64,000 nt of DNA, taken from IMG/VR virus record IMGVR_UViG_3300032050_000111, positions 1 through 64,000 of that record; one strand, written 5' to 3'. Positions 1-64,000 of this stretch are shown here, piece after piece. This DNA is from a virus. The position numbers were made by a program, and so were the translations under genes. Position 1 is the first letter of the stretch. The number at the start of each line of letters is the position of its first letter. The notes beneath the pieces are model-generated. The model had not been told where the DNA came from and did no database searches. It saw only the letters and a program-made list of their open reading frames with translations.

Positions 1-371
1 CCTGTCTTCCAGTCCCCAACCCATGCGGTCAGGTTGTCGTCGTCGACAACAAGAATGTCCGCTATCCCCCGCGCCCATGCATCAGGCGCAAACCAGTCAC
101 AGGGTTCGAGGCGCTCATTGACGGCCATCTGGTGCTCCGCCAGCTTGCGCCCGGGCTTTGACAGCATGGCGTCGGCCAGCGCTTGACAGTCTTGGTACGC
201 CACCGGGAACGGTTTGCTCTCGGTGATGTAAAGCTCGATGGCTTTGTGGACCGCGTTGCCGTAGATAGTAGCGGGTGTGTCCTTGCGGGGGTACTTCTTG
301 AGCACCCGCACTTCGTGGTAGCGCCGGGGACAGCCTTCAAAATCCTTGAGCGACGTGTGCGACCAATGCAT
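1..371 (-). CDS. RecB-like PD-(D/E)XK nuclease (partial, C-terminus beyond window)
   Basis: The frame starts at the ATG at 371, which overlaps the TAA of the upstream gene (TAATG), and stays open to the window edge, giving the first 123 residues. The N-terminus (HTSLKDFEGCPRRY) matches the opening of RecB/Cas4-type nucleases, followed by GNAVHKAIELYI, an acidic ADILVVDDD stretch and VGDWKTG. The order H, then D, then D-x-K is the PD-(D/E)XK active site, so DNA cleavage is the expected activity, probably in replication or recombination. It sits downstream of the DNA polymerase and a HEITH protein in the leftward operon. The C-terminal cysteines that would show an Fe-S Cas4 type lie outside the window. 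Confidence 0.85.
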   Translation of the reverse strand, partial: MHWSHTSLKDFEGCPRRYHEVRVLKKYPRKDTPATIYGNAVHKAIELYITESKPFPVAYQDCQALADAMLSKPGRKLAEHQMAVNERLEPCDWFAPDAWARGIADILVVDDDNLTAWVGDWKT

Positions 372-679
372 TAGAACTCCGCAGTATCAATGGCTTGACT
401 GAGCAGCTTGCTGAACTGCGTGACAAAGCGCTCGTCGTTGTTGAGGTTGCTGCCCATCTCGTGCAGAACCGCGTGGGTGATCTCGTGCCACAAGACCTCG
501 TTGCGCTTGGCAGGCGGCAGCGGCTGGCCTGCGTGGGTCGTGTACAGCATGATGGTCTTGATCTGCGAGTAGCACTCGCCGTAGTAACGGCGATGCGACT
601 TGGCAAGATGCAGCGTGTACCGCGACGTGCCAACGGTGATGTGGCGCGGGGTGGGGATGAGTTTGACTTCTTTGGTCAT
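371..679 (-). CDS. HEITH-motif metallopeptidase-like phage protein
   Basis: A 102-residue protein with a zinc-metallopeptidase-type motif, LWHEITHAVLHEMG, with the HEITH at residues 65-69. A glutamate-containing segment further on (NNDERFVTQFSKLL) could supply a third ligand. Phage proteins of this size and shape are seen in early or replication operons; their substrates are unknown. The ATG at 679 was chosen because GGAG lies 7-8 bases upstream. An in-frame ATG at 709 would run into the polymerase gene and has no such site. Its stop overlaps the start of the nuclease downstream. Protease activity is inferred from the motif only; the protein could be a structural relative. Confidence 0.7.
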   Translation of the reverse strand: MTKEVKLIPTPRHITVGTSRYTLHLAKSHRRYYGECYSQIKTIMLYTTHAGQPLPPAKRNEVLWHEITHAVLHEMGSNLNNDERFVTQFSKLLSQAIDTAEF

Positions 680-695
680 GGTGAAGCTCCTGTAG

Positions 696-3296
696 TTAGC
701 CTTTTGCAAGGCCGTAACGTCGGTGTGCGCCGACTTCCGCTGCCAGAGGAACCCCCGGCATGTACTTTGGCTCTTGCACCATCATGGCAAGAATCCAATC
801 TCTTGCTTCTGCCTTCTCGGCTTCTGGTACTACAACAATCTGTTCGTCGTGCACGGTTCCTACAATAGGATAGCGCGCAGCAGTACGAATCATGCCGTCC
901 GTCATCACGATACGGGCCAGCCCTTGCGTGATGTTGTTGGTAATTTTCCCAGCGTACAGCTTAGTTTCATCTGCGCCGTACACCCACTCTGTGGTGACTC
1001 GGTTCTTCTTGCGTACCTTACGCGACTTGAGCCCGGGGTATCGGATGCTCATGCCGTTGGGGAACACGATCTGTTCTTTCCTGAACAGCAGGCACTTGTG
1101 CTGATACTCCTGCCCGCCGTACAGCGATTTCTCCAGCAGCTGCGTGCATAGCTCCCACAGCCCCACTACAGGATGCGCCGTTGCACGGTAAATGTCAATG
1201 ATCTTTTTCGCTGCCACGCAGTGGATGAGAAGCTCCTGAGCCGTACATGTGTGCGGGATCTCCGCCATCGCTGTTACGTTGTCCTCCCAGTCTACGAAGC
1301 GCTCGATGTAGTCACGCGTTACACCCAGCTTTTTGGCGAAGTCTTTGTCGTATCGAACCGGCGGAGCGCCCAGAAAACCAACCAGCAGCTGCGCAGCGAA
1401 CGATGCCCATCCTAGACCGTAGCCCGCACCCAGCAGCGCTGACTTCGCACTTTGCCGAAGATCGGGGTGCGTCTCTTTCGTCATGCCCGGTATGCCAAAC
1501 ATCTGCGCACCAAACATGGCGTAGGCGTCTTGCTTGGACCTGAAGATGTCCAGCATCTCGTCGTAGTCGGCTAGCCACCCCAGCACACGGGGCTCGATCT
1601 GCGACAGGTCGCCGACCACAAGCACGTTGCCTTCAGGAGCCATGATCGCCTTGCGCAGGAACGAACCGCGCTTGAGGTTCTGCATGTTGATGGCGCTGCC
1701 CTTGGAGGCAGTCCATCGGCCCGTAATGGCCCCGTAGTACGAGAGCGGCACGGGCAGTCTGCCGCGTTCCGAAATCTCCATGAAGCGCTGGGCGCGCGTC
1801 CGCTCGGTGGTGGACTTCACCCGCAGGCGCGTCTCGCAGAGCAGCGCCACGTCGCCGTTGTCGCCATTGAGCAGCGCTTGGAACATCGCGTCGTTCTTGG
1901 CGAAGGCGAACGTCTTGCCCGTCGGGTTCGGGTTTGTCGGCGTCGGTCGCTTCTTCTTCATGGGCGGCTCGACGCCCATACGCCGCAGCAACTCCGCGAA
2001 CTTCGGGTTGCTAGCCAGCGCTTCCTCCGGCACACCCAGCATAGCCAGCAGCGCCTCGCGGCTTTCCTTCTCCTCCATCAACGCGTCACTGAGCATGTCC
2101 GGGTCAAGCTCCAGCAACGGGCGTGTGTACATCTTCAACGTGATGTCGATCAGGCGAAGCTCGCTCTTGGGGAAGTTCTCCGCCAGACGCTTGTAGATTT
2201 CTTCGCAAAGAAAGACATCGTGCTTGCAGTACTCTGCAAGTTCTTTCTCCTCTTCCAGCATCAGCACGCCCATTTTACCGTCAGTGGTGTGCACTGCTTT
2301 GCCCTTAGGGGGCAGTCCGAATTCTTCAGCCAGCTTGGCTAAGCTGTTGCCTACCTCTATTCCTCGAAGCGCCCGGGCCATGGACAGCGTGTCGAGAATG
2401 AACGCAGGCTCGTGTCCGTAAACCCAAGTCAGCACAGACACATCGAACTGTGCGTTGTGACAGAGCACGGCAGTCGTGCTCCAATCAATCTCGTCAAACA
2501 CCCTGCGCAGATGAGTGTAGCCCACCCAGCGCGGGGGCTCATCCGAGCCTAGCCAATGCAGCCCAACGCCCCAAGCGCCGAAGCGTTTATCCCGTATGTA
2601 CTCCTCCGTGGTCATGCGGCGGATCGTGTATCCGTTCTTCGAGTCCCACTTGGTCTCAAAGTCGAGTGTCAGAATCTGTTTGAAAGGAGCACCCATGTTG
2701 TTCACCTTTAATGTGCGGTCATCTTTTGTTCGTCCATCATCGCCATGCCGTACGCTTGTGTCGCGGCTCGAAGCATCGCCAGCGCCGCCGCCCCGTCCGT
2801 GTGGTGGAGTGGTCTGACGTGCAGTTGCTCCTCCTCGATTTCGTGCAGCATGAACAGCGCTAGCACTTTCGAGTCGTCTGACTGAAGGTAGCAATTCACC
2901 AGCTGACGCAGTATCAACTGGAACTCCTGAAGCGCCTCGGGCTGCATGCGCAGCGTCTGGTGCACCAGCGCCAGCAGGTGCACATCCTCCATTCTCTTTT
3001 CTTCTTCGGATTGCATCGAGCACCTCTTCCAATTCGTGGAGATTGTCTTCATTGATTACCAAAGACACGCCGCCTGCAGCAGCGATGTCATCAAGCGCTT
3101 TTCTTTGTAGCGCTGTCGTGGTGCCCTTGCCTGCTTTGGCTTCTACTGCAACGAAGAAGCCGAGATAGCATATCAGAAAATCAGGTGTGCCTGACTTGCC
3201 GTACCCTGTACCTATGGGCATGGCGTAATAGGCTGCGTGCTTTGTCAGCACGTCGCGAATACGCCGCTTTACTTTAGCTTCTGGTGTAGCAGCCAT
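696..3296 (-). CDS. Family A DNA polymerase in one open frame with an N-terminal VRR-NUC nuclease
   Basis: An 866-codon frame with two recognisable parts. Residues 1 to about 105 form a VRR-NUC domain: GTPDFLICYLG, AVEAKAG (E-x-K) and a later Q with AAAGG, a small PD-(D/E)XK fold found stand-alone in many phages. From the ATG at 2696 a complete T7-type polymerase of 666 residues begins. Its 3'-5' exonuclease motifs are DFETKWD, NAQFD and YCKHD; its polymerase motifs are DLSQIEPR (A, about residue 362), RQSAKSALLGAGYG (B, about 413) and VHDEQ (C, about 614). The roughly 100 residues between them are low complexity and overlap another ORF. An AGGTG ribosome site lies 6 bases before 2696, so the polymerase is probably made on its own. 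Whether the fusion is ever made is open. Confidence 0.8.
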   Translation of the reverse strand: MAATPEAKVKRRIRDVLTKHAAYYAMPIGTGYGKSGTPDFLICYLGFFVAVEAKAGKGTTTALQRKALDDIAAAGGVSLVINEDNLHELEEVLDAIRRRKENGGCAPAGAGAPDAAHAARGASGVPVDTASAGELLPSVRRLESASAVHAARNRGGATARQTTPPHGRGGGAGDASSRDTSVRHGDDGRTKDDRTLKVNNMGAPFKQILTLDFETKWDSKNGYTIRRMTTEEYIRDKRFGAWGVGLHWLGSDEPPRWVGYTHLRRVFDEIDWSTTAVLCHNAQFDVSVLTWVYGHEPAFILDTLSMARALRGIEVGNSLAKLAEEFGLPPKGKAVHTTDGKMGVLMLEEEKELAEYCKHDVFLCEEIYKRLAENFPKSELRLIDITLKMYTRPLLELDPDMLSDALMEEKESREALLAMLGVPEEALASNPKFAELLRRMGVEPPMKKKRPTPTNPNPTGKTFAFAKNDAMFQALLNGDNGDVALLCETRLRVKSTTERTRAQRFMEISERGRLPVPLSYYGAITGRWTASKGSAINMQNLKRGSFLRKAIMAPEGNVLVVGDLSQIEPRVLGWLADYDEMLDIFRSKQDAYAMFGAQMFGIPGMTKETHPDLRQSAKSALLGAGYGLGWASFAAQLLVGFLGAPPVRYDKDFAKKLGVTRDYIERFVDWEDNVTAMAEIPHTCTAQELLIHCVAAKKIIDIYRATAHPVVGLWELCTQLLEKSLYGGQEYQHKCLLFRKEQIVFPNGMSIRYPGLKSRKVRKKNRVTTEWVYGADETKLYAGKITNNITQGLARIVMTDGMIRTAARYPIVGTVHDEQIVVVPEAEKAEARDWILAMMVQEPKYMPGVPLAAEVGAHRRYGLAKG
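2703..2707 (-). promoter_or_regulatory. Ribosome binding site deciding the polymerase start at 2696
   Basis: AGGTG lies 6 bases before the ATG at 2696 and directly after the TAA (2710-2708) of the small overlapping ORF. This arrangement favours a separate start for the polymerase inside the longer 866-codon frame. Confidence 0.65.
2708..2992 (-). CDS. Small ORF overlapping the VRR-NUC/polymerase linker, function unknown
   Basis: A 94-residue ORF in a different frame from VRR-NUC and the polymerase. It reads as a normal protein (helical, mixed composition: MEDVHLLALVHQTL, LALFMLHEIEEEQL), whereas the overlapping frame is alanine/glycine/arginine-rich and looks non-coding. It starts just after the VRR-NUC domain ends and stops with TAA immediately before the polymerase ribosome site, as expected for an independent gene between two others. 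An ATG at 3052 in the same frame is possible but would overlap the nuclease. The sequence before 2992 is only weakly ribosome-site-like. I do not recognise the family. Confidence 0.5.
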   Translation of the reverse strand: MEDVHLLALVHQTLRMQPEALQEFQLILRQLVNCYLQSDDSKVLALFMLHEIEEEQLHVRPLHHTDGAAALAMLRAATQAYGMAMMDEQKMTAH

Positions 3297-3441
3297 GTGT
3301 GTAGGTTCGGGGGAGATGCAGATTCCGCGCCCCCGATTCGCGGTTCAGGTGGTAGCTAGCTGCAAAGCGACGTAGGCTAACTAGCTACCGCGACGAGCGT
3401 TCAGATCTGCAAGCCCCCGCAGCGCCGCGCTCTCACCATGC
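3297..3441. other. Non-coding gap with a 9-bp inverted repeat at 3351-3359/3381-3389
   Basis: No ORF of useful length is seen in these 145 bases. GGTAGCTAG (3351-3359) and CTAGCTACC (3381-3389) are perfect inverse complements around a 21-base loop. It lies between the DUF3310 gene and the VRR-NUC start, so it may act on the leftward message (attenuator, processing site) or as a protein site. There is no T-run for a classical terminator. Confidence 0.45.
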
Positions 3442-3678
3442 CTACCGGTGTTCTGGTTGAGTTGATTCGCTGGGCGCTGTCTCCAGTTCAATCAACTTCT
3501 CAATGTAGTGTTTGGCTTTTCGGAGATCGTCAATACCTCCTTTGTGCTGCCAACGCGAAAGGTACTTGACAGCATTCCCGTCAAAGAACCCTAATCCCCA
3601 GTCGTTAATTACGTCCCACGTCTGGTACTTGAATTGTTTGTAGTGACCGCCAGCAACCTGTATATCATTCGCGCTCAT
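3442..3678 (-). CDS. DUF3310 protein
   Basis: A 78-residue protein with the DUF3310 pattern: VAGGHYK near the N-terminus, WDVINDWGLGFFDGNAVKYL, then SRWQHKGG and DDLRKAKHYIEKLI. This family is common in phages and sometimes labelled nucleotide-kinase-like, but its function is not established. Two ATGs are adjacent (3681 and 3678); the second is better spaced from the AAGGAG site, which lies inside the end of the upstream gene. The upstream frame overlaps it by a few bases, indicating translational coupling. Confidence 0.8.
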   Translation of the reverse strand: MSANDIQVAGGHYKQFKYQTWDVINDWGLGFFDGNAVKYLSRWQHKGGIDDLRKAKHYIEKLIELETAPSESTQPEHR

Positions 3679-4000
3679 CATTCTGCTCCTTGCGCATCTC
3701 TTGCGCGTAATACCTCAACTCGACTGTCCGCGCCGCCGCACGCAGGCGGCTGACGCTGGTGGCTTTCATGACCTCGATGGCAATCGCCACGAAGGTCTCG
3801 ATCTCGGCGCGCTCGTCGTCGCCCCAGCCGATCAGGCCGGCCACCGCAGCCTGCAGGCGCTCGTCGCGCAACTTGGCGACCCGCTCGACAAGATACTCCA
3901 GTTCTTCCCTCGGCACCGCCGCGCGCTCGCGCAGCAGGGCGTGCATCCTCGCGGCTTGCACGGCCACGAAGTCGGCATCAGGTCTCGCTCGGCGGGTCAT
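3665..4000 (-). CDS. Hypothetical early phage protein
   Basis: A 111-residue, arginine- and alanine-rich, mainly helical protein (TRRARPDADFVAVQAARMH, EELEYLVERVAKLRDERL). I recognise no catalytic motif or family. The ATG at 4000 has an AGG-type site upstream; the in-frame ATG at 4018 has none and would overlap the zinc-ribbon gene further. The gene overlaps both neighbours and sits in a tightly packed operon. Confidence 0.65.
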   Translation of the reverse strand: MTRRARPDADFVAVQAARMHALLRERAAVPREELEYLVERVAKLRDERLQAAVAGLIGWGDDERAEIETFVAIAIEVMKATSVSRLRAAARTVELRYYAQEMRKEQNDERE

Positions 4001-4160
4001 TGGTTGCCTGCTGTACATCTTCGGCGGGCACCTCGTAAGTCACCCAGCGGTGCTTGCACCCGTAGCACTCCCGGCGGCGGACATACCAGCCTGTCTCGTT
4101 GCTCTTGCGAGTGTCGAGCACGCGGCTGTTCCATGTGTTGCAGGATGGGCAGGCGCTCAT
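3978..4160 (-). CDS. NrdR-like zinc-ribbon protein (ribbon only)
   Basis: Only 60 residues. CPSCNTWNSRVLDTRKSN, VRRRECYGCKHRWVTYE reproduces the N-terminal zinc ribbon of the NrdR repressor: two CxxC pairs, a D(T/S)R step, a VRRRREC step and a final TYE. NrdR normally also has an ATP-cone of about 90 residues that senses nucleotides; it is absent here. The protein could bind DNA at ribonucleotide reductase boxes, interfere with host NrdR, or simply use the ribbon for another contact. Its ATG overlaps the TGA of the upstream gene (ATGA). Confidence 0.7.
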   Translation of the reverse strand: MSACPSCNTWNSRVLDTRKSNETGWYVRRRECYGCKHRWVTYEVPAEDVQQATNDPPSET

Positions 4161-4351
4161 TCTTCTCTCCTGATCTTCGGCAGCGGTGCCCAGCCCATCC
4201 AGAAATTGTCTTTACCGTTCCACTTCCCGTAGGCCGCGACACCGCCTTGCCCCAGCAATTGCACCTTGCTACCCACCGGGCAGGTGCTCATCGGTCGCCA
4301 GTAGTAGTCGGGGTCGACAGCGGCGGTGCGGGTGCTGTCGGTGCGGGTCAC
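4157..4351 (-). CDS. Small hypothetical protein (WRPMSTCP type)
   Basis: A 64-residue protein. WRPMSTCPVGSKVQLLGQGG and GKWNGKDNFWMGWAPLP resemble a widespread family of small phage proteins (DUF551-like) of unknown role. I chose the GTG at 4351: it overlaps the upstream TGA as GTGA and has a GGGGG-type site before it. The in-frame ATG at 4402 lies deep in the upstream gene. The stop overlaps the next start by ATGA. Confidence 0.6.
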   Translation of the reverse strand: MTRTDSTRTAAVDPDYYWRPMSTCPVGSKVQLLGQGGVAAYGKWNGKDNFWMGWAPLPKIRREE

Positions 4352-4602
4352 TTCTTCCCCCTTGCTCGGATGATGTCCTGAAACTCTCCGATCAGATCCC
4401 AACGACCTTGGGTGTAGTCTCTGGGGGCTACGACATTGCGCTTCAGTTTGAGTAACTCTTTTTCAAGTTCTTCGCGCTCAACTGCGACTGCATGAGCAAT
4501 GGCCTTCTCGGTAGCTTCTACGGCAGTTTTTAGAGCGTCAGCCACACCTCGGTCATAGCTTTCCGAAATGATCTTCATTAGCTGCTCTCGCATATTGCTC
4601 AT
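4348..4602 (-). CDS. Hypothetical coiled-coil protein
   Basis: An 84-residue protein, almost entirely helical, with a charged stretch (VEREELEKELLKLKRN) that could form a coiled coil. The end (WDLIGEFQDIIRARGKK) is basic. No family is recognised. Its stop overlaps the next gene by GTGA. Confidence 0.65.
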   Translation of the reverse strand: MSNMREQLMKIISESYDRGVADALKTAVEATEKAIAHAVAVEREELEKELLKLKRNVVAPRDYTQGRWDLIGEFQDIIRARGKK

Positions 4603-4629
4603 GTCTTCTTTCCCCTTGCGCGGATTGCT

Positions 4630-4932
4630 TCAGCGTAATGATCGGGCATCCAACCACTGCAGGAACGCCGACAGTTCAGGATATTTCTTCGTGAACTCCT
4701 CGCTGGCTGCTTCGTTTAGCCACTTAACACCATGTTCCAGATCGCCTTGAAGGCGCGACGCATACTCGTCGCTGATCGCCTCGCGCTCGGCTGCGACACC
4801 GGCCTCGTAGGCCAGCTTGAAGAAGCGTTCAATAGATTCTTCAGGGGCGGTCAGGTTGCCCCACATCTCGGCAACACCATGATCTTTGAACCCAGCCTCC
4901 CGCGCCATGCGGATGATGTCTTCTCTGTTCAT
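4630..4932 (-). CDS. Small conserved phage protein (MNREDIIRMAREAGF type)
   Basis: A 100-residue protein whose opening (MNREDIIRMAREAGF) and centre (ERFFKLAYEAGVAAERE) are typical of a common family of short early phage proteins with no known role. The ATG at 4932 overlaps the upstream TGA (ATGA). The longer in-frame ORF reaching 5091 is an artefact of the missing stop in that frame. It is predicted to be helical and soluble. Confidence 0.7.
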   Translation of the reverse strand: MNREDIIRMAREAGFKDHGVAEMWGNLTAPEESIERFFKLAYEAGVAAEREAISDEYASRLQGDLEHGVKWLNEAASEEFTKKYPELSAFLQWLDARSLR

Positions 4933-5180
4933 ACGAGCGGCCCCATCGCGTCCCACTGCTCCTCGGCCAGCGGTTTGCCATAAGTGATCAGGTGCGGGTT
5001 GTCCTTGTGTGCCCATAGCGTGGGCTTCTGCTTCAGTACCCTGTCGCGCAGTTCGTTGCGCTGCGCAAGGATGCACTCGGGCCTCATGCACCAGTAGTTG
5101 CAGGTGTGCAGGTTGCGGTCGTCGTTGGTCACTTCTTTCATCCTTTCGGCATCAGGCGGGAACCACGGTGTCAGTTTCAT
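4929..5180 (-). CDS. Mosaic small protein with an MKLTPWFP leader and an internal TNDDRN leader
   Basis: An 83-residue protein. It opens with MKLTPWFPPD, the same leader as two other genes in this cluster, and a few residues later reads VTNDDRNLHTC, the leader of two further neighbours. The GTG of VTNDDRN could be the true start of the Cys-rich part (HTCNYWCMRPEC). The remainder is unrecognised. It looks like a small gene joined to a recycled leader. ATGA overlaps occur at both ends. Confidence 0.6.
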   Translation of the reverse strand: MKLTPWFPPDAERMKEVTNDDRNLHTCNYWCMRPECILAQRNELRDRVLKQKPTLWAHKDNPHLITYGKPLAEEQWDAMGPLV

Positions 5181-5347
5181 TTCTTTCCCTCCTGATCTTC
5201 TGCGTACCGCCGTTTCCAGTTAAGGTACTTTGCACGGCACCGTTCGCACTTGTTGAGATCGCACTCCCAAACGAACTCATCAGGGTCCATAACGGCACCC
5301 TCTCGCTTTAATGGGGCAAGGCCGAAGTTGCGGTCGTCGTTGGTCAT
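5177..5347 (-). CDS. 56-residue hypothetical protein with TNDDRN leader
   Basis: A short ORF: MTNDDRNFGLAPLKREG, then WECDLNKCERCRAKYLNWKRR. The three cysteines in CDLNKCERC suggest a small metal site or redox pair. It fits exactly between its neighbours with ATGA overlaps at both ends (start ATG at 5347, stop TGA at 5177), which is the main argument for it being real. Function unknown. Confidence 0.65.
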   Translation of the reverse strand: MTNDDRNFGLAPLKREGAVMDPDEFVWECDLNKCERCRAKYLNWKRRYAEDQEGKK

Positions 5348-5514
5348 GATTTGTTCCTACCTTGTTCGTACTGCTCGCGCTCGTCCATTGAGTTATGCAC
5401 CCAGACATCGGGGTACTCATCATCCTCGGTTGGCTTGCACCAGCAGTCGGGGGATGCCGTGTGCTCACGCAAATCGTTGATCGGCACAACGTGGATGCGG
5501 TCGTCGTTGGTCAT
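5344..5514 (-). CDS. 56-residue conserved phage protein (DVWVHN type)
   Basis: Starts MTNDDRIHVVPINDLREH and contains CWCKPTEDDEYPDVWVHNSMDERE. The DVWVHN...D.RE pattern marks a common family of tiny phage proteins of unknown function. Start and stop each overlap a neighbour by ATGA. It shares its first residues, and the DNA before and after the ATG, with the next gene downstream. Confidence 0.7.
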   Translation of the reverse strand: MTNDDRIHVVPINDLREHTASPDCWCKPTEDDEYPDVWVHNSMDEREQYEQGRNKS

Positions 5515-5759
5515 TTCTTCCCCCAGTCACAAGTGATTCCACCCCTGTTGCTGTTACTTGTCAGAACAATGCAGCGGGTGCCGTCGTCCAGCGTTACGGG
5601 AACGACATAGGTCCAAGCGTTGCCGGGGCTTACAATCGATTTCCACCCTGTCGGCACATTATCGAGGCTGTGCTCCCCCGCCTTAGAGCAGGCGGCTACC
5701 ATTAAGATCGTGATCAGCAAGAACACCGCCAGCAGCAGTGAGACGTTTCGCGCAATCAT
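5511..5759 (-). CDS. Small predicted lipoprotein
   Basis: An 82-residue protein with a clear lipoprotein signal: MIARNVSLLLAVFLLITILM followed by VAAC, where cleavage before the Cys is expected. The mature part has DGTRCIVLTSNSNRGGITC, a pattern seen in small phage proteins. It may modify the host envelope, for example in superinfection exclusion, but that is inference. It is far from the lysis genes, so an outer spanin role is less likely. The ATG at 5759 overlaps the upstream TGA; an ORF start at 5798 has no support. Confidence 0.7.
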   Translation of the reverse strand: MIARNVSLLLAVFLLITILMVAACSKAGEHSLDNVPTGWKSIVSPGNAWTYVVPVTLDDGTRCIVLTSNSNRGGITCDWGKK

Positions 5760-5980
5760 GTCTTCCATCCTTTCGGCGGCTCTGCGAGGCCGCGCCACGG
5801 GGCATCAGGCGTTCCAAAGAACGGGATCGTCTCTACCGCAGCAGACTCCTTTGTTGTGGCTCCAACAAACCAACGGTTGCCATCCCACCGCCGGTACCAA
5901 TTTATACTGTCGCTTTGTATCTCATACACCCCCGGATACACCGGCTTGACATGAGCGGGGAACCACGGTGTGAGTTTCAT
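5756..5980 (-). CDS. MKLTPWFPAH family protein, copy 2
   Basis: A 74-residue protein that opens MKLTPWFPAHVKPVYPGVYE and contains NWYRRWDGNRWF and WRGLAEPPKGW. It is a paralogue of the gene directly upstream; start, middle and end motifs align over the full length. The family is frequent in phages and prophages of Burkholderiales; its role is unknown. The ATG at 5980 overlaps the upstream TGA. Confidence 0.7.
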   Translation of the reverse strand: MKLTPWFPAHVKPVYPGVYEIQSDSINWYRRWDGNRWFVGATTKESAAVETIPFFGTPDAPWRGLAEPPKGWKT

Positions 5981-6198
5981 GCTTTCCCCCATCCTTTCGG
6001 CGGCTTTGCGAGGCCGCGCCACGGTAAAGGGCTGGCGCCTTTTAAGGTTGCGAGTGCTGCTATCTTTTTGTCAGAGTTACCACCATACCAACGCGTGCCA
6101 TCCCAGCGGCGATACCATGTACCGGGCGGGAACCGCACCTCATACACCCCCGGATACACCGGCTTGACATGAGCGGGGAACCACGGTGTCAGTTTCAT
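5977..6198 (-). CDS. MKLTPWFPAH family protein, copy 1
   Basis: A 73-residue protein with MKLTPWFPAHVKPVYPGVYE, then TWYRRWDGTRWYGG and WRGLAKPPKGW. It is nearly the same length as the next gene and shares long identical DNA stretches with it, so the pair arose by tandem duplication. It is tryptophan-rich and small. ATGA overlap with the upstream gene. Function unknown. Confidence 0.75.
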   Translation of the reverse strand: MKLTPWFPAHVKPVYPGVYEVRFPPGTWYRRWDGTRWYGGNSDKKIAALATLKGASPLPWRGLAKPPKGWGKA

Positions 6199-6449
6199 TT
6201 CGCTCCCTCCGCTTTCGCGATGGCGGCGTCCATCATCTCCTGCGCGATTGCGCCGACAAAGACGCCTGTTTCCTTGATGCGCTTCAACGCCGCCAGCAGT
6301 TCGTCGCGCTGCTTTTCAACCTCATGCAGCCGGCGCAGTTCGGCGGCGGCTTGGGACAGCTTCCTTGCCTGTCCATCTGTCAAGATAGAGATACCGGGCC
6401 ACGGCCATATCGCATCAGCCAACTGCAAAGCTATTGCTTGTTCAGTCAT
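6195..6449 (-). CDS. Small helical phage protein
   Basis: An 84-residue protein. The first half (IALQLADAIWPWPG, QARKLSQAAAELRRLH) and second half (VEKQRDELLAALKRI) match the layout of a common helical phage family with an L..H...KQRDELL.ALK signature. Role unknown. Start and stop overlap neighbours by ATGA. Confidence 0.65.
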   Translation of the reverse strand: MTEQAIALQLADAIWPWPGISILTDGQARKLSQAAAELRRLHEVEKQRDELLAALKRIKETGVFVGAIAQEMMDAAIAKAEGAK

Positions 6450-7183
6450 GTGTTCTTCCTTCGCAAGGCGTCTTCAAAGGCGCAGATCAGCAAATCTATG
6501 CCCACATTGCCGTTCGCCGTAACGTCAGCCATGATCTGCGACCGCTCTAACAACGTCAGCCCCTGCCACTCGCGGCGGGGTGGGGTGGTGTAGAGGGGTG
6601 TCCCCACTGGCAAATCATCCCAACCAGCCTTCAGCGTAAGACCGTCGTCATCCTTTATTGCCACCGGCTCCTGCTCCTGCTCGCGGCGGGGTGGGTGGGT
6701 GTAGAGGGGAATGCGCCCTTGTGACTCACCCGTGTAGATTTCAGCGTGCCCGTAGTGTCCCAACGTGAGCCCCTGCAAATGGTCAGCATTGACCCACGCC
6801 ACCGGCTCCTGCTCCAGCATCTCCTTGGCTTGCTTCACAGCAGGGCAAGTGTCCTCTTCGTGACACGCAACAAGCTGCTGGGTCAGTTCACGCCACTCGC
6901 CCAGCTTTGCTTCGGCCGCCTTGGCTCGCTCGCACCAGTCGTGCGCCTGTTCCTTGATGATTCGGTGCAGCGTGCATTCCTGCGTCATGGTGTCGTTCAC
7001 CCATCGACAACTACAGGGGCGCCCATTCTCCTGCTCCAGCGCGGCGCGGAGGGCTTCATACGCTCTGTGAATTACAGGCTGCGTAGGGCTATTCCTGCCT
7101 CTCCTTGCTCGCCAATCACCATCAATAAGCGCAAGTGACAACGCCTCCAGCGCCTGCTGCGCGGCTTCGCGTAGATCACTCAT
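6446..7183 (-). CDS. Repeat-bearing early phage protein (EPVAW...PPRREW family)
   Basis: A 245-residue protein. The N-terminus is an alanine-rich helix (AAQQALEALSLAL, YEALRAALEQ). The centre carries modules built as QEPVAW or QEPVAI ... PLYTHPPRRE or PLYTTPPRREW. The C-terminus has WQGLTLLERSQIMAD and ends in a helix. Proteins assembled from the same modules are common in phages and prophages of Burkholderiales, with variable module number and unknown function. It overlaps the upstream gene by 8 bases and is a partial paralogue of it. Confidence 0.65.
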   Translation of the reverse strand: MSDLREAAQQALEALSLALIDGDWRARRGRNSPTQPVIHRAYEALRAALEQENGRPCSCRWVNDTMTQECTLHRIIKEQAHDWCERAKAAEAKLGEWRELTQQLVACHEEDTCPAVKQAKEMLEQEPVAWVNADHLQGLTLGHYGHAEIYTGESQGRIPLYTHPPRREQEQEPVAIKDDDGLTLKAGWDDLPVGTPLYTTPPRREWQGLTLLERSQIMADVTANGNVGIDLLICAFEDALRRKNT

Positions 7184-7550
7184 AGTTCTTCCCCTTCAAT
7201 GCTTGTTCGATAGCGCGGGCCGCGCCTTGCAACGTCGAGTGGTTGTCGCAAATCAAGTCGAAGTCAGCATCCGTCAGCCCTCGCCACTCGCGGCGGGGTG
7301 AGTGGACAAGCATCTTCGTTGCTTCTGCGAGTCGGCCCGGTCCGTTGTGCAACGACAGATAGTCAAGCGCCGCCGATGCACTGCGCCGCGTTACAAGCTC
7401 CTCCTGCTCCTGCACCACCACCGGCTCCATCAGCGCGGCGCGGAGGGCTTCAATAGCGCCGCGAGCCCTCACAGTCGCGCCAAACTGCGCGTAGTGCTCC
7501 AATGCCTCCAGCGCCTGCCGCATCACGGCACGATCATTCATTCCGCCCAT
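7176..7550 (-). CDS. Early phage protein, paralogue of the PPRREW family
   Basis: A 124-residue protein that shares its plan with the next gene: an alanine-rich N-terminal helix (MRQALEALEHYAQFG, IEALRAALMEP), then SPRREWRGLTDADFDLIC and a C-terminal helix. It lacks the PLYTxPP modules. The start at 7550 has GGAG 6 bases upstream; a second in-frame ATG follows three codons later. It overlaps the upstream gene by 13 bases. Function unknown. Confidence 0.65.
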   Translation of the reverse strand: MGGMNDRAVMRQALEALEHYAQFGATVRARGAIEALRAALMEPVVVQEQEELVTRRSASAALDYLSLHNGPGRLAEATKMLVHSPRREWRGLTDADFDLICDNHSTLQGAARAIEQALKGKNYE

Positions 7551-7870
7551 GTCCGACTCCTATAGGTTGCTATCCAGCGCGACTGCTCCAGTCGGCGGGA
7601 CGTTACGAGCACGCCGTCCTGCACCAGCTTGTTCATCAGCCGGCCCGCAGTGCTTTTAGGCACGCCTGTGTCCTCGACAACGTCGGCCACGGTGACATCG
7701 CACCCAGCCTGCATGACGTACTCACGGACCACGGCCTCGGCATCGCCGTAAGACCGGTCGACTTTGAGAGCCTGCACTTGCAGCGGGCGGTGCGCCCGGG
7801 ATGGCAACGATTCTAGCCGACGGTGCGCCTGCTGGGCCTTCGCCGGGTCAGGGATCAGAGGGTCAGTCAT
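7538..7870 (-). CDS. Winged-helix DNA-binding protein
   Basis: A 110-residue protein. The C-terminal half reads VTVADVVEDTGVPKSTAGRLMNKLVQDGVL, a winged helix-turn-helix like those of MarR- or IclR-type regulators, followed by a basic wing (VTSRRLEQSRW). The N-terminal half is basic and probably helical. It may regulate the early region or the host. The ATG at 7870 has an AGGAAGG site; an upstream in-frame ATG at 7897 lies inside the previous gene. Confidence 0.65.
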   Translation of the reverse strand: MTDPLIPDPAKAQQAHRRLESLPSRAHRPLQVQALKVDRSYGDAEAVVREYVMQAGCDVTVADVVEDTGVPKSTAGRLMNKLVQDGVLVTSRRLEQSRWIATYRSRTWAE

Positions 7871-8069
7871 CGCGACCTTCCTCTTTCGTGCGCACATAGG
7901 CGGAGAGCCTCGTGATGGCGGTCTGGTAGTACTTCACCATCTGCTGGCTGTATTCTGTCTGTGATTGGTACACGAGCAGCTGACGCTGCGCGTCTTCAAG
8001 CTGGCGCTGTGCAATGGTCTGCGCCGTCGGCTTGACGAAGAGTGCTTTGATCTGGTTGGGGATCTGCAT
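7863..8069 (-). CDS. Small coiled-coil phage protein
   Basis: A 68-residue protein: MQIPNQIKALFVKPTAQTIA, then QRQLEDAQRQLLVYQSQTEY. It is helical and glutamine-rich, with a likely coiled coil. Similar short proteins are common in phage early regions and have no assigned role. It is the first gene after the 8109-8130 terminator. Confidence 0.65.
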   Translation of the reverse strand: MQIPNQIKALFVKPTAQTIAQRQLEDAQRQLLVYQSQTEYSQQMVKYYQTAITRLSAYVRTKEEGRDD

Positions 8070-8104
8070 GAGAGGCTCCTGTTGTCAAATGGTGAACTGC
8101 GGGC

Positions 8105-8130
8105 AAAAAAAGGGGGCCGTAGCCCCCTTT
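8105..8130 (-). terminator. Rho-independent terminator, leftward
   Basis: AAAGGGGGC (8109-8117) and GCCCCCTTT (8122-8130) pair around a CGTA loop. Read leftward, the stem is followed by a run of seven T. It ends the transcript of the gene at 8144-8413, so genes to its left need read-through or another promoter. Confidence 0.85.
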
Positions 8131-8143
8131 CGACTGGCTACGC

Positions 8144-8413
8144 TCAGGCAGTGCGCCAGACGCGATAGCCGATGGCTCCGTCCTTGGACGCAGCAGCGGT
8201 ACGGTAGCTGCGGTCCTTGTTCTTGCGCTTGTCGGCCATGCAGCTGGACGACACCCGACGCGCGAGCTTGCGCATCTCATCGTCGCGCTGGGCGGCGGGG
8301 ATGCCGTCAGCGAGCGGCACGAAGAACGACTGCCCCGGCTGGAGGCTGTCGAACGGATAGCGCCCGCTACGGGCACGGGCGGGAACGGGGACATCGGTCT
8401 CGATGGCGAACAT
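8144..8413 (-). CDS. Conserved phage protein with FPFDSLQPGQSFFVPL-type motif
   Basis: An 89-residue protein. YPFDSLQPGQSFFVP followed by a basic helix (DDEMRKLARRVSSS) is typical of a widespread small phage family (DUF7303-like) with unknown function. A shorter relative is at 58446-58634. A hairpin lies between it and the upstream DUF932 gene, and a terminator follows it. Confidence 0.7.
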   Translation of the reverse strand: MFAIETDVPVPARARSGRYPFDSLQPGQSFFVPLADGIPAAQRDDEMRKLARRVSSSCMADKRKNKDRSYRTAAASKDGAIGYRVWRTA

Positions 8414-8433
8414 GGTGATTCCTTGTAGTTGAT

Positions 8434-8449
8434 GGGGGCGTTAGCCCCC
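8434..8449. repeat. Junction stem-loop GGGGGC-GTTA-GCCCCC
   Basis: A 6-bp perfect stem in the gap between the DUF932 stop (8460) and the next start (8413). It is one of many gene-junction hairpins in the leftward early region. It has no T-run, so it is more likely an mRNA-end structure than a terminator. Confidence 0.55.
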
Positions 8450-8459
8450 GGGTTGTATC

Positions 8460-9449
8460 TCAGGCAGGCAGCAGGGCAGTCATGGCGTTGAGCGCGCGGT
8501 TCTTGATGTCGGCCCCCTGCCCCCACTGCGCAGCGACAAAGCGATTCTCGTCAGTGCGAGCGCGGGTCCAGTGGTCGACGTACTCAGTGACTGCGTTGAC
8601 GTAACCCCATGCTGTGCCGAAGACGCCGTCGAGTTTAGCACCCTTGCCGTCGCCGTTGAACAGGTCGATGATTTTGTTGTATCCGGCAGACAGTCGGACC
8701 TTGTCATCGCTGGGGCCGTTGCCTAGCAGGACTGCAGTGGTTACGTCGGCAAGCTCTGCGCTCACGGGGACATTGGCAAGGCGCACGATCTGGTGGCGGA
8801 ACGCAGCCCATGCTGCCTCGTTGAGGCCCATGAACTCCTTGACCTGTGAGGGGTCGAAAACGGAACGGTGCGTGACACGCACTGACGGCTTAGCGTCCGC
8901 CATGGCCATCGCCAGCGTGTTTTGGCACACGGTGCGCACTGATGTGCGACGTACCTCAGTGCCCGATGAACCGTCAGCGCTGGTGGAGACCAGCAGAAAG
9001 CCCCCGATGCTGTCCTTGATAGACAGCGGGCTGGCTTCGCCGATCTTGGCAGTCGCCCAGAAGCGCTTGCCTCCGTAGATCGTGCCAGCAGCGGACAACT
9101 CCAGCCCGCCCACCTTGACGATGTCGCGGAAGAACTCCAGCACTTCAGCAGGCTGGACGACCTTGTAGCGGTCACTGACGATGCCCAGCGCTGCCTTGGT
9201 GTCACTGCGGAACAGGACGTGCTGCTCCGGCAGTTCGAGGAAAGCGGACGCGTCGCCGGTACGGTCGACGGCGTAGCGCACCTTCGAGCGCTTGATGCAC
9301 CAGTTCATGCCGGCGGCGACACGCCACGCGTCGATGTCGGTGCCGTTGTCCACGGGGTTGCCAAGGCCGTGCCAGCCTGCGCCGTCTGCGCGCAGATAGG
9401 CGTACTCGATCTGGCCGGTCACGGTGTTGGTGGTGAGTTCGTGAGACAT
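8460..9449 (-). CDS. DUF932 (plasmid-related phage) protein
   Basis: A 329-residue protein of the DUF932 family. Signature stretches are GWHGLGNPV near the start, VLFRSDTKAALGIVSDRYKV, the TVCQNTLAMAM segment and the C-terminal FNGDGKGAKL...TAWGYVNAVTEYVDH. The family occurs in phages and plasmids as an early or accessory protein; biochemical function is not known. It starts after the common GGAGTCTCACC leader. Length is normal for the family. Confidence 0.85.
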   Translation of the reverse strand: MSHELTTNTVTGQIEYAYLRADGAGWHGLGNPVDNGTDIDAWRVAAGMNWCIKRSKVRYAVDRTGDASAFLELPEQHVLFRSDTKAALGIVSDRYKVVQPAEVLEFFRDIVKVGGLELSAAGTIYGGKRFWATAKIGEASPLSIKDSIGGFLLVSTSADGSSGTEVRRTSVRTVCQNTLAMAMADAKPSVRVTHRSVFDPSQVKEFMGLNEAAWAAFRHQIVRLANVPVSAELADVTTAVLLGNGPSDDKVRLSAGYNKIIDLFNGDGKGAKLDGVFGTAWGYVNAVTEYVDHWTRARTDENRFVAAQWGQGADIKNRALNAMTALLPA

Positions 9450-9532
9450 GGTGAGACTCCTAGAGTGGTGGTGAAGTGGGGGACGACGCCCCCGGTGAGA
9501 GAGACTATGGCAGATAGAGAACTGTGTGTCAA

Positions 9533-9820
9533 CTACTGCGGCTTGACACTGGCCGCCCTGTCGAGCATCTCGCGCATGGCCTGCACGGCGCTTACCTTAC
9601 GGTAGGTTGAGCGCATGTTGGCCGTGAAGTGCTCTTCAGTCATGCCTGCGGTGACTGCACAGGATGCTGCGATCCGACTGAGCACGGTGAGTACTGCGGC
9701 GTACATAGACGCTGAGTCTTCAGGCGTGTCTTCGGAGAAAGGCGCGGTGATGATGTCGATGGTGCGGATGATGCCTTCATCCATCGCGCGCATCATGTCG
9801 GTGACTGCTTTGTCTTTCAT
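9533..9820 (-). CDS. Hypothetical helical protein
   Basis: A 95-residue protein, mostly helical with many methionines (MMRAMDEGIIRTIDI, MYAAVLTVLSRIAAS, MREMLDRAAS). No family is recognised. The start carries the GGAGCAACACC leader typical of this region. An 83-base gap to the DUF932 gene holds a GGGGG/CCCCC stem at 9478-9493. Confidence 0.55.
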   Translation of the reverse strand: MKDKAVTDMMRAMDEGIIRTIDIITAPFSEDTPEDSASMYAAVLTVLSRIAASCAVTAGMTEEHFTANMRSTYRKVSAVQAMREMLDRAASVKPQ

Positions 9821-9831
9821 GGTGTTGCTCC

Positions 9832-10296
9832 TCAGAACAGGGCGTCTTCAGCGCCGGGGGTGGTGGTGCGGGTGGGTTTGCTGCGGGGTTTCTCGGGGAA
9901 CGGCCACAGGTTGTCGAGCGCCATGGGTCGAGGCTTCGGCTTGTCGTACTCCTGCGCGAACGCTTGGTGTTCCCTCTTGATGATGTGCTGCGCAATGGCC
10001 AGCAGCGCGTTGTCGAACAGCGCGTCTTCGGTCAACAGCACCGGGTCAGTGTAGCCGGGATCTTCCTTGTGCGCCGGGATCTGGTCATTGTACTCGGCGA
10101 TGAACTTCGAGCGCTTGCTGTCCAGCCTGATGCCGTAGTCGCCCAGCACGAGCAGATCGTTGTGCTCGACGGCATAGGTCAGTTCGATGCTCTCCGGCTC
10201 GACCTTGCGGTAGTACGTCATGAAGAACGGTGCCGTGCGGTCTAGGAACTCGCAGGCGTAGCTGAGGTGCTCAGGGGTGAACTCGTGGCGGGGCAT
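9832..10296 (-). CDS. Hypothetical early protein
   Basis: A 154-residue acidic protein (PRHEFTPEHLSYACEFLD, YRKVEPESIELTYAVEHND, LLVLGDYGIRLDSKR). Mixed alpha/beta; no motif recognised. The ATG at 10296 was chosen because GGAG is 7 bases upstream; the ATG at 10302 would overlap the ribosome site itself. The C-terminal tail is proline-, threonine- and basic-rich. Confidence 0.6.
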   Translation of the reverse strand: MPRHEFTPEHLSYACEFLDRTAPFFMTYYRKVEPESIELTYAVEHNDLLVLGDYGIRLDSKRSKFIAEYNDQIPAHKEDPGYTDPVLLTEDALFDNALLAIAQHIIKREHQAFAQEYDKPKPRPMALDNLWPFPEKPRSKPTRTTTPGAEDALF

Positions 10297-10298
10297 GG

Positions 10299-10595
10299 TC
10301 ATTCTCCTGTGGCTTTGGCGATGGCGGCTTGGGCTTTGGCCAGCGCCGCTTGATGGTCGAGGTCGAGGTCGTCTTCGATTTGTGCGAGCGCCCACTGCAG
10401 GGCTTCGAGCAAGGCGGGCGCACTCGCGATGAGGCGGGCGTTAGCCGCCTGTCTGGGCGTCATATCTCGGTAGCTGGTGATCATGCACACGGCGGTGTCG
10501 TCGTCGCTGTAGATCACGTTGTCCATGATGCACCACGGACCGGGAGTGTGCGTTTGTTTGAGGTTCCACGGGCCGGGCGTGTGCTTGGTCTTCAT
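10299..10595 (-). CDS. HTPGPW-motif phage protein
   Basis: A 98-residue protein opening with KHTPGPWNLKQTHTPGPW, so the HTPGPW motif is present twice. The core ANARLIASAPALLEAL is diagnostic of a large family of small phage proteins (Ea22/ead-related) of unknown function. The C-terminal half is an acidic and alanine-rich helix. The doubled motif looks like an internal duplication of the first 11 codons. Confidence 0.75.
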   Translation of the reverse strand: MKTKHTPGPWNLKQTHTPGPWCIMDNVIYSDDDTAVCMITSYRDMTPRQAANARLIASAPALLEALQWALAQIEDDLDLDHQAALAKAQAAIAKATGE

Positions 10596-10864
10596 GGTGT
10601 AGCGCCTGTTGCTTTGGTGAGTTTGTAAAGGTAGCTAGCTGTTTGTAGACAGTAGCCGTTGTTGTAGAAGTGGTCGGAGTCTTGGTGGATGATCTTCACG
10701 AGGCCCATCTCAACGAGTTGGTGCAGCGCCGTGCGTTCGCGACTGCCGAAAGACATCCGACCGCCGAGAGCGCCTCGGCCGCTGCCCGCCTCGACGGCGG
10801 CAGCGCCGCCGTGAGACCGCGCCCTGTCGATCAGCCTCTGCTGGGTTTTGGTGAGCGTGGTCAT
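10592..10864 (-). CDS. Small protein with possible winged-helix fold
   Basis: A 90-residue protein: TKTQQRLIDRARSHGG, a glycine-rich basic loop, then SRERTALHQLVEMGLVKII and a tail. The helix-turn-helix-wing order suggests DNA binding, but the match is weak. The start at 10864 follows the shared GGAGCTACACC leader; the longer in-frame ORF lies over the upstream gene. It overlaps the next gene by four bases. Confidence 0.55.
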   Translation of the reverse strand: MTTLTKTQQRLIDRARSHGGAAAVEAGSGRGALGGRMSFGSRERTALHQLVEMGLVKIIHQDSDHFYNNGYCLQTASYLYKLTKATGATP

Positions 10865-10877
10865 GGTGTAGCTCCTG

Positions 10878-11108
10878 TTACTCGGCTGCAGATTCTGCGG
10901 ACGAGATGGCGTCTTCGAGGTTGCTGCACGCGTCTTCGAGGTTGCTGACGGCTTGCTCCGCTGCCTCGCCACGCTCGCTGCCCTGCAGGCTCTCGGGCAT
11001 GTTGTCGTAGTACTCCTGCTCTTCATCGCGAGCGGTTTCGAGAATACTGAGCGCCTCTTGCAGCATGCCGATGGCTTTGTTGATCTCGGTGCGACGGTCT
11101 TTGTTCAT
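10878..11108 (-). CDS. Small acidic helical phage protein
   Basis: A 76-residue protein: RRTEINKAIGMLQEALSIL, DEEQEYYDNMPESLQGSERG, then AEQAVSNLEDACSNLEDA. The YYDNMPESLQGSERG block marks a very common phage family predicted to form a helical hairpin; its function is unknown. The end contains a short duplicated NLEDA unit. It begins with the standard junction leader. Confidence 0.75.
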   Translation of the reverse strand: MNKDRRTEINKAIGMLQEALSILETARDEEQEYYDNMPESLQGSERGEAAEQAVSNLEDACSNLEDAISSAESAAE

Positions 11109-11133
11109 GGTGTAGCTCCTAGTGGGGAAAGGT

Positions 11134-11151
11134 GCCGCCCCGAAGGGCGGC
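11134..11151. repeat. Junction stem-loop GCCGCCC-CGAA-GGGCGGC
   Basis: A 7-bp perfect stem between the stop at 11172 and the start at 11108. The same arms recur at 12418-12435 and 12806-12823 with different loops. Confidence 0.6.
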
Positions 11152-11171
11152 GGTTGGTCAGGGTGGTGTGG

Positions 11172-11639
11172 TCAGAGGTTGCGCACAATCGAGCGCAGGG
11201 CTTCGCGGACCTTCTCCTCGAAGGAGTCGCCGTCATCGTGCTGGTCGGACTCGTGGCGCTCCATGATGCGCTCGATCCAACTGTCGATGTCGCTCTCGTC
11301 GTTGTGCTCGCGCTCGTTGCAGTGCATCTCGATGCCGTCCTCGACGGCCTGCTCGGCCACGCTGGCGATGTACGCCTTGAGCGTGTCGATGTCGTTGAGG
11401 ATCGTCTTCTCGGCGGGCTCAGTGGGCGCAGCCGGTGCGTCGAACGCAGGCTGGGAGTTGGCCCAGTCCACGGTGCCGGTCAGCGGCGTCGCTACGCACT
11501 TCTGCTCCAGCACGGCGAGGCGCTCGGACAGCCTGATGATGTACTCCTCCTGCGCATTGATCGTGCGCTGCAGGGGCAGCGTGTACTTCTCGATGGCAGC
11601 GGTGAGGGCGGTGTTGATGATGGTGTTGAGGTCGATCAT
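11172..11639 (-). CDS. Hypothetical acidic protein
   Basis: A 155-residue protein. The N-terminal half is a helix with coiled-coil character (LPLQRTINAQEEYIIRLSER). A proline/alanine linker follows, then an acidic C-terminal half (CNEREHNDESDIDSWIERI, ESDQHDDGDSFEEKV). The very acidic tail recalls DNA-mimic or SSB-like tails, but no family is recognised. It starts after the shared leader and is preceded by a GGGCGC/GCGCCC stem at 11664-11680. Confidence 0.55.
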   Translation of the reverse strand: MIDLNTIINTALTAAIEKYTLPLQRTINAQEEYIIRLSERLAVLEQKCVATPLTGTVDWANSQPAFDAPAAPTEPAEKTILNDIDTLKAYIASVAEQAVEDGIEMHCNEREHNDESDIDSWIERIMERHESDQHDDGDSFEEKVREALRSIVRNL

Positions 11640-11688
11640 GGTGAGACTCCTGTGGTGAGAAGAGGGCGCGGTGTGCGCCCGGTGGTTA

Positions 11689-11709
11689 ACTGTGACAACG
11701 TGTCACAGT
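11689..11709. repeat. GACA-N3-TGTC palindrome, class A (ACTGTGACA-ACG-TGTCACAGT)
   Basis: 9-bp perfect arms with a 3-base spacer. The TGA stop of the gene at 11703-12092 lies inside the right arm. Same class as 13950-13968 and 16786-16804. Confidence 0.75.
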
Positions 11710-12092
11710 CTGAAGTCGCCGTCGAGGATGGTGTCCATCCTGCCTGCTTGTACGAAGAACGCTGCCATGTCTGCACGTTCATACGTAGTGTAGCCTAGCA
11801 GTGTGAGTGCTGCAAGCATGCCTTGCAAGTAGGCTTCGCCCTGTGCTGTGTAGGCTTTGCTTGTGGGCTTGAGCTTGAACTCGCGGGCGCGCATCTTCCA
11901 TACCTCGGCGAGTTTGCGTTCAAGGTCTGGCAGTCGCTGCACTGCGGCAAGCTGGGTGAGTATCGCTTCGTACTGCTGCGCGTGCTCGTTGGGCGCCGTG
12001 GCTTTAAGCTGCCGCTTCACAAGCTCTTGCAGCGTGCTGATGGTCTGCTCGTCAAGCAGGCGCATGTACAGGGTGGTGTTGTCGGTCGTCAT
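11703..12092 (-). CDS. Hypothetical early protein
   Basis: A 129-residue protein, largely helical (LLDEQTISTLQELVKRQL, YEAILTQLAAVQRLPDLERKL), with a short aromatic C-terminal part. No motif is recognised. The ATG at 12092 has a GGGAG site 7 bases before it. The stop codon is formed by the class A palindrome, so gene end and palindrome have travelled together. Confidence 0.55.
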   Translation of the reverse strand: MTTDNTTLYMRLLDEQTISTLQELVKRQLKATAPNEHAQQYEAILTQLAAVQRLPDLERKLAEVWKMRAREFKLKPTSKAYTAQGEAYLQGMLAALTLLGYTTYERADMAAFFVQAGRMDTILDGDFRL

Positions 12093-12094
12093 GG

Positions 12095-12391
12095 TCAAGC
12101 TCCCTTCTTGGTTGCATTACGGTCAAGGAAAATCAGCCAATCTTTTTCGCTCAGGCGACGCACAAAGAGCCTGCGCCCTTTGACAACGCGTGCGTGTGCG
12201 TTGATCGCCTTGATCACAGGCGACTCCACAGCGCCGTTGCTGTTCACCCGATCTTGGGACGGGTCTACGCGTACAATAACGAACGCCTGCGCTTCGAGCA
12301 GCGCGAACATCGCGTCGTTGTCGACTACTTGCTTCGTCGGAGGGTCGATGGGCGTCAACGTGTACGCCCACTCCGGTATGTTGTGCTTCAT
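12095..12391 (-). CDS. Hypothetical early protein
   Basis: A 98-residue protein: WAYTLTPIDPPTKQ, FALLEAQAFVIVRVDPSQDR, HARVVKGRRLFVRRLSEKDW. It is a basic, mixed alpha/beta protein without a recognised motif. It is followed within a few bases by the next gene and preceded by a class C stem-loop (12418-12435). Confidence 0.55.
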   Translation of the reverse strand: MKHNIPEWAYTLTPIDPPTKQVVDNDAMFALLEAQAFVIVRVDPSQDRVNSNGAVESPVIKAINAHARVVKGRRLFVRRLSEKDWLIFLDRNATKKGA

Positions 12392-12417
12392 GGTGATAGC
12401 TCCTGTGGTGAGAGAGT

Positions 12418-12435
12418 GCCGCCCCGGAGGGCGGC
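12418..12435. repeat. Junction stem-loop GCCGCCC-CGGA-GGGCGGC
   Basis: 7-bp arms identical to those at 11134-11151 and 12806-12823. It lies directly between the stop at 12442 and the ribosome site for the next gene. Confidence 0.6.
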
Positions 12436-12441
12436 GGTTGG

Positions 12442-12780
12442 TTAGCTGGCAAAGAGTGCGTCTGGTACTTCGACCTCGTCGCCCAGCTTGCTAGCGACGT
12501 AGCACCGCATGGCTGCGATCAGGGGGGTGTGGCCTTCGTATGCGGGGCCATCTTTGTGCGCCATCCAGCAGTCACGTTCGGGACTTTGCTGGATCGTGAT
12601 CCCCTCCCGCTCGATGAGCGGCCCGCCACGAGGCCAGTCATCCGAGTAGCGCGGACTGGACAAGACACCCCTGTTCAGAAAGTCCTGATACCAACTCTTG
12701 TGCCCGGCTACAGATGCTTCGCATTGGTCTACCGCCCAGTCGAGCGTGGGGCCAATGAGGTCGGTCGTCTTGATCTTCAT
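12442..12780 (-). CDS. DUF2591 phage protein
   Basis: A 112-residue protein. TLDWAVDQCE near the start, PRYSDDWPRGGPLIEREGI in the middle and TPLIAAMRCYVASKLGDEV near the end are the three conserved blocks of DUF2591, a common phage early-region family of unknown function. The start at 12780 follows the shared GGAGTTACATC leader. Length is usual for the family. Confidence 0.85.
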   Translation of the reverse strand: MKIKTTDLIGPTLDWAVDQCEASVAGHKSWYQDFLNRGVLSSPRYSDDWPRGGPLIEREGITIQQSPERDCWMAHKDGPAYEGHTPLIAAMRCYVASKLGDEVEVPDALFAS

Positions 12781-12805
12781 GATGTAACTCCTGTGGTGAG
12801 AGAGT

Positions 12806-12823
12806 GCCGCCCGTGTGGGCGGC
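12806..12823. repeat. Junction stem-loop GCCGCCC-GTGT-GGGCGGC
   Basis: Third copy of the class C arms, between the stop at 12831 and the DUF2591 start. The loop differs from the other copies while the arms are identical. Confidence 0.6.
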
Positions 12824-12830
12824 GGGGTGG

Positions 12831-13097
12831 TTAACGGGTAGCGAGCTTCGCACGAATGCGAGAGACGATCTCGGGGAGTTGGCATTCGTAGGCTTGGAAG
12901 ACGATGCCTCCGCCGAATTGTTTGTTGTGATATCTGCGGCCGCCGAGCGCGTTGGCGGCTTTCACAACGCGTGCGTACCTATCGCTGAGCGTTAGCGTGT
13001 AGTCTGGCGCGGGCTCAAGGTCGAGGAAATGGCACACGTAACGGGGGTTGCCGTTCACGTCACTGTTGATGCGGGTCCAGTCAATATTCGTGGTCAT
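12831..13097 (-). CDS. Hypothetical early protein
   Basis: An 88-residue protein: RYVCHFLDLEPAPDYTLTLS, ARVVKAANALGGRRYHNKQFG, IVFQAYECQLPEIVSRIR. It reads like a small alpha/beta fold found in several phages, without known function. The start at 13097 has the shared leader; an ORF start at 13166 would cover the class B palindrome. Confidence 0.6.
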   Translation of the reverse strand: MTTNIDWTRINSDVNGNPRYVCHFLDLEPAPDYTLTLSDRYARVVKAANALGGRRYHNKQFGGGIVFQAYECQLPEIVSRIRAKLATR

Positions 13098-13120
13098 GCT
13101 GTAACTCCTGTGGTGGAAAG

Positions 13121-13157
13121 CGGGACAACTTGTTACCGGGACAAGATGTCCCGGTAA
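13121..13157. repeat. GACA-N3-TGTC palindromes, class B (TTACCGGGACA-AGA-TGTCCCGGTAA)
   Basis: 11-bp perfect arms at 13133-13143 and 13147-13157. A degraded extra half-site (CGGGACA-ACT-TGT) precedes it at 13121. It lies between the stop at 13167 and the next start at 13097. Confidence 0.75.
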
Positions 13158-13166
13158 TCCCGGCAT

Positions 13167-13922
13167 TCAGTTGGCTGCGATGTTGATGACCCGGCGCTTG
13201 TGGCCCGGGGCGTGGTCGAGGATGACGATGCTGCGCGCCGTGGGGTGAGCCCCCGAGCAAAGCCGGCAGTCAGCACACTGCGTGCGCTTGCCCGCCTCGG
13301 CAGAGGCAGGACAGCTGATCTCGATTGGTGAGCGCGTGGGCTCGGTGGCTACGCGAAACGTACGCCACCCGCGTGCGTGGGCAAGCCGCTGCTCCTCGGG
13401 ACTGTCGACACTGGCCATGAACAGCTTGCGCGCGCGGGGCGATGCGTCGAGCCACTGATGCGTGTAGCCCGTGTGCCCACGAGCGTAGGTGATCAGCGCC
13501 CGCCAGATGTGCAGGGGCGCAGCCAGCGGGTCACCGTATGTGCCGAACCGTACCATCCGAGCAATGATGAGCAGCGCGACTTCGAGCGCCGACGCACGAA
13601 CGTAGGACCCGCGCAAGTATGCGCGAAACACGGCTGCGACTGAGCGCCCCGTGTCGACATAGCAGGGCGGCTCACCTGTGAGCTTGGCTAGGATGGGCCT
13701 GTGCATGCACTGCCCGCAGATGCTGGCGTCGGCCCCTGTGCGTACTGCCTCGACCGGATGCATGTCGGTGCGGATGATGAATGTCTGCACCATAGCGCCG
13801 GTCTTGGCGTTGGATGATTTGCTGTGTACGCCGGTCACGATCACTGCTATGGGCGCCCCGTCAATCTCTGACGGGCCTTCGTAGATGATGTAGCCGGCGG
13901 GCTTGCGTGCTTTGTTTGCCAT
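13167..13922 (-). CDS. Conserved phage protein with YEGPSEIDG start and CGQC motif
   Basis: A 251-residue protein. GYIIYEGPSEIDGAPIAVI, the KTGAMVQTFIIR stretch and ICGQCMHRP define a family I have seen in phages and plasmids with no established function. Further cysteines (CPASAEAG, CADCRLCSGAH) suggest a zinc site. The helical centre (YVRASALEVALLIIARM) and HQWLDASPRARKLFMASVDS segments are conserved-looking. The start at 13922 follows GGAGCTTTCATC. A class A palindrome lies just before it. Confidence 0.65.
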   Translation of the reverse strand: MANKARKPAGYIIYEGPSEIDGAPIAVIVTGVHSKSSNAKTGAMVQTFIIRTDMHPVEAVRTGADASICGQCMHRPILAKLTGEPPCYVDTGRSVAAVFRAYLRGSYVRASALEVALLIIARMVRFGTYGDPLAAPLHIWRALITYARGHTGYTHQWLDASPRARKLFMASVDSPEEQRLAHARGWRTFRVATEPTRSPIEISCPASAEAGKRTQCADCRLCSGAHPTARSIVILDHAPGHKRRVINIAAN

Positions 13923-13949
13923 GATGAAAGCTCCTAGTGGGAGTGGTAA

Positions 13950-13968
13950 CTGTGACACCGTGTCACAG
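13950..13968. repeat. GACA-N3-TGTC palindrome, class A (CTGTGACA-CCG-TGTCACAG)
   Basis: 8-bp arms with a CCG spacer, five bases beyond the TAA of the gene at 13974-14687. Confidence 0.75.
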
Positions 13969-13973
13969 ATAGG

Positions 13974-14687
13974 TTAGCGCCGGGTCGGTTGGCGCGGGGG
14001 CTCCTTCGCCCGGTCCAGAAGCAGCGGCGGGCGTCGGGGAAAGAAGGCGTAGAGAGAGTGGGCGGTGTAGATGCCCCTCAGGCTTGCGAGATCGCGCTCC
14101 AAGGCGTCCGTGAGGGTGGCCCGCCACCCTCCTACCTTGGCAGGCAGTCCGGGCGTCAGGCGGGCTCTGAGCAGGGCCGCATCGCGGATGCGCCGCAACA
14201 GGACGAGGTAGGCATCGAGCCAATCGATCAGCGCCGGGGGTACCCCCGGACGGCCGCGCGCCGCGTCGTGCCGGAACTTGGAGCGCCTCGATGACATGAT
14301 CCGATCCTCGGCACGGAGGATGGCGAGTTCGTCTTTCCACGCGTCGATGCGTTGCTGCACCCGTGCTTGGCTGAGAAGCGCTCGGGTGAGATTGTGCTTG
14401 CGTGTGAGATCGTGCTCGATGAGGTGTGCGCGTCGGATGCCAGTGCGGTGAGCGCTCTCTATCAAGGGTCGGGGTTGCTGGGTCGGGCGGTACGAACCGC
14501 GTGGATGACATGCGCGGCATATCTCCTCGTAGATGTAGACAGCTTGTCGGCCTGCTGCGCGCAGCTGATCGAGCGTGTCCTGATTAAGGCGTCGCGCTAG
14601 CTCGTCTCCCCATAGCTTGCGACGAAAAGCTATGCGGTTCTTTGCCTTGAGACAAAGGGGGCAGATGCGTGTTGGATCTGTGGTCAA
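13974..14687 (-). CDS. Hypothetical protein with N-terminal zinc finger
   Basis: A 237-residue, very basic protein (many Arg). CPLCLKAKNRIAFRRKLW and a later CRACHP provide two CxxC pairs, suggesting a zinc-binding N-terminus. The rest is helical with LARRLNQDTLDQLRAAGRQ, HDLTRKHNLTRALL and ALIDWLDAYLVLLRRIRDAA. DNA or RNA binding is plausible but not shown. The start is a TTG at 14687, with GGAG about 8 bases upstream; no ATG is available near the cysteines. Confidence 0.6.
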   Translation of the reverse strand: MTTDPTRICPLCLKAKNRIAFRRKLWGDELARRLNQDTLDQLRAAGRQAVYIYEEICRACHPRGSYRPTQQPRPLIESAHRTGIRRAHLIEHDLTRKHNLTRALLSQARVQQRIDAWKDELAILRAEDRIMSSRRSKFRHDAARGRPGVPPALIDWLDAYLVLLRRIRDAALLRARLTPGLPAKVGGWRATLTDALERDLASLRGIYTAHSLYAFFPRRPPLLLDRAKEPPRQPTRR

Positions 14688-14809
14688 AATGTGATCTCCG
14701 ATTACTGTTTAACGTGAGACACGAGGTCCAAGCCATCGAAAAAGCGCAGAGGAATCAAAGCCTTAGGCTGAATTCGGGCGAGATGCTGAAAAGGTCGGAC
14801 GACAAAATG

Positions 14810-14977
14810 TCAGGGATGAAGCCATCGAAAGAGCCCAATAAAATCAACGACTTGAGGGTCGATTGGCAGGAATCCACATGCGGCGGGGGTACACACCCCT
14901 ATGGCGCCGCCGAACGACCAACTTTTCAGGGCCATTGTCAAAAAGTTTACAAGACTTTGGGAGGACGGCGGCGCCAT
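14810..14977 (-). CDS. Possible 55-residue ORF
   Basis: A leftward ORF: MAPPSSQSLVNFLTMALKSW, then SFGGAIGV and CGFLPIDPQVVDFIGLFRWL. The composition is protein-like, with hydrophobic and aromatic residues well spaced. Against it: AAAGG abuts the ATG with no spacing, the gap to neighbours is large, and the opposite strand is also open. The region could equally be a conserved RNA. Confidence 0.3.
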   Translation of the reverse strand: MAPPSSQSLVNFLTMALKSWSFGGAIGVCTPAACGFLPIDPQVVDFIGLFRWLHP

Positions 14978-14985
14978 CCTTTCTA

Positions 14986-15016
14986 TACTACTCTAAATAG
15001 ATAGGATAGAGTAGTA
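14986..15016. repeat. 10-bp inverted repeat TACTACTCTA / TAGAGTAGTA
   Basis: Arms at 14986-14995 and 15007-15016 are perfect inverse complements with an 11-base AT-rich loop. It is AT-rich against a GC-rich background, which suits an operator, a hairpin or a melting site. Confidence 0.6.
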
Positions 15017-15145
15017 GTAGTGGGCAGGCAGGTTATTGAAATGCAAGCGCTTTTTCGAGGGGTTGGGGGAGGGGGCGCATGTTGTGAAAGGGGAGCAGGG
15101 ATGTAAAGCCGTTTAAGACTTTACAAACTCTTTACAAACGTTGGA

Positions 15146-15168
15146 CAAGCCCGCACGAGGCGGGCTTG
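15146..15168 (-). terminator. Stem-loop after the gene at 15182, weak terminator candidate
   Basis: CAAGCCCGC (15146-15154) pairs with GCGGGCTTG (15160-15168) around ACGAG. It lies just past the stop of the leftward gene. No T-run follows, so it may be an mRNA-stabilising hairpin rather than a true terminator. Confidence 0.5.
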
Positions 15169-15181
15169 ACATTTGACAAAG

Positions 15182-15640
15182 TCAGTCGCAGACGATCCGC
15201 TTGACTTCGCGCTTGACAACTTCCTCCGTTGTCTCAACTACCTCAATGCGACAGTTTTTGCTGTCGCTCTTGACATAGGCGCAGACCATCATGGTGATCG
15301 CGAGCCCATCGCATTCTTTGCGGAATGAAAAGTCGCGATTGGGCCTATCGAAGGTGTAGTCGCTGGTGTGCGTGCACGCGAAGCCTTCATCTTCGAGTGC
15401 TGCAAGAAGACGCACGAGTTTGGCGGACTTGAACCCCGAAAGGTTGTGCATGTACACCGTCACATGCACTGACTGGGAGTGCGGACTGACGCTGACGTAC
15501 GGCTGTACTTTGCGGGGCAGCACCTTGTGCAGCACCGTGCGCAGCGCCATGCTGTCCATGGACTTGGTCCACTTGAGCGCGGCTTCGACATCGTTGCGGG
15601 CGCTGGTCAGAGCACGGGTGATTTCGTCACGAAGGGACAT
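15182..15640 (-). CDS. Hypothetical early protein
   Basis: A 152-residue protein. The N-terminus is helical (LRDEITRALTSARNDVEAAL); the rest alternates strands and helices (VSVSPHSQSVHVTVYMHNL, LVRLLAALEDEGF, IEVVETTEEVVKREVKRI). No family is recognised. The start at 15640 follows GGAGTCTC; the longer in-frame ORF to 15718 runs across the class B palindrome and is unlikely. Confidence 0.55.
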   Translation of the reverse strand: MSLRDEITRALTSARNDVEAALKWTKSMDSMALRTVLHKVLPRKVQPYVSVSPHSQSVHVTVYMHNLSGFKSAKLVRLLAALEDEGFACTHTSDYTFDRPNRDFSFRKECDGLAITMMVCAYVKSDSKNCRIEVVETTEEVVKREVKRIVCD

Positions 15641-15657
15641 GAGAGACTCCTGAAAGG

Positions 15658-15682
15658 TTGCCGGGACAAAGTGTCCCGGCAA
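15658..15682. repeat. GACA-N3-TGTC palindrome, class B (TTGCCGGGACA-AAG-TGTCCCGGCAA)
   Basis: 11-bp perfect arms, just upstream of the ribosome site for the gene starting at 15640. Confidence 0.8.
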
Positions 15683-15735
15683 GGTGCAGTGTCGCACCGC
15701 ACAGCCCACGCAGTGCATAGGCTGTACGTTGGACG

Positions 15736-15846
15736 CTAGAACAAAGCCATGCCCATCCAGAGCGTGGCGAACATGAGGATGAAGACCGCGAGGGCCTCCG
15801 CGTAGAGCAGTGCCGTCTTGATGCGACGGCGGGTCTTGAAGGACAT
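15736..15846 (-). CDS. 36-residue single-pass membrane protein
   Basis: A tiny ORF: MSFKTRRRIKTALLYAEA then LAVFILMFATLWMGMALF. A basic N-terminus followed by one strongly hydrophobic helix predicts a membrane protein with its N-terminus in the cytoplasm. The GGAG site with the usual AGCTTTCACGTG leader precedes the ATG at 15846. Role unknown; a membrane-acting early peptide is plausible. Confidence 0.55.
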   Translation of the reverse strand: MSFKTRRRIKTALLYAEALAVFILMFATLWMGMALF

Positions 15847-15860
15847 CACGTGAAAGCTCC

Positions 15861-16208
15861 TCAGTAGTTGTACCAGATGCTGGTACGGATCAAGACCTTG
15901 CGCCCCTTGCGGCGCAAGACGCGGGCGCTGTGGGTAGCGCACCCGCAGCCGTCGTACTCGTGTTGACAGCGCGACCCTGACAATGTCGCGACTAGCGCAC
16001 GTGTCGCTTCGTCTCGCTCTTTGCGGGACAGCCTCGGGCCGAGCGTGGCCCACATCAGGGACACGTCGCCTGTATCGTAGTCGATGCGCTCTTCGACCAC
16101 ACGCGCAGGCGTGAGGCGCACGTTGAAGTCGCGCCCCCATGTGTCGAGGTGTCCCCACCCTGCGCGGTAGCGGTGGGTCAGACGGGCAGCGACAGTGGTT
16201 TGGATCAT
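15861..16208 (-). CDS. Hypothetical basic protein with cysteine cluster
   Basis: A 115-residue protein. It has TVAARLTHRYRAGWGHLDTW, VVEERIDYDTGDVSLMWATL and a cluster CQHEYDGCGC that may hold a metal. The C-terminus is basic (RVLRRKGRKVLIRTSIW). No family recognised. The start at 16208 follows GGAGCTTTCAC. It is separated from the previous gene by a class B palindrome. Confidence 0.55.
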   Translation of the reverse strand: MIQTTVAARLTHRYRAGWGHLDTWGRDFNVRLTPARVVEERIDYDTGDVSLMWATLGPRLSRKERDEATRALVATLSGSRCQHEYDGCGCATHSARVLRRKGRKVLIRTSIWYNY

Positions 16209-16229
16209 GTGAAAGCTCCTGAAAGATTG

Positions 16230-16248
16230 CCGGGACATTCTGTCCCGG
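16230..16248. repeat. GACA-N3-TGTC palindrome, class B (CCGGGACA-TTC-TGTCCCGG)
   Basis: 8-bp arms directly abutting the TAA stop (16249-16251) of the gene at 16249-16761. Confidence 0.75.
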
Positions 16249-16761
16249 TTAGGCGAACTCGCGGGCAATGATCACCCGCGCTTGACGGATGCGCTCCGCC
16301 GTGTACTGCGCGTTTGCACGCGCCTCGGAGAGGCGCAGCGTAGCCACGACGGTTGTCAAATGGGGGAACATCACCTCCCATTTACCTTTCCCGCTCTGCC
16401 AGTACGACCAGCGCTCCTCGAACGATGCGCGGCTATGCATGTATGAGTCCAGCGTCTCGTACCAGCGCAAGCGCTGGTCGGACGTTTCGTACCTCAGCAT
16501 TTCGTGCGGCCCGCCGGCCAGCACTTTCATCGCGGCGTGGATGCCGCGATCATAGAGGAGGGCGCAGCGCTGCCCCTCTACTTCGAGGTGGCCGTCGGGT
16601 GTGAGCCCGACCCACTGGTCTGGATTGGTGGACGCGTGCTCGTCCACCCAATACACCCCGCAATCGAGGAAGTACTCCACATCGGAGTACTTCGCGACCT
16701 CGGCCTGCATGGCCGACGCCTTGGCGCGCTGCGCCGGGGTGAGTTTGAAGCGTACGTACAT
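16249..16761 (-). CDS. Hypothetical early protein
   Basis: A 170-residue protein. The N-terminus (YVRFKLTPAQRAKASAMQ) leads into VEYFLDCGVYWVDEHAS, a central LLYDRGIHAAMKVLAGGPHE and a long helical C-terminus (LRLSEARANAQYTAERIRQA). No family recognised. The start at 16761 has GGAGCTTTCACA upstream. It is bordered by class A and class B palindromes. Confidence 0.55.
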   Translation of the reverse strand: MYVRFKLTPAQRAKASAMQAEVAKYSDVEYFLDCGVYWVDEHASTNPDQWVGLTPDGHLEVEGQRCALLYDRGIHAAMKVLAGGPHEMLRYETSDQRLRWYETLDSYMHSRASFEERWSYWQSGKGKWEVMFPHLTTVVATLRLSEARANAQYTAERIRQARVIIAREFA

Positions 16762-16785
16762 TGTGAAAGCTCCTAGTGGTGGTAA

Positions 16786-16804
16786 CTGTGACAGAGTGTC
16801 ACAG
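16786..16804. repeat. GACA-N3-TGTC palindrome, class A (CTGTGACA-GAG-TGTCACAG)
   Basis: 8-bp arms. The TGA of the small ORF at 16799-16876 is part of the right arm, as at 11703. Confidence 0.7.
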
Positions 16805-16876
16805 CAGCAGCATGGCAGCGGACGCGAGCCCGCTGATGATGAGCGCCGCGATGGCGGCGAAGTCGTCTTGGTTCAT
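16799..16876 (-). CDS. 25-residue hydrophobic peptide (possible)
   Basis: The ORF reads MNQDDFAAIAALIISGLASA followed by AMLLL: a short polar start and one hydrophobic helix. It fits between two palindromes, and its stop is embedded in one, like the larger gene at 11703. There is no strong ribosome site, so it is only possible. Confidence 0.35.
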   Translation of the reverse strand: MNQDDFAAIAALIISGLASAAMLLL

Positions 16877-16951
16877 GGGGGTTTTGAAGCCTTGAAGTGT
16901 GGCGGAACAGGGCGACCCCACAGCGTAGAGTCACGCTGCCCTCGGAAGAAA

Positions 16952-16976
16952 TTGCCGGGACACGATGTCCCGGCAA
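16952..16976. repeat. GACA-N3-TGTC palindrome, class B (TTGCCGGGACA-CGA-TGTCCCGGCAA)
   Basis: 11-bp perfect arms, 16 bases beyond the stop of the gene at 16992-17465. The arms match those at 15658-15682; only the spacer differs. Confidence 0.8.
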
Positions 16977-16991
16977 CCGCTGTGTCCAATA

Positions 16992-17465
16992 TCAAGCCGC
17001 ACGCGCCTCGGCGATAGCCGTGGCGAGAAGCCGCGAGGCTTCTTCGTACTCACCACAAGCCTTGACCAGCTTAGCGGCAATCTTCGCGATGTGATCGGGC
17101 ACCTCGATGGGTTCCTTTTCTTCCTTTTTCTTCTGAGACTGCCCGATCAGGGCTTTGATCCAGCGCTCGTGGGCCTTTTTAGCGGCCGCGCCGGCCTTGT
17201 CTTCCGGCCAGCAGAGCGCGCCGGCCGTCGCGCCACGGGTGCCGACCGTGAGGACCACGCCTTTGGCGGCGGCAAAGCCTCTCAGCGTCTTTGCCTTGAC
17301 ATCGGCAAAGGCGGCACCGCGCAACTCGCGGCGAGCCGCGAGCAGGCGCATGGCCTGCTCGGAACCATCGTTCACCATCACGGTGAACGACACGGCATCG
17401 TCCCATTTCATGGTCGCGACGGCCGCGACGGAAGCGTGGGCGAGAGTGGTAGTGAATTGCGTCAT
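16992..17465 (-). CDS. First gene of the leftward early operon, function unknown
   Basis: A 157-residue protein. The N-terminal half is compact (TTTLAHASVAAVATMKWDDA, VNDGSEQAMRLLAARRELRG), then VKAKTLRGFAAAKGVVLTVG, a lysine/glutamate linker (QKKKEEKEP) and a C-terminal helix (AKLVKACGEYEEASRLLATA). As the first gene after the control region it is probably expressed immediately. No family recognised. The ATG at 17465 was chosen; the ORF to 17552 reads through the class B palindrome. Confidence 0.6.
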   Translation of the reverse strand: MTQFTTTLAHASVAAVATMKWDDAVSFTVMVNDGSEQAMRLLAARRELRGAAFADVKAKTLRGFAAAKGVVLTVGTRGATAGALCWPEDKAGAAAKKAHERWIKALIGQSQKKKEEKEPIEVPDHIAKIAAKLVKACGEYEEASRLLATAIAEARAA

Positions 17466-17487
17466 GAGAGCACCTATGCAAGGTTGT

Positions 17488-17504
17488 CGGGACATGTTGT
17501 CCCG
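17488..17504. repeat. GACA-N3-TGTC palindrome, class B (CGGGACA-TGT-TGTCCCG)
   Basis: 7-bp perfect arms in the leader of the first leftward gene. No gene ends here, so this copy cannot be explained only as a gene-end hairpin. Confidence 0.7.
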
Positions 17505-17674
17505 GTTAGTGGGCATCGACAGCCCCTGCTGCCGACATCTAAAGCTTAGCATGACCTCGTTTTGCCCCTAGATTCGCCCCCAAAACCCAGCCCTGCCAAC
17601 CCCACCCACCGGGGAGGCCCCGTGTGCAGCGATGACGTGGCGGCGTGGCGCAGACAGTGTTTCACAACCACGCT

Positions 17675-17718
17675 CCCCTATTTTGTAAAATTTGCCCTGT
17701 TGTTTTGTCCAAAGTCAA
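17675..17718. repeat. 44-bp direct repeat, copy 1
   Basis: It begins CCCCTATTTTGTAAAATTTG and ends TTTTGTCCAAAGTCAA. It matches copy 2 at 17757 with one mismatch in 44; the offset is 82 bp. Read leftward it starts TTGACT, a good -35 shape, and has AT-rich TTTTACAAAAT downstream, but no clear -10 at 17 bp. It is a promoter or repressor/activator site candidate. Confidence 0.75.
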
Positions 17719-17756
17719 GCCGCAGCCACACGCAGCCGCACGTGCACACACCCCAC

Positions 17757-17800
17757 CCCCTATTTTGTAAAATTTGCCCTGTTGTTTTGTCCAATGTCAA
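17757..17800. repeat. 44-bp direct repeat, copy 2
   Basis: Second copy of the repeat at 17675. Read leftward it begins with a perfect TTGACA -35 hexamer. The single mismatch between copies changes TTGACT to TTGACA, so the two copies may differ in promoter strength. Confidence 0.75.
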
Positions 17801-17818
17801 ATTCTCACACGCAAGCAT

Positions 17819-17845
17819 AAAAAAAGCCCCCGGCGTGCGGGGGCT
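17819..17845 (-). terminator. Rho-independent terminator, leftward, upstream of the terminase gene
   Basis: AGCCCCCG (17825-17832) pairs with CGGGGGCT (17838-17845) around GCGTG; leftward the stem is followed by seven T (17825-17819). It points away from the late genes and would stop antisense or leftward transcription before the early promoters. Confidence 0.8.
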
Positions 17846-17871
17846 AAGCTTCAGGAGAGAGGAGACAGGCC

Positions 17872-18630
17872 ATGCGCATTGCGCAGCGGCCCAGTCCGAG
17901 TGTACATTACCGTGCAACAGCAAGCAAACGCCTTTGGCGCACACCTATGTTTGAAGAACTCATGCGGTTTGAGCCGGAGCCGGCGCATATCCACGACGCT
18001 CTGCCGGTAACCGACGCGTCCGCGAAAGACCTTCTGGGCGCTCAAATCACGACTGCGCAGTGGTTAGACGAGTTAGGAGTGCCGTCCGACGTAGAAATAG
18101 ACATCAAACGGCAAACCAAGGCAGCATGCGAAGCGTTTGCGGTACTCACAGGGCTCGATGCAGTACCGGAGCCCACAAAAAAGCAAAAAGAAGCGAAAGA
18201 AGAGAAGAAAAAGGAAGCGCTATTAGCCGTTCGTACGCCTATGGCGGTGCAGCAGCTTACGGCAATGCTTGGAGACTACGAATGGGAGTTCGTAAATCAA
18301 GCTAAAGAGCTAAGAAGCTACACTGTTGCCAAGATTCTTGAGGAAACAACACACCCTGACGCCAGAATTCGACTGCGCGCCCTGCAAATGCTCGGAAATG
18401 TGACCGAAGTTGGGCTGTTCACAGAGCGAATTGAGGTAACTAAGAAGGACGCCACTGAAGCTGAAATTGAAGCACGCCTGCGCGAGCGTCTTAGCAGGTA
18501 CGCAATCGACATCACACCCACCACGGCGCCAACAAAAGAGGCTGTACTCGCGTATACGCCTGCTCAAGCCGAAGAAACTGTCGATATTGACGCAGAAATA
18601 GGCACAGTTGCGGAGCGTAAAGTTGATTGA
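17872..18630 (+). CDS. Terminase small subunit (putative)
   Basis: A 252-residue protein directly upstream of the large terminase, which supports the call. A lysine/glutamate-rich helix (TKKQKEAKEEKKKEA) separates an N-terminal part from LRSYTVAKILEETTHPDA, RIRLRALQMLGNVTEVGLFT, a segment typical of small terminase subunits of podoviruses. The subunit recognises the packaging site and feeds DNA to TerL. The ATG at 17872 has GAGGAG 7 bases upstream; an ATG at 17947 has none. The end overlaps the TerL start. Confidence 0.7.
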   Translation: MRIAQRPSPSVHYRATASKRLWRTPMFEELMRFEPEPAHIHDALPVTDASAKDLLGAQITTAQWLDELGVPSDVEIDIKRQTKAACEAFAVLTGLDAVPEPTKKQKEAKEEKKKEALLAVRTPMAVQQLTAMLGDYEWEFVNQAKELRSYTVAKILEETTHPDARIRLRALQMLGNVTEVGLFTERIEVTKKDATEAEIEARLRERLSRYAIDITPTTAPTKEAVLAYTPAQAEETVDIDAEIGTVAERKVD

Positions 18631-20155
18631 AGCGCTTTCTCAGGAAGAAATCAGCAAACTGCTGGCCAATTTGGACAAAATGTCCTTAGCGGAAAAGCAG
18701 GAAGTGCTGGATTCGCTGGACGCGCTAGAACACAAGCGCAAAATACGCGAATGCCGTGAAGATTTCTTGACTTTTTGCCGTTACGTCTACACAGACTGGA
18801 AGGAAGGACCGCATCACCGCTTCCTGAAGCCCATACTGCACGAGGTCAAAGACGGCACAGAGCACCGTTTGACGGTGTCAATGCCACCGCGCTTTGGCAA
18901 GTCAGAAACAATTGCCTATCTGTTCGTGGCTTGGTACTTAGGGCACTTCCCCCAGCATCACATCATGATGGTGACGCACACGGCTGCGCTTTCTGCAGAC
19001 TTTGGACGTAAAGTCCGCAACTTGATCGGAAAGCCAGAGTACAAGGAGATATTCCCAGACACTGTCGTGTCTGCGGACAAGTCAGCATCAGATAACTGGA
19101 CAACAAGCAAAGAAGGTAAGTATCTCGGGCTGGGTATTGGCGGCAATGTGGCGGGCCACGGCGCCCACCTTCTGATCGCAGACGACTTGGTGTCAGAGCA
19201 AGCTGTTCTGGCAAACCCCGACCATGCGTTCGAGGTGGCGTGGAACTACATGCAGGTGGGCCCGCTGCAGCGACTGATGCCCGGGGGCCGCATCATCATG
19301 ATCGGCACGCGCTGGGGCAAACGCGACCCCATCGGGCGGGCGCTCAGATGGGCTGAGGACAACCCCGAAGCCGATCCATGGCACGAGGTGCGCTTCCCGG
19401 CGATCCTTCCCTCAGGGCGCTCGCTGTGGCCTGAGCAGTGGCCTGTGGAGCAGCTGCTGGCAAAGAAGGCGGGCATGCAGCCGCACTACTGGGCGGCGCA
19501 GTTCATGCAGGAGCCCACGTCCGAAGAAGCGGCGCTGCTCAAACGCGAGCACTGGCGCATCTGGCCCAAGGACGACCCCCCGCCCGTAGAATGGGTACTG
19601 CAGACGTGGGACACCGCGCACGACACCAAGTCCATGAACGACTACAGCGCCTGCACCACATGGGGCGTGTGGTTCAATGACGAGACAGGCCGGCAGGAAC
19701 TCATCCTGCTTGACGCCGTCCGGGGCCGATGGGAGTTTCCGCAACTCAAGGCCAAAGCGATGGAACTGTACAAGGACTGGTCGCCAGAGTGCGTGCTCAT
19801 CGAGAAGAAAGCCGCCGGGGCACCACTGATCCAAGAACTGCGGCAGATGGACATCGCCATTGAGGAGTACAGCCCCTCCCGAGGCACGCGCCTTGTCTCC
19901 AACGACAAACGCGCGCGTACCCACGCTGTTGCGCCGATACTACAGGATGGCGTCGTTTGGGCCCCAGATCGCCTATGGGCGCACGAAGTGATCAACGAAT
20001 GTGCCGAGTTTCCTAACGGAGAGCACGACGACCGTGTAGACTGCGTCGTGATGGCACTCAACCGTTACCGGCTTGGCGGCTTTATCACGCTCAGCGATGA
20101 CGCCAAGGACGAACCACACTGGGCGCGTCGTTCGCGTCGAGCCGCTTACTACTGA
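18623..20155 (+). CDS. Terminase large subunit
   Basis: A 510-residue packaging motor. The ATPase domain has Walker A MPPRFGKSE (about residues 87-95), Walker B LLIADDLV (about 180) and a C-motif region after it. The C-terminal RNase H-type nuclease shows WDTAHDTKSMND (about 328), an acidic VLIEKKAAG strand and EHDDRVDCVVMAL (about 466). These cut concatemers and pump DNA through the portal. I chose the TTG at 18623 because GGAG lies 7 bases before it and it overlaps the small subunit's stop; a TTG at 18608 is also in frame. Confidence 0.95.
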   Translation: MIEALSQEEISKLLANLDKMSLAEKQEVLDSLDALEHKRKIRECREDFLTFCRYVYTDWKEGPHHRFLKPILHEVKDGTEHRLTVSMPPRFGKSETIAYLFVAWYLGHFPQHHIMMVTHTAALSADFGRKVRNLIGKPEYKEIFPDTVVSADKSASDNWTTSKEGKYLGLGIGGNVAGHGAHLLIADDLVSEQAVLANPDHAFEVAWNYMQVGPLQRLMPGGRIIMIGTRWGKRDPIGRALRWAEDNPEADPWHEVRFPAILPSGRSLWPEQWPVEQLLAKKAGMQPHYWAAQFMQEPTSEEAALLKREHWRIWPKDDPPPVEWVLQTWDTAHDTKSMNDYSACTTWGVWFNDETGRQELILLDAVRGRWEFPQLKAKAMELYKDWSPECVLIEKKAAGAPLIQELRQMDIAIEEYSPSRGTRLVSNDKRARTHAVAPILQDGVVWAPDRLWAHEVINECAEFPNGEHDDRVDCVVMALNRYRLGGFITLSDDAKDEPHWARRSRRAAYY

Positions 20156-20169
20156 GGACATCACACGCT

Positions 20170-22620
20170 ATGGAAAAGAGCATCTACGCTGCGCCGGTCG
20201 GACTCGACGCCCTTGCTGCCGAAGACATGGACGCGCCGCTGGAGATCGAGATCGTTGACCCCGAAGAGGTCACTATCCGCGCTGACGGCATGGAGATCGT
20301 GATTGGTGCGGACGACGCGGAGAACATCCCGTTTGACGCTAACCTCGTGGACTACCTAGACCCGGGGTATATCCAGACGATGGTCAGCGAACTGTCCGCG
20401 GATATCGACAACGACAAACATTCGCGTAAAGACTGGGAGCAGACGTATATCGACGGCATCAAGCTGCTGGGGCTCAAGTACGAAGAACGTACCGAGCCTT
20501 GGACAGGCGCCTGCGGTATCACGCACCCGGTGATAACAGAAGCCGTTGTGCGCTTCCAGTCTGAGACCATCACGGAGACTTTTCCGGCGTCGGGCCCTGT
20601 CAAGGCCAAGATCATCGGCAAAGAGACGCCTGAGAAGAAAGACGCGTCTGTGCGTGTTGTCTCTGAGATGAACTACCAGCTGACCGAGAAGATGCCGGAG
20701 TTCCGCCCAGAGCACGAACGGCTGCTGTGGAACTTGCCGGGTACGGGCTGCGGCTTCAAGAAAGTCTACTACGACCCGTCGCTTAAACGGCAAACCTCTG
20801 TCTTTGTGCCGGCAGAAGACATCATTCTGCCCTACGGTGTAGCCGACGCGCGTACTTCGCATCGCGTTACGCACCAGATGCCGAAGACCAAGAACGACAT
20901 CGTCAAGCTGCAGTACAGCGGCTTTTACGCAGAGTGCGATCTGGGCGACCCGGACAAAGAGTACAGCGACATTCAGAAAGCCAAAGACGAAGAAACAGGC
21001 TTTCACGATTTGAACGACGACAGGTTCATGCTGTATGAAGCCTGCGTTGAACTGGATCTGCCGGGGTTTGAAGACAAAGACAAGGACGGTAACCCTACGG
21101 GCATCATGCTCCCGTATGTGGTGACGATTGTGCGAGGCTCGCACATCTGCCTGTCGATTCGCCGTAACTGGCGCGAAGACGACGAGCTTAAGCTACGCCG
21201 TCAGCATTTCGTGCAGTACAACTACATCCCCGGCTACGGCCCGTATGGCTTCGGGCTGTTCCACCTGATTGGCAATTTCGCCCGGGGGTCCACCTCTATC
21301 CTGCGCCAGCTGGTGGATGCCGGCACGCTGTCCAACCTGCCCGGGGGTATCAAGAGCCGAGGGCTGCGCATCAAGGGCGACGACTCCCCGATTGCCCCGG
21401 GCGAATGGCGCGACGCCGACGTAGGCTCGGGCCCCCTGCGCGACAGCATCCTGCCGCTGCCGTACAAAGAGCCCAGCGCCACGCTGTTCAACCTGCTCAA
21501 CGGCATCGTGGAGGAGGCACGACGCTTCGCCTCGACCGCCGACATGAAAGTGTCGGACATGTCCGCGCAGGCGCCTGTGGGCACCATGCTGGCCCTGCTG
21601 GAGCGCCAGCTGAAGGTCATGACCGCCGTGCAGGCGCGTGTGCACGACTCGCTCAAACAGGAACTGAGCCTGATTCGCGACATCATCCGCGACGACGCGA
21701 GCGAGGAGTACGACTACGAGACTGACCCCACCGACGACCGCCCCCGCGCTCGCAAGCGGGACTTCAGCATGGTGGAGGTCATCCCGGTCAGCGACCCCAA
21801 CGCGGCCACGCTGGCTCAGCGGGTCGTGCAGTACCAGTCGGCCATCCAGCTTGCGCAGATGGCTCCGCAGATCTACGACCTTCCGCAGCTGCACCGGGGC
21901 ATGCTGGAGGTGCTGGGGATCAAGAACGCCGAGAAGCTCGTGCCGTTGCCCGACGACATGAAGCCGACCGACCCGGTCACCGAGAACATGAACGTGCTCA
22001 AGGGCAAGCCCACGAAGGCTTTCCTGCAACAGGACCACGAAGCGCACCTCTCGGTGCACCTGTCAATGCTCAACGACCCCTTGCTGGCACAGACGCTCGG
22101 GCAGAACCCGCAGGCGCAGATCATCTCCGGCGCACTGCACGCCCACATCGCCGAGCACCTTGGGTACGCTTACCGCGTCAAAGTCGAGGAGCGTCTTGGG
22201 TACACGCTGCCAGACCCCGAGGAGAACTTCTCGCCCGAAGCGGAGAAAGCGCTGGCACCCATGCTCGCGCAGGCGGCACAACAGGTGCTGGCGAACAGTC
22301 AGTCCATCGCGGCGCAGCAACAAGCACAGCAGCAAGCCCAAGACCCGCTTATCCAGATCCAGATGCAAGAACTGCAGCTTAAGATGCAGGAGCTTCAGCT
22401 TAAAGCACAGAAGCTTGCTGCTGATGCTGCGGCCAAAGCAGACGAAATCGATCTTAAGCGTGAAGAGGTCTCCGGCCGACTGCAGCTTGAAGCTACCAAG
22501 CTGGGTGCCGACATTCGTGCCAAGCAAACGAAGTTGGCAGCAGATCAAGAGCGCGAAGGTGTCAGGATGGGTATTGACATTGCCAAGTCAAAGCAGCAAA
22601 CGCGAAAGGATAGGACGTGA
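20170..22620 (+). CDS. Portal protein
   Basis: An 816-residue protein next to the terminase. The block EPWTGACGITHPVITEAVVR, FQSETITETFPASGPVKAKI and the GCGFKKVYYDPSLKR stretch are typical of long podovirus portal proteins, which form the dodecameric DNA channel. The C-terminal 150 residues are glutamine/alanine-rich coiled coil (QMQELQLKMQELQLKAQKLA), as in the barrel extension of P22-like portals. It ends with TGA overlapping the next GTG start. Confidence 0.85.
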   Translation: MEKSIYAAPVGLDALAAEDMDAPLEIEIVDPEEVTIRADGMEIVIGADDAENIPFDANLVDYLDPGYIQTMVSELSADIDNDKHSRKDWEQTYIDGIKLLGLKYEERTEPWTGACGITHPVITEAVVRFQSETITETFPASGPVKAKIIGKETPEKKDASVRVVSEMNYQLTEKMPEFRPEHERLLWNLPGTGCGFKKVYYDPSLKRQTSVFVPAEDIILPYGVADARTSHRVTHQMPKTKNDIVKLQYSGFYAECDLGDPDKEYSDIQKAKDEETGFHDLNDDRFMLYEACVELDLPGFEDKDKDGNPTGIMLPYVVTIVRGSHICLSIRRNWREDDELKLRRQHFVQYNYIPGYGPYGFGLFHLIGNFARGSTSILRQLVDAGTLSNLPGGIKSRGLRIKGDDSPIAPGEWRDADVGSGPLRDSILPLPYKEPSATLFNLLNGIVEEARRFASTADMKVSDMSAQAPVGTMLALLERQLKVMTAVQARVHDSLKQELSLIRDIIRDDASEEYDYETDPTDDRPRARKRDFSMVEVIPVSDPNAATLAQRVVQYQSAIQLAQMAPQIYDLPQLHRGMLEVLGIKNAEKLVPLPDDMKPTDPVTENMNVLKGKPTKAFLQQDHEAHLSVHLSMLNDPLLAQTLGQNPQAQIISGALHAHIAEHLGYAYRVKVEERLGYTLPDPEENFSPEAEKALAPMLAQAAQQVLANSQSIAAQQQAQQQAQDPLIQIQMQELQLKMQELQLKAQKLAADAAAKADEIDLKREEVSGRLQLEATKLGADIRAKQTKLAADQEREGVRMGIDIAKSKQQTRKDRT

Positions 22621-22814
22621 TACAGTCCTTTGCAGAAGCTCTGCGCGCTCAGCTGCGCAAGGACATGAATAACTACGCGGACGACATGGCCAACGGGGCC
22701 TGTCGTTCATACGAAGACTACAAACACCTTTGCGGCGTTATTCAGGGACTGGCGTACGCAGAGGCTCACCTACTGTCCCTGCTAGAAAAGGTTCAACGCT
22801 CCGATGATGACTGA
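22617..22814 (+). CDS. Small conserved protein downstream of the portal
   Basis: A 65-residue helical protein (SFAEALRAQLRKDMNNYADD, GACRSYEDYKHLCGVIQGLA). The C..Y.DY....G...GL pattern occurs in small proteins found between portal and capsid genes in several podoviruses; no function is known. It starts with GTG overlapping the portal stop (GTGA), so translation is coupled. Confidence 0.65.
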   Translation: MIQSFAEALRAQLRKDMNNYADDMANGACRSYEDYKHLCGVIQGLAYAEAHLLSLLEKVQRSDDD

Positions 22815-23238
22815 ACAACTCACCCTGCCCGGCATGGAGATGCCGGAGCCTATCCAGCCGTTCGACGCCCCGCCTGAAGGCGCATCTGACGAGGCTAAAG
22901 GCAAGCAGCTGCCCAAGCCAACTGGCTGGAAAATCTTGTGCATGGTCCCTGACGTAGCAGATACGTTCGAGAACTCGCGCATCGTCAAGGCCGACAGCTT
23001 CATGAAGATGGAAGAGCACGCCACTACCGTGCTGTTCGTCGTTGAAGTCGGGCCTGAGGCGTACAAGGACACCACCAAGTTTCCGTCAGGTCCGTGGTGC
23101 AAAAAGGGTGATTTCATACTGGTCCGTACCTACTCAGGTACGCGTTTCAAGATCTACGGCAAAGAGTTCAGACTCTTGAACGACGACCAGATCGACGCAG
23201 TTGTTGAAGATCCGCGTGGCATCACACGCGCTGCTTGA
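22804..23238 (+). CDS. GroES-like co-chaperonin
   Basis: A 144-residue protein. KPTGWKILCMVPDVADTFEN, VVEVGPEAYKDTTKFPSGPW, CKKGDFILVRTYSGTRF and GKEFRLLNDDQIDAVV follow the GroES (Cpn10) fold in order: start strand, VxxVGP, GD.VL and the C-terminal strand. Phage homologues such as T4 gp31 replace host GroES so GroEL can fold the capsid protein. The position just before the capsid genes fits that role. The N-terminal 35 residues are an extra acidic, proline-rich tail. The mobile loop is atypical, so GroEL binding is inference. Confidence 0.7.
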   Translation: MMTEQLTLPGMEMPEPIQPFDAPPEGASDEAKGKQLPKPTGWKILCMVPDVADTFENSRIVKADSFMKMEEHATTVLFVVEVGPEAYKDTTKFPSGPWCKKGDFILVRTYSGTRFKIYGKEFRLLNDDQIDAVVEDPRGITRAA

Positions 23239-23248
23239 GGAGCTAACG

Positions 23249-24178
23249 GTGAGTACCGAGAACCAGAACGAAGTGGAAGTAACTTCGGCCAACGACGAGA
23301 TCGAAATCGAGGTGGTGGATGACACCCCTGAGGCAGATCGAGGCCGCAAGCCGCTCGATAAGCCCGTAGAAGAGCCTACGGACGACGAGCTATCAAGCTA
23401 CTCGGAAGGCGTGCAGAAGCGCATCAAAGAGCTTACACACGCCCGCCACGACGAGCGTCGTGCCAAGGAAGCGCTCGCACGAGAGAAGCAGGAGCTTGAG
23501 CGCATCGCCGCCGCGATGGTGGAGGAGAACAAGCGACTGCGTCTGCAGAACACGCTTGGCGCCAGCAAGCTCGCGACGACAGCAGTCAATGCCGCTGACG
23601 CCGACGTGGAAAAAGCCAAGCAGCGTCTCAAAGCCGCCCACGACGCGTTCGACACGGACGCCATTGTGGCAGCGCAGGAGGCGCTGGCCGACGCCAAACT
23701 GCGGCAGCAGCAGGCGCGGATACTCCAAAAGCGCCAGCCCGCTTTACAGCGCGAACAGCCTGTGGTACAACAGCAACAACCTGCTGAACCCAAGCCCCAG
23801 CTCGATGAGCGGACCTTGCGCTGGCAAGCACAGAACCAGTGGTTTGGTGACGCAGAACACGAGGACATGACTCTCTACGCACTCGGGCTGCACAAGCGGC
23901 TGGTGCGGGAAGGGCTCGACCCTCGCACTGAGCAGTACTTCGAGCAAGTTGATGCTCGCCTTCGTGAGACCTTCCCGAAATTCTTCGGCAAGTCTCGCAA
24001 CAACGCCGCTGACAAACCGGACAGTAGGCCGGCAAGCGTGGTCGCCCCCAGTGCCCGGAGTACGGGCAGCAAGAGAATTCAGTTGACGCCGACGCAGCTT
24101 GCGCTGGCAAGGAAGTACAACCTGACTCCGCAGCAATACGCAGCGGAAGTTCTCAAACTGGAGCGAGCCAATGGCTGA
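23249..24178 (+). CDS. Scaffold-like capsid assembly protein
   Basis: A 309-residue acidic protein with a long coiled coil: YSEGVQKRIKELTHARHDER, EALAREKQELERIAAAMVEE and a Gln-rich stretch (LRQQQARILQKRQPALQ). The position between portal and major capsid genes and the charged helical make-up match scaffolding proteins. The C-terminus (LTPTQLALARKYNLTPQQYA) is a small helix-turn-helix that could bind the coat protein. It starts with GTG at 23249 after GAGGAG; the ORF start at 23201 overlaps the previous gene. Confidence 0.65.
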   Translation: MSTENQNEVEVTSANDEIEIEVVDDTPEADRGRKPLDKPVEEPTDDELSSYSEGVQKRIKELTHARHDERRAKEALAREKQELERIAAAMVEENKRLRLQNTLGASKLATTAVNAADADVEKAKQRLKAAHDAFDTDAIVAAQEALADAKLRQQQARILQKRQPALQREQPVVQQQQPAEPKPQLDERTLRWQAQNQWFGDAEHEDMTLYALGLHKRLVREGLDPRTEQYFEQVDARLRETFPKFFGKSRNNAADKPDSRPASVVAPSARSTGSKRIQLTPTQLALARKYNLTPQQYAAEVLKLERANG

Positions 24179-24611
24179 TCAGCGCACCCCCCGGGATCTG
24201 GTGTCCCGCGAAAAGACCCAACGATTCGAGTACAAGCCCCCGTCGACGCTGCCTGATCCTGCCCCGCAGGCCGGCTGGGCGTTTCGGTGGGTAGCAACCC
24301 ACGTTCTTGGCACGGCGGACCCCCGCAACACTTCGCAGAAGTTCCGTGAAGGCTGGGTTCCGGTCAAAGCCGAGGATCATCCCGAGATTGCGGTCCCCGG
24401 TGCGGTCAACGCGAGCGGGAACATCGAAATCGGGGGACTGGTGTTGTGCAAGATTTCTGCCGAAATCGCCCGGGCCCGAGACGAGTACTATGCTCGTCAG
24501 ACGGCAGACCAGACGGAGTCGGTGGACCGAAACTTCATGCGCGAGAATGATGCACGGATGCCGCTGTTTGCGCAGCGTAAGACGGAAGTGTCGTTCGGAC
24601 GCGGTTCTTAA
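24171..24611 (+). CDS. Conserved structural-region protein
   Basis: A 146-residue protein: PQAGWAFRWVATHVLG, NTSQKFREGWVPVKAEDHPE and GNIEIGGLVLCKISAEIARA. Proteins with the RWV...REGW.PV and GLVL.K.S.E.A.AR pattern occur next to scaffold genes in related podoviruses. Its role is not known; it is probably a minor head or assembly protein. The ATG overlaps the end of the scaffold gene. Confidence 0.65.
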   Translation: MADQRTPRDLVSREKTQRFEYKPPSTLPDPAPQAGWAFRWVATHVLGTADPRNTSQKFREGWVPVKAEDHPEIAVPGAVNASGNIEIGGLVLCKISAEIARARDEYYARQTADQTESVDRNFMRENDARMPLFAQRKTEVSFGRGS

Positions 24612-24626
24612 ACACAGGAGTCAAAC

Positions 24627-25487
24627 ATGGCATATCCCCTTGTTGACGCTCCGTACGGTTTCAACCCCGTCAATCAGCTTTCGGGGTACCCGTACGCTGG
24701 CGCAATCCGCCAAGTGCCGATTGGCTACGGCTACGCTGCCAACATCTTCAACGGCGATCTCGTTGAACTTGCGGCTGGCGTTGTCACTGTCACCGGCATG
24801 ACCACCTCGACCACCACCACGGCGCGCGCCGGTCAGGTCGGTGTGTTCGTGGGCTGTTCCTACACCAACCCCTCGACGGGTCAGAAGCTCTTCGCGCAGT
24901 ACTGGCCTTCTGGCACGCTCGCGAATGATGCGATGGCCTTCGTGGTGGACGACCCGTACGCCGTCTTCAAGTCGGTTGCGATTGGTCAGCCTTCGGCTGG
25001 TCTGTCCAACACGGCGACGACGGTCGGCTACGTCAACCAGAACTTCGTCGGCACCAACGTCTACTGCGTCACGGGCGGCACGGGCAACACGCTCACCGGC
25101 AACTCGGTGATGGGCGTCTCGGGCGATCAGCCGACCAATGGCACGGGTAACGTGCGTCAAGCGGCGGCGCGTCCGTTCCGTATCGTCGGTGTGGTGCCTG
25201 AGACGGCGGTAACCCTCGTCGGTTCCGGTACGTCCTCGACCACCACGGTCACTCTGTCTTCGGCCATCGCCGGCCTGCAGGCGGGTATGCAGCTGATCGT
25301 TCCCAACGTGACCAATGCGCGTCCGGGCGACTACTGCACCGTGACCAACGTGAACGGCACGACGGTGACGATCTCCAAGTCGGTGACCATCGCTACCGCG
25401 ACCACGCTGACTTTCGTCGGCTACCCCGAAGTCCTCGTGAAGTGGAACTCCGGTTACCACTCCTACGAGTTCGCAACCGGCATCTGA
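24627..25487 (+). CDS. Head protein (putative decoration/minor capsid)
   Basis: A 286-residue beta-rich protein. The opening (DAPYGFNPVNQLSGYPYAGA, RQVPIGYGYAANIFNGD) and VGVFVGCSYTNPSTGQ, YWPSG, VVDDPYAVF form a family found directly before the major capsid gene in marine and freshwater podoviruses. The second half contains a Ser/Thr/Val-rich insert (TSSTTTVTLSSAIAGLQAGM), which looks Ig-like. A role in decorating or stabilising the capsid is inference. Confidence 0.7.
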   Translation: MAYPLVDAPYGFNPVNQLSGYPYAGAIRQVPIGYGYAANIFNGDLVELAAGVVTVTGMTTSTTTTARAGQVGVFVGCSYTNPSTGQKLFAQYWPSGTLANDAMAFVVDDPYAVFKSVAIGQPSAGLSNTATTVGYVNQNFVGTNVYCVTGGTGNTLTGNSVMGVSGDQPTNGTGNVRQAAARPFRIVGVVPETAVTLVGSGTSSTTTVTLSSAIAGLQAGMQLIVPNVTNARPGDYCTVTNVNGTTVTISKSVTIATATTLTFVGYPEVLVKWNSGYHSYEFATGI

Positions 25488-25499
25488 GGAGAATTCATC

Positions 25500-26411
25500 A
25501 TGGCAATTACCCGTGCCCAACTGCTGAAGGAACTCCTGCCGGGGCTTAACGCGCTGTTCGGTCTGGAGTACGCTCGCTACGGCGAGGAGCACAAGGAGAT
25601 CTACGAAACCGAGTCTTCGGAACGTAGCTTCGAGGAAGAGACCAAGCTGGCCGGTTTCGGTGCAGCGCCGGTCAAGGCCGAAGGCTCCGCGATCCAGTAC
25701 GACAACGCGCAGGAAGCGTGGACTGCTCGCTACAACCACGAGACCATCGCGCTCGGTTTCTCGATCACCGAGGAAGCTGTGGAGGACAACCTCTACGACA
25801 GCCTCAGTGCCCGGTACACCAAGGCGCTGGCCCGTGGTATGGCCTACACCAAGCAGGTCAAAGCGGCCAATCTGCTGAACCAAGGCTTCTCGTCTACCGT
25901 GGTCTACGGCGATGGTGTCAGCCTGTTCAGCACGGCCCACCCGCTCGTGTCCGGTGGCGTCAACAGCAATCGTCCTGCTACGGCGGCGGACCTGAACGAG
26001 ACTTCGCTCGAAGCGGCAGTCATTCAGATCGCGGCGTGGACGGACGAGAAGGGTCTGCTGATCGCTGCCAAGCCGAAGAAGCTGATCATCCCGCCGGCCC
26101 TGATGTTCGTCGCCACCCGACTGCTGGAAACCAACCTGCGCGTCGGCACCACGGACAACGACATCAACGCGCTGAAGAACAACGGGTCGATCCCCGGCGG
26201 CTACACGGTCAACCACTTCCTGACCGACAGCAATGCGTGGTTCCTCACCACGGACGTGCCTAACGGTATGAAGCACTTCGTCCGCACCAAGCTGTCTACC
26301 AGCATGGACGGCGATTTCGATACCGGCAATGTTCGCTACAAGGCCCGTGAGCGTTACAGCTTCGGCGTCAGCGATCCGCTGGGCATCTACGGCTCGCCCG
26401 GTTCGAGCTAA
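25500..26411 (+). CDS. Major capsid protein
   Basis: A 303-residue protein. It opens ITRAQLLKELLPGLNALFGL, has YARYGEEHKEIYETESSERS and FEEETKLAGFGAAPV, then a long alternating region with LFSTAHPLVSGG and a C-terminal FGVSDPLGIYGSPGSS. This resembles the Mu gpT-like branch of the HK97-fold coat proteins. Size, position after scaffold genes and the strong terminator behind it support a highly expressed coat protein. A good GAGGAG site precedes the start. Confidence 0.85.
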   Translation: MAITRAQLLKELLPGLNALFGLEYARYGEEHKEIYETESSERSFEEETKLAGFGAAPVKAEGSAIQYDNAQEAWTARYNHETIALGFSITEEAVEDNLYDSLSARYTKALARGMAYTKQVKAANLLNQGFSSTVVYGDGVSLFSTAHPLVSGGVNSNRPATAADLNETSLEAAVIQIAAWTDEKGLLIAAKPKKLIIPPALMFVATRLLETNLRVGTTDNDINALKNNGSIPGGYTVNHFLTDSNAWFLTTDVPNGMKHFVRTKLSTSMDGDFDTGNVRYKARERYSFGVSDPLGIYGSPGSS

Positions 26412-26431
26412 GCAACACGAAGTAGCAGCAC

Positions 26432-26460
26432 AAACGGCCCCCTTGTGGGGCCGTTTCTTT
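26432..26460 (+). terminator. Rho-independent terminator after the major capsid gene
   Basis: AAACGGCCCC (26432-26441) and GGGGCCGTTT (26447-26456) form a perfect 10-bp stem with a CTTGT loop, followed by CTTTTAT. It would lower expression of genes downstream of the capsid. Confidence 0.9.
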
Positions 26461-26554
26461 TATGCTAGCCTTGGTTTAACCGAGACCTATCACAGCCCGT
26501 CGACTGACTCGGCAGATTTTCCTCAAGACGGCGGGCGCAGACTGAGGACAAGCC

Positions 26555-27061
26555 ATGGGCTTCGCCACCATTTCCGGGCCGGTTCGTGCCGGCACCGTCC
26601 GCTACGCACCCGGTGAGAACACCGGCCTCGTCACCCTGTCGCGCACGGCGTACGTCAACGTCTCTGGTGTTGCGCTGACCGCCGCCCCGGTCGCACAGAC
26701 GCTTTTCACCCTCCCGGCCGGTTCCAAGATCCTGAACTTCATCCCTGAAGTGCTGACCACCATTTCGGGCGGTGGTGTGACGCAGGTCGGCGTGCAGATC
26801 GGCAAGTCGGGGTCTGCTGCTGAATTCGCGGCGTCGTTCAACACCGGCACTGCGGTGGCGCGTGTGACGCAGGCCACAGTCGACACGGCCATCTCGGGCA
26901 AAGTCGCGGCGCTCGACAACATCGGAACGGTCGATGTTCCGGTGCAGGCCACCTTCACTGCCACCACGGGTAACCCGACGGCAGGCCAGATCGCGATCAC
27001 GGTGGTCTATCAGCAGCGTCTTGACAACGGCGCACAAGTCCCCGCCCCGAGCAGCTACTGA
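26555..27061 (+). CDS. Hypothetical virion-region protein
   Basis: A 168-residue beta-rich protein with many Thr, Val and Ala (GPVRAGTVRYAPGENTGLVT, VAQTLFTLPAGSKILNFIP, VDVPVQATFTATTGNPTAGQ). It resembles small structural proteins after the coat gene. The LFTLPAGSKI..F.P segment is seen in similar phage proteins of unknown role. It is the first gene after the terminator. Confidence 0.6.
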   Translation: MGFATISGPVRAGTVRYAPGENTGLVTLSRTAYVNVSGVALTAAPVAQTLFTLPAGSKILNFIPEVLTTISGGGVTQVGVQIGKSGSAAEFAASFNTGTAVARVTQATVDTAISGKVAALDNIGTVDVPVQATFTATTGNPTAGQIAITVVYQQRLDNGAQVPAPSSY

Positions 27062-27090
27062 TCGTGCTTAGGCACGATTGAGGAGGCACA

Positions 27091-27420
27091 ATGCGTCCAG
27101 TAGTTTTCACGCTCAGCGGTGCAGCTAGTACGTCCAGCGTGTGTCCGCTGGACCACTACATGTCGCCGTTCAACATCGCGCTGGGTGTCACGGTCACGGG
27201 CACGGTGAACTACACCGTGCAGTACACCTTTGACGATGTGTTCGCTCCCGGCTACGATCCCGCAAGCGGTAACTGGGTTAATCACCCTAGCCTTACCTCG
27301 CAAGCTGGTAGTCTGGATTCCAACATCGCGTACCCTGTTCGAGGGGTGCGTTTGGTGATGAACTCTGGTACCGGCACAACGCGGCTGACCATCATTCAGG
27401 CCGGAGGTCCGGGGGTATGA
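27091..27420 (+). CDS. Hypothetical structural protein
   Basis: A 109-residue beta-rich protein: PVVFTLSGAASTSSVCPLDH, GTVNYTVQYTFDDVFAPGYD and AYPVRGVRLVMNSGTGTTRL, TIIQAGGPG. The YTVQYT.DD and PVRG.RL.....G...L.I.QAG pattern appears in short virion proteins of several phages. It overlaps the next gene by ATGA. Confidence 0.65.
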   Translation: MRPVVFTLSGAASTSSVCPLDHYMSPFNIALGVTVTGTVNYTVQYTFDDVFAPGYDPASGNWVNHPSLTSQAGSLDSNIAYPVRGVRLVMNSGTGTTRLTIIQAGGPGV

Positions 27421-27983
27421 TCGCCACGGGAATTAGCGGAGCAGCGCCCGACAACGACGTTGCCAAGACCTTCAAGATGTTGTCTTTGTTGGCGGACCCG
27501 ACGGCCTACGCTGACAAGATGGCTGCGCTGCAGCAGGCAACTGACGAGTACAACAAGGTCTTGGCACTCGTAGGGCCGGCAACTGAGATCCTTACCCTGC
27601 GCGAGCAGGTTGACGCGGATCGCGCCGCCGCTGCCAAGGAGTTGGCGGAAGCCAAGCAAGACGCTGCGAAGACCAAGCAAGAAGCTAAGGCCGCTGCCAA
27701 AGATGTCGTGGACACTGCAAAAGTGAAAGCTGCGCAGATGACCACCGCTGCGCAGAAGCTGGAAGCGGACGCAGCAGAGCAGGTCGCGGCAGTTGCCAAA
27801 CGAGAGCAGGCGCTCAATCAAGCGGCAGATGAGTTGGCCGCGCGGGTAGCGGCGTTTGATGTTCGTGCGGCTGAACTGGATCGCGCAGCGGCCACGCTGG
27901 CGGAGCAGAAGAAAGCTCTGGCGGCAGAACGTGATCGTCTTATTGCGCTGCACAAGCAGCACATTGCTGAGCTATCGCAATGA
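27417..27983 (+). CDS. Long coiled-coil protein
   Basis: A 188-residue protein. After a short start, about 140 residues are nearly all Ala, Lys, Glu, Gln and Asp (LAEAKQDAAKTKQEAKAAAK, LAARVAAFDVRAAELDRAAA), a continuous coiled coil. It could be an assembly factor or a minor structural fibre; sequence alone cannot say. It is tightly coupled to both neighbours by ATGA overlaps. Confidence 0.65.
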   Translation: MIATGISGAAPDNDVAKTFKMLSLLADPTAYADKMAALQQATDEYNKVLALVGPATEILTLREQVDADRAAAAKELAEAKQDAAKTKQEAKAAAKDVVDTAKVKAAQMTTAAQKLEADAAEQVAAVAKREQALNQAADELAARVAAFDVRAAELDRAAATLAEQKKALAAERDRLIALHKQHIAELSQ

Positions 27984-28534
27984 CGGGCATCGTAGACTTC
28001 CGCACAGCCCTCCTCGATGAGGACGGTAACCCGATCAATTCGGGTAATCCGTTGCCTACTACGGGGGGTGGGGGTGGTGGAGGTGGCGGGTCACTGTCAG
28101 ATACTGTCTTCGTCGACAGCACCGGGCAACTGTTCGTCTACCGTGATACGGGGTCGGGCACTCCCGGTGCTTTTGCTATCCCTGCGTGGACTTCTTACAC
28201 GCCCACGGGTGATGTAACGGTATCCCCTGTAAAGATCTCGGGGACTTCCACAGATGTTGTTGTGCCGGTGCATGACGAAGATGCGCACCTTCAGCTTTCC
28301 CGCATCATCAACGCGCTTTCTGCCCCGCAAGGGTACGACCGTGCATCGCAACGTCAGCGCGTAACAGCGGCTATTGAATCTGGCACTGTGACGACCGTAA
28401 CAACGGTGACGACGGTGACGACGGTGACGACGGTGACGGGCTTGACCAATATCGATGGACGTAACGGGGCCATGCTAATCAACCAGACAAATCTGGATGC
28501 GTGGGCTAACTGCGTAAGGGCGCGAATTTCTTAG
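27980..28534 (+). CDS. Hypothetical protein with polyglycine linker and VTT repeat
   Basis: A 184-residue protein. The N-terminus (VDFRTALLDEDGNPINSGNP) is followed by nine glycines, a beta-rich core (FVDSTGQLFVYRDTGSGTPG) and a Val-Thr-Thr microsatellite (28388-28437). The end (LDAWANCVRARIS) is helical. The D.G.PI..GNPLP opening is common in virion proteins with a flexible linker. It ends with TAG. Confidence 0.6.
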   Translation: MTGIVDFRTALLDEDGNPINSGNPLPTTGGGGGGGGGSLSDTVFVDSTGQLFVYRDTGSGTPGAFAIPAWTSYTPTGDVTVSPVKISGTSTDVVVPVHDEDAHLQLSRIINALSAPQGYDRASQRQRVTAAIESGTVTTVTTVTTVTTVTTVTGLTNIDGRNGAMLINQTNLDAWANCVRARIS

Positions 28535-28543
28535 GCGTACGCG

Positions 28544-30151
28544 ATGGCTAACAATTTCAAAAAAGTCATCGATAGGCTTATTTGGGCGCAGGTCGCACCT
28601 TCGCCTAATGCGCATGCGGCGGCAACGAGCATGTGCGCAGACATGCGCAGCGACTTGAGCCGCAACCCGTTTGCCTACAACCTGATCAGCGCGGCGATTC
28701 TCAATCGCTACAACATCATCACCAAAGCGTGGACGCTAGCGGTTAACCCCGGTCTCGGCGGCACCTTTGGTGCGGGCGCAGCGTCTGTGTTCGTGCCGTC
28801 TTTTGCAGCGGTTGGCACGATTGCTGCCGGCGCTACAACGACTTCGGTGCCGCTGACCACTGCACTCCCGACGGCGGTGGGCCTCAACATGCTGGCTAAT
28901 CGGGGCGGCAGCGGCGACTACGGCTTCAAGCTCCGCGTCATTGATACGAGCGTTGGCAAAACGGAAGAGCGGTTTATTGTCGGCAATACCGCATCGTCAA
29001 CACCCACCCTCACGCTGGACAACCCGCTGACGTTCACCCCAGCAATTGGTTCACGCTACGAACTGTTGTCTGGACGTGTGATGATGCTGTCGGCGGGTGC
29101 GCTGGCGGCTACGATTTTCCGCTCTTTCGAAGTAGCGACGAACACCCTTACGTCGCTTACTAACACGAACCTTCCTGCCACGATCAGCACTGATTCCAAC
29201 ATGTTGGCGTTGGATGAGCAGTACACGCCATATGACATGAACCCCGGCGAAGGTATGGTGTTGGGTGGGTTTACGTACGACACCAACATCACCACACGTA
29301 AAGCCCTGACGGCCACCGCCTCCGGTGCTTCTACGCTGACGGGCCAAGCTTCTCTTGGCGACGCGGTTGTGTTGGCAAACGAATATCGGAACTTTCAGAT
29401 CCGTATCGTTCAGGACACGGTGACGCCTGCAGCGGTTGGGCAGCGGCGCATTATCGCAAGCCACACGGCGGGCCCAAGCCCTGTGTACACCCTTGGCACT
29501 GCGTGGACTTTTCAGCCAAGCAGCAGCGCCAAGTACGTCATCGAGCTACCAAACCTGCTGCTGTTGCGGTCGTCTGCGACGACAACCGTCTACACCTACA
29601 ACTACACCGACGCAACAATCAACAACGGCACAAACAACATCGCAGCCAATGCGTGGTCCACGACGTACTTTGGGGTTGGCCCCGGCGCTAACGCAGCGGG
29701 GTGTTTGTGGACGCCTAGCTTCGGTATCCAGCCTGATCCCGCGCGAAATGCGCGGCACAGCTTCTGCTACTTCTTCCGTGGCGGATCTGCGCTGGATGTG
29801 CTCGACATTGCCGGTGGCACTACCGGGGCTTGGAGCGGTGCGATTGTTTACGACGGCGCATTGACCACAGGCGCGGGCACAACCGGTGCGTATGCGCCTT
29901 ACGGCGGCGAGGGGCGGTTCTGCTACATGAACGTCTATGTGGCATCGGCGGTTAATCAGTTGTATCGCTTCGATGTGAAGAACCGCGTGCTTAGTCCGCA
30001 CACACCAACAGATTTTCTGCAATCAGGCACAGCGACACTTGGGTCTCGTATGGCCGCATACGCCGCCATCGACGGTACTGACAAGTACGATGTGATCTTG
30101 CTGCAAGCGCATCTGTCCACTATCTCGCAAGAACTTATCGCGCTGGTGTAG
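28544..30151 (+). CDS. Large virion structural protein
   Basis: A 535-residue, beta-rich protein with many Thr, Gly and Ala. SRNPFAYNLISAAILNRYNI near the start, DMNPGEGMVLGGFTYDT in the middle and YSGAIVYDG-like repeated strands give a beta-propeller or beta-helix appearance. I recognise it only as a type of phage head or adsorption protein that follows the coat gene. It ends in TAG followed at once by TGA, a double stop. Confidence 0.6.
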   Translation: MANNFKKVIDRLIWAQVAPSPNAHAAATSMCADMRSDLSRNPFAYNLISAAILNRYNIITKAWTLAVNPGLGGTFGAGAASVFVPSFAAVGTIAAGATTTSVPLTTALPTAVGLNMLANRGGSGDYGFKLRVIDTSVGKTEERFIVGNTASSTPTLTLDNPLTFTPAIGSRYELLSGRVMMLSAGALAATIFRSFEVATNTLTSLTNTNLPATISTDSNMLALDEQYTPYDMNPGEGMVLGGFTYDTNITTRKALTATASGASTLTGQASLGDAVVLANEYRNFQIRIVQDTVTPAAVGQRRIIASHTAGPSPVYTLGTAWTFQPSSSAKYVIELPNLLLLRSSATTTVYTYNYTDATINNGTNNIAANAWSTTYFGVGPGANAAGCLWTPSFGIQPDPARNARHSFCYFFRGGSALDVLDIAGGTTGAWSGAIVYDGALTTGAGTTGAYAPYGGEGRFCYMNVYVASAVNQLYRFDVKNRVLSPHTPTDFLQSGTATLGSRMAAYAAIDGTDKYDVILLQAHLSTISQELIALV

Positions 30152-30153
30152 TG

Positions 30154-30321
30154 ATGACACTCAGTGATCTACTCAAGCTGGCGCAGTCTAGGCTTGCTTA
30201 CCTAAATGGGCAGCGGGCGGATGCGGTGGCTATCGGCGATGCTGATGCTATTGCCCGACTTGATGTAGAGATCGGCGACACGCAGACCACGATTGCCCAA
30301 CTTCAAGGCATGGGAGCCTGA
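30154..30321 (+). CDS. 55-residue helical protein
   Basis: A short ORF: MTLSDLLKLAQSRLAYLNGQ, RADAVAIGDADAIARLDVEI, ending in ATIAQLQGMGA-like helix (TTIAQLQGMGA). The L..L...RL.YLN.QR..A...GD...I..LD.EI pattern is a known style of small phage helical-hairpin proteins. It lies two bases after the previous stop codon, and its TGA overlaps the region before the next GTG. Function unknown. Confidence 0.65.
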   Translation: MTLSDLLKLAQSRLAYLNGQRADAVAIGDADAIARLDVEIGDTQTTIAQLQGMGA

Positions 30322-30322
30322 T

Positions 30323-30568
30323 GTGGCAAAGACGCCAGCATGGCAGCGCAAGGAAGGCCAGAACCCTAAAGGCGGGCTGAACGCCAAAGGGCGTGCTTCT
30401 GCGAAAGCGCAGGGCATGAACTTGAAGCCCCCTCAGCCTGAAGGGGGCTCACGCCGCGACTCGTTCTGTGCCAGAATGAAAGGTATGAAACGAAAGTTGA
30501 CTTCTGCTAAGACGGCAAGTGACCCCAATAGCAGGATCAACAAATCGTTGCGGGCGTGGAACTGCTGA
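30323..30568 (+). CDS. DUF6321-like basic protein
   Basis: An 81-residue basic protein: TPAWQRKEGQNPKGGLNAKG, LKPPQPEGGSRRDSFCARMK and SDPNSRINKSLRAWNC. The N-P-K-G-G-L-N-A-K-G-R and SFCARM.GM ... SRINKSLR.WNC blocks match a small conserved phage family (DUF6321-like) usually located with structural genes. The function is unknown; the basic, conserved Cys-ended tail suggests nucleic acid contact. The GTG at 30323 was preferred to an earlier in-frame ATG inside the previous gene. Confidence 0.7.
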   Translation: MAKTPAWQRKEGQNPKGGLNAKGRASAKAQGMNLKPPQPEGGSRRDSFCARMKGMKRKLTSAKTASDPNSRINKSLRAWNC

Positions 30569-30569
30569 C

Positions 30570-30749
30570 ATGAACACGGCGAGCGATCACGAAGTAGGGA
30601 AGCAGATTCTCGATGTGCTGTCAGTCGCAACAGTGATTGGAGCACTTGTGGACATTCTGCCTTCCGTTGCAGCGCTTTTCACAATCGTCTGGACCGGACT
30701 GCGCATCTGGGAGACGGACACTGTGCGCAAACTTACGGGGCGTGAGTGA
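30570..30749 (+). CDS. Small membrane protein, holin candidate
   Basis: A 59-residue protein. After a polar start (NTASDHEVGKQIL) there is a hydrophobic stretch (VLSVATVIGALVDILPSVAA, LFTIVWTGLRIW) and a charged tail (ETDTVRKLTGRE). One long or two short membrane helices plus a charged end fit class II or III holins, and the LPSVAALFTI.WT..RIWETDTV pattern is frequent in podoviruses. The lysozyme gene is 8 kb away, so the holin call is moderate. Confidence 0.55.
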   Translation: MNTASDHEVGKQILDVLSVATVIGALVDILPSVAALFTIVWTGLRIWETDTVRKLTGRE

Positions 30750-31105
30750 TGCCGTACGCAAGCGAGAAGCAGAAGCGACTGATGCAAGGCGTGGCGCACA
30801 ACCCCGCGTTCGCCAAGAAAGTGGGTATCCCCCAGTCGGTGGGTAGGAAGTTTGCTGAACACAAAGCTGGCGGCGGTGCCGCTAAGGAGTCTGAGATGAA
30901 AGAATCTCCCGCGATGATGAAGAAGGAAGTGGCCTTCATGAAGAAGAAGGGCGCTCCGAAATCGATGATCAGGCACGAGATGGCGGAGGCCAAGGGTAAG
31001 CCTTTTGCCAATGGCGGCTACGTTCGTGCTGCTGACGGTGTTGCTCAGAAGGGCAAGACCAAGGCCAAACAAGTCAAGATGGCTGGCGGCGGCAAAACCT
31101 GCTGA
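30749..31105 (+). CDS. Basic conserved protein with GGYVRAADG tail
   Basis: A 118-residue lysine-rich protein. PYASEKQKRLMQGVAHNPAF matches the start of a family of small virion-associated phage proteins; KKKGAPKSMIRHEMAEAKG is its second block. The C-terminus reads NGGYVRAADGVAQKGKTKAK. The same tail motif ends the next protein, so the two probably bind the same partner, such as DNA or the head shell. The ATG overlaps the upstream TGA (TGATG). Confidence 0.65.
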   Translation: MPYASEKQKRLMQGVAHNPAFAKKVGIPQSVGRKFAEHKAGGGAAKESEMKESPAMMKKEVAFMKKKGAPKSMIRHEMAEAKGKPFANGGYVRAADGVAQKGKTKAKQVKMAGGGKTC

Positions 31106-31113
31106 GGTGAACC

Positions 31114-31881
31114 ATGAAAGCGAAGCGGTACCAAGAAGGCGGGGATGTACCTGAAGGGGGTCGCTTCGCTCAGAGCGACCCGGACATCTACCGACGGGCG
31201 CGCGATGCGGTTATGCGAGCGCAGATCGATGAGCAGTTTGGCGAAAAACAGGCTCGTCCTGCCAGCCGTCCTGCCGGTCGTCGTGCCGCTGCGCCTACTG
31301 ATACGGGCGATGAGACTGCACGGCTGAGCCGGCGTAGCACGCCTGAGACTCCCGCCGCATCGGGCAAAGACCTTGAACGTATGCAACGCATGGAGCGTGC
31401 GCAGGCGCTGGAGCGCGTGGAGCCTGAGGCGATGATGCCGCCCCTCCGCGCACTGCGTGGAGCGGCTGCAGGGGCTTCTACGGGGCGTGCGCTGGCAAAC
31501 ACGGCCCCGGTAGCGCGGTTCCTTGGGCGCGGCGAGCCTACGCGTATGGCGCCTGAGCTTGCAGGGCCTGCAGGGCGGCGTTTGCCGCCTCCTGCGGAAC
31601 CCGCGCCTTCGCGGCTGCTGCCGTCTCCGACCCCACGCCCGGGGTCTGGTGGCGCCGCTGCGCAGCTTGAAGGGCCGCGTGCGTCGATGCGCGCTACGCC
31701 TTCTCGTGGACCCGGTGGCAAGGGTGGCAAACTTCGCGCGGAGCCGCCTAAGCGTAAGCCCCCGCGCGATGACGACGAGATGCGGATGTCCGACGATGGG
31801 GGTGCGTTCAAGAAGGGCGGCTATGTCCGCTCGGCGGATGGGATTGCTTCGCGGGGCAAGACGAAAGGCAGGTACATCTGA
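31114..31881 (+). CDS. Disordered Pro/Arg-rich protein with GGYVRSADG tail
   Basis: A 255-residue low-complexity protein rich in Arg, Pro, Ala and Gly, predicted to be mostly disordered. The C-terminus KKGGYVRSADGIASRGKTKG is nearly the same as that of the protein encoded just upstream. The remainder is not recognisable. A role in packing DNA or in joining the head proteins is inference from charge and context. It overlaps the next gene by one base (TGATG). Confidence 0.55.
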   Translation: MKAKRYQEGGDVPEGGRFAQSDPDIYRRARDAVMRAQIDEQFGEKQARPASRPAGRRAAAPTDTGDETARLSRRSTPETPAASGKDLERMQRMERAQALERVEPEAMMPPLRALRGAAAGASTGRALANTAPVARFLGRGEPTRMAPELAGPAGRRLPPPAEPAPSRLLPSPTPRPGSGGAAAQLEGPRASMRATPSRGPGGKGGKLRAEPPKRKPPRDDDEMRMSDDGGAFKKGGYVRSADGIASRGKTKGRYI

Positions 31882-32117
31882 TGCGGCCGAGCCGTGGCAT
31901 GGGCGCGATTGCCCCGGCTAAGCGCCCGCGTACAGTGGTCAAGCGTGACGGCACTGAGCCTGTCAAGATGTTGGCCAAAGGCGGCTTGTACGAGAACATT
32001 CACGCCAAGCGTAAGCGTATCGCTGCCGGTAGCGGCGAAAAGATGCGCAAGCCCGGCGCCCCCGGTGCGCCGACGGCACAAGCGTTCGTGCAGTCGGCAA
32101 AGACTGCGAAGAGATAG
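31881..32117 (+). CDS. Small basic conserved protein (KRIAAGSGEKMRKPG)
   Basis: A 78-residue basic protein. AKGGLYENIHAKRKRIAAGS, GEKMRKPGAPGAPTAQAF and QSAKTAKR form a strongly conserved motif found in many head-gene clusters of marine phages. Its role is unknown; the charge pattern suggests nucleic acid or scaffold contact. It ends with TAG and is followed within two bases by the next gene. Confidence 0.7.
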   Translation: MRPSRGMGAIAPAKRPRTVVKRDGTEPVKMLAKGGLYENIHAKRKRIAAGSGEKMRKPGAPGAPTAQAFVQSAKTAKR

Positions 32118-32118
32118 C

Positions 32119-32814
32119 ATGACTACATCCGGCACCACCCTATTTGACTTAGACCTTGTTGAGCTAGTCGAAGAGGCAGGGGAGCGTGCTGGCTTCGAGA
32201 TTCGCACGGGCTATGACATGCGCTCCGCCCGTCGAAGTCTCAACCTTTTGTTTGCAGATTGGGCCAATCGCGGGCTCAACATGTTCACGTTTGAGCAACT
32301 GTCACAAGTGCTCACGCCCGGAACGGCAGCATACCCGCTGCCGGCGGATACCGTGGACATCATGGAGGCGGTGATTCGTACCAACGCAGGTTCCGTCTCC
32401 AACCAGACAGATATCGCCATCTCTCGCATCAGCGTTTCGACCTACTCGACGCTGCCAAACAAGCTGCAGCAAGCGCGCCCTCTTCAGTATTTCGTCAAGC
32501 GGGGTGTGGATGTCCCCACGGTCACTTTGTGGCCGGTGCCAGACACGTCACAGACTTACACGCTGGTCTACTGGCGGCTTCGCCGCATTCAAGACGCAGG
32601 CAACGGCACCAACACGATGGACGTGCCTTTCCGCTTCATTCCCTGCATGGTGGCGGGGCTGGCGTACTACCTTGCAATCAAGCGGCCCGAGAGCATGGAT
32701 CGCGTCCAGATGCTTAAGGCGCAGTACGACGAAGCGTGGCAGCTTGCGTCTGACGAGGACCGGGAGAAGGCGTCGGTGCGATTTATCCCGCGCTTTTCGC
32801 CGTTGGGGAGATGA
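32119..32814 (+). CDS. Head-tail adaptor / tail accessory protein (putative)
   Basis: A 231-residue protein. SARRSLNLLFADWANRGLNM, PADTVDIMEAVIR and a Tyr/Trp-rich region (PDTSQTYTLVYWRLRRIQDA) followed by MVAGLAYYLAIKRPE resemble the adaptor proteins that sit below the portal in podoviruses (P22 gp4-like, T7 gp11-like families). The R..LN.L..DWANRGLN.W/F segment is typical. The start at 32119 directly follows the previous stop; the longer ORF start at 31894 is a frame artefact. Confidence 0.65.
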   Translation: MTTSGTTLFDLDLVELVEEAGERAGFEIRTGYDMRSARRSLNLLFADWANRGLNMFTFEQLSQVLTPGTAAYPLPADTVDIMEAVIRTNAGSVSNQTDIAISRISVSTYSTLPNKLQQARPLQYFVKRGVDVPTVTLWPVPDTSQTYTLVYWRLRRIQDAGNGTNTMDVPFRFIPCMVAGLAYYLAIKRPESMDRVQMLKAQYDEAWQLASDEDREKASVRFIPRFSPLGR

Positions 32815-32817
32815 TGT

Positions 32818-33201
32818 ATGCCCCAGCCGTTCGCATCAGCCAGACACTCTATTGCGGAGTGTGACAGGTGTGGGTTTCGCTTTAAGCTGCGCCAACTTAA
32901 GCAACTGACAATCAAGTTCACGCAAGTGAACATCATGGTGTGTCGGGAGTGCTGGGAGGCCAGTCACCCTCAGCTGCTTCTGGGCACCTTCCCGATTGAA
33001 GACCCTCAAGCCGTGCGCAACCCCCGCCCGGATCGAAGCTACGTCTCTTCGGGGCTCAACGTGCTCGGCAACCCCGGCGACGGGAGCCGCATCACGCAGT
33101 GGGGATGGGCGCCGGTAGGGGGCCCTAGAGCCAACGATGACGGGCTGACGCCAAACTACTTGGTGAGCCGCGCAGAACTCGGTACAGTAACGATATCGTA
33201 G
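32818..33201 (+). CDS. Zinc-finger virion-region protein
   Basis: A 127-residue protein. CDRCGFRFKLRQLKQLTIKF and VCRECWEASHPQL provide two CxxC pairs for a zinc ribbon. FPIEDPQAVRNPRPDRSYV follows; this combination is conserved between the adaptor genes of related phages. It may be a connector or a DNA-contacting protein in the neck. The C-terminal third is not recognisable. Confidence 0.65.
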   Translation: MPQPFASARHSIAECDRCGFRFKLRQLKQLTIKFTQVNIMVCRECWEASHPQLLLGTFPIEDPQAVRNPRPDRSYVSSGLNVLGNPGDGSRITQWGWAPVGGPRANDDGLTPNYLVSRAELGTVTIS

Positions 33202-33215
33202 TCACGGAGGTCCAC

Positions 33216-33368
33216 ATGGATAAGATGAAAAAGGTCGCATCGGCCGAAGTCAAGAAGCACGAGCAGCGGATGCACAAGATGGCAAAGGGCGGTGTCACGT
33301 CCGCGATGGCACAGCAAATGGGCCGTAACATGGCTCGTGTCAAGAACCAAGGCAAGGTGGGAAAATAA
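33216..33368 (+). CDS. 50-residue basic protein
   Basis: A lysine- and methionine-rich ORF: MDKMKKVASAEVKKHEQRMH, KMAKGGVTSAMAQQMGRNMA, then RVKNQGKVGK. GGAGG lies 7 bases before the ATG. Its stop overlaps the next start by one base. Short basic proteins with K..V....VK.HE.RMH....KGG.T...M...GRN.AR..NQ are recurrent in these head clusters. Function unknown. Confidence 0.65.
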   Translation: MDKMKKVASAEVKKHEQRMHKMAKGGVTSAMAQQMGRNMARVKNQGKVGK

Positions 33369-33532
33369 TGGCCAAGACCAAACAGCCGGCAGAACCCACG
33401 CTGCAGAACATGCGCGTTAGCGTTGGCGCGTACTCCAACAAACCGTGTCCTGAGATCAAGACATCGGGCATCAAGATTCGCGGTACCGGGGCCGCTACCA
33501 AGGGCACCATGGCGCGTGGGCCGATGGCGTAA
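33368..33532 (+). CDS. 54-residue conserved protein (RGTGAATKGTMARGP)
   Basis: A short ORF: MAKTKQPAEPTLQNMRVSVG, CPEIKTSGIKIRGTGAATKG, TMARGPMA. The IK.RG.GAATKGT.ARGP end is a conserved signature in podovirus head clusters. Translational coupling to the previous gene is seen (TAATG). No function is known. Confidence 0.7.
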   Translation: MAKTKQPAEPTLQNMRVSVGAYSNKPCPEIKTSGIKIRGTGAATKGTMARGPMA

Positions 33533-33535
33533 GAT

Positions 33536-34192
33536 ATGACCTATACCGAGCTTGTCGCAGCGATTCAGGGGTTCCTAGAGAACACCTTCGATACGGTTGA
33601 TGTGAACACCTGCATCAAGCAGGCGGAGCAGCGCATCTACCAGACGGTCAATTTTGCGGCATCTCGGAAAGCCACGACGCTTACGGCGGTCATCGGGTCG
33701 CCGTACATCACCTGCCCTTCGGACTTCCTTTCAGCGCACTCGTTGGCAGTCGTTCCTGCTTCGGGCGTGTACACCTACCTGCTGAACAAAGACCCCAGCT
33801 TCATCCGAGAGACGTATCCGACGGTCGCGGCTACGGGGTTGCCTAAGGTGTACGGCATCTACGGCGTAGATCAGTCTGACGCCAAGGAGCTTCGGTTCAT
33901 TCTGGGACCGACGCCAGATCTCGCCTACAGTCTCCCGCTTGAGTACTACCACTACCCCGAGTCGATCACGACGGCGGTAAGTGGGCGCACATGGCTCGGG
34001 GACAACATGGACACCGTGCTGCTCTACGGCGCGCTTGTCGAATGTTACGTTTTCCTCAAGGGCGAGGCAGATCTGATCAAGCTGTACGACGACAAGTACA
34101 AGGAAGCGCTGTTGCTTGCCAAGAGGCTGGGCGATGGGGCAGAAAAGCAAGACCAGTACCGGTCAGGCTTCCAAAAAACCCCGGTGAGGTGA
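33536..34192 (+). CDS. Head-tail connector protein (putative)
   Basis: A 218-residue protein. YTELVAAIQGFLENT and VNTCIKQAEQRIYQTVNF at the start, then PSDFLSAHSLAV and LEYYHYPESIT, and a helical C-terminus (LYGALVECYVFLKGEADLIK, LYDDKYKEALLLAK) match a family of podovirus tail adaptor proteins (T7 gp11-like). It lies next to the first adaptor and before the fibre genes. The exact place in the tail is inferred. Confidence 0.7.
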   Translation: MTYTELVAAIQGFLENTFDTVDVNTCIKQAEQRIYQTVNFAASRKATTLTAVIGSPYITCPSDFLSAHSLAVVPASGVYTYLLNKDPSFIRETYPTVAATGLPKVYGIYGVDQSDAKELRFILGPTPDLAYSLPLEYYHYPESITTAVSGRTWLGDNMDTVLLYGALVECYVFLKGEADLIKLYDDKYKEALLLAKRLGDGAEKQDQYRSGFQKTPVR

Positions 34193-34193
34193 T

Positions 34194-34622
34194 ATGCCCA
34201 TCGCACAAACCCTCACAACGTCGTTCAAGGTTGGACTGCTTACAGCATCGTTCAACTTCAACGCCGGCACTTACCGGATGGCTTTGTACACGGCCACAGC
34301 GAATATCGGCGCAAGCACCACAGGGTACACCGCTTCTGGCGAGATTACGGGTACCGGCTATACAGCAGGTGGAACGATCATCACGGTCACCACTGCGCCA
34401 ACCTCAACGGGCACGACCGCGTTCTTCGGGTTCAGCGATGCAACTTGGACAGGTGCGTCGTTTGTCGCGCGAGGGGCGTTGATCTATCTGGACAACGGAA
34501 CAACCAATCCAAGCATCGCGGTGCTGGATTTCGGCGCTGACAAGGTAGCGACCCCCAGCGTACCTTTTGTTGTCGCAATGCCTGCCCCCACAGCAACTTC
34601 TGCGCTTATTCGACTGCCATGA
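34194..34622 (+). CDS. Small beta-rich tail-region protein
   Basis: A 142-residue protein: SFKVGLLTASFNFNAGTYRM, ALYTATANIGASTTGYTASG, FVARGALIYLDNGTTNPSIA, VLDFGADK. The pattern SFK.G.L.G.H.F....++ALYT...L...TT.Y..T.GE..G.GY..GG is a widespread phage family, often next to tail fibre genes and predicted to be a beta-sandwich. It probably decorates the tail or fibre. It overlaps the fibre gene by ATGA. Confidence 0.7.
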   Translation: MPIAQTLTTSFKVGLLTASFNFNAGTYRMALYTATANIGASTTGYTASGEITGTGYTAGGTIITVTTAPTSTGTTAFFGFSDATWTGASFVARGALIYLDNGTTNPSIAVLDFGADKVATPSVPFVVAMPAPTATSALIRLP

Positions 34623-37024
34623 CGACATACACTGCAAATCTTGGACTCGCGCTGCCGGTCACGGGCGATCTTACCGGCACATGGGGGCAGACGGTAAATG
34701 ACGCTATCACGACGCTGCTGGATTCCGCTGTAGCCGGAACGACTACGCTCAGCACGGATGCTGACGTAACACTTACTGACACAACAGGTGCGACCAATCA
34801 AGCACGCCAAGCGGTCATTTTGTGGACGGCTACGGGTACGCTGACGCGAAATATCACTGCGCCGGCAAGAACCAAAGTCTATGTGGTTATCAACTCCACG
34901 GGCGGGACACAGTCGATTGTTCTGCGAGGTGCGGGGCCGACCACGGGTGTAACGGTTGTTGCTGGCGAGCGCTGTGTTGTTGCGTGGAACGGTTCCGACT
35001 TTGCAAAGGTGGCGTCTACGCTTCCTTTGAGCACGATTACGGTGGCGCAGGGAGGCACTGGCGCAACCACGCTGACCGCCAACAACGTGATCCTCGGCAA
35101 TGGCGCCTCGCCTGTGCAATTTGTGGCTCCCGGCACAAACGGAAACATTCTGACCAGCAACGGCACGACTTGGACTTCGGCCACGCCTTCGGCAACGGGC
35201 GTCACGACGATCACGTTCGGCACCACGGGCCTGACTCCAGCTACGGCGACCTCCGGGGCGGTCTCAGTCGCAGGCACGCTGGTGGCCGCTAACGGCGGAA
35301 CCGGGCAGTCTTCTTATGCCGTCGGTGACCTCCTGTTCGCCTCGACCACCACTGCACTGTCCAAGCTGGCCGATGTCGCAACGGGCAACGCGCTTATTTC
35401 GGGCGGTGTAGGGGTAGCACCTTCCTACGGCAAGATCGGCCTTACCACGCATGTCTCTGGCACGCTACCCGTTTCCAACGGCGGCACGGGTGCAACCACG
35501 CTGACGGCCAACAACGTCATCCTCGGCAATGGCACTTCCGCTCCGCTCTTCGTAGCCCCCGGCGCGTCGGGCAACGTGCTCACGAGCAACGGCACGACTT
35601 GGACTTCTGCGGCTGCTGGCGCTTCGCTGCTGGGCGACACCGACTCGGCCACGCCGTTTGAGACCTCGCTGGGCTTTGAGGCGGGGAACTCGACTACCGG
35701 GGTGAATAACACGTTCATCGGGTATCAGGCGGGCAAGGCGAATACGTCAGGCCAAGATAACGCAGCGCTTGGGTACCAAGCGCTGGATGCCAATACAACC
35801 GGCGTGTACAACACCGCGCTGGGCAGCGAAGCTCTTGGTGCAAATACCACCGGAAGTAGAAACACGGCTGTAGGGCGCGCCGCACTTACATCTTCTACTG
35901 GCGACTACAACACGGCGACCGGCAATGAAGCGCTGTTCTCAAACACTACAGGCAATTATAATACTGCCGTAGGCAACGAGGCACTGCGAACGAACACTTT
36001 TGGCAGCAATAACGCTGCCGTAGGGCATCAGGCGCTTTACGCCAACACGACCGGATCGCAAAATGTAGCTTTTGGCTATCAAGCATTGGATTCCAATACT
36101 ACCGGCAATGATAATACTGCTTTTGGCGCAGGCTCGCTTGCCGCTAACACAATAGGCACTAATAACGTCGCAGTTGGGCGCCGTGCACTTGAAGCAAACA
36201 CCACCGGCGTTGATAACGTAGCTGTGGGAGCGACGGCCCTTGACGCCAATACTACCGGATACTCAAACACAGCCGTCGGCTTTACCGCTCTAGGGGCCAA
36301 TACGACTGGGTACGAAAACACCGCGTTGGGTCGCGCGTTAGCAGCTAACACCACGGGCTACTCAAACACGGCTGTAGGCTATTTGGCGCTTAGCGTCAAC
36401 TCAACCGGAATTGAGAATGTTGCCGTTGGACGCTCGGCTTTGTCGCAAGCTACTACTGGTAATAATAACGCTGCAGTTGGATGTTTCGCCGGCTCTGCGA
36501 TTACTACTGGTACGCAAAACACCCTTCTTGGCGCTAACGCCGGCAATTCTGGCACCAACAACCTGACCACCGGCTCCAACAACACCATCATCGGCTACAA
36601 CGCTGCATCGTCCAGCGCCACGGTCTCCAACGAGATCACGCTCGGCAACAGCAGTATCGCGACCATCCGCGCGCAGGTCACCACGATCACCGCGCTCTCG
36701 GATGCACGGGACAAGCGCAATGTGCGCCCCCTGCCGGCGGGGTTGGATTTCGTCAACGCACTGCGTCCTGTGGCTTTTGAATGGGCCATGCGCGACGGCG
36801 GCAAGGTCGGCGTGCCCGATACCGGATTCATCGCGCAGGATCTGCAGGAGGTGCAGGAAGCCACCGAGACCGAGATCCCCGGTCTTGTGTACGCAAGCAA
36901 CCCCGACAAGCTGGAAGCCGGCTATGGCAAACTGCTGCCCGTGCTGGTGAAAGCGATTCAAGATCTCTCGGCACAAGTTCAATCTCTCCAAGCGCAAGTC
37001 GCGCAACTTCAAGGAGCAAAGTGA
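34619..37024 (+). CDS. Tail fibre with YadA-like head repeats and C-terminal S74 chaperone
   Basis: An 801-residue fibre. Its N-terminus (TANLGLALPVTGDLTGTWGQ) is a common fibre start. A module with GGTGATTLTANNVILGNG and LTSNGTTWTSA occurs twice. About residues 345-680 hold some 17 repeats of the type NTAVGxxALxANTTG, like the left-handed beta roll of trimeric autotransporter adhesins such as YadA. The end (LSDARDKRNVRPLPAGLDFV, then NALRPVAFEW) is a Peptidase_S74 domain, a chaperone that trimerises fibres and cuts itself off at the Ser of SDAR. It likely sets host binding. Confidence 0.9.
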   Translation: MTTYTANLGLALPVTGDLTGTWGQTVNDAITTLLDSAVAGTTTLSTDADVTLTDTTGATNQARQAVILWTATGTLTRNITAPARTKVYVVINSTGGTQSIVLRGAGPTTGVTVVAGERCVVAWNGSDFAKVASTLPLSTITVAQGGTGATTLTANNVILGNGASPVQFVAPGTNGNILTSNGTTWTSATPSATGVTTITFGTTGLTPATATSGAVSVAGTLVAANGGTGQSSYAVGDLLFASTTTALSKLADVATGNALISGGVGVAPSYGKIGLTTHVSGTLPVSNGGTGATTLTANNVILGNGTSAPLFVAPGASGNVLTSNGTTWTSAAAGASLLGDTDSATPFETSLGFEAGNSTTGVNNTFIGYQAGKANTSGQDNAALGYQALDANTTGVYNTALGSEALGANTTGSRNTAVGRAALTSSTGDYNTATGNEALFSNTTGNYNTAVGNEALRTNTFGSNNAAVGHQALYANTTGSQNVAFGYQALDSNTTGNDNTAFGAGSLAANTIGTNNVAVGRRALEANTTGVDNVAVGATALDANTTGYSNTAVGFTALGANTTGYENTALGRALAANTTGYSNTAVGYLALSVNSTGIENVAVGRSALSQATTGNNNAAVGCFAGSAITTGTQNTLLGANAGNSGTNNLTTGSNNTIIGYNAASSSATVSNEITLGNSSIATIRAQVTTITALSDARDKRNVRPLPAGLDFVNALRPVAFEWAMRDGGKVGVPDTGFIAQDLQEVQEATETEIPGLVYASNPDKLEAGYGKLLPVLVKAIQDLSAQVQSLQAQVAQLQGAK

Positions 37025-37263
37025 TGGATACCCCTACCCCCGAAGAAATCGCTCAGCAGTACAGCGCGCTGGGCGACAGCGTCTGGCTCATCAACGCGAT
37101 CATCGCGGGCCAGCAGATGAAGGGGGCAAGCGAGCAGGAAAAGAAGGATGCAGTCGGTCGCAACGTCGCGCACCTCGAACTGATGCGTGTCAAGGAATAC
37201 TGGACCGATGAAGACATGACTGCCGTGGACGCCGCGATTGCCGCAGGCAAGGCGTATGTCTGA
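37024..37263 (+). CDS. Small conserved protein after the fibre gene
   Basis: A 79-residue protein: TPTPEEIAQQYSALGDSVWL, AIIAGQQMKGASEQEKKDAV and HLELMRVKEYWTDEDMTAVD. The R.VEHLE.M...++WT.EDM..++ block defines a common phage family of unknown role found close to fibre genes. The start at 37024 overlaps the fibre stop; the track of the same frame further upstream is a shadow. Confidence 0.7.
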   Translation: MDTPTPEEIAQQYSALGDSVWLINAIIAGQQMKGASEQEKKDAVGRNVAHLELMRVKEYWTDEDMTAVDAAIAAGKAYV

Positions 37264-37927
37264 GGAACTCCCCCAGCGCAACGTCCTGATCGCCACGCCG
37301 GCCTACGATGGTCGGCTGGATGTCTGGTACACGAACTCGCTCATCAACACCGTGCGCATCGCGCAGGCAAGCAACATCTTCGTGCATCCGGTGTTCATGT
37401 CTTACGACGCGCTGATCCAGCGGGCGCGCAACGACCTCTTCGGTATTGCCGTCGAGGGCGAGTACGACGACATGATCTTCATCGACTCCGACATGGAGTG
37501 GAACCCGCACTGGGTCATGGAACTGCTCGCCCGCCCAGAGGATGTCGTGGGTGGCACAGCGCGCAAGAAGACCGACGATGCCGAGATCTATGTCACCAAG
37601 ACCCGCGACCTGACGGTGCACGAGAACGGCCTGATCAAGGTCGACGCGCTGGGCACCGGGTTCGTACGCCTTAGCCGCAAGGCATTTACTGCGCTTTGGG
37701 AGGCAAGCCCGGAATACGCCAACGAAGGGCGCGTGCGGCGCATGGTGTGTGATGTCCAGATCGTGGACGGCGTGCTGTATTCTGAGGACACCGTGCTCTT
37801 CAAGAAGCTCGCGGAGCTTGGGTTCGACTGCTGGCTCGACCCGCGTATGACCTGCGCGCACATCGGCACCAAGAAGTTCTACGGTGACATCCAAGCGTTC
37901 ATCAAGCGCCTAGCCCCTGTGGAGTAA
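37256..37927 (+). CDS. Glycosyltransferase, GT-A type
   Basis: A 223-residue enzyme. RNVLIATPAYDGRLD begins a Rossmann-like fold, followed by a basic helix (YDALIQRARNDLFGIAVE) and MIFIDSDMEWNPHWVMELL, where DSD is the metal- and nucleotide-sugar-binding DXD motif (about residues 76-78). VVGGTARKKT and DALGTGFVRLSRKAF follow, as in GT2-like phage glycosyltransferases. It may modify virion proteins or host surface sugars; lying among tail and lysis genes, fibre or tail decoration is the more likely guess. It overlaps the previous gene by 8 bases. Confidence 0.75.
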   Translation: MSEELPQRNVLIATPAYDGRLDVWYTNSLINTVRIAQASNIFVHPVFMSYDALIQRARNDLFGIAVEGEYDDMIFIDSDMEWNPHWVMELLARPEDVVGGTARKKTDDAEIYVTKTRDLTVHENGLIKVDALGTGFVRLSRKAFTALWEASPEYANEGRVRRMVCDVQIVDGVLYSEDTVLFKKLAELGFDCWLDPRMTCAHIGTKKFYGDIQAFIKRLAPVE

Positions 37928-37930
37928 TCC

Positions 37931-38488
37931 ATGCTTGAGATCCTCTCCTTCATCACGGGCTTCCTCGGGCCGCTCGTTCCGCAAGTGTTCAAGTGGTTCG
38001 AGCGCAAGCAGGAGTACGCGCACGAGCTTGCCCTGATGAAGTTGCGGCTTGAGCAGGGTGCGCAGGAGCACCTGTGGCGCATGGAGCAGATCAGCGCGAC
38101 AGCAGACATTGCCGAGATGAAGACGCTGCGCACGCCGCAGCAATCGTTCGGGGTGCAACTGCTGGACGCGGCGAAGGAATGGGTGACGGACACTCGCTGG
38201 GGCGCGGTGGTGATCGTGCCGGTGTTTTATCTGTTCGCGCTGTTGGACTTCATCCTCGGCATGGTGCGGCCCGTCATCACCTATGCCGCGTTCGGGTTCT
38301 ACATGGTCTACAAGTGGACTTTGTTTGAGTCGCTCGCCGCCAACACCACCAAGGAAGCCGCGATTCTCGCCACATGGTCCGATCAGGACTGGGCAGTGCT
38401 CCTGCTGGTGTTGGGCTACTACTTCGGCCAGCGCACGATGCGGGCGGCGTTCGGCGGCAGCACCCAGAATGACAAGCGTGCGGGGTGA
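37931..38488 (+). CDS. Membrane protein next to lysozyme, holin-like
   Basis: A 185-residue protein. A hydrophobic start (EILSFITGFLGPLVPQVF), a charged helical part (KQEYAHELALMKLRLEQGAQ), then two or three membrane segments (AVVIVPVFYLFALLDFILGM, AAFGFYMVYKW, VLLLVLGYYFGQRTM) and a polar tail. Proteins of this plan precede the lysozyme gene in several podoviruses and are treated as holins. The charged helical part could also act as an inner spanin, but the topology fits poorly. Confidence 0.6.
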   Translation: MLEILSFITGFLGPLVPQVFKWFERKQEYAHELALMKLRLEQGAQEHLWRMEQISATADIAEMKTLRTPQQSFGVQLLDAAKEWVTDTRWGAVVIVPVFYLFALLDFILGMVRPVITYAAFGFYMVYKWTLFESLAANTTKEAAILATWSDQDWAVLLLVLGYYFGQRTMRAAFGGSTQNDKRAG

Positions 38489-38491
38489 TCC

Positions 38492-38962
38492 TTGGGCCGC
38501 TGGTTGCATCTTGCCCGCGACCTCGCGCATGAGTTCGAGGGGCTGCACCGGGTGGGTCAGGATGGCCTGATCTACCCGTACCACGACCCTGTAGGTTTTC
38601 CGACACAGGGCTGGGGCAGGCTGCTGAGTCGCAACAAGTGGGAGTCCCTGAGCCGCTATCACCCCATCACGCGGGCCGAGGCGGACGAATGGTGCAACGA
38701 GGATCTCGCCAAGCACGCGCGAGCGGTGTGGTCCCTGTGCCCGGTGGAGATGACGCCGGGGATGTTCGCCGCGCTGGTGGACTTCAGTTTCAACGCCGGG
38801 CCGGGAAACCTTGAGATCAGCACACTGCGCCGCCGCCTGCTGGCTGGCGACTACGAAGGCGCAGCCGATCAATTCCCACGCTGGGTCTATGCACAAGGGG
38901 TAAAATTGCCGGGACTTGTGCGCCGCCGCGCTGCTGAGCGTGCGCTCTTCCTGAAGGAGTAG
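38492..38962 (+). CDS. Endolysin, GH24 lysozyme
   Basis: A 156-residue muramidase that breaks the peptidoglycan at lysis. Catalytic residues are Glu16 (FEGL), Asp32 (YHDPVG) and Thr38 (FPTQGWG), the E-D-T triad of GH24 enzymes; the loop between Glu and Asp is longer than in T4 lysozyme. SFNAGPGNLEISTLRRRLLAG and FPRWVYAQGVKLPGLVRRRA are standard family blocks. It has no signal peptide, so it needs a holin. The start is a TTG at 38492; it ends with TAG. Confidence 0.9.
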   Translation: MGRWLHLARDLAHEFEGLHRVGQDGLIYPYHDPVGFPTQGWGRLLSRNKWESLSRYHPITRAEADEWCNEDLAKHARAVWSLCPVEMTPGMFAALVDFSFNAGPGNLEISTLRRRLLAGDYEGAADQFPRWVYAQGVKLPGLVRRRAAERALFLKE

Positions 38963-38964
38963 CC

Positions 38965-41088
38965 GTGTCCTTGTTCAAAGCCGTTTTCAAAGCCGGCGTC
39001 AATCGCGAAAACACGCGGTATACCACTGAAGGCGGCTGGTACGACTGCGACAAAATCCGTTTTCGGCAAGGCACGCCAGAGCAAATTGGCGGGTGGGTGC
39101 GCATTTCAGCAAACACGTTCATAGGTATCTGTCGCTCCCTCTGGAACTGGATTACGCTGTCAGCACAGAACCTTATGGGTGTAGGCACAAACCGCAAGTT
39201 CTACATCGAGCTTGGCGGAGCGTACAACGACGTTACGCCGATTCGTAGCACGGTTACGCTGACAAACCCTTTCACTGCTACGAACGGCTCTGCTGTAATC
39301 AACGTCACGCACACGGACCATGGCGCACTGACTGGCGACTATGTGACGTACATGGGGGCGGGTATTACAGGGCTTGGCGGCAATATAACTGCCAGCGTAC
39401 TGACCGGCGAATTCGTCATCACCGTCATTAACACCAACTCCTACTCCATCACCGTAGGAGCGACGGCGAATGCAACAGACGCTGCAGGTTCTCCCGGGGG
39501 CGGTTCCGTCATTACGCAGTACCAAGTCAACTCAGGTGAAACTGCCGCCAATCCTCTGCTTGGCTGGGGTTCAGGAGGGTGGGGCGCAGCGCCTTGGGGC
39601 GGTAGCCCGCCGCTACCCATCAATCCCACTGTTCCGCTATTGCGCATATGGAATCAGCAGAACTTCGGGGAAGACCTGATATACGGTCCTAACGGGGGCG
39701 CGTTATACTATTGGGACGCTTCCAAGGGGGTTACCTCTTCTACGATCTTCGTAACTATTGCTTCTCCGGCAGTGGTTACTTTCACGTTTGCGCCTGTCGA
39801 AGGCATGGTGGTGTCTTTCACGACTACCGGCGCGCTGCCTACAGGGCTGGCAGTGGGGGCGTACTACTATGTCGTCAACGTATTTGCTTTTACAGCGCAG
39901 CTGTCGCTAACGTATAACGGGCCGGCCATCAATACCTCAGGAACGCAGTCTGGCACGCACTCGTTGTCGGCACGAGGCGTTCCTTTGTCGACTATGCCCG
40001 GCGCTTCAGACACTCCGCTGTACGCCAACTACGCGCTTGTTTCCGACACAAGCCGTTTTGTGTTTGCGTTCGGCACGAACGAAATCGGTTCCACCGCTAT
40101 TGACCCGATGCTGGTGCGGTGGTCTGACCAAGAAGACGCCGCTAACTGGACCCCTTCTGCGGTCACACAGGCGGGCTTTACGCGGCTATCAAGCGGCTCG
40201 ACGTTTGTAGCTGCTGTGCAAACTCGCCAAGAGATCGTCGTCTTTACTGACTCTGCGCTGTACTCGTTTCAGTATGTCGGCCCTCCGTACGTTTGGACAA
40301 GCCAGCCGCTGTCGGCCAACATCTCCATCATCAGCACACGCGCGGCGTCGCTAGCCTCCGGCGTAGTCTACTGGATGGGTGTTGACAAGTTCTACATGTA
40401 CGATGGCCGCGTGCAAACGCTACGCTGCGACCTTCGGCAGTTCATCTACAATGATATCAACTTGGGACAAGCTTCCCAAGTTTTTTCCAGCACAAACGAA
40501 GGCTTTAACGAGGTGTGGTGGTTCTACTGCACAGCCAACAGCACAACGGTAGATCGCTACGTCGTTTATAACTACGGCGAAGACGTGTGGTACTACGGCT
40601 CGATGGCACGCACGGCGTGGATCGATTCCGCGCTGCGCAATAACCCGCAAGCCGCGACGTATCTGAACAACCTTGTGGCGCATGAATCGGGCACGGACGA
40701 TAACGCCACCGGGACGCCAGCAGCAATCGAATCCTACATCCAGTCCTCTGAGTTCGACATCGGCGACGGACACAATTTCGGCTACATCTGGCGGGTGCTG
40801 CCTGATATAACTTTTAGGGGCTCTTCGTCGGCTGCGCCGACTGCTAACTTCACGCTGTTGACGTTGAAAAACGCAGGCTCTGGCTACACAACGCCGGCTT
40901 CGCAGGGTGGGACAAACAGCGCGAACGTGGTGCGTACGGCAACCGTACCGGTAGAGGCGTTTACAGGCCAAGTGTACACGCGCGTGCGTGGCAGGCAGAT
41001 AGCACTTAAAGTATCTAGCGCACAAGTGGGCACAACTTGGCAGTTAGGCGCGCCGCGTCTCGACATTAGACCGGATGGGAGAAAGTAA
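38965..41088 (+). CDS. Large virion/tail protein
   Basis: A 707-residue protein. FKAGVNRENTRYTTEGGWYD, CDKIRFRQGTPEQIGGWVR is the typical start of a large podovirus tail or adsorption protein that also shows WSDQEDAANWTPSA and VVFTDSALYSFQYVGPPYVW. These sequences form a beta-propeller-like part, comparable to T7 gp12-type nozzle proteins. The C-terminal 150 residues are a separate beta domain. The GTG start at 38965 is preceded by GAAGGAG. Exact place in the tail is inferred. Confidence 0.75.
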   Translation: MSLFKAVFKAGVNRENTRYTTEGGWYDCDKIRFRQGTPEQIGGWVRISANTFIGICRSLWNWITLSAQNLMGVGTNRKFYIELGGAYNDVTPIRSTVTLTNPFTATNGSAVINVTHTDHGALTGDYVTYMGAGITGLGGNITASVLTGEFVITVINTNSYSITVGATANATDAAGSPGGGSVITQYQVNSGETAANPLLGWGSGGWGAAPWGGSPPLPINPTVPLLRIWNQQNFGEDLIYGPNGGALYYWDASKGVTSSTIFVTIASPAVVTFTFAPVEGMVVSFTTTGALPTGLAVGAYYYVVNVFAFTAQLSLTYNGPAINTSGTQSGTHSLSARGVPLSTMPGASDTPLYANYALVSDTSRFVFAFGTNEIGSTAIDPMLVRWSDQEDAANWTPSAVTQAGFTRLSSGSTFVAAVQTRQEIVVFTDSALYSFQYVGPPYVWTSQPLSANISIISTRAASLASGVVYWMGVDKFYMYDGRVQTLRCDLRQFIYNDINLGQASQVFSSTNEGFNEVWWFYCTANSTTVDRYVVYNYGEDVWYYGSMARTAWIDSALRNNPQAATYLNNLVAHESGTDDNATGTPAAIESYIQSSEFDIGDGHNFGYIWRVLPDITFRGSSSAAPTANFTLLTLKNAGSGYTTPASQGGTNSANVVRTATVPVEAFTGQVYTRVRGRQIALKVSSAQVGTTWQLGAPRLDIRPDGRK

Positions 41089-41696
41089 TGGCGCAGCTGA
41101 TCCCGCCCCGCGCCCCTAACCTACCACTAGCGCCAAAAGAATACGACTCGGGGCACCAAGAAAAGCTCACAAATGCGCTGCGACTGTACTTCCGGCAGCT
41201 TGACAGCGCGCTTACGCAGCTGCTCAGGGGTTTTAACAACTACGGTACTTTCTACAGCACCACCACGCAGACGAACCCGGTAACGTCCGCAGTAAACCTT
41301 GTGACGTATGACACTACTGCAGAGGCATTCGGGGTAAGTGTAGACGCAATCAACCCGTCGAGGCTTGAGGTAACGATGGCCGGCGTTTACAACTTTCAGT
41401 TCTCTGCGCAGCTAGACCACACAGGCGGCGGTAAAGCGGCGTTCTACTTCTGGTTTAGGATAAACGGCACTGACGTGCCCGACAGCGCTACCAAGATGGT
41501 CTTGGCCGGAGCAACTGATGAAGTGGTAGCGGCATGGAACTACCTCGTGTCTTTGAGCGCGGGTGACTACTTTGAACTTGTGTGGAGTTCTCCCGATTCC
41601 GGCGCTAGAATACTCGCAGAGCCTGCGGCAGCGCCCATCCCCGCCATTCCGTCCGTCATCATGACGGCTACCTACGCCTATCCGGCGGACAATTGA
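41088..41696 (+). CDS. C1q/TNF-like beta protein of the virion
   Basis: A 202-residue protein. A helical start (QEKLTNALRLYFRQLDSALT) leads to YGTFYSTTTQTN and VYNFQFSAQLDHTGGG, FYFWFRINGTDVPDSATKM, then SLSAGDYFELVWSS. The order of strands and the GVYNFQFSAQL...WFRINGTDVP..AT motif fit a C1q-like jelly roll found in phage tail proteins. It may be a small receptor-binding or decoration protein. Its start overlaps the previous stop. Confidence 0.7.
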   Translation: MAQLIPPRAPNLPLAPKEYDSGHQEKLTNALRLYFRQLDSALTQLLRGFNNYGTFYSTTTQTNPVTSAVNLVTYDTTAEAFGVSVDAINPSRLEVTMAGVYNFQFSAQLDHTGGGKAAFYFWFRINGTDVPDSATKMVLAGATDEVVAAWNYLVSLSAGDYFELVWSSPDSGARILAEPAAAPIPAIPSVIMTATYAYPADN

Positions 41697-41703
41697 GGTA
41701 CGC

Positions 41704-44700
41704 ATGAGCCTTGCGAATCTTGCTCAGGAAATCGCCCATAAAGGCCGTCACGGGGACTCCACCCTTGTGCATATGACTCCCGGCGAAGTAGCCGGTCTTG
41801 CCGCTATTGCTCGTGCGCATGGAGGGGAGCTTACGGTCAACCCCGAGACAGGTCTGCCTGAGGCAAATTTCCTCAAGAAGATCCTGCCGGCACTTGCCGG
41901 TGCAGCGGTAAGCAGCGTCACGGGATGGAACCCTTTTGCGTCCAGTCTGCTGATCGGCAGCGCCACGGGGCTGGCCTCTGGCAGTCTCAGCAAGGGCCTC
42001 GCGGCGGGACTCGGGGCCTACAGCGGTGCCAGTCTGGCGGGTGGGCTGACAGACCTTGGCGCGCAGGCATTGGCTAATCAGGCGGCATCGGTGCCCTACG
42101 CGGCCAATCTGCCGCCCGGAGAAGTGTTCAGCGCAAGTGCTGCGCCGTCTGCATTTGACAAGATTGGGGCTGGGTTTGGTCGACTGACCGAGAAGGGCGG
42201 ACCGCAGGCGTTTGTCGACGCCATGGGGGGCAGCAAGGGGCTGATGCAGGCAGGGCTGGCGGGGTTGGCTGGCGCGTCTATGATGGAGCCGCAAAAGACG
42301 GTACCGACGGTCACTAAGCAGCCGTCGTTGATTCGCCCAATGGTCATGCAGCGGCAGCAGCGGCCTTGGCAAGAAGCGCAGCAGATGGGCGGACAGTACT
42401 TCGATGACCGCCTTACGCCGTTGACGCCGTATGAGGCGGCGGGCGGTGGTGTTGTGCCGCCCCCGTCAGGAGAAGCTGTTCACTTGTACGCGGACGGCGG
42501 GTCGGTGGCAGGGAGTGCCACGCCTGCTGCAGCGCCTTTCTCGTCTCAGCAGATCGCAGACTACTACAAGCAGTTTGTTACGCAAGGCGGGATGTCAGAA
42601 GCTGACTTTGTCAGCGGGGCGCGCAACTTTGGCGTCACTGATGCGCAGCTTATGAGCGCGCGCAATTTGCTCCTTGGGGTGCCTGAGAACACTTCGTGGG
42701 CTGCTGCTAACCAGATGGTTGCCCCGCCTCCGCAACAGCCGATGGGCGGGTATGGCGCTGACGCAGGCGCGATCAATCTTGCTGGTATGCCCGGTGCTAA
42801 CGCTGGGCCTCCGGCTGCGGGTGTTGGCTCGATCAATCTTGCGGGTATGCCCGGTGCTGACGCTGGGCCTCCGGCTTCGTTTGCACCGGCTGCGGCGCAG
42901 CAGCCGCTTGGGGGCCCGCCGTCGCCGGCTGGAGGCACTGCGCCCAACAGCATCAGCACCCCGCCGCCTCCGCAGCAGCCGCTTGGGGGCCCGCCGTCGC
43001 CGGCTGGAGGCACTGCGCCCAACATCATCAGCACTCCGCCGCCTCCGCAGCAACCTACGCGTTCGCGCCCGACTACAACGCGTCTGCCCGGTCTTGGCCT
43101 GACGCCGGAACAACTGGCGACTCAATACCAGATGTACGTCGCTTCTGGACGAAAAACAGAAGACGAGTTCATGTCCAACTTCAACATCGATCCGATGGCG
43201 TTGGCAGATCTCAAGCAGACTATGGTTAACCAGTCGCCGGCACAAGCGATAGCTGCGGCGCAGCCAACCGTCAATGAGGCGGTCGCTCCTGTTTCTGTTG
43301 CAGCGGCTCCAGCACAGCGTACGTTTACTCCCCAAGAAATCGCTGGGTACTACGAAGATTTTGTTGTCAAACAGGGGATGTCCGACGCAGACTTTATCAA
43401 GTCTGCTCGCGACTTCGGCGTCACTGACGATCAACTTCTTCAAGCGCGTGATGTCTTTTTGGCGTCCAAGCAGCCCCCTGCGCAGCCTGCGGCAAGCGTG
43501 GCCGCGCCTGCTAGTAGGGCAGGAGAGGCGCTTAATATGCGCAACCTGTCTGCCATGCAGCCGGATGACGCACTTGGCTACTTGCGGCAAATTACGCCGC
43601 AGCAGCTGCAGATTGAACAATCTGCGCCCGTGTACGAATCCGAGTACGGAGGGCGTACTTTCTACTCTGCGCCGGGAGGTGTGCCTTCAATCGGCAATCA
43701 GCTTACGCCTATTTACTCAGGTGGAGCAGGCGAGGGGGAATCGCCGACACTTACGGGGTTTGAACGGCAGATCACGCCCACTTTCGATCCAAGCTACGAA
43801 GGGGGTAGATACGGCGGCTACCACGCGGTATACGATACTTCCGGCAAACTGAAAGATGTTGTGTTTCGCCCAGAAGAACGTAGCGGCGGTTGGCTCGCAG
43901 AGAACATTGAGACTATCGCGCCTGCAGTAATAGGTGCGCTGGCGGGCCCAGGAGCCGCTGCCTTGCTTGGCGGGGGGACGGCTACAGCAGGTTCTAGTGC
44001 GCTTGCGGGCGCGCTTATGGGCGGAACCTACGGCGCAGGTAGTGCCGCAGTCAATGACCAGAACGTACTTAAAGGGGCCGTTACCGGGGCGCTTACCGGG
44101 GCCGCATCTGGCGCGCTGCCGTATCTGTTTGATGGGGCGACTGCGGCGCCTATCGACGCCGAGCTTGGGTTCTCTAACTACAACGGCACAGGTGCTATCG
44201 GGTCTACGGGCATTGTCAGCGATCTTGACGAACTTGCGCAGATCCTGCCGGAAGGCGGAGTAAGCGCGGGCACCACGCCCTCTTTCACCACTGATCAGAT
44301 TGTCGACGCTTACGAAGAGTTTGTTGGTCGGGGAGGAATGTCAGAAGCTGATTTTATTCAAGAAGCGTATAAGTACGGCGTAACCGATGAGCAGCTTCTG
44401 AATGCCCGACAGCAGCTGCTGCAAGACATGGGGCTCGATACGACGAGTACGGCAGCAACGGGGCAAGGCGCTGTGAGCGCCGGAGATATTTCCGACGACA
44501 TTCTTAGCTCAGCAATTGACCAACTTGAAGGCGGTATGTCGTATGACGACTATGTCAGGCTTGTGGACGAAATCACAGGTACTGGCACGGGCACGGGGGG
44601 CGTAGACCTGTCCGAAGCCGACATCACCGACGCAGAGGTTGCTCAGACCGGCGGTAGGGGCGATGTCCTCGATGACCTGTCCGAAGCCGACATCACCGAC

Positions 44701-46542
44701 GCAGAGGTTGCTCAGACCGGCGGTAGGGGCGATGTCCTCGATGACCTGTCCGAAGCTGACATCACCGACGCAGAGGTTGCGAATACGCTAGGTAGAGACA
44801 TTGCCGATGATTTGTCCGATGACGCTGTTAAAGCCGCCATTGATCAAATGGAAGGCGGTATGTCATATGACGACTATGTCCGGCTTGTTGACGAGATCAC
44901 AGGTACCGGCGCAGGCACGGGGGGCGTAGACCTGTCCGAAGCTGACATCACCGACGCAGAGCTTACGGACACGCTCGGTAAAGACGTTGTCGATGATCTG
45001 TCCGAAGCTGACATCACCGACGCAGAGCTTACGGACACGCTAGGTAAAGATGTTGTCGATGACCTGTCCGAAGCGGACATTACCGACGCAGAGCTTACGG
45101 ACACGCTAGGTAAAGATGTTGTCGATGACCTGTCCGAAGCGGACATTACCGACGCAGAGGTTGCTCAGACCGGCGCTGAAAGCGATTTGGGCGATACCCG
45201 TGATGACATTGCCGACAGCGGCGGCACCAGCGGTGATGTACTTGACCGCGATTTGGGCGATGCTTTTGATAAAGACGTTGAAGATGTATCCGATGACGCT
45301 GTTAAAGCCGCCATTGATCAAATGGAAGGCGGTACGTCGTATGACGACTATGTGCGGCTTGTGGACGAAATCACAGGCACTGGCGCAAGCACAGGCGCGA
45401 GCACAGGTACCAGCACTGGTACTGGCGGCGGCTTAGGCGCTTTGGCCGACACGGTCAAAAACATCGTAACGAACAACCCGACAGCCACCGCGCTAGGCAT
45501 TGCAGCGCTTACAGGCGCGGTCAGCGGCGGCACGCAGCAAACGACCGGGACTAGCGGAGGCACTACGCAAAACATCCCGCGTTACACTTCTCCGCGCGTG
45601 TTCGGCAATGTTCAAGGGGGTGCGGGCCAAGGCAGTGTAAGTGGTGGCGTCGGGGGTGGCGGAGGTGGCGGCTACGCGGACGACAGCGGCAAAACGCAGT
45701 CGCAAATTGCGTACGAATACCTAATGGGTATGCGTCCGTCTTCTCGCGCGTACCGTGGCGCGCCTGTTCAGCAAGCCCCTGCTAGACCGGCGGCTGTTCA
45801 GCAAGCTCCTGCGCAACAAGTTTCTGCGCAGCAAGCTTCTGCGCAGCAAGCTCCTGCGCGCTCGTATAGTACGCAGGAGATCATGAACGCCTACAAGGAC
45901 TTTGTAGGCAATCAGGGCATGACCGAAGAAACCTTCGTATCTGAAGCGCGTCGTTTGGGCATCACCGATGAAGAGCTTATGGCTGCGCGTGGGCAGCTAC
46001 TGCAAGAAATGCAAGCTCCTGCGCAGCAAACCCCAGCGCGCTCGTATAGCACGCAAGAGATCATGAACGCCTACAAGGACTTTGTAGGCAATCAGGGCAT
46101 GACCGAAGAAACCTTCGTGTCTGAAGCGCGTCGTTTGGGCATCACCGATGAAGAGCTTATGGCTGCGCGAGAACAACTGCTCCGCGAAATGCAGGCGGCG
46201 CCCATGGCGGCAGGAGGCATTGCAGCACTTGCTGCCGGCGGACGTATGGCTGAGGGGCATCTAGGGAGCTACTCCGACGGAGGGCGTCTGCTGCGTGGGC
46301 CCGGGGACGGCGTTTCCGACTCCATTCCTGCTAGCATCGGCGGTAAGCACCCGGCGCGTCTGGCTGACGGTGAGTTTGTCATCCCCGCGCGTATCGTTTC
46401 GGAGCTTGGTAACGGGTCCACAGAAGCAGGCGCCCGCCAGCTTTACGCAATGATGGATCGTATTCAGAAGCGTCGAGGCAAGACTGTAGGCAAAAATGCC
46501 GTAGCAGTTGACTCCAAGGCACGTAAGTTCCTCCCCGCTTGA
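41704..46542 (+). CDS. Giant repeat-rich virion protein (probable ejection protein)
   Basis: A 1,612-residue protein. The N-terminus (GDSTLVHMTPGEVAGLAAIA, NPETGLPEANFLKKILPALA) and C-terminus (GDGVSDSIPASIGGKHPARL, ADGEFVIPARIVSELGNGST) are both conserved in internal virion proteins of podoviruses, with a glycine-rich hydrophobic stretch (residues 55-130) that could enter membranes. Between them are Pro/Gly/Ala linkers, five copies of a 45-residue helical module and seven tandem acidic repeats. It is followed by two further ejection-like proteins, so delivery into the host with the DNA is the best inference. Confidence 0.7.
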   Translation: MSLANLAQEIAHKGRHGDSTLVHMTPGEVAGLAAIARAHGGELTVNPETGLPEANFLKKILPALAGAAVSSVTGWNPFASSLLIGSATGLASGSLSKGLAAGLGAYSGASLAGGLTDLGAQALANQAASVPYAANLPPGEVFSASAAPSAFDKIGAGFGRLTEKGGPQAFVDAMGGSKGLMQAGLAGLAGASMMEPQKTVPTVTKQPSLIRPMVMQRQQRPWQEAQQMGGQYFDDRLTPLTPYEAAGGGVVPPPSGEAVHLYADGGSVAGSATPAAAPFSSQQIADYYKQFVTQGGMSEADFVSGARNFGVTDAQLMSARNLLLGVPENTSWAAANQMVAPPPQQPMGGYGADAGAINLAGMPGANAGPPAAGVGSINLAGMPGADAGPPASFAPAAAQQPLGGPPSPAGGTAPNSISTPPPPQQPLGGPPSPAGGTAPNIISTPPPPQQPTRSRPTTTRLPGLGLTPEQLATQYQMYVASGRKTEDEFMSNFNIDPMALADLKQTMVNQSPAQAIAAAQPTVNEAVAPVSVAAAPAQRTFTPQEIAGYYEDFVVKQGMSDADFIKSARDFGVTDDQLLQARDVFLASKQPPAQPAASVAAPASRAGEALNMRNLSAMQPDDALGYLRQITPQQLQIEQSAPVYESEYGGRTFYSAPGGVPSIGNQLTPIYSGGAGEGESPTLTGFERQITPTFDPSYEGGRYGGYHAVYDTSGKLKDVVFRPEERSGGWLAENIETIAPAVIGALAGPGAAALLGGGTATAGSSALAGALMGGTYGAGSAAVNDQNVLKGAVTGALTGAASGALPYLFDGATAAPIDAELGFSNYNGTGAIGSTGIVSDLDELAQILPEGGVSAGTTPSFTTDQIVDAYEEFVGRGGMSEADFIQEAYKYGVTDEQLLNARQQLLQDMGLDTTSTAATGQGAVSAGDISDDILSSAIDQLEGGMSYDDYVRLVDEITGTGTGTGGVDLSEADITDAEVAQTGGRGDVLDDLSEADITDAEVAQTGGRGDVLDDLSEADITDAEVANTLGRDIADDLSDDAVKAAIDQMEGGMSYDDYVRLVDEITGTGAGTGGVDLSEADITDAELTDTLGKDVVDDLSEADITDAELTDTLGKDVVDDLSEADITDAELTDTLGKDVVDDLSEADITDAEVAQTGAESDLGDTRDDIADSGGTSGDVLDRDLGDAFDKDVEDVSDDAVKAAIDQMEGGTSYDDYVRLVDEITGTGASTGASTGTSTGTGGGLGALADTVKNIVTNNPTATALGIAALTGAVSGGTQQTTGTSGGTTQNIPRYTSPRVFGNVQGGAGQGSVSGGVGGGGGGGYADDSGKTQSQIAYEYLMGMRPSSRAYRGAPVQQAPARPAAVQQAPAQQVSAQQASAQQAPARSYSTQEIMNAYKDFVGNQGMTEETFVSEARRLGITDEELMAARGQLLQEMQAPAQQTPARSYSTQEIMNAYKDFVGNQGMTEETFVSEARRLGITDEELMAAREQLLREMQAAPMAAGGIAALAAGGRMAEGHLGSYSDGGRLLRGPGDGVSDSIPASIGGKHPARLADGEFVIPARIVSELGNGSTEAGARQLYAMMDRIQKRRGKTVGKNAVAVDSKARKFLPA
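44608..45170 (+). repeat. Tandem coding repeat, DLSEADITDAE units
   Basis: Seven units of about 66 bp, each encoding DLSEADITDAE followed by a variable tail (VAQTGGRGDVLD or LTDTLGKDVVDD). Adjacent copies are almost identical in DNA, so the array can change in length by recombination. A larger unit (AIDQMEGGMSYDDYVRLVDE) flanks it in three copies. Confidence 0.85.
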
Positions 46543-46550
46543 GGTGAAAA

Positions 46551-47693
46551 ATGGCTGACGCAACTTCTTCTGTTGTTGAACAAACTAACATCCCCTCGTA
46601 CGCGAGGCCGTATGTGGAAGAAATGCTCGGCGCAGCTGCTGGGCAGGTCTTTCAATACGCTACGGATGCGCAAGGTAATGTGCAAACAGACGCTGAAGGG
46701 CGTCCTGTCATTACCGGTTTCCAACCGCAGCAGTCTTACGGCGGGGAACGGTTTGCGCAATTTACGCCACTGCAGCTGCAGGCGTTTCAGGCGGCGCAGG
46801 GGCTCGGTCCTTCGGCAAACCTGCAAGATGCGACTAGCATGGCTAAGCAAGCCGGTCTCGGCGCGCTAGGCCACAGCTATACGCCTTTTTCTTTCACAGC
46901 GGACAATGTTGCGTCTGACGCGTTCAATGCTGAACGTGCTCAACAATACATGAGTCCGTACATGCAAGGCGTTGTAGACGTACAGCAACGCGAGGCGCAG
47001 CGCCAAGCAGACATCGCGCGCAATCAACTCAAGGCGCAGGCTACCCGTGCGGGCGCTTTTGGCGGTGCGCGGCAAGGCGTGATGGAGGCGGAAGCCAATC
47101 GCAATCTCGCGCTGCAGCTTGGCGATATTCAAGCTACGGGGCTGCAAGCCGCGTATCAGCAGGCACAGGCGCAGTTTAATGCCGACCAGCAACGTCGCAT
47201 GCAGGCTGCTACGTCTAACCAGATGGCCGGTCTGCAGGCGCAGCAGCTTGGAGAGCAGTCTCGCCAGTTTGGTACAGGCCTTGGCATGCAAGCGCGGGGT
47301 CTTGGTTTGCAGGCGGCAGGCACGCTCGCTAATCTAGGCCAGACGGAGTTCGGACAGCAGACTGGCGCAATCGGGCTACAAAACCAGCTAGGCGGTCAAC
47401 AACAGCAGCAAGTGCAAAATATTCTTGGCCAACAATACCAAGAGTTCGTTGAGCAAAAAGAAAACCCGTACACGCGCTTGGGCTTTATGTCTAACATGCT
47501 GCGCGGACTCCCCCTAGCGCAGACTACGCAACAAGCAACGCCTGCTCAGCCCAGTGCGCTTAACCAGATCATCGGCTTGGGTACTGCTGCCGCAGGCATC
47601 GGCAAGCTGTTTGCGCAGGGGGGTGCGGTCAACGATAAAGGCAACTCGGGTCTGTACGAGCTTATGTTGTCGCAAGTGCAAGGAGTTCGGTGA
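46551..47693 (+). CDS. Internal virion protein (Gln-rich, helical)
   Basis: A 380-residue protein. SYARPYVEEMLGAAAGQVFQ at the start, YMSPYMQGVVDVQQREAQRQ and TRAGAFGGARQGVMEAEANR in the middle, then a long Gln/Ala-rich helix and a C-terminal QGGAV. The SPYMQ.VVD.Q.REA.RQ and GAFGG.R..+.EAE..RN blocks are typical of injected internal proteins in podoviruses. It sits second in the three-gene ejection block. Confidence 0.75.
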   Translation: MADATSSVVEQTNIPSYARPYVEEMLGAAAGQVFQYATDAQGNVQTDAEGRPVITGFQPQQSYGGERFAQFTPLQLQAFQAAQGLGPSANLQDATSMAKQAGLGALGHSYTPFSFTADNVASDAFNAERAQQYMSPYMQGVVDVQQREAQRQADIARNQLKAQATRAGAFGGARQGVMEAEANRNLALQLGDIQATGLQAAYQQAQAQFNADQQRRMQAATSNQMAGLQAQQLGEQSRQFGTGLGMQARGLGLQAAGTLANLGQTEFGQQTGAIGLQNQLGGQQQQQVQNILGQQYQEFVEQKENPYTRLGFMSNMLRGLPLAQTTQQATPAQPSALNQIIGLGTAAAGIGKLFAQGGAVNDKGNSGLYELMLSQVQGVR

Positions 47694-49237
47694 TGAGTAT
47701 TGCACAGTTTGAGAAACGACTTGAAGGCATGCCTACGCCGTACCTGATGCAGTACGCGCAGCAGGACCAAGGACCGGAAGGCGCTATTGCGCTGATGTTG
47801 CTTAAAGAGCGCAAAAGGCTACAACTTGCGAATGCGCCAAAAGCTGCACCTGATGCGCCGACTGTGCGCGAGCGAGAGCTTGCGCAGCTGGCAGGGGCCG
47901 GCATTGCACAAGCAGCGCCAAGCAACGTAGCCGCTATGGCTGGCGGAGGGCTTGCATCGCTTGTGCAGGACGATGTGCCGCGATACAACGGATCGGAAGA
48001 GCAGCTGGTGCGCGAATGGCAGACTTTGCCGTCCGAGCGTGGCGGTGCCGCCAGCAGTATGGGCGAGTTTCTTACCGGCATGTTCTCGCGCAATGACCGA
48101 AAAATCGACCCTGATACAGGACAACCGATCAGTTTTGCGGAGTTCCGCCGCAAGCGCGAACAAGTAGGCGCCGCGCCAGACGCTTATGGTCCGACATCTG
48201 GATGGGCCAGAGACCGGCTACAGACACCAGCTGCGGGGGCTGGCGCAAGGAAGGGTCAAGCGAAGCCTACCGGACCTCGCGCTACCCCCGCTGCACCGCC
48301 TGTCGCACCGCCTGTCGCACCGCCCGCTGCACAAGCGCCTGACTATACCGCGCAGTTTCGTGGGATTCTGGGCAAGATGGAAGACCCGCTTGCTGCAGAA
48401 CGCAACGAGCAGTTTGGGCTTGAGGCAGCTGCGGCGGAAAGCGCGCGTAGGGCGCGAGAGTCAGCGGCTGAGCAAGGGAGCGCGCTATTGAAGAGTCGAG
48501 GCGCGCGCCTTGATCGGCAGGAGCAAGATCTTGCCAAAGAGCGTAACAGCAACATCGCTTTCTCGCTGATCGAGGCCGGCGCTACCATTGCCGCCACGCC
48601 CGGGCCCATGATGGCAGCTATTGCCAGCGGCCTTCGTGTGGGCGGTAGACAGTACCAAGCTGGACTTATCGAACTGCGTAAGTCTCAGCAGCTTATCAGT
48701 GCGGCACGCGAACGTTTGGAAGATGCTCAACTTGGCAATGATCGTGAAAAAGCGATGGCTGGTGTAGATGCGCAGCGCATGGTTGCTGAGGCAAATGCGC
48801 GCAGGCTGGCCGGTATTCAGCGCGTGTACGACGTAAACGCGCAGACCGCCAAAGCCATTCTTGAGCAACAAGCGCTGGATGCGCGACAGACCACGAAGCT
48901 GTCTGCGGAAGAAAGGATGCAGGCGACAAATCTTGCCGCGCAGGAAAGAATGTCGACAAAGAGCGACGCTGCGAGAATTCAAGCAGCACAGATTGCGGCA
49001 GAAGCTGGCGCCGAAGGTCGAGCGTTGCGTGATAGACTTGCCGAGTCAGGGCAAGTAGCCAGAATGCGAGAAAAGCTTCTGGAAGAGTGGAACAAGAGTG
49101 CGGAGATTATTCGTCGGCGGTACCCCAACGTGAAGTCGTTTGAGGACTTCTTGATGCTTAACGGCGTCCCCTCGCTTGGTGCAGCGGCGGGCACTCCGGG
49201 GTTAAACTTCGAGGGCGCTTACAAACCGCCCAAGTAA
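47693..49237 (+). CDS. Internal virion protein (putative)
   Basis: A 514-residue helical protein. MSIAQFEKRLEGMPTPYLMQ opens it; MAGGGLASLVQ and SNIAFSLIEAGATIAATPGP, MMAAIASGLRVGGRQYQAG are conserved-looking blocks. A Pro/Ala linker (PPVAPPVAPPAAQAP) lies in the middle and long alanine/glutamine helices follow. It is placed between two ejection-type proteins, and its charge pattern and length suit a DNA-injection role. The ATG at 47693 is coupled to the previous stop (TGATG). Confidence 0.65.
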   Translation: MSIAQFEKRLEGMPTPYLMQYAQQDQGPEGAIALMLLKERKRLQLANAPKAAPDAPTVRERELAQLAGAGIAQAAPSNVAAMAGGGLASLVQDDVPRYNGSEEQLVREWQTLPSERGGAASSMGEFLTGMFSRNDRKIDPDTGQPISFAEFRRKREQVGAAPDAYGPTSGWARDRLQTPAAGAGARKGQAKPTGPRATPAAPPVAPPVAPPAAQAPDYTAQFRGILGKMEDPLAAERNEQFGLEAAAAESARRARESAAEQGSALLKSRGARLDRQEQDLAKERNSNIAFSLIEAGATIAATPGPMMAAIASGLRVGGRQYQAGLIELRKSQQLISAARERLEDAQLGNDREKAMAGVDAQRMVAEANARRLAGIQRVYDVNAQTAKAILEQQALDARQTTKLSAEERMQATNLAAQERMSTKSDAARIQAAQIAAEAGAEGRALRDRLAESGQVARMREKLLEEWNKSAEIIRRRYPNVKSFEDFLMLNGVPSLGAAAGTPGLNFEGAYKPPK

Positions 49238-49249
49238 GGACACATCTCC

Positions 49250-52200
49250 ATGCAGACCTACGAAGTCAAAGGCCCGGACGGACGCATCTATCGCTTCTCT
49301 GGGCCGGAAGGCGTTCCGCAGGCGGAGCTTGAGGCGGCAGCACGCAGGGAGTATCTGCGGCAACCCGCGCCTGACAAGTCGAAAGAGGGCTTTGCTGCTG
49401 CCGCCAAAGCGGGCACGCAGCGGCTGCTTGGGGAAGCGGCGCTCACCGCCGGCAAAGCGGGGTTCATCGAGCCTGAGCGCGCTGAGCAGATCTACGCGGC
49501 GCAGCAGCAACGTGCGGGAGAGATGTTTCAGCCCACTGAGGCATCGTGGTTTGAGTCCCCGCTGTTGAAGCTTCGCGAGCTTGCCGGGGGGTCTGTGCCC
49601 TACATGCTTGCACCGCTGGCGGTGGGTGGTGCGGGGGCGTTGGCTGCAACAGGCGTGGGTGCGCCTGCAGCGGCGGGGCTTGCTGCGCTTGGTGGTGCAG
49701 GACTCACGTCCCTTACACAGTTCACCGGCAGCAACCTCGCGCGCAACGTCGAGGAAGGCAAGCGTCTGGCGGAGACCAGCGGCACCGCCGCTGTTGCCGC
49801 TGCTATACCGCAAGCGGCGCTCGATATCGTGTCCATGCGCATGATCCCGGGGATTGGGCGCATCTTTGGGCGCGCAGGGGTCGACATCAGCGAAGAGACT
49901 GCGCAGCGTATTGCACAGCAAACGCTGCGTCAACGCGCTACAGACTACGCTAAGGCCACCGGCAAGACTATGGGGGTCGAGGGTGCCACAGAGTCTGGAC
50001 AGCAGCTGCTGGAACGTTTGCAGGCTGGTCTAAGTATTACTGATGAAGACGCGCGCAAAGAGTACTTTGAGAGCTTCGTTGGCGGTGCAGTGCTGGGTGG
50101 TGCTATTGCGCCGTTTGGTACAGCGTTGGAGCGTGGCCGTGCGGTGCGTGAAGGCACGCGCATGGGTGAGGAGCGGCTGAAGACTGGGCTGGAGATGGGC
50201 CCGCCGGAGCCGGCCACGCCGCAGTGGACGATGCCTGCGGAGGAAGGCCCGCCCGAGTACGTCTCGGGTATGCAGGGCCCCCCGACTTGGGTCAAAGGGC
50301 TGGAGCCTTCGGAGCCGCTGCCGCCGAAGCTGGGGTACACGGAGAGCCCTGAGCAACGTCGTTCGCGCGTTGAGCAGGGGATTGCGGACATCGAGGCAGA
50401 ACTCCAAGCGCGTGCGCAGGGTACGGAGCCCCTGACGCCGGAGCAGATCATCGCGCTCGATGCTCAGATGGAGCCCAAACGGCAGCAGCTGGAAGCGCTC
50501 AAGCAAGAGCTTGCCGACATTGGTCCGCCCCCGCCGGCTCCGCCGTCCGTGTCTTCGCTGCAACAGCAGGAAAAGAAGCTGCTCAAGGAGATGGAGGCCG
50601 CACGCGGGCGCGGTGACCTGTCGCTGCAGGCAAGGCTTGCGCGCAGGCTTGTCGAGGTGCGCCGGCTGATGGGGCAGGCCCCGACTGAAGAGGCGATGCC
50701 GCAGGCCACGGCAGAGATCCCGACGCCCGAGGTGCCGGCAGCTGAAGCACCCCAAGCGGCCCCTGACCTCTACTCGCAGGCGGTCGAGGCGGTGCAGGCA
50801 GCGGGCAAGCCCACGGTCAGCACCATCCAGCAAGCGCTGGGAATCGGCTACAAGCCCGCCGCCAAGCTGCTCAAGCAGATGGAGGAAGAAGGCGTTGTCA
50901 CGCCCCCACAGGCCAACGGTCGGCGCGCGCTTGTTGCGCAGCCGCAGGCTGAGACGCCTGCGCAGCCGCAGACTGAGCCGCCTGCCGCACCTGAAGCCAC
51001 TGAGGCCCTTCCTGAGCCCACCAAAGGCGCGGTGAAGCCCACCGAGTTGACTGAAGAGGCCGTTGCGCCGACCAAGCCCGCTGAGGCTGCAGCGCCTGCA
51101 CCCGCGCCTGCACTGACCGTGGAGCCGGTTGTCGAGCCGGTTGCCGAGGAAGAAGAGGCACCGCTGCCTGAGTTCAAGCAGTGGCCTCCGAGACAAGAGC
51201 AGCCGGCAGAAGGCGCCGCTCCTGCTGCGCCCGAGTACTGGGGTCCGCCGAAGCTCACACCGGCTCGCGCAAAACGAACCGATGAGTACGAGCGCAACCT
51301 TATGGGTGCGCTGCGCCGGCTGGTCGGCTACTTCGAGCCCAAGAAGGTCGTCAATCCGGAGACACAGGAGATCGAGCTATCGCGCCCGGAGCCTACCGAG
51401 ACGCAAGTCGAAGCAATCGCGGAACTGCTTACCAGAGGCTTGGAGCGCGGTGGTCTGCGGGCCGAGGCCGAGCGCGAAACGCGGGCCAAAGGCATGGCGG
51501 GGCCACCCCCGCGCATGCGCGGCGTCAACATCGACGAGGTACGGGATCTCGTCAACGACATCGCCAAGAGCCCCGAGCAACGCCAAGCGGTGCGGGAGGC
51601 ACTGCGCGACCCGGCAGGGTCCGATTTCTTCGACATGCTCAGCAAACGGCTGCTGACGCGCCAGCGGCGCGAGTTCCCCGTGCGCAAGCCCACGCCGGCC
51701 AAGCCGGCGGTTGAGGCACCTGTACAGCAGCTGTCGAAGCTGTATCAGCAGGCTGCGCAGCGCAAGCTGGACAAAGAAGATCAGGAGCGCTTGCAGAAGC
51801 TGCGTCCGCTGATGCCGCGTATTGCGCAGCGCGGTGCCGAGGTCAAGACCCGTCAGCCGGTCGTTGACTGGTTGGAAGCGGTGAGCGCAGGCAAGGCCAC
51901 GCCGGAACAGCGTGAGGCGCTAGATACGTTCATCCGCGACTTCGATGAGCTTGAGCGGCGTACAGCTTTGGAAAAGGCGCAGCGTGCGCAGCGGCAAGCC
52001 GAGCTTGACGCCAAACTGAAAGCCATCGAAGTCGAGGTGGAGAAAGCGGTAGCGCCGGCCAAAGCCCGCGTCGACGCCATTCGTGAAGCCATCAGCAAGC
52101 TGGAGCAAGCCACTGCGCTGGAAGCAGGTGCAAGCAACCGCAAGCGTAATGAGGCGCTAACGGGCCTCACCAAAGCAGAGAAAGAGCTTGAAACGCTGCG

Positions 52201-55012
52201 CAACGAACTCAGCGCGAAGTTCAGCAAGGAGTTTGGCGACGTTGTCGAGAAGGCCAACAGGCCCATCCTGAGTGGTGCCCGGGCGCAGTTCACGGCGGAT
52301 TACTCCGCAGCGCAGCGACTCATCCTGATGTTCGAGCGCGGTGTGGAAAAGGCGGAGAAGCTCAGCATCGAAGGTGGCAATGCGCTGCAAGCTGAAGCCA
52401 TTCGTCGGCTTCGAGACACCCTGTCGGAGTTTCGACAGGCGTACGAAAGTGACGACACTTCGTCGGAGAAGCGCGAAGAAGCGGCGCAATCGCTGGAGAA
52501 CTCGTTCGCTGCCGTCAAGCAACTTAGCCTGCCGGCGCAGCGGTTCAAGCTGACGCAGCGCTTCAACGAGATGATGGAGTTCACCAAAGGGGCCATCGAC
52601 CGCTACGCCGAGCGCATGGAGCGTGTTGCGTCTGTACAACAGACGCTGCGAGACATCAACGCCGCGCGACTCATGGCGCTGTCCACCAAGCACGCCGTCA
52701 CCAAAGCGGACGGGGACGTGGATCGGCTGCTGGCGCTCGAAGCCGACATCAACCGTGACACGCAAGCCGCTGCACTGGCGGAGCAAGAGCTTGCCGCGAT
52801 TGCTGTGCAGTTCAAAGAGAAGAAGTCCGAGCTTCGGCAGGCACTCGGCGAGCTTCGCGCGCAGAAAGAGAAAGCTGTCGAGAAGCTGACGGGCAAGCGC
52901 CCGGGCGCGCCCGCACTTGTCTCCAACCAAGTAGGCAAGGCGCTCATTCAGCTGGACGAGGATTTGCTGCTGGCTATCGACCCTGTGCGCAGTTTCAAGC
53001 GCATGAAGCGCGGTGAAGCTCTCAAGCAGGAAGAAGCTCAGGCGCGTGTCGCACTTGCTTCGCCGGGTCTTGCTTCGGAGGACCGCAAGAACCTCGAAAA
53101 AGAGCTTGCATGGGTGCAGAAGGCGCTTGCGGAAGACATGGCCCAAGCCGACGACGAAGTGTTCGTCACTGAGCGCGGTGTTGTACGGCTCTTGATGGGT
53201 GTCGGATCTCCGCAAGCCATTGCGCGTCTTGAGCAGCGCTACGGCAAGGAAGCGCGTGAAGCAGAACAGCGCGCGCTCAGGGCCGTGTACGGCGACATGT
53301 ACGGTTCCGACAACAGGCTTGTTCAACGGCGAATCATTGAGTTTGAGCGGGGGCTTACCAAGAAGCAACAAGAGTACGTTGCGGCGCTAGAAGAGCGGTA
53401 TGCGCATTTGATGGCGCAGAAGCTGGAAAAGGGCGCAGTGTCGGTGGAAGAACTTGAGCAGTTGCGCGCAAAGGCCAAAGAAAGGCTGAAAGCCTACGAA
53501 GAAAAAGCGAAGACGCGTGCCGAAGAAGTCGCCAACGCCTACGCCAAGATGGTCGAAGATCGAGGCAAAGTCGAAGACGCGTTGACGGCACTTACCGACA
53601 AACTGAACGCCAAGCGCGATCCTCTCATCGCTGCCAAAGATGCGCTAATCAAAGAGAAAGCGCGTGTGCAGCTGCTTACCGGCGCTGAACTGGCTCCGCT
53701 TGTTCGCAAGAACACCAATCCTGATACGCCGCGTGAGCAGCTGTTGGCGCAAGTCAACGCCAAGCTCGACAAACAGATTGCGGATAAAGAAGCCGCGATT
53801 GTCGCTGCAGAGCAAAAATTTGCCACTAAGCACGATGCGCTTGTTAAAAAGCTAGCCAATATCAACAGCAACTTCGAGCAAGAGCGTGGCGTCCGCACGA
53901 CTTTCATCAACGAAGACACTCGCACAAAAAGAGAGCAGTCGCTGCTCAGTCGTGAAGCGCAGATGCGCAAAGACCACGAACAGGTCATGCGCGGCCAGAC
54001 TGAACTGGCTATGCTTATCACGCACAAAACGGTCGACCGTATTGCGGCAAGGCAACGCAAGCGGCGTGTGACTACGCCGCTCATGCGCAACCTGTCTATG
54101 CTGGCTCAGTACTACGGGCGCAGCGCCAGTGGTGCAAATCGCTACTACCGCAAGCACTTCATCGAAGGCACACGTCCTGTCGAGCGTGATCGCCCGCTCA
54201 GCGCGTTTGAAATCGGTGAAGTCAATAAGCTGGCCGACGAGATCACAGGCAAACCCGCTGCAGTGCGTGAGGCAGAGCGGCCTACTCAGCAAAGCGCCGG
54301 TCGCGGACCCTTTACCCCTATCAACGCTACATCCCCAAAAGGGCTTGAGCAGCAGCTTACAGAGGAAGAAGCCGCTGTCTTGGCGCGTACGGCAATTAAC
54401 TTTTCTGAAATCAGCGAAGCGGTTGAGGCAGGTATTGCGACATCAGCAGTAGCCAATCCGGCAAAAGGTCGCGTAGAGTTCAGAAAGCGTATCGGTACGC
54501 TGTTGCTAGCCGAGAAACTTAAAGGTGAGTCGCCATCAAGGGTCACCGACGTACTTAACAGACTGTACGCTGTCAGTACAGGCGAGGCTGAAGGTTTACG
54601 GCGTCCGTTGACTGAAGCAGAACGTGTTGAAAACGTTCGAGGTCTCGGCGAGGTTATGCTCACTGAAGGCGAGTTTACTACCGCCGTAGCGCGTGCTAGA
54701 GAGACAGGTGCTCGCCAGCTTGACGAACAGCGTGAACCCGAGGTCGGTGACGAAGAAGCCAGCGCACTGCGCAACGACAACAGCTTCTACGAGGCGCGGG
54801 GCACCGTCACGCCGCTTGACGCCGATGTAGCGAAAGCGCTTAGCGAGAACAACCTCAAGGAAGCGCTTCGTCTGCTCAGCGAGAACGCCAAGTCGCCGGA
54901 GCACCGTGAGACGGCCAAGCGTTTGGCCGACATGCTCGACAAGGTCAAGGTCGAACTCGCCGATGACGTGCGGCTCGACGGCACCCGGGTGGAAGGCAAG
55001 TACGACCCCTAG
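49250..55012 (+). CDS. Giant polyvalent ejection protein, part before the in-frame TAG
   Basis: A 1,920-residue product. The N-terminus (QTYEVKGPDGRIYRFSGPEG) is a small beta domain often seen on phage virion proteins, followed by a hydrophobic segment (SVPYMLAPLAVGGAGALAAT). Residues about 505-560 (YSQAVEAVQAAGKPTVSTIQ, GIGYKPAAKLLKQMEEEGVV) closely resemble the DNA-binding gamma domain of FtsK. Long coiled coils fill residues 850-1,560. It ends at TAG (55010-55012) within GKYDP, where a peptidase-like domain has just begun. The frame continues beyond the TAG to 58462, so this may be a truncated or read-through form. Confidence 0.75.
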   Translation: MQTYEVKGPDGRIYRFSGPEGVPQAELEAAARREYLRQPAPDKSKEGFAAAAKAGTQRLLGEAALTAGKAGFIEPERAEQIYAAQQQRAGEMFQPTEASWFESPLLKLRELAGGSVPYMLAPLAVGGAGALAATGVGAPAAAGLAALGGAGLTSLTQFTGSNLARNVEEGKRLAETSGTAAVAAAIPQAALDIVSMRMIPGIGRIFGRAGVDISEETAQRIAQQTLRQRATDYAKATGKTMGVEGATESGQQLLERLQAGLSITDEDARKEYFESFVGGAVLGGAIAPFGTALERGRAVREGTRMGEERLKTGLEMGPPEPATPQWTMPAEEGPPEYVSGMQGPPTWVKGLEPSEPLPPKLGYTESPEQRRSRVEQGIADIEAELQARAQGTEPLTPEQIIALDAQMEPKRQQLEALKQELADIGPPPPAPPSVSSLQQQEKKLLKEMEAARGRGDLSLQARLARRLVEVRRLMGQAPTEEAMPQATAEIPTPEVPAAEAPQAAPDLYSQAVEAVQAAGKPTVSTIQQALGIGYKPAAKLLKQMEEEGVVTPPQANGRRALVAQPQAETPAQPQTEPPAAPEATEALPEPTKGAVKPTELTEEAVAPTKPAEAAAPAPAPALTVEPVVEPVAEEEEAPLPEFKQWPPRQEQPAEGAAPAAPEYWGPPKLTPARAKRTDEYERNLMGALRRLVGYFEPKKVVNPETQEIELSRPEPTETQVEAIAELLTRGLERGGLRAEAERETRAKGMAGPPPRMRGVNIDEVRDLVNDIAKSPEQRQAVREALRDPAGSDFFDMLSKRLLTRQRREFPVRKPTPAKPAVEAPVQQLSKLYQQAAQRKLDKEDQERLQKLRPLMPRIAQRGAEVKTRQPVVDWLEAVSAGKATPEQREALDTFIRDFDELERRTALEKAQRAQRQAELDAKLKAIEVEVEKAVAPAKARVDAIREAISKLEQATALEAGASNRKRNEALTGLTKAEKELETLRNELSAKFSKEFGDVVEKANRPILSGARAQFTADYSAAQRLILMFERGVEKAEKLSIEGGNALQAEAIRRLRDTLSEFRQAYESDDTSSEKREEAAQSLENSFAAVKQLSLPAQRFKLTQRFNEMMEFTKGAIDRYAERMERVASVQQTLRDINAARLMALSTKHAVTKADGDVDRLLALEADINRDTQAAALAEQELAAIAVQFKEKKSELRQALGELRAQKEKAVEKLTGKRPGAPALVSNQVGKALIQLDEDLLLAIDPVRSFKRMKRGEALKQEEAQARVALASPGLASEDRKNLEKELAWVQKALAEDMAQADDEVFVTERGVVRLLMGVGSPQAIARLEQRYGKEAREAEQRALRAVYGDMYGSDNRLVQRRIIEFERGLTKKQQEYVAALEERYAHLMAQKLEKGAVSVEELEQLRAKAKERLKAYEEKAKTRAEEVANAYAKMVEDRGKVEDALTALTDKLNAKRDPLIAAKDALIKEKARVQLLTGAELAPLVRKNTNPDTPREQLLAQVNAKLDKQIADKEAAIVAAEQKFATKHDALVKKLANINSNFEQERGVRTTFINEDTRTKREQSLLSREAQMRKDHEQVMRGQTELAMLITHKTVDRIAARQRKRRVTTPLMRNLSMLAQYYGRSASGANRYYRKHFIEGTRPVERDRPLSAFEIGEVNKLADEITGKPAAVREAERPTQQSAGRGPFTPINATSPKGLEQQLTEEEAAVLARTAINFSEISEAVEAGIATSAVANPAKGRVEFRKRIGTLLLAEKLKGESPSRVTDVLNRLYAVSTGEAEGLRRPLTEAERVENVRGLGEVMLTEGEFTTAVARARETGARQLDEQREPEVGDEEASALRNDNSFYEARGTVTPLDADVAKALSENNLKEALRLLSENAKSPEHRETAKRLADMLDKVKVELADDVRLDGTRVEGKYDP
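55010..55012 (+). other. In-frame amber codon inside the giant ejection-protein frame
   Basis: TAG is codon 1,921 of a frame that is otherwise open from 49250 to 58462. Both sides belong to the same predicted domain: GKYDP before, TATITLDRAFLSEETLLHEA after. A single C-to-T change from CAG would create it. Context is CCC TAG ACG, not a known strong read-through signal. Confidence 0.85.
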
Positions 55013-55072
55013 ACGGCAACGATCACGCTCGACCGTGCGTTCCTCTCTGAAGAGACGCTTCTGCACGAGGCG

Positions 55073-58000
55073 GTGCACCCGGCCACGCTGAGCGTGCTGT
55101 CCGAAGCGGGTGCGCCTAAGATGTCTAGGCGCGCTTTTCTGCAGACCACGGCAGCTGTTGCCGGTGCTACTAAGCTAGGCAAAGTGCCCACTAGCGCAAG
55201 CGAAGCGGTTGCTGAAATAAAACGGCTGCTTAGTGGGGCGGATGATCGACAGGATGTGGCGTTTTCTATGCTAGATCGTAACGCAGAAGATGCGCTACGA
55301 GAAGCCGCTGATGTTGCTGCCCAACCTGCTGTTAAAGATTTTCCATGGATGGAGTCCGAATTTCGTGACGATTTTGACTGGGACTACGCAATCAACGACT
55401 ATGTTGAGAGCAAAGGTATAGATACGGCCGTCAAAGAGTTCAGGCAGTACGCTGATACGATCAACCGGTTTGTTGAAGAAGCGGTTTCTCGGTATGCGCC
55501 TAAAGATAAACAAGGCGAGCCTGCTAAGACCGGCATAACCGCCGAGCAGCGTGCGGCGCGTCGCGAGCTTGAGAAGCTCTACAACGAGGTCAAGGCCGAT
55601 CCGAAGTTCGCCAAGGAGTACGCCTCGACAGACCTCAAGGAGTTCGTCTCCGAGCTTCTGTCCAACGCTGATCTGCGCAACAAGCTCGACGCCCGCGAGG
55701 GACTGCTGAAACGCATCTACAACGCGCTCCTGCGGCTGCTGGGCTTCGATGTACCCAGCACTTCTCAGAAGGCCACCTCAGCGGCCTACAGGCTCTTCCA
55801 GCCGGCAGCGCCTACGTCCACCACGAGCAAAGCCATCGCGTCCGTGCTGCGCGGCGTCTTCCCCGCCACCAAGCCTGTTGCTGCGGCCAGTGTCAATGCC
55901 AAAGCAGCAGAAGCCATCTCGCGGGTTGTGGGGCGCAACGCTTCGCTAGGTGACAAGATCACGGCCTTCGTGGGCGGGCTGTCGCTTAGGCAGGCGGTGC
56001 TGGACCGCTGGGCTTCGGTCGAGCACATCATCAAACAGGGTATCGCCAAAGGCAAGATCGATGAGGCGCGGGCCATGCAGCTTCGCGTGAACATGCGACT
56101 GCATGACCAGACGAACCAGCTGTTCAGCGCAGCCATGACGCGTGGCGGCATCAAGCTCAACAAAGAGGAAGACACGCGCTACGTCGAAGCGCAGGGTGGG
56201 GCCAACGCCATCCAGCTTGCGCAGGCGCTGCGCAAGGCCAAGCTGGGTAACGAGCAGTTCACTGAGCAAGCCTTCACCACATGGATGGCAGCGCTGCGCG
56301 CGGACAGCATGCCCGACGGCTACAGCAAGCTGAACTTTGGTACGGACAAAGAAGGCAAGCGACTGTTCGACAAGAGCGACGGGGACGCCGTCAAAGCGAT
56401 GGTGGCCTCAGATCCCGACACTGCAGCCGCTTTTGAAGAAGCGCGGAATATCTATCGGCAGTACAACAACGATCTCGTTGATCTGCTGGCAGATTCTGGC
56501 GTCATTGACGGCGCAAAGGCAAAGGAACTCAAGAAAGGCGACTTCGTTCCGTTCTATCGCATCTCCGGCGATGTGCTGGAACTCGATATCGGCGCATCGC
56601 GCCCTGTCACCATCGGCAACGTCATCGATCAGCCCTACCTGCGCGAACTTGTAGGCGGTGCTGACAAGATCATGCCTGTCTTCTCCAGCATGGCGCGCAA
56701 TACGTCACTGCTCATGCAGCTGTCTTTGCGCAATCTGCAGGCCAAAGACGTAGCCAACATGCTGAAAGAAGTCGGACTTGCGCAGATTGTACCCAAGGCG
56801 CTCAACCAGAACGGACGCGTCATTCGCTTCAAGGCCGACGGCAAAGAACTGTCTGCCGTGCTTGACCCCGGCGCTTTCCAAGAGCAGGGTCTGACGCCCG
56901 AAATGGTCGTGCAAGGGCTGCAGGGCGTGAAGACTGCTATTCCCGCTGTAGTCAAGGCGATGTCTTACCCGGCCTCGTTGCTGCGTAAGACCATCACACG
57001 GACGCCTGTCTACGTTGTACGGCAGATGATCCGCGACCCGCTCAACGCGTGGATGACGACGGGCGGCGACCTGAAGCCGCTCAAAGTGGCGGCGAACGGT
57101 ATTCGCAACATGTTCTCGACTAAGCTCAACAAAACGGAAGAAGCGTTGAGCAAGGCCGGCGTGGTCAGCAGCCATGTGTTCAGCAATGACCCAGAAGACA
57201 TTGCGCGCATCCTTCAGCAAGTAACGGCGGGCGGTACTAATTGGAACACCGCCATGGCGAAGCTCGACGGCATGGCGATGAAGGCCGATGCACAGACGCG
57301 GGCGGCGGTATACGACAGCTTCCGCAACAAAGGCATGACGCACGTCGAGGCGCTGCTGAGCACGCTGGAGTCAATGAACTTCACGCGGCGAGGAACCTCC
57401 GCGTCGATGCTGTGGCTCTCGACCATCATCCCCTTCTTCAACGCGCAGGTGCAGGGTCTGGACATCTTCTATCGGTCGCTCGTCGGGGACGTGCCCTATG
57501 AGCAGAAGATGAACGCCCGGGCTAAGCTGCTGGAGCGCGGCGCGCTGATGGCCGGCCTGACGATGGCCTACGCTCTGCTGATGCAGGACGATGAGTCCTA
57601 CAAGAACGCCACGCCGGAAGAGCGGGCCATGAACTGGTTCTTGCCGCTGCCCGGCGGCGAGTCGATCCGTGTGCCCATCCCGTTCGAGTTCGGCCTGCTC
57701 TTCAAGTCGCTGCCTGAGGCGCTCATCAACACAGCCTTCGGCGATACGCGGGTGTCGGAGGCAGTACGAGCGCTCGGTAAGCAGCTGACGATGTCCAGCC
57801 CGCTGGCGCTGCCAACGGCGATCAATCCGGTGGTCGAGCTTGCGGCCAACTACAGCTTCTTCACCGACCAGCCGATCCAGTCTGCGCGGGAGATGGGCCT
57901 TGAGCCCGGGGAGCGCTTCCGGCAGAACACGTCCGAGCTTGCCAAGCTCATCGGCGGAACGGCCAACGTCTCGCCCATCGCCATCGAGCATCTTGTGCGG

Positions 58001-58462
58001 GGCTACACCGGTTCGACGGGCATCCTCGCCATGTCGCTGCTCAACCCGCTGCTGCGGCCTTTCTCAGCCCAGCAGATGGGCGAGCGGCCCGAGCGCCTGC
58101 TCAGCGAAGTGCCGATGCTGGGCACGCTCATCCAGCCCGCGTCCGGGCGCGGGCTGCTCAACGCGGCTTTTGATGACATCAACCGCATCCAGCGCGCTGC
58201 GCAGACGTACAACGAGATGATGCAAGCAGGGCGGGTAGAGGACGCCGCCGCGTTCGCCAATCGCTTCTCGCGAGAACTGGCGCTCACTTCCACGGGCGGT
58301 GCCTTCCGGCAGCAGATGGGCGAGCTTGCCGATCAGAAGCGGCAGATCGCCGCCAGCCCTGATCTCAGCGGCGCGCAGAAGCGAGCGCAGATCGATGACA
58401 TTCGGCAGATAGAGATCATGCTTTCCCGCCAGATACGCGACTTGGTCAACGCGTCCGAGTGA
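55073..58462 (+). CDS. Giant polyvalent ejection protein, part after the TAG (LPD38-like)
   Basis: The frame continues for 1,129 residues from the first usable start (GTG 55073). That GTG is the Val of the HEAVH motif, so starting there would break a HExxH peptidase-like site; an ATG at 55121 or read-through of the TAG are alternatives. After 55121 comes MSRRAFLQTTAAVAGA, a twin-arginine motif. Later ELEKLYNEVKADPKF and LKEFVSELLSN are conserved beside HExxH in phage polyvalent proteins. The last 500 residues (RTPVYVVRQMIRDPLNAW, WLSTIIPFFNAQVQGLDIFY, PVPFEFG-like region) match the large polyvalent protein domain LPD38. Injection with the genome is likely. Confidence 0.7.
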   Translation: MHPATLSVLSEAGAPKMSRRAFLQTTAAVAGATKLGKVPTSASEAVAEIKRLLSGADDRQDVAFSMLDRNAEDALREAADVAAQPAVKDFPWMESEFRDDFDWDYAINDYVESKGIDTAVKEFRQYADTINRFVEEAVSRYAPKDKQGEPAKTGITAEQRAARRELEKLYNEVKADPKFAKEYASTDLKEFVSELLSNADLRNKLDAREGLLKRIYNALLRLLGFDVPSTSQKATSAAYRLFQPAAPTSTTSKAIASVLRGVFPATKPVAAASVNAKAAEAISRVVGRNASLGDKITAFVGGLSLRQAVLDRWASVEHIIKQGIAKGKIDEARAMQLRVNMRLHDQTNQLFSAAMTRGGIKLNKEEDTRYVEAQGGANAIQLAQALRKAKLGNEQFTEQAFTTWMAALRADSMPDGYSKLNFGTDKEGKRLFDKSDGDAVKAMVASDPDTAAAFEEARNIYRQYNNDLVDLLADSGVIDGAKAKELKKGDFVPFYRISGDVLELDIGASRPVTIGNVIDQPYLRELVGGADKIMPVFSSMARNTSLLMQLSLRNLQAKDVANMLKEVGLAQIVPKALNQNGRVIRFKADGKELSAVLDPGAFQEQGLTPEMVVQGLQGVKTAIPAVVKAMSYPASLLRKTITRTPVYVVRQMIRDPLNAWMTTGGDLKPLKVAANGIRNMFSTKLNKTEEALSKAGVVSSHVFSNDPEDIARILQQVTAGGTNWNTAMAKLDGMAMKADAQTRAAVYDSFRNKGMTHVEALLSTLESMNFTRRGTSASMLWLSTIIPFFNAQVQGLDIFYRSLVGDVPYEQKMNARAKLLERGALMAGLTMAYALLMQDDESYKNATPEERAMNWFLPLPGGESIRVPIPFEFGLLFKSLPEALINTAFGDTRVSEAVRALGKQLTMSSPLALPTAINPVVELAANYSFFTDQPIQSAREMGLEPGERFRQNTSELAKLIGGTANVSPIAIEHLVRGYTGSTGILAMSLLNPLLRPFSAQQMGERPERLLSEVPMLGTLIQPASGRGLLNAAFDDINRIQRAAQTYNEMMQAGRVEDAAAFANRFSRELALTSTGGAFRQQMGELADQKRQIAASPDLSGAQKRAQIDDIRQIEIMLSRQIRDLVNASE

Positions 58463-58634
58463 ACAGCACGCCTAGCTTGCCGTCTTTGATGGCATACACT
58501 GTCGTGATGCGGTAGCGAAAGGGGAGCGCGGACAACAACCCGCGCTCCCTCACCCCTTTGAGGTCCAGACAGGGAACGAAAAGCGACTGCCCGACCTCAA
58601 CGCGGTCCCACGGAAAGCGTACTTGATGCTTCAT
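58446..58634 (-). CDS. Small GQSLFVP-motif protein
   Basis: A 62-residue protein: FPWDRVEVGQSLFVPCLDLK, then LLSALPFRYRITTVYAIKDG. The FPWD.V..GQS.FVP start makes it a relative of the gene at 8144-8413. Its 3' end overlaps the end of the giant late gene on the other strand, and its 5' end overlaps the primase gene. Function unknown. Confidence 0.65.
   Translation of the reverse strand: MKHQVRFPWDRVEVGQSLFVPCLDLKGVRERGLLSALPFRYRITTVYAIKDGKLGVLFTRTR
58522..58549. terminator. 10-bp perfect stem-loop where late and early transcripts converge
   Basis: GGGAGCGCGG (58522-58531) pairs with CCGCGCTCCC (58540-58549) around ACAACAAC. It is 60 bases beyond the last rightward gene and inside the leftward gene. 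Rightward it is followed by TCACCCCTTT, a weak T-rich end. It may stop or slow late transcription in both directions. Confidence 0.45.
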
Positions 58635-61614
58635 CGAGTTTGTCTTTCGGCACCGTCAAGTGCATCACTGACACGCGCATAGCCGGCCCATCGACTCGGG
58701 ACAGCAAGTCTTTGCGTACACCGAAACGCACATGAAAGCCATCGTGATGCATGGCTTTGAGCCCTCTTTTCAAATCGGCAAAGCCGAAGCTCATCGCGGC
58801 GCAGTGCTGACGCAGTAGCTGCTCTTCAACAAAAAAGTCAACGAGGTGTTCATGCACCATGCCGTGTTCTACGCGGCCCATGATGTTGTTCCTCGTAGAA
58901 GTCTTCCCTGTTATATCCGCGCCGAGATCCGTCAACACACCGTCGCTGGTCCTGCGCACCACGACAAAGCGTCCGTGATGCTCGCGAATGAACGCGTTGA
59001 GCACGTCTTCCGCAGATCGTATTGCGCCCTTATACACGGCACGCGCGTTGTTCACCAACTCTTTGAGCGCCCCCAGCAAAGGCTTGAGCGGTACATCAAG
59101 CAGCTGCGCGAAGCGAGAGCCCAGAAGAACCGTGGCGGTAATGACGTTAGTGCACGCCGCGTGCCAGATCCGCTCTTCGTCCGTAAACTCGAAGTCGCGC
59201 CTAATGCGCACATGCACTTGACTCCAAAGCTCAGCGACCGTCTTGTAGTTCTGGACGCAGTAGCGAACCCACGCTTCGCCGGCCACGCCGTAGTTATTGC
59301 GCAGGTTCAGGAGGGTGCTGCGCTCCGCATCATCAAACTGAAGTTCTTTAACGGGCGTCCACTCAAGCATGCGCATAAGCTCGCCCTGCGATGAGTGCTT
59401 GCGACTGCCTGTGAGCAGGTCAGTCATGTGGACATTCGATGTCAGCGTGCAAGTAGAAGACCATGTACTGTTGTTCAGACGCTCCTTGTTGGCGCTTGAC
59501 TCCATGCGCTCCTTGCCCTGTCCCTCCGCGAAGTCAAAGATGAAAGCCGGCGCCCACTCCGCGTCGTTGCGGGCCTTGGAGGTGATTTCGTCGCTGAGCA
59601 GCGGCAGGCTGTTCAGCAGGCCCGCGCGCTGCTGCATGGCCACGGGGCTCGTACCTTTGCTTGTGCGATAACGGATCGGATGCCCCCACACGCCTGCTTT
59701 AAGCGACAGCGTCAGCGACTTGCCTGTGCCCGAAGCGGTCGATCCGATATGCCAGACAAAGCCCTCATGGTTTGAGAAGTGCATCAGCGTGGAGCCGAAG
59801 CTGTCTATGCACAGCGCCAGCATGGTCCACATCTCGCGATCTATCAGCAGATTCCAAGGCCGACGCCAGTCCTCCACCGTGCCCCGGCTCTGCGTGATGC
59901 GGTTCAAGTTCTCCAATCCTGGCATTGGCACGATGGTCTCTGTGCCATCTGCGCGGAACACGCGGTTGTTGTACACGAAGCTGCGGTCACGTTGCCACCC
60001 AAACTGCACCGGCACGTCGAGCGGCTTGCGCATAGCGGACGCTTCATTGACGCAAGCGCGAACATAACTGAAGAGATGCACGTCCATCGCAGCGCCTCTT
60101 GACGCATAGATGTTGTGCGCGGCTAGGCACTTTAACAGATCGTCTCTGGCTACAACGGCCTTAGTCGGCATGATGATGGAGATGTGCTCTTTGCTCTTGC
60201 CATCAACCGTAGGCTTTATCGCCATCAAGTGCACGCGGTGTTCGCCGTCTTCCATTTTGAGAAGGTCTACAACAAACAAGTCGTGCGACAACACCTCTAC
60301 TTTGGTTTTGATCGTTACGCCTGTCGAATCCGTTTCCTTGAGTTCGACGTACACACCCCCGCGCTCTCCGTACAGATAGCCGCGAGGGGGCGCCGGGATT
60401 TCCACTTTGCGCGTTTGCAACAGGCCCGGGCCGTCGTCCTCCTCATCATCGATGGGGTCAAGCGGGGTATCTTCCCTCAGCGTGTTGGTCGGGATAACGA
60501 CCTGTCGCGCCTCGACGTGCGTCTGCACGTCACGGCCCAGCGCGAGCGCGTTGGTGATCGAGCCCCAGTGCGGGCACCCCGGGCACACGCCCGGGTTCTC
60601 GGAGTCCATCTTGGCGCACGGATAGGGGCCTTTGATCTCAGCCAGCTTGGCGTGCATCCGCTGCTCAGGGTACGGGTGCAGCGCTGTCAGCTTGCGCGTT
60701 GCTTCATCCGCGTCGGTGCACACCTTGGCCCATGACAGGAGCCCGCGCCAGAGCGGTTCCATGCCGTCTTCCTGCGCGTGTTCTTGGTAGTAGGCCAGCT
60801 GCCGGCATCCCTGCCCGCGCTCGCTCTTGAGCCAGATCGTTTCAAATGTCGAGGTGATGTTCCCCAGCAGCGCTTCCGCTGCTGCGCTACGCCGATGGGC
60901 CGCGCGCGTTGGCGCGGACCCCGCAAGCACCGCCACTTCGCTTGCAACGAAGTCGTTGCTCACGGGCGCGTAAGCCGCGCTGAGCTTGCTGCGCACGATG
61001 GCGCTGAAGCGCTTGAGGTCGACAGGCCCTGTGCCCTCGCGCAGCACCTTGACGGGGCGCGGTGTTTCGTACACGGCCTTGTAGTTGAAGGTGCCCGGTA
61101 CGCGCAGGATGCGCGCAGCGTCAGCGGTGACCGTCATGTCGATCACAAACTTCTCTTGCAGGCACAGGCGCTTGAAGTTCTCCGCTACAGGCTTCCACGT
61201 CACGATGTCCGTGTCGTCTGCCAGCGGCCAATAGCAATGTAGCCCTCCACCGGAGGACACGATGTGGGGAAAGCCGAGTTCGTCCAGCCCTGTGTTCTCA
61301 AGAAACGCGTAAAGCGCCTCTCCCGCAGCGGCTTTTGTTTTGTACCCGTCAATGTCGATGAACAGCGCCTTGATTGCCTGCGCGTTCTTGACGGTGCGCC
61401 TTTCGCGTGAAAGCGTGGCTACGCTTGGGTCAAACGTAGAGAGTCCGAAGTAGATGTCGAACCGTTCTTGGTGCCAGCGCTTGATGTGCGGTACAAGTTC
61501 CTCAAGTGTAGGCTGAAACACATGCAGCTTTTTCGTGCCCTTTATCCCAACTGCGCAATACAGCCCGTTCCCGGGCGACGGCAGTACGTCGGCCATTAGC
61601 TCCAGAGCGCGCAT
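58597..61614 (-). CDS. Primase-polymerase (AEP) / helicase fusion protein
   Basis: A 1,005-residue replication protein. The N-terminal archaeo-eukaryotic primase domain shows the metal-binding FIDIDG (about residue 88), SSGGGLHCYWPL (about 118) and ARILRVPGTFNYK (about 168). The C-terminal half is an ATPase: Walker A GSTASGTGKSLT (about 623) and an acidic LPLLSDEIT (about 670), as in DUF927/SF3-type helicases. The middle has a cysteine cluster (CAKMDSENPGVCPGCPHW), possibly a zinc site. It would lay down primers and unwind DNA for the phage polymerase. Start at 61614; an ATG at 61596 with GGAG close by is an alternative. Confidence 0.85.
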   Translation of the reverse strand: MRALELMADVLPSPGNGLYCAVGIKGTKKLHVFQPTLEELVPHIKRWHQERFDIYFGLSTFDPSVATLSRERRTVKNAQAIKALFIDIDGYKTKAAAGEALYAFLENTGLDELGFPHIVSSGGGLHCYWPLADDTDIVTWKPVAENFKRLCLQEKFVIDMTVTADAARILRVPGTFNYKAVYETPRPVKVLREGTGPVDLKRFSAIVRSKLSAAYAPVSNDFVASEVAVLAGSAPTRAAHRRSAAAEALLGNITSTFETIWLKSERGQGCRQLAYYQEHAQEDGMEPLWRGLLSWAKVCTDADEATRKLTALHPYPEQRMHAKLAEIKGPYPCAKMDSENPGVCPGCPHWGSITNALALGRDVQTHVEARQVVIPTNTLREDTPLDPIDDEEDDGPGLLQTRKVEIPAPPRGYLYGERGGVYVELKETDSTGVTIKTKVEVLSHDLFVVDLLKMEDGEHRVHLMAIKPTVDGKSKEHISIIMPTKAVVARDDLLKCLAAHNIYASRGAAMDVHLFSYVRACVNEASAMRKPLDVPVQFGWQRDRSFVYNNRVFRADGTETIVPMPGLENLNRITQSRGTVEDWRRPWNLLIDREMWTMLALCIDSFGSTLMHFSNHEGFVWHIGSTASGTGKSLTLSLKAGVWGHPIRYRTSKGTSPVAMQQRAGLLNSLPLLSDEITSKARNDAEWAPAFIFDFAEGQGKERMESSANKERLNNSTWSSTCTLTSNVHMTDLLTGSRKHSSQGELMRMLEWTPVKELQFDDAERSTLLNLRNNYGVAGEAWVRYCVQNYKTVAELWSQVHVRIRRDFEFTDEERIWHAACTNVITATVLLGSRFAQLLDVPLKPLLGALKELVNNARAVYKGAIRSAEDVLNAFIREHHGRFVVVRRTSDGVLTDLGADITGKTSTRNNIMGRVEHGMVHEHLVDFFVEEQLLRQHCAAMSFGFADLKRGLKAMHHDGFHVRFGVRKDLLSRVDGPAMRVSVMHLTVPKDKLDEASSTLSVGPR

Positions 61615-61657
61615 TGTGTTTACCGTTCAGCATAGACCGTCACCTCACCCCGCCTGT

Positions 61658-61948
61658 TCAGCCTTTTTGCTGAAACTCTCGCAGACTGAATTCTGTGCAT
61701 ATTGCTCTCCAAGCGTCCTGTTGCGTTTTAGCAGCCTGCATGCAGCGCACGAGCCGCTCCACGGCTGCTTTGTTTCGGGGGGTTACGTCGTTGCCGTTCA
61801 TCCAGTTGTACACCGTCTGACGCGTAGCGTGCGTGGCTTCGCAGAGCAGCGTGACCGGGATGTCGTGGTAGATGGCCCAGCGCCCGAGACGCACGCCCAA
61901 GCTCAAAGGCAGCGACTGTACCTTGTCGATGAAGTTCTGTCTGTACAT
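61658..61948 (-). CDS. Helix-turn-helix DNA-binding protein
   Basis: A 96-residue protein. VTLLCEATHATRQTVYNWMN is a helix-turn-helix of the Cro/C1 type (first helix, turn, recognition helix TVYNWM), then VTPRNKAAVERLVRCMQAA. It probably regulates the replication genes or the early/late switch. It sits between the primase and SSB genes. No strong ribosome site is visible before the ATG; a GC-rich stem-loop lies just upstream. Confidence 0.7.
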   Translation of the reverse strand: MYRQNFIDKVQSLPLSLGVRLGRWAIYHDIPVTLLCEATHATRQTVYNWMNGNDVTPRNKAAVERLVRCMQAAKTQQDAWRAICTEFSLREFQQKG

Positions 61949-61956
61949 GGGGTGTC

Positions 61957-61981
61957 GGGGCCCCGCGCACGGCGCGGCCCC
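61957..61981. repeat. Imperfect GC-rich stem-loop before the HTH gene
   Basis: GGGGCC..GCGC (61957-61968) can pair with GCGCGGCCCC (61972-61981) with a two-base bulge. It lies between the stop at 61990 and the next start, in the same relative position as the early junction hairpins. Confidence 0.45.
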
Positions 61982-61989
61982 TGCTCCTG

Positions 61990-63030
61990 TTACTCGTCGT
62001 CCCAGTCGGACAGAGCCTGCGCCAGTTCCGCTTTGGCGGGCGCAGCCGGCTTCGCTGCAGGCTTGCGCACCTCAGGCTCATCGGCATCGTCGTCTGCGGG
62101 CGCTGCAGCGGCCTTCTTCGCCTTGGGCGGGGGCGGCGGCGCATCCTCATCGTCTTCTACTGCGGGCGCGGGGGCCGGCGCCGCAGCGGCCTTCTTCGCC
62201 TTGGGCGGGGGCGGAGGCACGTCGTCTTCCACCTCAGGCTGCGGGGCCGGCGCAGGCGCCTTCTTGGCCTTGGGCGGGGCACCCTCCAGCTGCGCCGGCT
62301 GCGCCGGTTCCACGTTGTCGCGCTTGGCGACCGTCATGGTGACCGCCTTGGTCGCTTCCTCCGAGCCGGCCTGCGTCTCGATGGTGGCGTACTCATCGTC
62401 GGACAGCCAGCGCATCGCCTTGAAGACTAGCTTGGGGTTGTCCGCCTCAAGGTCGAACTTCATCCGGGTGACGACCGTCTCCGGGTTGATGCGCTGCGCG
62501 GCCAGCCAGCGGGCGTACTCTTGCAGCGGGCGCTTGTCGCCCTTGGCTTCGCCAAAGAGGCTGGTGGCGGGCAGCGCAAGCTGCATCACCGCGCCTTCCA
62601 TGTCGTTGGCGAGCACCACTGCGATCCGCTGCTGGTAACGGCAGGCGCGGCTGTTGCCCTGCCCAGAGCCCGCGACGTTCTTCGGGCACGCCGCACAGGT
62701 AGCCGCCTGCGGGTGTTCCGCTTCAGGGCTCGGCGTGTTGCCGTCCGCCGACCAGCAATCGGGCGCAGCAGCGGCATCGGAATCGTAGTTCTTGGCGTAC
62801 CAGACGCGACCGACCTTGGGCGCCGCCTTGATGATCACCACGTCGAGGTAGCGCTCCTCGATGTTGGCGATCTCTTTGCCATTGTCCAGCAGACGGAACA
62901 CACCGTTGGCGATGGAGATGCGCTTGCCGCCTGCACCACCACCCGCGAGCGCTTTGGCGGTCTCAGAGAGTTCGGCTTTGCGGGCGAAAGCGGGCACCTG
63001 CGAGGGGTTGAATTGAACGACTGCGTTCAT
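61990..63030 (-). CDS. ssDNA-binding-like protein with repeated Pro/Lys-Ala tail
   Basis: A 346-residue protein. The N-terminal 230 residues form a conserved core (RISIANGVFRLLDNGKEIAN, LDVVIIKAAPKVGRVWYAK) with cysteines (DCWSADG, CAACPKN, ACRYQQR) and SSB-like strands. The tail carries PPPPPKAKKAAAAP twice and ends in acidic SDWDDE, as SSB proteins end in an acidic tip that recruits partners. It lies in the replication cluster. The SSB role is inferred; it could instead be a recombination mediator. Confidence 0.65.
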   Translation of the reverse strand: MNAVVQFNPSQVPAFARKAELSETAKALAGGGAGGKRISIANGVFRLLDNGKEIANIEERYLDVVIIKAAPKVGRVWYAKNYDSDAAAAPDCWSADGNTPSPEAEHPQAATCAACPKNVAGSGQGNSRACRYQQRIAVVLANDMEGAVMQLALPATSLFGEAKGDKRPLQEYARWLAAQRINPETVVTRMKFDLEADNPKLVFKAMRWLSDDEYATIETQAGSEEATKAVTMTVAKRDNVEPAQPAQLEGAPPKAKKAPAPAPQPEVEDDVPPPPPKAKKAAAAPAPAPAVEDDEDAPPPPPKAKKAAAAPADDDADEPEVRKPAAKPAAPAKAELAQALSDWDDE

Positions 63031-63037
63031 GCTTGTC

Positions 63038-63454
63038 TCACTTGGAAGGTTTACGGACAGAGATAACGTACTCCGAGTTGCTGTTCAACCCGGGCGGTAC
63101 GAGGGTGGGGTTCGCTTCAAGGAATTGGGCCATGTTCTTCTGGCTGATACGTTTCTCCACTAGGTCGAGTGCGTCGTGCTGCAACATGAACTGCTTGAAC
63201 GCGTCCCAGTCCTGCGCATGGAAACGCGTCTGGGTGCCGAGAATGACAGTGCCGTGCGCCGTGTTGGCGCTCTTGACGCCCATGGCCAGCAACCTGTCCT
63301 TGAGTTCGTTACGCACAGCATCGCGCTGCGCGGTCAGCTGCGCGACCTCTTTGTCGTATTCAGCCGTCAGTTCTTGGATGCGCCCCTGTATCTTGCGATA
63401 CACACGGGCGAGCTTGTCCAGCGGCACTTCGTCCGCTTGCACTGCATCGGTCAT
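63038..63454 (-). CDS. Conserved phage protein upstream of SSB
   Basis: A 138-residue protein. LARVYRKIQGRIQELTAEYD starts a coiled coil, followed by LLAMGVKSANTAHGTVILGT, DWDAFKQFMLQHDALDLVEK, RISQKNMAQFLEANP and LNSNSEYVISVRKP. This order is a common family in replication clusters with no assigned function. The start at 63454 follows AGGAGAGAAG; the ORF to 63589 crosses the promoter and is not used. Confidence 0.75.
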   Translation of the reverse strand: MTDAVQADEVPLDKLARVYRKIQGRIQELTAEYDKEVAQLTAQRDAVRNELKDRLLAMGVKSANTAHGTVILGTQTRFHAQDWDAFKQFMLQHDALDLVEKRISQKNMAQFLEANPTLVPPGLNSNSEYVISVRKPSK

Positions 63455-63494
63455 TCTTCTCTCCTGAAGGGTCGGTAACGCCGACCGTTTTACA

Positions 63495-63522
63495 AGTCTA
63501 GTGTTTGTAAAGCGTTTGTCAA
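63495..63522 (-). promoter_or_regulatory. Sigma-70-like promoter for the leftward SSB/primase genes
   Basis: Read leftward: TTGACA at 63522-63517, a 16-base spacer and TAGACT at 63500-63495. It lies in the only gap between the helicase stop and the next start; the -35 overlaps the helicase stop codon. A small GTCGG/CCGAC stem follows at 63471-63485. Confidence 0.65.
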
Positions 63523-64000
63523 GCGGCGGTCTGTTGCTTTTTCGCCCTAGCCTCTTCCTCGAACATAGCGACCAGCAGTGAGTGGTCACTCACTTTGCCA
63601 GCGAGCGCTTTGAACAGTCGCTCCTCGACGGGGCTGCTCTGGATGTGGATCACGCGCACCTTCTCGGCGTCTTGCCCCTTGCGGTCCGCCCGGGCGATGC
63701 ACTGCAGATACTGCTCGACGCTCAGCAGCGGCCCGTAGAACACCACCGTGTCGGCAGCGGTCAGGGTGATGCCGTGCGCCGTGGCCTGCGGCTGCATGAC
63801 GAGCACGCGCGTGTCAGGATTGCGCTGGAAGTCGTCAATGATCTGCCCGCGCTTGGCCGCGTTCACGCCGCCGTGAATCTGCGCGTGCTTGACGTTGCAC
63901 TTCTCCAGATGCCGCGATATCGTGTCAATGCTGGACAGATACAGCGCGAAGATGATGACCTTGCGGTCGGTCTCTTCGATGACCTCTTGCAGCACACTCA
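63519..64000 (-). CDS. SF2 (SNF2-like) helicase, C-terminal part (gene continues past the window)
   Basis: The last 160 residues of a DNA helicase; the frame is open to the window edge. KVIIFALYLSSIDTISRHLE is the start of the second RecA-like domain. TRVLVMQPQATAHGITLTAA, DTVVFYGPLLSVEQYLQCIA and RADRKGQ are motifs V and VI, with the Arg fingers in QCIARADRKGQ. It would move along or unwind duplex DNA in phage replication. The GTG at 63995 is internal, not a start. Confidence 0.85.
   Translation of the reverse strand, partial: SVLQEVIEETDRKVIIFALYLSSIDTISRHLEKCNVKHAQIHGGVNAAKRGQIIDDFQRNPDTRVLVMQPQATAHGITLTAADTVVFYGPLLSVEQYLQCIARADRKGQDAEKVRVIHIQSSPVEERLFKALAGKVSDHSLLVAMFEEEARAKKQQTAA

Follow-up and report, generated by a model that had tools for sequence, protein, structure and literature searches.

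Intergenic stem-loops of T4-type phages have reportedly been linked to small-gene shuffling, and those called PeSL are said to be mobile regulatory cassettes, each reportedly carrying an early promoter and a stem-loop; CUUCGG hairpins are also said to occur in T4 intercistronic regions. Cluster O mycobacteriophages (Corndog) carry many copies of 17-bp dyads, each a 7-bp inverted repeat with a 3-nt spacer, many of them intergenic, and a gene may be present or absent between two of these repeats; in the accessible text of that study, the dyads have no tie to translation starts and no clear orientation, and are suggested to be DNA-binding sites (PMC4351075). In Cluster K, SAS and ESAS are short repeats with a ribosome site at non-structural gene starts, some with an upstream inverted repeat, and their function is not known; the sections of that paper available to us place them before genes of different families, with a repeat consensus that varies by subgroup, and describe the 17-bp ESAS repeats as imperfect, with little support for an RNA hairpin (PMC12699233). 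Short conserved boundary sequences of lambdoid phages have been proposed as joints for module exchange (as cited in the accessible text of PMC3029335).

Here, we describe a junction module from the early region of a 64,000-nucleotide stretch of DNA from an uncultured phage (IMG/VR record IMGVR_UViG_3300032050_000111, positions 1 to 64,000; hereafter the window), which is a variation on these known start-associated and boundary repeats. Like SAS and ESAS as set out in that text, it combines start-associated repeats with a ribosome site before different gene families, and in the window an inverted repeat lies just upstream in non-structural genes. Unlike those of ESAS, window-type stems are perfect and carry UNCG loops in the mRNA sense, and the 13-bp GGGATAGGAGCCC-like repeat found 3-7 bp before starts in SAS is absent from the window leaders. 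Two hairpin classes are present: the first (GACA) is very like the Cluster O dyads, whereas the second (GCCGCCC or GGGGGC arms) has 4-nt loops and is strongly oriented, in contrast to the invariant arms, 3-nt spacer and lack of orientation reported there.

The likeness to PeSL lies in intergenic stem-loop cassettes tied to small-gene shuffling, but a promoter-like match occurs at one junction only (9532-9504); a promoter scan confined to sigma-70-like sites gave 1 match versus 2.5 by chance. As in T4, C(UUCG)G-capped stems lie between phage mRNA genes, but here what is repeated and exchanged is the entire junction, stop codon and ribosome site included. As at lambdoid boundaries, homology breaks at a shared short sequence (contig L146 and contigs L101, L102 and L104, below); unlike those boundaries, in the text available, the joint here would in addition form an RNA hairpin and carry a ribosome site. 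Among cultured phages, the T4-related Delftia phage PhiW-14 (GQ357915.1) has GGGGGC-UUCG-GCCCCC-ACAACCCAAGGA between stop and start at nrdA|nrdB, and GGGGGC-N4-GCCCCC at two sites in 157 kb. The window's own junction gave short weak matches only among cultured phages, and a scan of 25 kb of DSL-LC04, the closest cultured relative identified, revealed no such junction. A search mainly of openly accessible literature returned no paper recognised as describing the module.

Hairpins and leaders of the early junctions

As the preliminary description had it, GCCGCCC-N4-GGGCGGC occurs between a stop codon and the next ribosome site at 11134-11151, 12418-12435 and 12806-12823; the window scan finds all three exact, each with the stop codon on one side and the Shine-Dalgarno (SD) sequence and ATG of a minus-strand gene on the other. 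One more site, at 19480 and thus beyond the early region, carries a single mismatch; with one mismatch allowed, 0.09 sites are expected from shuffles. The arms are constant and the loops differ, as had been stated, but the loops then given (CGAA, CGGA, GTGT) were plus-strand letters; in the mRNA of these minus-strand genes they read UUCG (11134), UCCG (12418) and ACAC (12806).

In mRNA orientation the junction unit comes directly after the stop codon and 13-28 nt before the start. The window junctions described here are all on the minus strand. The one before the NinX-like gene (12781-12830) consists of TAA, CCACCCC, hairpin GCCGCCC-ACAC-GGGCGGC, ACTCTCTCACCAC and AGGAG, and that before gene 12095-12391 (12392-12441) of TAA, CCAACC, hairpin GCCGCCC-UCCG-GGGCGGC, ACTCTCTCACCAC and AGGAG; before gene 10878-11108 (11109-11171), TGACCAACC is followed by hairpin GCCGCCC-UUCG-GGGCGGC, a G-free linker and AGGAG. 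Of two GGGGGC-type stems proposed earlier, that at 8434-8449 is a 6-bp hairpin, GGGGGC-UAAC-GCCCCC, followed by a linker and AAGGA before gene 8144-8413 (junction 8414-8459), and that at 9478-9493 proved to be a 5-bp stem with a 6-nt loop, GGGGG-CGTCGT-CCCCC, in the DUF932 gene junction (9450-9532), which has the promoter-like TTGACA-17-CATAGT upstream of the stem. The junction at 11640-11708 holds both classes: a CTGTGACA dyad (11690-11708) that overlaps the stop codon, the stem GGGCGC-ACACC-GCGCCC (11664-11680), which was absent from the first list, and then CACCACAGGAG. A first-class dyad, TTACCGGGACA-N3-TGTCCCGGTAA (13133-13157), occupies the same junction slot.

Many early genes are indeed separated by a stem. 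Hand-made gene calls give 24 early junctions; each of the 13 gaps that measure at least 40 nt, the only ones long enough to search, contains a stem, and the other 11 measure 13 nt or less. By automated calls, stems occupy 7/8 of the window's early gaps between 30 and 130 nt long (0.5 in shuffles), 0/2 gaps of its late region, and 44/98 gaps pooled from nine relatives (7.0 in shuffles). At gathering score no Rfam family matches the window; relaxing the cutoff to an E of 1 gave two matches, both away from the G+C junction stems.

The leader CACAGGAGT has three minus-strand copies (13112, 12795 and 11654) and a single plus-strand one (24613); window leaders take forms such as CACCACAGGAGTTACATC and ACTAGGAGCTACACC. 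Across 11 starts there is no G in 66 pre-SD bases and 1 G in 78 bases of SD-to-start spacer (28.5% G for comparison). Exposure of the SD by the hairpin finds no clear support from folding of 40 junctions: mean unpaired probability is 0.48 for native sequences versus 0.44 for shuffled ones (24/40 higher, p 0.03); the set includes three window junctions, all of which fall below their shuffles.

Loop and stem evidence among relatives

Among C-G-closed tetraloops at 173 related loci, those adjacent to starts are of UNCG type in 27/65 cases in sense and 0/65 in antisense, and hairpins elsewhere in 30/481 and 58/481, respectively (Fisher p 5.6e-13, with the relatedness of the loci ignored). UNCG junction stems occur in just 23/173 loci, and a stop triplet lies no more than 12 nt upstream of 24 of these 27 stems versus 873 of 3083 other hairpins. 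Because UNCG loops at starts are sense-only, the second-class element looks like an RNA hairpin rather than merely a DNA dyad, and what is conserved looks like RNA structure. Sense-only loops would not be expected if the GCCGCCC and GGGGGC dyads were DNA operators for a dimeric repressor, and neither would arms that trade places while the flanks stay fixed; this identity is weakened for the second class, and we regard operators as an improbable explanation overall. They fit the GACA class better, with its constant GGGAC/GTCCC arms, present 8-9 times per record in four relatives, and loops that are never of UNCG type in the 173-locus survey; a DNA-binding role was also suggested, in the accessible text, for the Cluster O 17-bp dyads (PMC4351075).

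When a scan placed no constraint on the arms, 19/22 matches still had perfect stems, the 19 coming from few gene families with repeated contigs among them, and both arm orders occur within the same flanks. Holding GCCGCCC and leaving the loop open gave 11 matches, 10 UNCG and 1 GNRA (GCAA), one of them from the window's own species. Alignment A1 shows 21 two-sided changes, 100% of them paired, but its rows were preselected for perfect stems, so this covariation is not independent evidence and the arms-free scan is the fair test.

The same type of stem does form a real intrinsic terminator, missed by the preliminary description, at 8109-8130 (minus strand; AAAGGGGGC-UACG-GCCCCCTTT, then T7), and the matching terminator in contig L005 has the loop UUCG. 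It is nonetheless unlikely that the junction stems are weak terminators or attenuators grading expression along the early operon. TTTT follows 13/19 GGGAC dyads of the other class in relatives and only 2/40 junction stems with UNCG, UNAC or GNRA loops; a terminator scan, incomplete in that it misses 8109-8130, lists no minus-strand GCCGCCC junction of the window. With U tracts absent, terminator identity is weakened for the second class.

Very stable loops right behind a stop codon would also suit stems that protect or define processed mRNA ends, as exonuclease barriers or nuclease sites giving each unit its own half-life. End protection is known for other intercistronic hairpins. We consider this possible though doubtful; an insulating role would fit these data equally well.

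Gene exchange at junction units

GGGGGC arms precede 14 downstream protein families and GCCGCCC arms 10, and homologous genes of families 3, 5, 6, 7, 8 and 19 have different junction cores. The idea of a reusable cassette with conserved junctions holds in part: one unit stands before unrelated genes of a genome and three cases of gain, loss or replacement were found, but the conserved part looks like RNA structure, not just DNA. Conservation of junctions among genomes is more restricted: arms are shared much more often within a genome (57/293 pairs) than between genomes (531/16912 pairs), a homogeneity matched by 0/2000 label shuffles.

In closely related phages, contig comparisons show whole genes gained, lost or replaced, unit and gene together as a block, exactly at junction pieces. 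The near-identical L102 and L104 differ by one 227-bp gene and hairpin unit, with 6 mismatches in 3062 on the left flank and 1 in the first 789 on the right. L101 keeps that gene and hairpin, but its identity to L102 stops at the hairpin's 3' end, where it runs on into another gene. L146, a near-twin of the window, lacks 554 bp (gene 16249-16761 and one junction) between two minus-strand copies of the 13-nt leader AGGAGCTTTCACA (16762-16774, where the break falls, and 16208-16220). All three cases are from metagenome contigs, where a short repeat might, in principle, have been assembled wrongly.

The preliminary description had held that relatives with the same gene order and no conserved junction sequences would speak against it, and in part this is seen: L005 has no hairpin at g9820|g9449 or g9449|g8413 despite the same order, so the hairpin is not needed there, while L014 also has a stem before gene 8144-8413. 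Another L005 junction is composite: on the left it is similar to the window's g13097 junction, in hairpin and linker it matches that of g12391, and yet it precedes a homologue of g11108.

Alignment breaks near hairpin junctions (48 versus 11.2 expected) are only somewhat more strongly enriched than those near starts without hairpins (323 versus 119), and no specific claim is made for hairpins as recombination hot spots. Enrichment at hairpin-free starts, and gene orders that retain no hairpin, are what would be seen if the stems were neutral by-products of mosaic exchange at gene borders, with repeats spread by chance. Against this stand the UNCG sense bias, the within-genome homogeneity and the conserved flanks, and we find it very unlikely.

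On sequence evidence, we rather favor stems that act as RNA hairpins bounding translation units, with the repeated units doubling as homology for exchange. Each stem, in what would be a long early mRNA, belongs to a unit of preceding stop codon, few G-free bases, G+C stem (usually capped with a stable tetraloop), G-poor linker, ribosome site and start codon. It may mark where one translation unit gives way to another and shield the following ribosome site against exonucleases, upstream structure or ribosomes that are terminating, and a gene would thereby work wherever its unit is copied. Since the units are short direct repeats, they would also offer homology for gene exchange.

It has long been asked how phages can exchange small genes and still keep a working genome, and the rival answers are short boundary sequences and illegitimate recombination; near-identical contigs that differ by exactly one gene and hairpin unit make the joint visible and testable. 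Hairpin-insulated ribosome sites have been built by engineers, and the junction unit looks like a natural counterpart. More speculatively, and with little confidence, many uncultured phages may have early operons of interchangeable parts, in which a short RNA module of stop codon, tetraloop hairpin and ribosome site would insulate each translation unit and serve as the exchange joint, its copies in one genome being kept alike by the advantage that exchange brings.

Hairpins at the early gene junctions

The virus record totals 65,626 bases, most of it covered by the window, in which a run of minus-strand genes descends from 17.5 kb to DNA polymerase (696-3296, minus strand) and late genes start near the large terminase (18608, plus strand) and portal protein (20170, plus strand). 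Relatives of the DUF932 protein within bacterial genomes are mostly in Proteobacteria. Early and late genes are separated by two 44-nt copies (17675-17718 and 17757-17800; 98% alike, 82 bp apart), possibly origin or promoter repeats. In the divergent control region, 17818-17867 (minus strand) scores below threshold against Rfam RF02278, the Betaproteobacteria toxic small RNA (31.3 bits, gathering 50, E 0.004), and is accompanied by a terminator-like stem and T run (17845-17825). Gene 12831-13097 (minus strand) matches Pfam TreK (E 1.2e-21), named from a Staphylococcus phage terminal-repeat protein, and the 5977-6198 (minus strand) protein has a tandem paralogue, the next ORF of same-species contig L004 (64% identity).

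The three GCCGCCC stems of the preliminary description (11134, 12418 and 12806) are all exact, far above chance, and each, as claimed, follows a stop codon and precedes a ribosome site, here that of a minus-strand gene. The six G+C-type window stems stand 25, 26, 24, 25, 28 and 20 nt (range 20-28) from the start codon, and GACA dyads occupy the equivalent slot at other window junctions. With hand-called genes, 13 of 24 early junctions have gaps of at least 40 nt. A stem is present in every one of these 13, and in 12 of them one lies no more than about 40 nt from the start; only the long gap before 14687 departs from this. The other 11 early genes overlap or almost touch their neighbours, leaving gaps too short for a stem search. 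The early operon is thus made up of coupled gene groups, mostly headed by a stem. Positions 14690-15180 (~490 bp) lack a clear gene; this stretch has two 35-nt copies that are 77% alike (14730 and 14819), as well as a stem (15146-15168).

Loop sense and stem classes

The loops, described as CGAA, CGGA and GTGT, do vary, but in mRNA sense read UUCG, UCCG and ACAC; the 8434 stem has a UAAC loop and the 8109 terminator a UACG one. Loops were surveyed at 173 loci selected independently of hairpins (the window and 79 DUF932, 14 terminase and 79 g13922 relatives, the last being a minus-strand early gene), counting deduplicated C-G-closed 4-nt loops and taking stems directly 5' of SD and start as junction stems. 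UNCG accounts for 27/65 junction tetraloops in sense and 0/65 in antisense, versus 30 and 58, respectively, of the remaining 481 (Fisher 5.6e-13, relatedness not corrected). UNCG junction stems occur at only 23/173 loci, and 24/27 have a stop triplet within 12 nt upstream, compared with 873/3083 other hairpins. Conserved intergenic DNA, as first proposed, is partly borne out by the repeated unit, but the sense bias suggests that the hairpin is conserved as an RNA structure, not just as DNA. We infer its biochemical action; SD exposure showed no clear improvement.

GACA-class stems never carry UNCG loops in the same 173 loci, and in relatives TTTT follows 13/19 of them versus 2/40 UNCG/UNAC/GNRA-loop stems; the two classes therefore probably differ in function. 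GACA dyads at 13133-17504 have constant GGGAC/GTCCC arms, with 8-9 copies per record in four relatives; T runs after them are frequent in relatives and absent in the window.

Gene exchange at the junction unit

Related contigs, all metagenome assemblies, partly bear out the proposal that genes swap while junctions stay. Contig L102 differs from L104 by a block of 227 additional bp (one 62-codon gene plus one unit) flanked by two unit copies; the left flank has 6 mismatches in 3062 bases and the right flank 1 in its first 789, in the loop (UACG vs UCCG). L101 carries the gene and hairpin of this block, matching L102 over the compared stretch except for a loop base, until the match stops at the hairpin 3' end and a different gene follows. 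L146 is identical to the window for 939 bases, after which 554 bp (gene 16249-16761 and a single junction) are missing; the match picks up again at copy two of a 13-nt leader (10 mismatches in 483). L005 lacks window genes 13097 to 11639 and has a hybrid junction, a g13097-like dyad joined to the hairpin and linker that precede g12391 (12095-12391) in the window. Against the proposal, two L005 junctions keep the gene order and have no hairpin, and alignment breaks prefer gene starts in general. Also against it, a junction of the conserved kind is absent from the 25 kb examined of DSL-LC04, the closest cultured relative found from terminase and DUF932.

Recurrence of the unit and its interpretation

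When IMG/VR was scanned for the flanks alone (CCAACC-N16-ACAACCAAGGAG), 22 matches came up in 18 stretches: 19 have a perfect 6-bp stem (arms GGGGGC/GCCCCC or the reversed order) and the remaining three have 0, 1 and 3 pairs; several different ORFs start downstream. Scanning GCCGCCC arms with open loops gave 11 matches (10 UNCG, 1 GCAA). Alike arms were found in 57/293 within-genome pairs vs 531/16912 between-genome pairs, and 0/2000 label shuffles attained 57. Among 220 junctions with 121 downstream families, a set to which the pattern scans also contributed loci, GGGGGC arms precede 14 families and GCCGCCC arms 10, and several families contain homologous genes whose junction cores differ. 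Delftia phage PhiW-14 is a cultured phage carrying the unit.

PeSL and the T4 CUUCGG hairpins are related in kind to this unit. So too are the SAS/ESAS of Cluster K (PMC12699233), Cluster O dyads (PMC4351075) and boundary sequences (cited in PMC3029335). The best-supported reading is that an RNA hairpin, judged from sequence statistics and position, would border translation units, within a short unit that, from the three natural cases (L102 vs L104, L101 vs L102, and the window vs L146), may also provide homology for gene exchange.

Follow-up and report, generated by a model that had tools for sequence, protein, structure and literature searches.

Private families of perfect dyads in the early operons of an uncultured aquatic phage clade are putative operators for a candidate regulator encoded by the first gene

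Eight perfect dyads lie between the genes of one leftward early operon

On balance, our sequence comparisons suggest that a dimeric phage protein binds the eight perfect dyads described here as operator-like DNA sites, and that this protein is most likely encoded by the first gene of the operon (16992-17465). The window analyzed is a 64-kb stretch of a 65,626-base IMG/VR virus record. The pattern GACA-N3-TGTC has 13 matches in the window, compared with 1.07 +/- 1.11 in dinucleotide shuffles, where a count of at least 13 was reached in 0 of 100 shuffles. Arms of 7-11 bp are found in eight of the 13 matches, namely, five CGGGACA-N3-TGTCCCG and three TGTGACA-N3-TGTCACA copies, all located between 11.69 and 17.50 kb; the other five, with arms of just 4-5 bp, are probably background. 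No one-mismatch neighbor of either 17-bp form occurs elsewhere in the 64 kb. The eight dyads occupy the gaps of a leftward early operon on the minus strand, and they and the first gene are arranged as follows.

Dyad 1, 17488 to 17504, no strand assigned: CGGGACA-N3-TGTCCCG, in the first-gene leader, with the ATG 24 nt further on
First gene, 16992 to 17465, minus strand: 157 aa, candidate cognate DNA-binding protein, between dyads 1 and 2
Dyad 2, 16952 to 16976, no strand assigned: TTGCCGGGACA-N3-TGTCCCGGCAA, directly behind the first gene
Dyad 3, 16786 to 16804, no strand assigned: CTGTGACA-N3-TGTCACAG, containing the TGA stop of a 25-aa ORF (16799-16876, minus strand)
Dyad 4, 16230 to 16248, no strand assigned: CCGGGACA-N3-TGTCCCGG, adjoining the TAA stop of gene 16249-16761
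Dyad 5, 15658 to 15682, no strand assigned: TTGCCGGGACA-N3-TGTCCCGGCAA, about 20 nt ahead of the gene with its start at 15640
Dyad 6, 13950 to 13968, no strand assigned: CTGTGACA-N3-TGTCACAG, ahead of the phrog_2554 gene (13167-13922, minus strand)
Dyad 7, 13133 to 13157, no strand assigned: TTACCGGGACA-N3-TGTCCCGGTAA, behind the phrog_2554 gene (13167-13922, minus strand)
Dyad 8, 11689 to 11709, no strand assigned: ACTGTGACA-N3-TGTCACAGT, containing the TGA stop of gene 11703-12098

Although the operon is 82.5% coding, no more than 13 of the 170 bases in the dyads fall within genes, a result matched by 0 of 20,000 random placements. The gaps that hold the dyads run mostly from a stop codon to the following Shine-Dalgarno sequence, and most dyads in the window are 22-30 nt upstream of a start codon. 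A sequence-only reading of the same DNA had described the copies as lying at gene ends; since the operon is on the minus strand, these ends are the gap from the stop codon to the next Shine-Dalgarno sequence. Its description of eight perfect dyads was otherwise confirmed in arms and positions, including two copies with a stop codon (the TGA of dyads 3 and 8) and one copy (17488) in the leader of the first gene, while its "free" spacer is free in sequence but not in length, which is fixed within one phage. None of the eight dyads has a terminator-like structure (a hairpin followed by a T run), no sigma-70-like promoter was found in the dyad region, where no dyad overlaps an obvious promoter, and Rfam returned 0 matches at the gathering threshold.

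Related phages carry private dyad families at homologous junctions

The window has the terminase, portal, DNA polymerase, primase-helicase and other genes in common with full-length contigs, which are therefore members of one virus clade, a large group of uncultured aquatic phages. Among named phages, HTVC023P-type pelagiphages, phage DSL-LC04 and Pag-Yong1 have the most similar terminases (39-44% identity). No match to the Phage_integrase (tyrosine integrase) or Resolvase family was found in 12 long records.

An unbiased scan turned up a private dyad family in most of the clade's contigs whose early region could be read. The dyads are perfect and 15-25 bp long, and core and spacer length are uniform within each phage's family and different between phages. 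The families include CCTAACA-N2, CTTACAA-N2, CTTACAG-N3, CTTACAG-N4, CGTTACA-N3, GTTATAA-N4, GGGGTA-N4, AGATAG-N5, TTCGTAC-N1, GCAGACA-N3, GCGGACA-N3, GGGGAGA-N3, GGGGAAA-N2 and GGGTCA-N3, and the Planktothrix phage Pag-Yong1 has a GGTTCA-N3 family with 21 exact copies. Contigs G016, G024, G045 and others, in some of which the early region is missing, yielded no dyad family. The sequence-only reading had listed a lack of dyads at these junctions in relatives as part of what would count against it; this is not the case, as the relatives carry a dyad at homologous junctions, often with another sequence. The dyads are retained in the near-identical contigs L001/L116 and L102; in L095 and L096, CGGGACA stands where the window has TGTGACA; and L140-L142, with a terminase 84% identical, carry CGGGACA-N2 at homologous places, the first-gene leader included.

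In three natural comparisons the first gene changes or stays together with the dyads

At the level of sequence, the first gene changes or stays together with the dyads in three natural comparisons, namely, two related pairs and one chimera. Comparison of G047 with G041, which has the same dyad, and with G048, which has another, singled out the first gene of the operon: G041 and G047 both carry GGGGAGA-N3 and have first genes 85% identical, whereas in G048 the dyad is GGGGAAA-N2 and the first gene is unrelated, with many neighboring genes still alike. The contigs G002 and G003, both partial, are mostly 84-94% identical over larger aligned blocks, and their distance is 0.03 for the adjacent terminase-small-like gene versus 0.89 for the first gene. 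At their homologous junctions TGTGACA-N3 in G002 stands against GAGACA-N2 in G003 with the flanks kept, so that the difference is almost only at the dyad. One old-type site is retained in G003, and other early genes likewise differ between these two contigs. In the chimera L200, the N-terminal part of the first gene is of the G041/G047 type (75-76/112 identical) and the C-terminal part of the G048 type (29/43), and the dyad is that of G041.

A partial Mantel test over 21 phages associated dyad with first gene given the TerS-like gene (r=0.42, p=0.0002; reverse p=0.83). The association was weaker with ranked distances (r=0.22, p=0.02; p=0.04 and 0.09 with close relatives removed), and Mantel tests on the N- versus C-terminal parts did not separate the determinant. 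As the signal with ranked distances is modest, the case rests mainly on the natural comparisons and on the flanking pattern, in which a copy of the phage's own dyad stands on each side of the first gene in about 19 of 24 homologs. In G017 and G038 the upstream dyad falls within the 5' coding sequence of the first gene, and flanking dyads are absent from the first genes of L180 and L193.

By iterated profile search, the clade's first genes fall into a single, highly divergent and fast-evolving family, which the G041/G047-type genes join only weakly; the chimera L200 may be the link. The first gene of Pag-Yong1 is not among the members assigned to this family. The first gene has no Pfam or PHROG match below E 0.05, and the two members tested have no relative in 50,697 phage records. 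The G049 protein, modeled with 19 sequences of the family (pLDDT 75), is predicted to fold into three helices, a short beta hairpin, one more helix and a C-terminal helix of 33 residues, an arrangement compatible with a winged-helix domain plus a dimerization helix. Among the PDB structures that best match this fold, MarR-type winged-helix proteins come up repeatedly, but none of the matches is significant; the model of the window protein itself, with pLDDT 60, is too poor to serve as a fold query. Neither sequence (Pfam, PHROG) nor fold (PDB) gave a significant DNA-binding match for the first gene.

Symmetric DNA sites, RNA hairpins, mobile repeats and other reader proteins

The sequence-only reading had offered three explanations, namely, repressor sites spread through the operon, triloop mRNA hairpins and mobile small repeats. 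The first is the best supported, in the form of symmetric sites for a putative dimeric DNA-binding protein, but the HTH proteins proposed as its partners are not supported (see below). The arm statistics favor a symmetric DNA site over an mRNA hairpin, and we find it quite unlikely that the dyads act as hairpins upstream of the Shine-Dalgarno sequence in processing, in stabilization or as targets of an RNA-binding regulator. A hairpin would agree with the position of every dyad in a transcribed leader or intergenic gap, mostly at the short distance from window start codons given above, with the perfectly paired cores, and with some outer pairs that change on both sides (TTACC/GGTAA versus TTGCC/GGCAA in the window, and likewise in the L140 family). 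However, the compensatory changes seen by eye in the arms of the window and L140 disappeared when 226 copies from 28 families were pooled: at arm positions 7-16 from the center the paired fraction is the same as in a control that combines arms taken from separate copies within one phage (z -2.6 to +1.5). In G017 the base adjoining the core is C or G on each side independently, and single mismatches read in mRNA sense, a strand-specific test, are about equally G.U and C.A. Moreover, the symmetry reaches into bases that cannot pair in RNA, as the innermost symmetric bases around spacers of 0-2 nt are complementary in 157 of 166 cases, a figure inflated by gathering the families at <=1 mismatch in the 6+6 core. 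Sites within genes in Pag-Yong1 and sites directly upstream of TTGACA-type promoters in L021 also speak against hairpins. N4-type hairpin promoters were considered as well, and were rejected as a misfit with the 0-2 nt spacers and the sites within genes. As for mobility, L102 is without exactly gene 16249-16761 and one dyad, and recombination between comparable repeats has been reported in Cluster O mycobacteriophages (PMC4351075), which is what one would expect of recombination linkers or small mobile repeats that bound exchangeable gene cassettes and have no dedicated binding protein. Nevertheless, this explanation is very improbable: where two related phages have near-identical junctions, the differences are essentially confined to the dyad core and hence reflect a change in place and not an insertion, the homologous junctions are altered in concert genome-wide, spacer length is constant within a phage, and the first gene covaries with the dyads. 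Gene-plus-dyad cassettes are gained and lost nonetheless, as L102 illustrates.

If the dyads are DNA sites, they might be read by a dimeric protein other than the first-gene product, either from another early gene or an HTH protein, with the first gene merely adjacent; we regard this as rather unlikely, yet as carrying some weight. The evidence for a DNA site, that is, the missing covariation and the unpairable symmetry, names no protein, the turnover between G002 and G003 extends to further early genes, and a small ORF (25610-25873 in G047) is common to G041 and G047 and has no match in G048. On the other hand, only the first gene has flanking dyads in nearly every phage, and neither HTH protein put forward earlier is supported as the reader. 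The conserved 96-aa XRE-like HTH (61658-61948) adjoins the primase-helicase and is present in 24 of the 24 helicase-bearing contigs searched; a first sign in six phages linked its TRxT helix with GACA and SRIS with TTACA, but its domains are identical in G041 and G048 despite their different dyads, and it is therefore not the specificity determinant. The IclR/MarR-like HTH (7538-7897) has no BLAST relative among the other dyad-bearing phages compared.

Proposed mechanism and its implications

Exchange of the first gene is accompanied by a change of the whole set of sites, and this gene is therefore the probable source of a hitherto unknown regulator that reads them. Accumulating first-gene protein would occupy the leader of its own gene and each gene junction that follows. 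Binding at the leader would let the first gene repress itself through an autoregulated operator, and protein at the following junctions may block RNA polymerase elongation as a roadblock, leading to shut-off of the early operon. A superinfecting phage with the same dyads could possibly be silenced in an immunity or exclusion role, and such silencing would favor rapid joint divergence of protein and sites. Tentatively, then, this apparently non-integrating aquatic phage clade may possess a new family of small dimeric DNA-binding proteins, made from the first early gene, and private operator-dyad sets that switch specificity at once, amounting to an immunity/exclusion-type system in lytic phages whose whole set is rewritten upon regulator exchange.

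If this is true, a regulator-operator pair can be read from sequence in an abundant uncultured phage clade, with a natural series of specificity switches, in which core, spacer length and protein change together, for studying how a whole operator regulon is rewritten. It would also add a DNA-binding family absent from the protein libraries searched, extend stoperator-type control beyond temperate actinobacterial phages, and predict mutual exclusion among co-infecting phages, which could decide which related phages share a cell.

Comparison with known systems

In its logic, the proposed mechanism comes closest to the stoperator-repressor system of Cluster A mycobacteriophages (L5, Bxb1), whose stoperators are many, mostly intergenic and mostly promoter-independent, with a consensus that varies among related phages and tracks the repressor (PMC3029335, PMC6550527). 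The dyads here are similarly multiple, mostly intergenic and promoter-independent, and their consensus differs between related phages. However, a stoperator is an asymmetric 13-bp site whose orientation follows transcription, whereas the dyads are perfect, symmetric and 15-25 bp long; and stoperators serve a monomeric HTH repressor in temperate phages, whereas no integrase was detected here, no HTH tracks the sites, and the first-gene protein linked to the dyads is unrelated to the stoperator repressor.

The nearest known sites in form are those of the Cluster O mycobacteriophages (Corndog), 17-bp dyads TGTTCGG-N3-CCGAACA for which a dimeric protein has been proposed (PMC4351075). Both share the 7-3-7 form, invariant arms and free spacer sequence, many copies between the genes of a leftward operon, and the lack of an integrase. 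The Cluster O dyads differ in half-site and in the orientation of the conserved bases, occur in 34 copies genome-wide, about a third of them in genes, and are described in PMC4351075 with no cognate protein, per-phage divergence or first-gene link; their half-sites are in none of the dyad families found in the clade. If the mechanism above is true, it would offer a candidate logic for these unexplained dyads.

Two other systems are similar to a lesser extent. SPbeta has a repeated element, SPBRE, read by MrpR (PMC10516654), and thus, as here, repeated intergenic sites of one phage; SPBRE is bound by one phage protein, while such a protein is putative for the dyads. Unlike the dyads, SPBRE is a 15-bp motif at promoters, and MrpR has a tyrosine-recombinase fold and keeps lysogeny. 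The ESAS of Cluster K mycobacteriophages are inverted repeats directly upstream of gene starts (PMC3203893), a position shared by the dyads, as is the group-specific consensus, which is subcluster-specific in ESAS; in contrast to the dyads, ESAS are imperfect 17-bp repeats with a 4-13 bp spacer and are tied to a 13-bp start-associated sequence.

Dyad differences and a conserved putative regulator

The L102 contig of a relative lacks the gene at 16249-16761 together with one of the GACA-N3-TGTC dyads of the early operon (L102 3554-3600 versus window 16208-16804), and this difference is a precise gene-plus-dyad cassette. A single TGTGACA-N3-TGTCACA site, the type of the related phage G002, remains in its partner G003 (L160 8487-8503), the dyads of G003 apart from this site being GAGACA-N2. 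The small XRE-like HTH protein encoded at window 61658-61948 (-) has homologs in all 24 of the helicase-bearing contigs that we searched, and together they represent a putative core regulator.

Other repeats

The early operon that holds the dyads also contains a second hairpin family, GCCGCCC-N4-GGGCGGC (window 11134, 12418 and 12806), located upstream of ribosome-binding sites. Upstream of the first gene of this operon lie two near-identical copies of the ~44 bp TTGACWTTGGACAAAACAACAGGGCAAATTTTACAAAATAGGGG (window ~17670-17800, -), and similar stretches occur at the equivalent position in L095; behind the first gene in L132, CATAGCCTTTGGCTATTCACTATCGCGTCCCCGCAAC forms a direct repeat of three copies (10690-10760). 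One low-GC relative (G001, L157-L159) has a noncoding segment where the motifs GGCTCGCTC and GGTTCTCTC alternate in a long run, as seen in L120 1500-1960. GGCACC-N3-GGTGCC is found within tandem repeats of G025 (382-1822, 12 copies), which are probably intragenic and are unrelated to the CCTAAC dyads of this contig.
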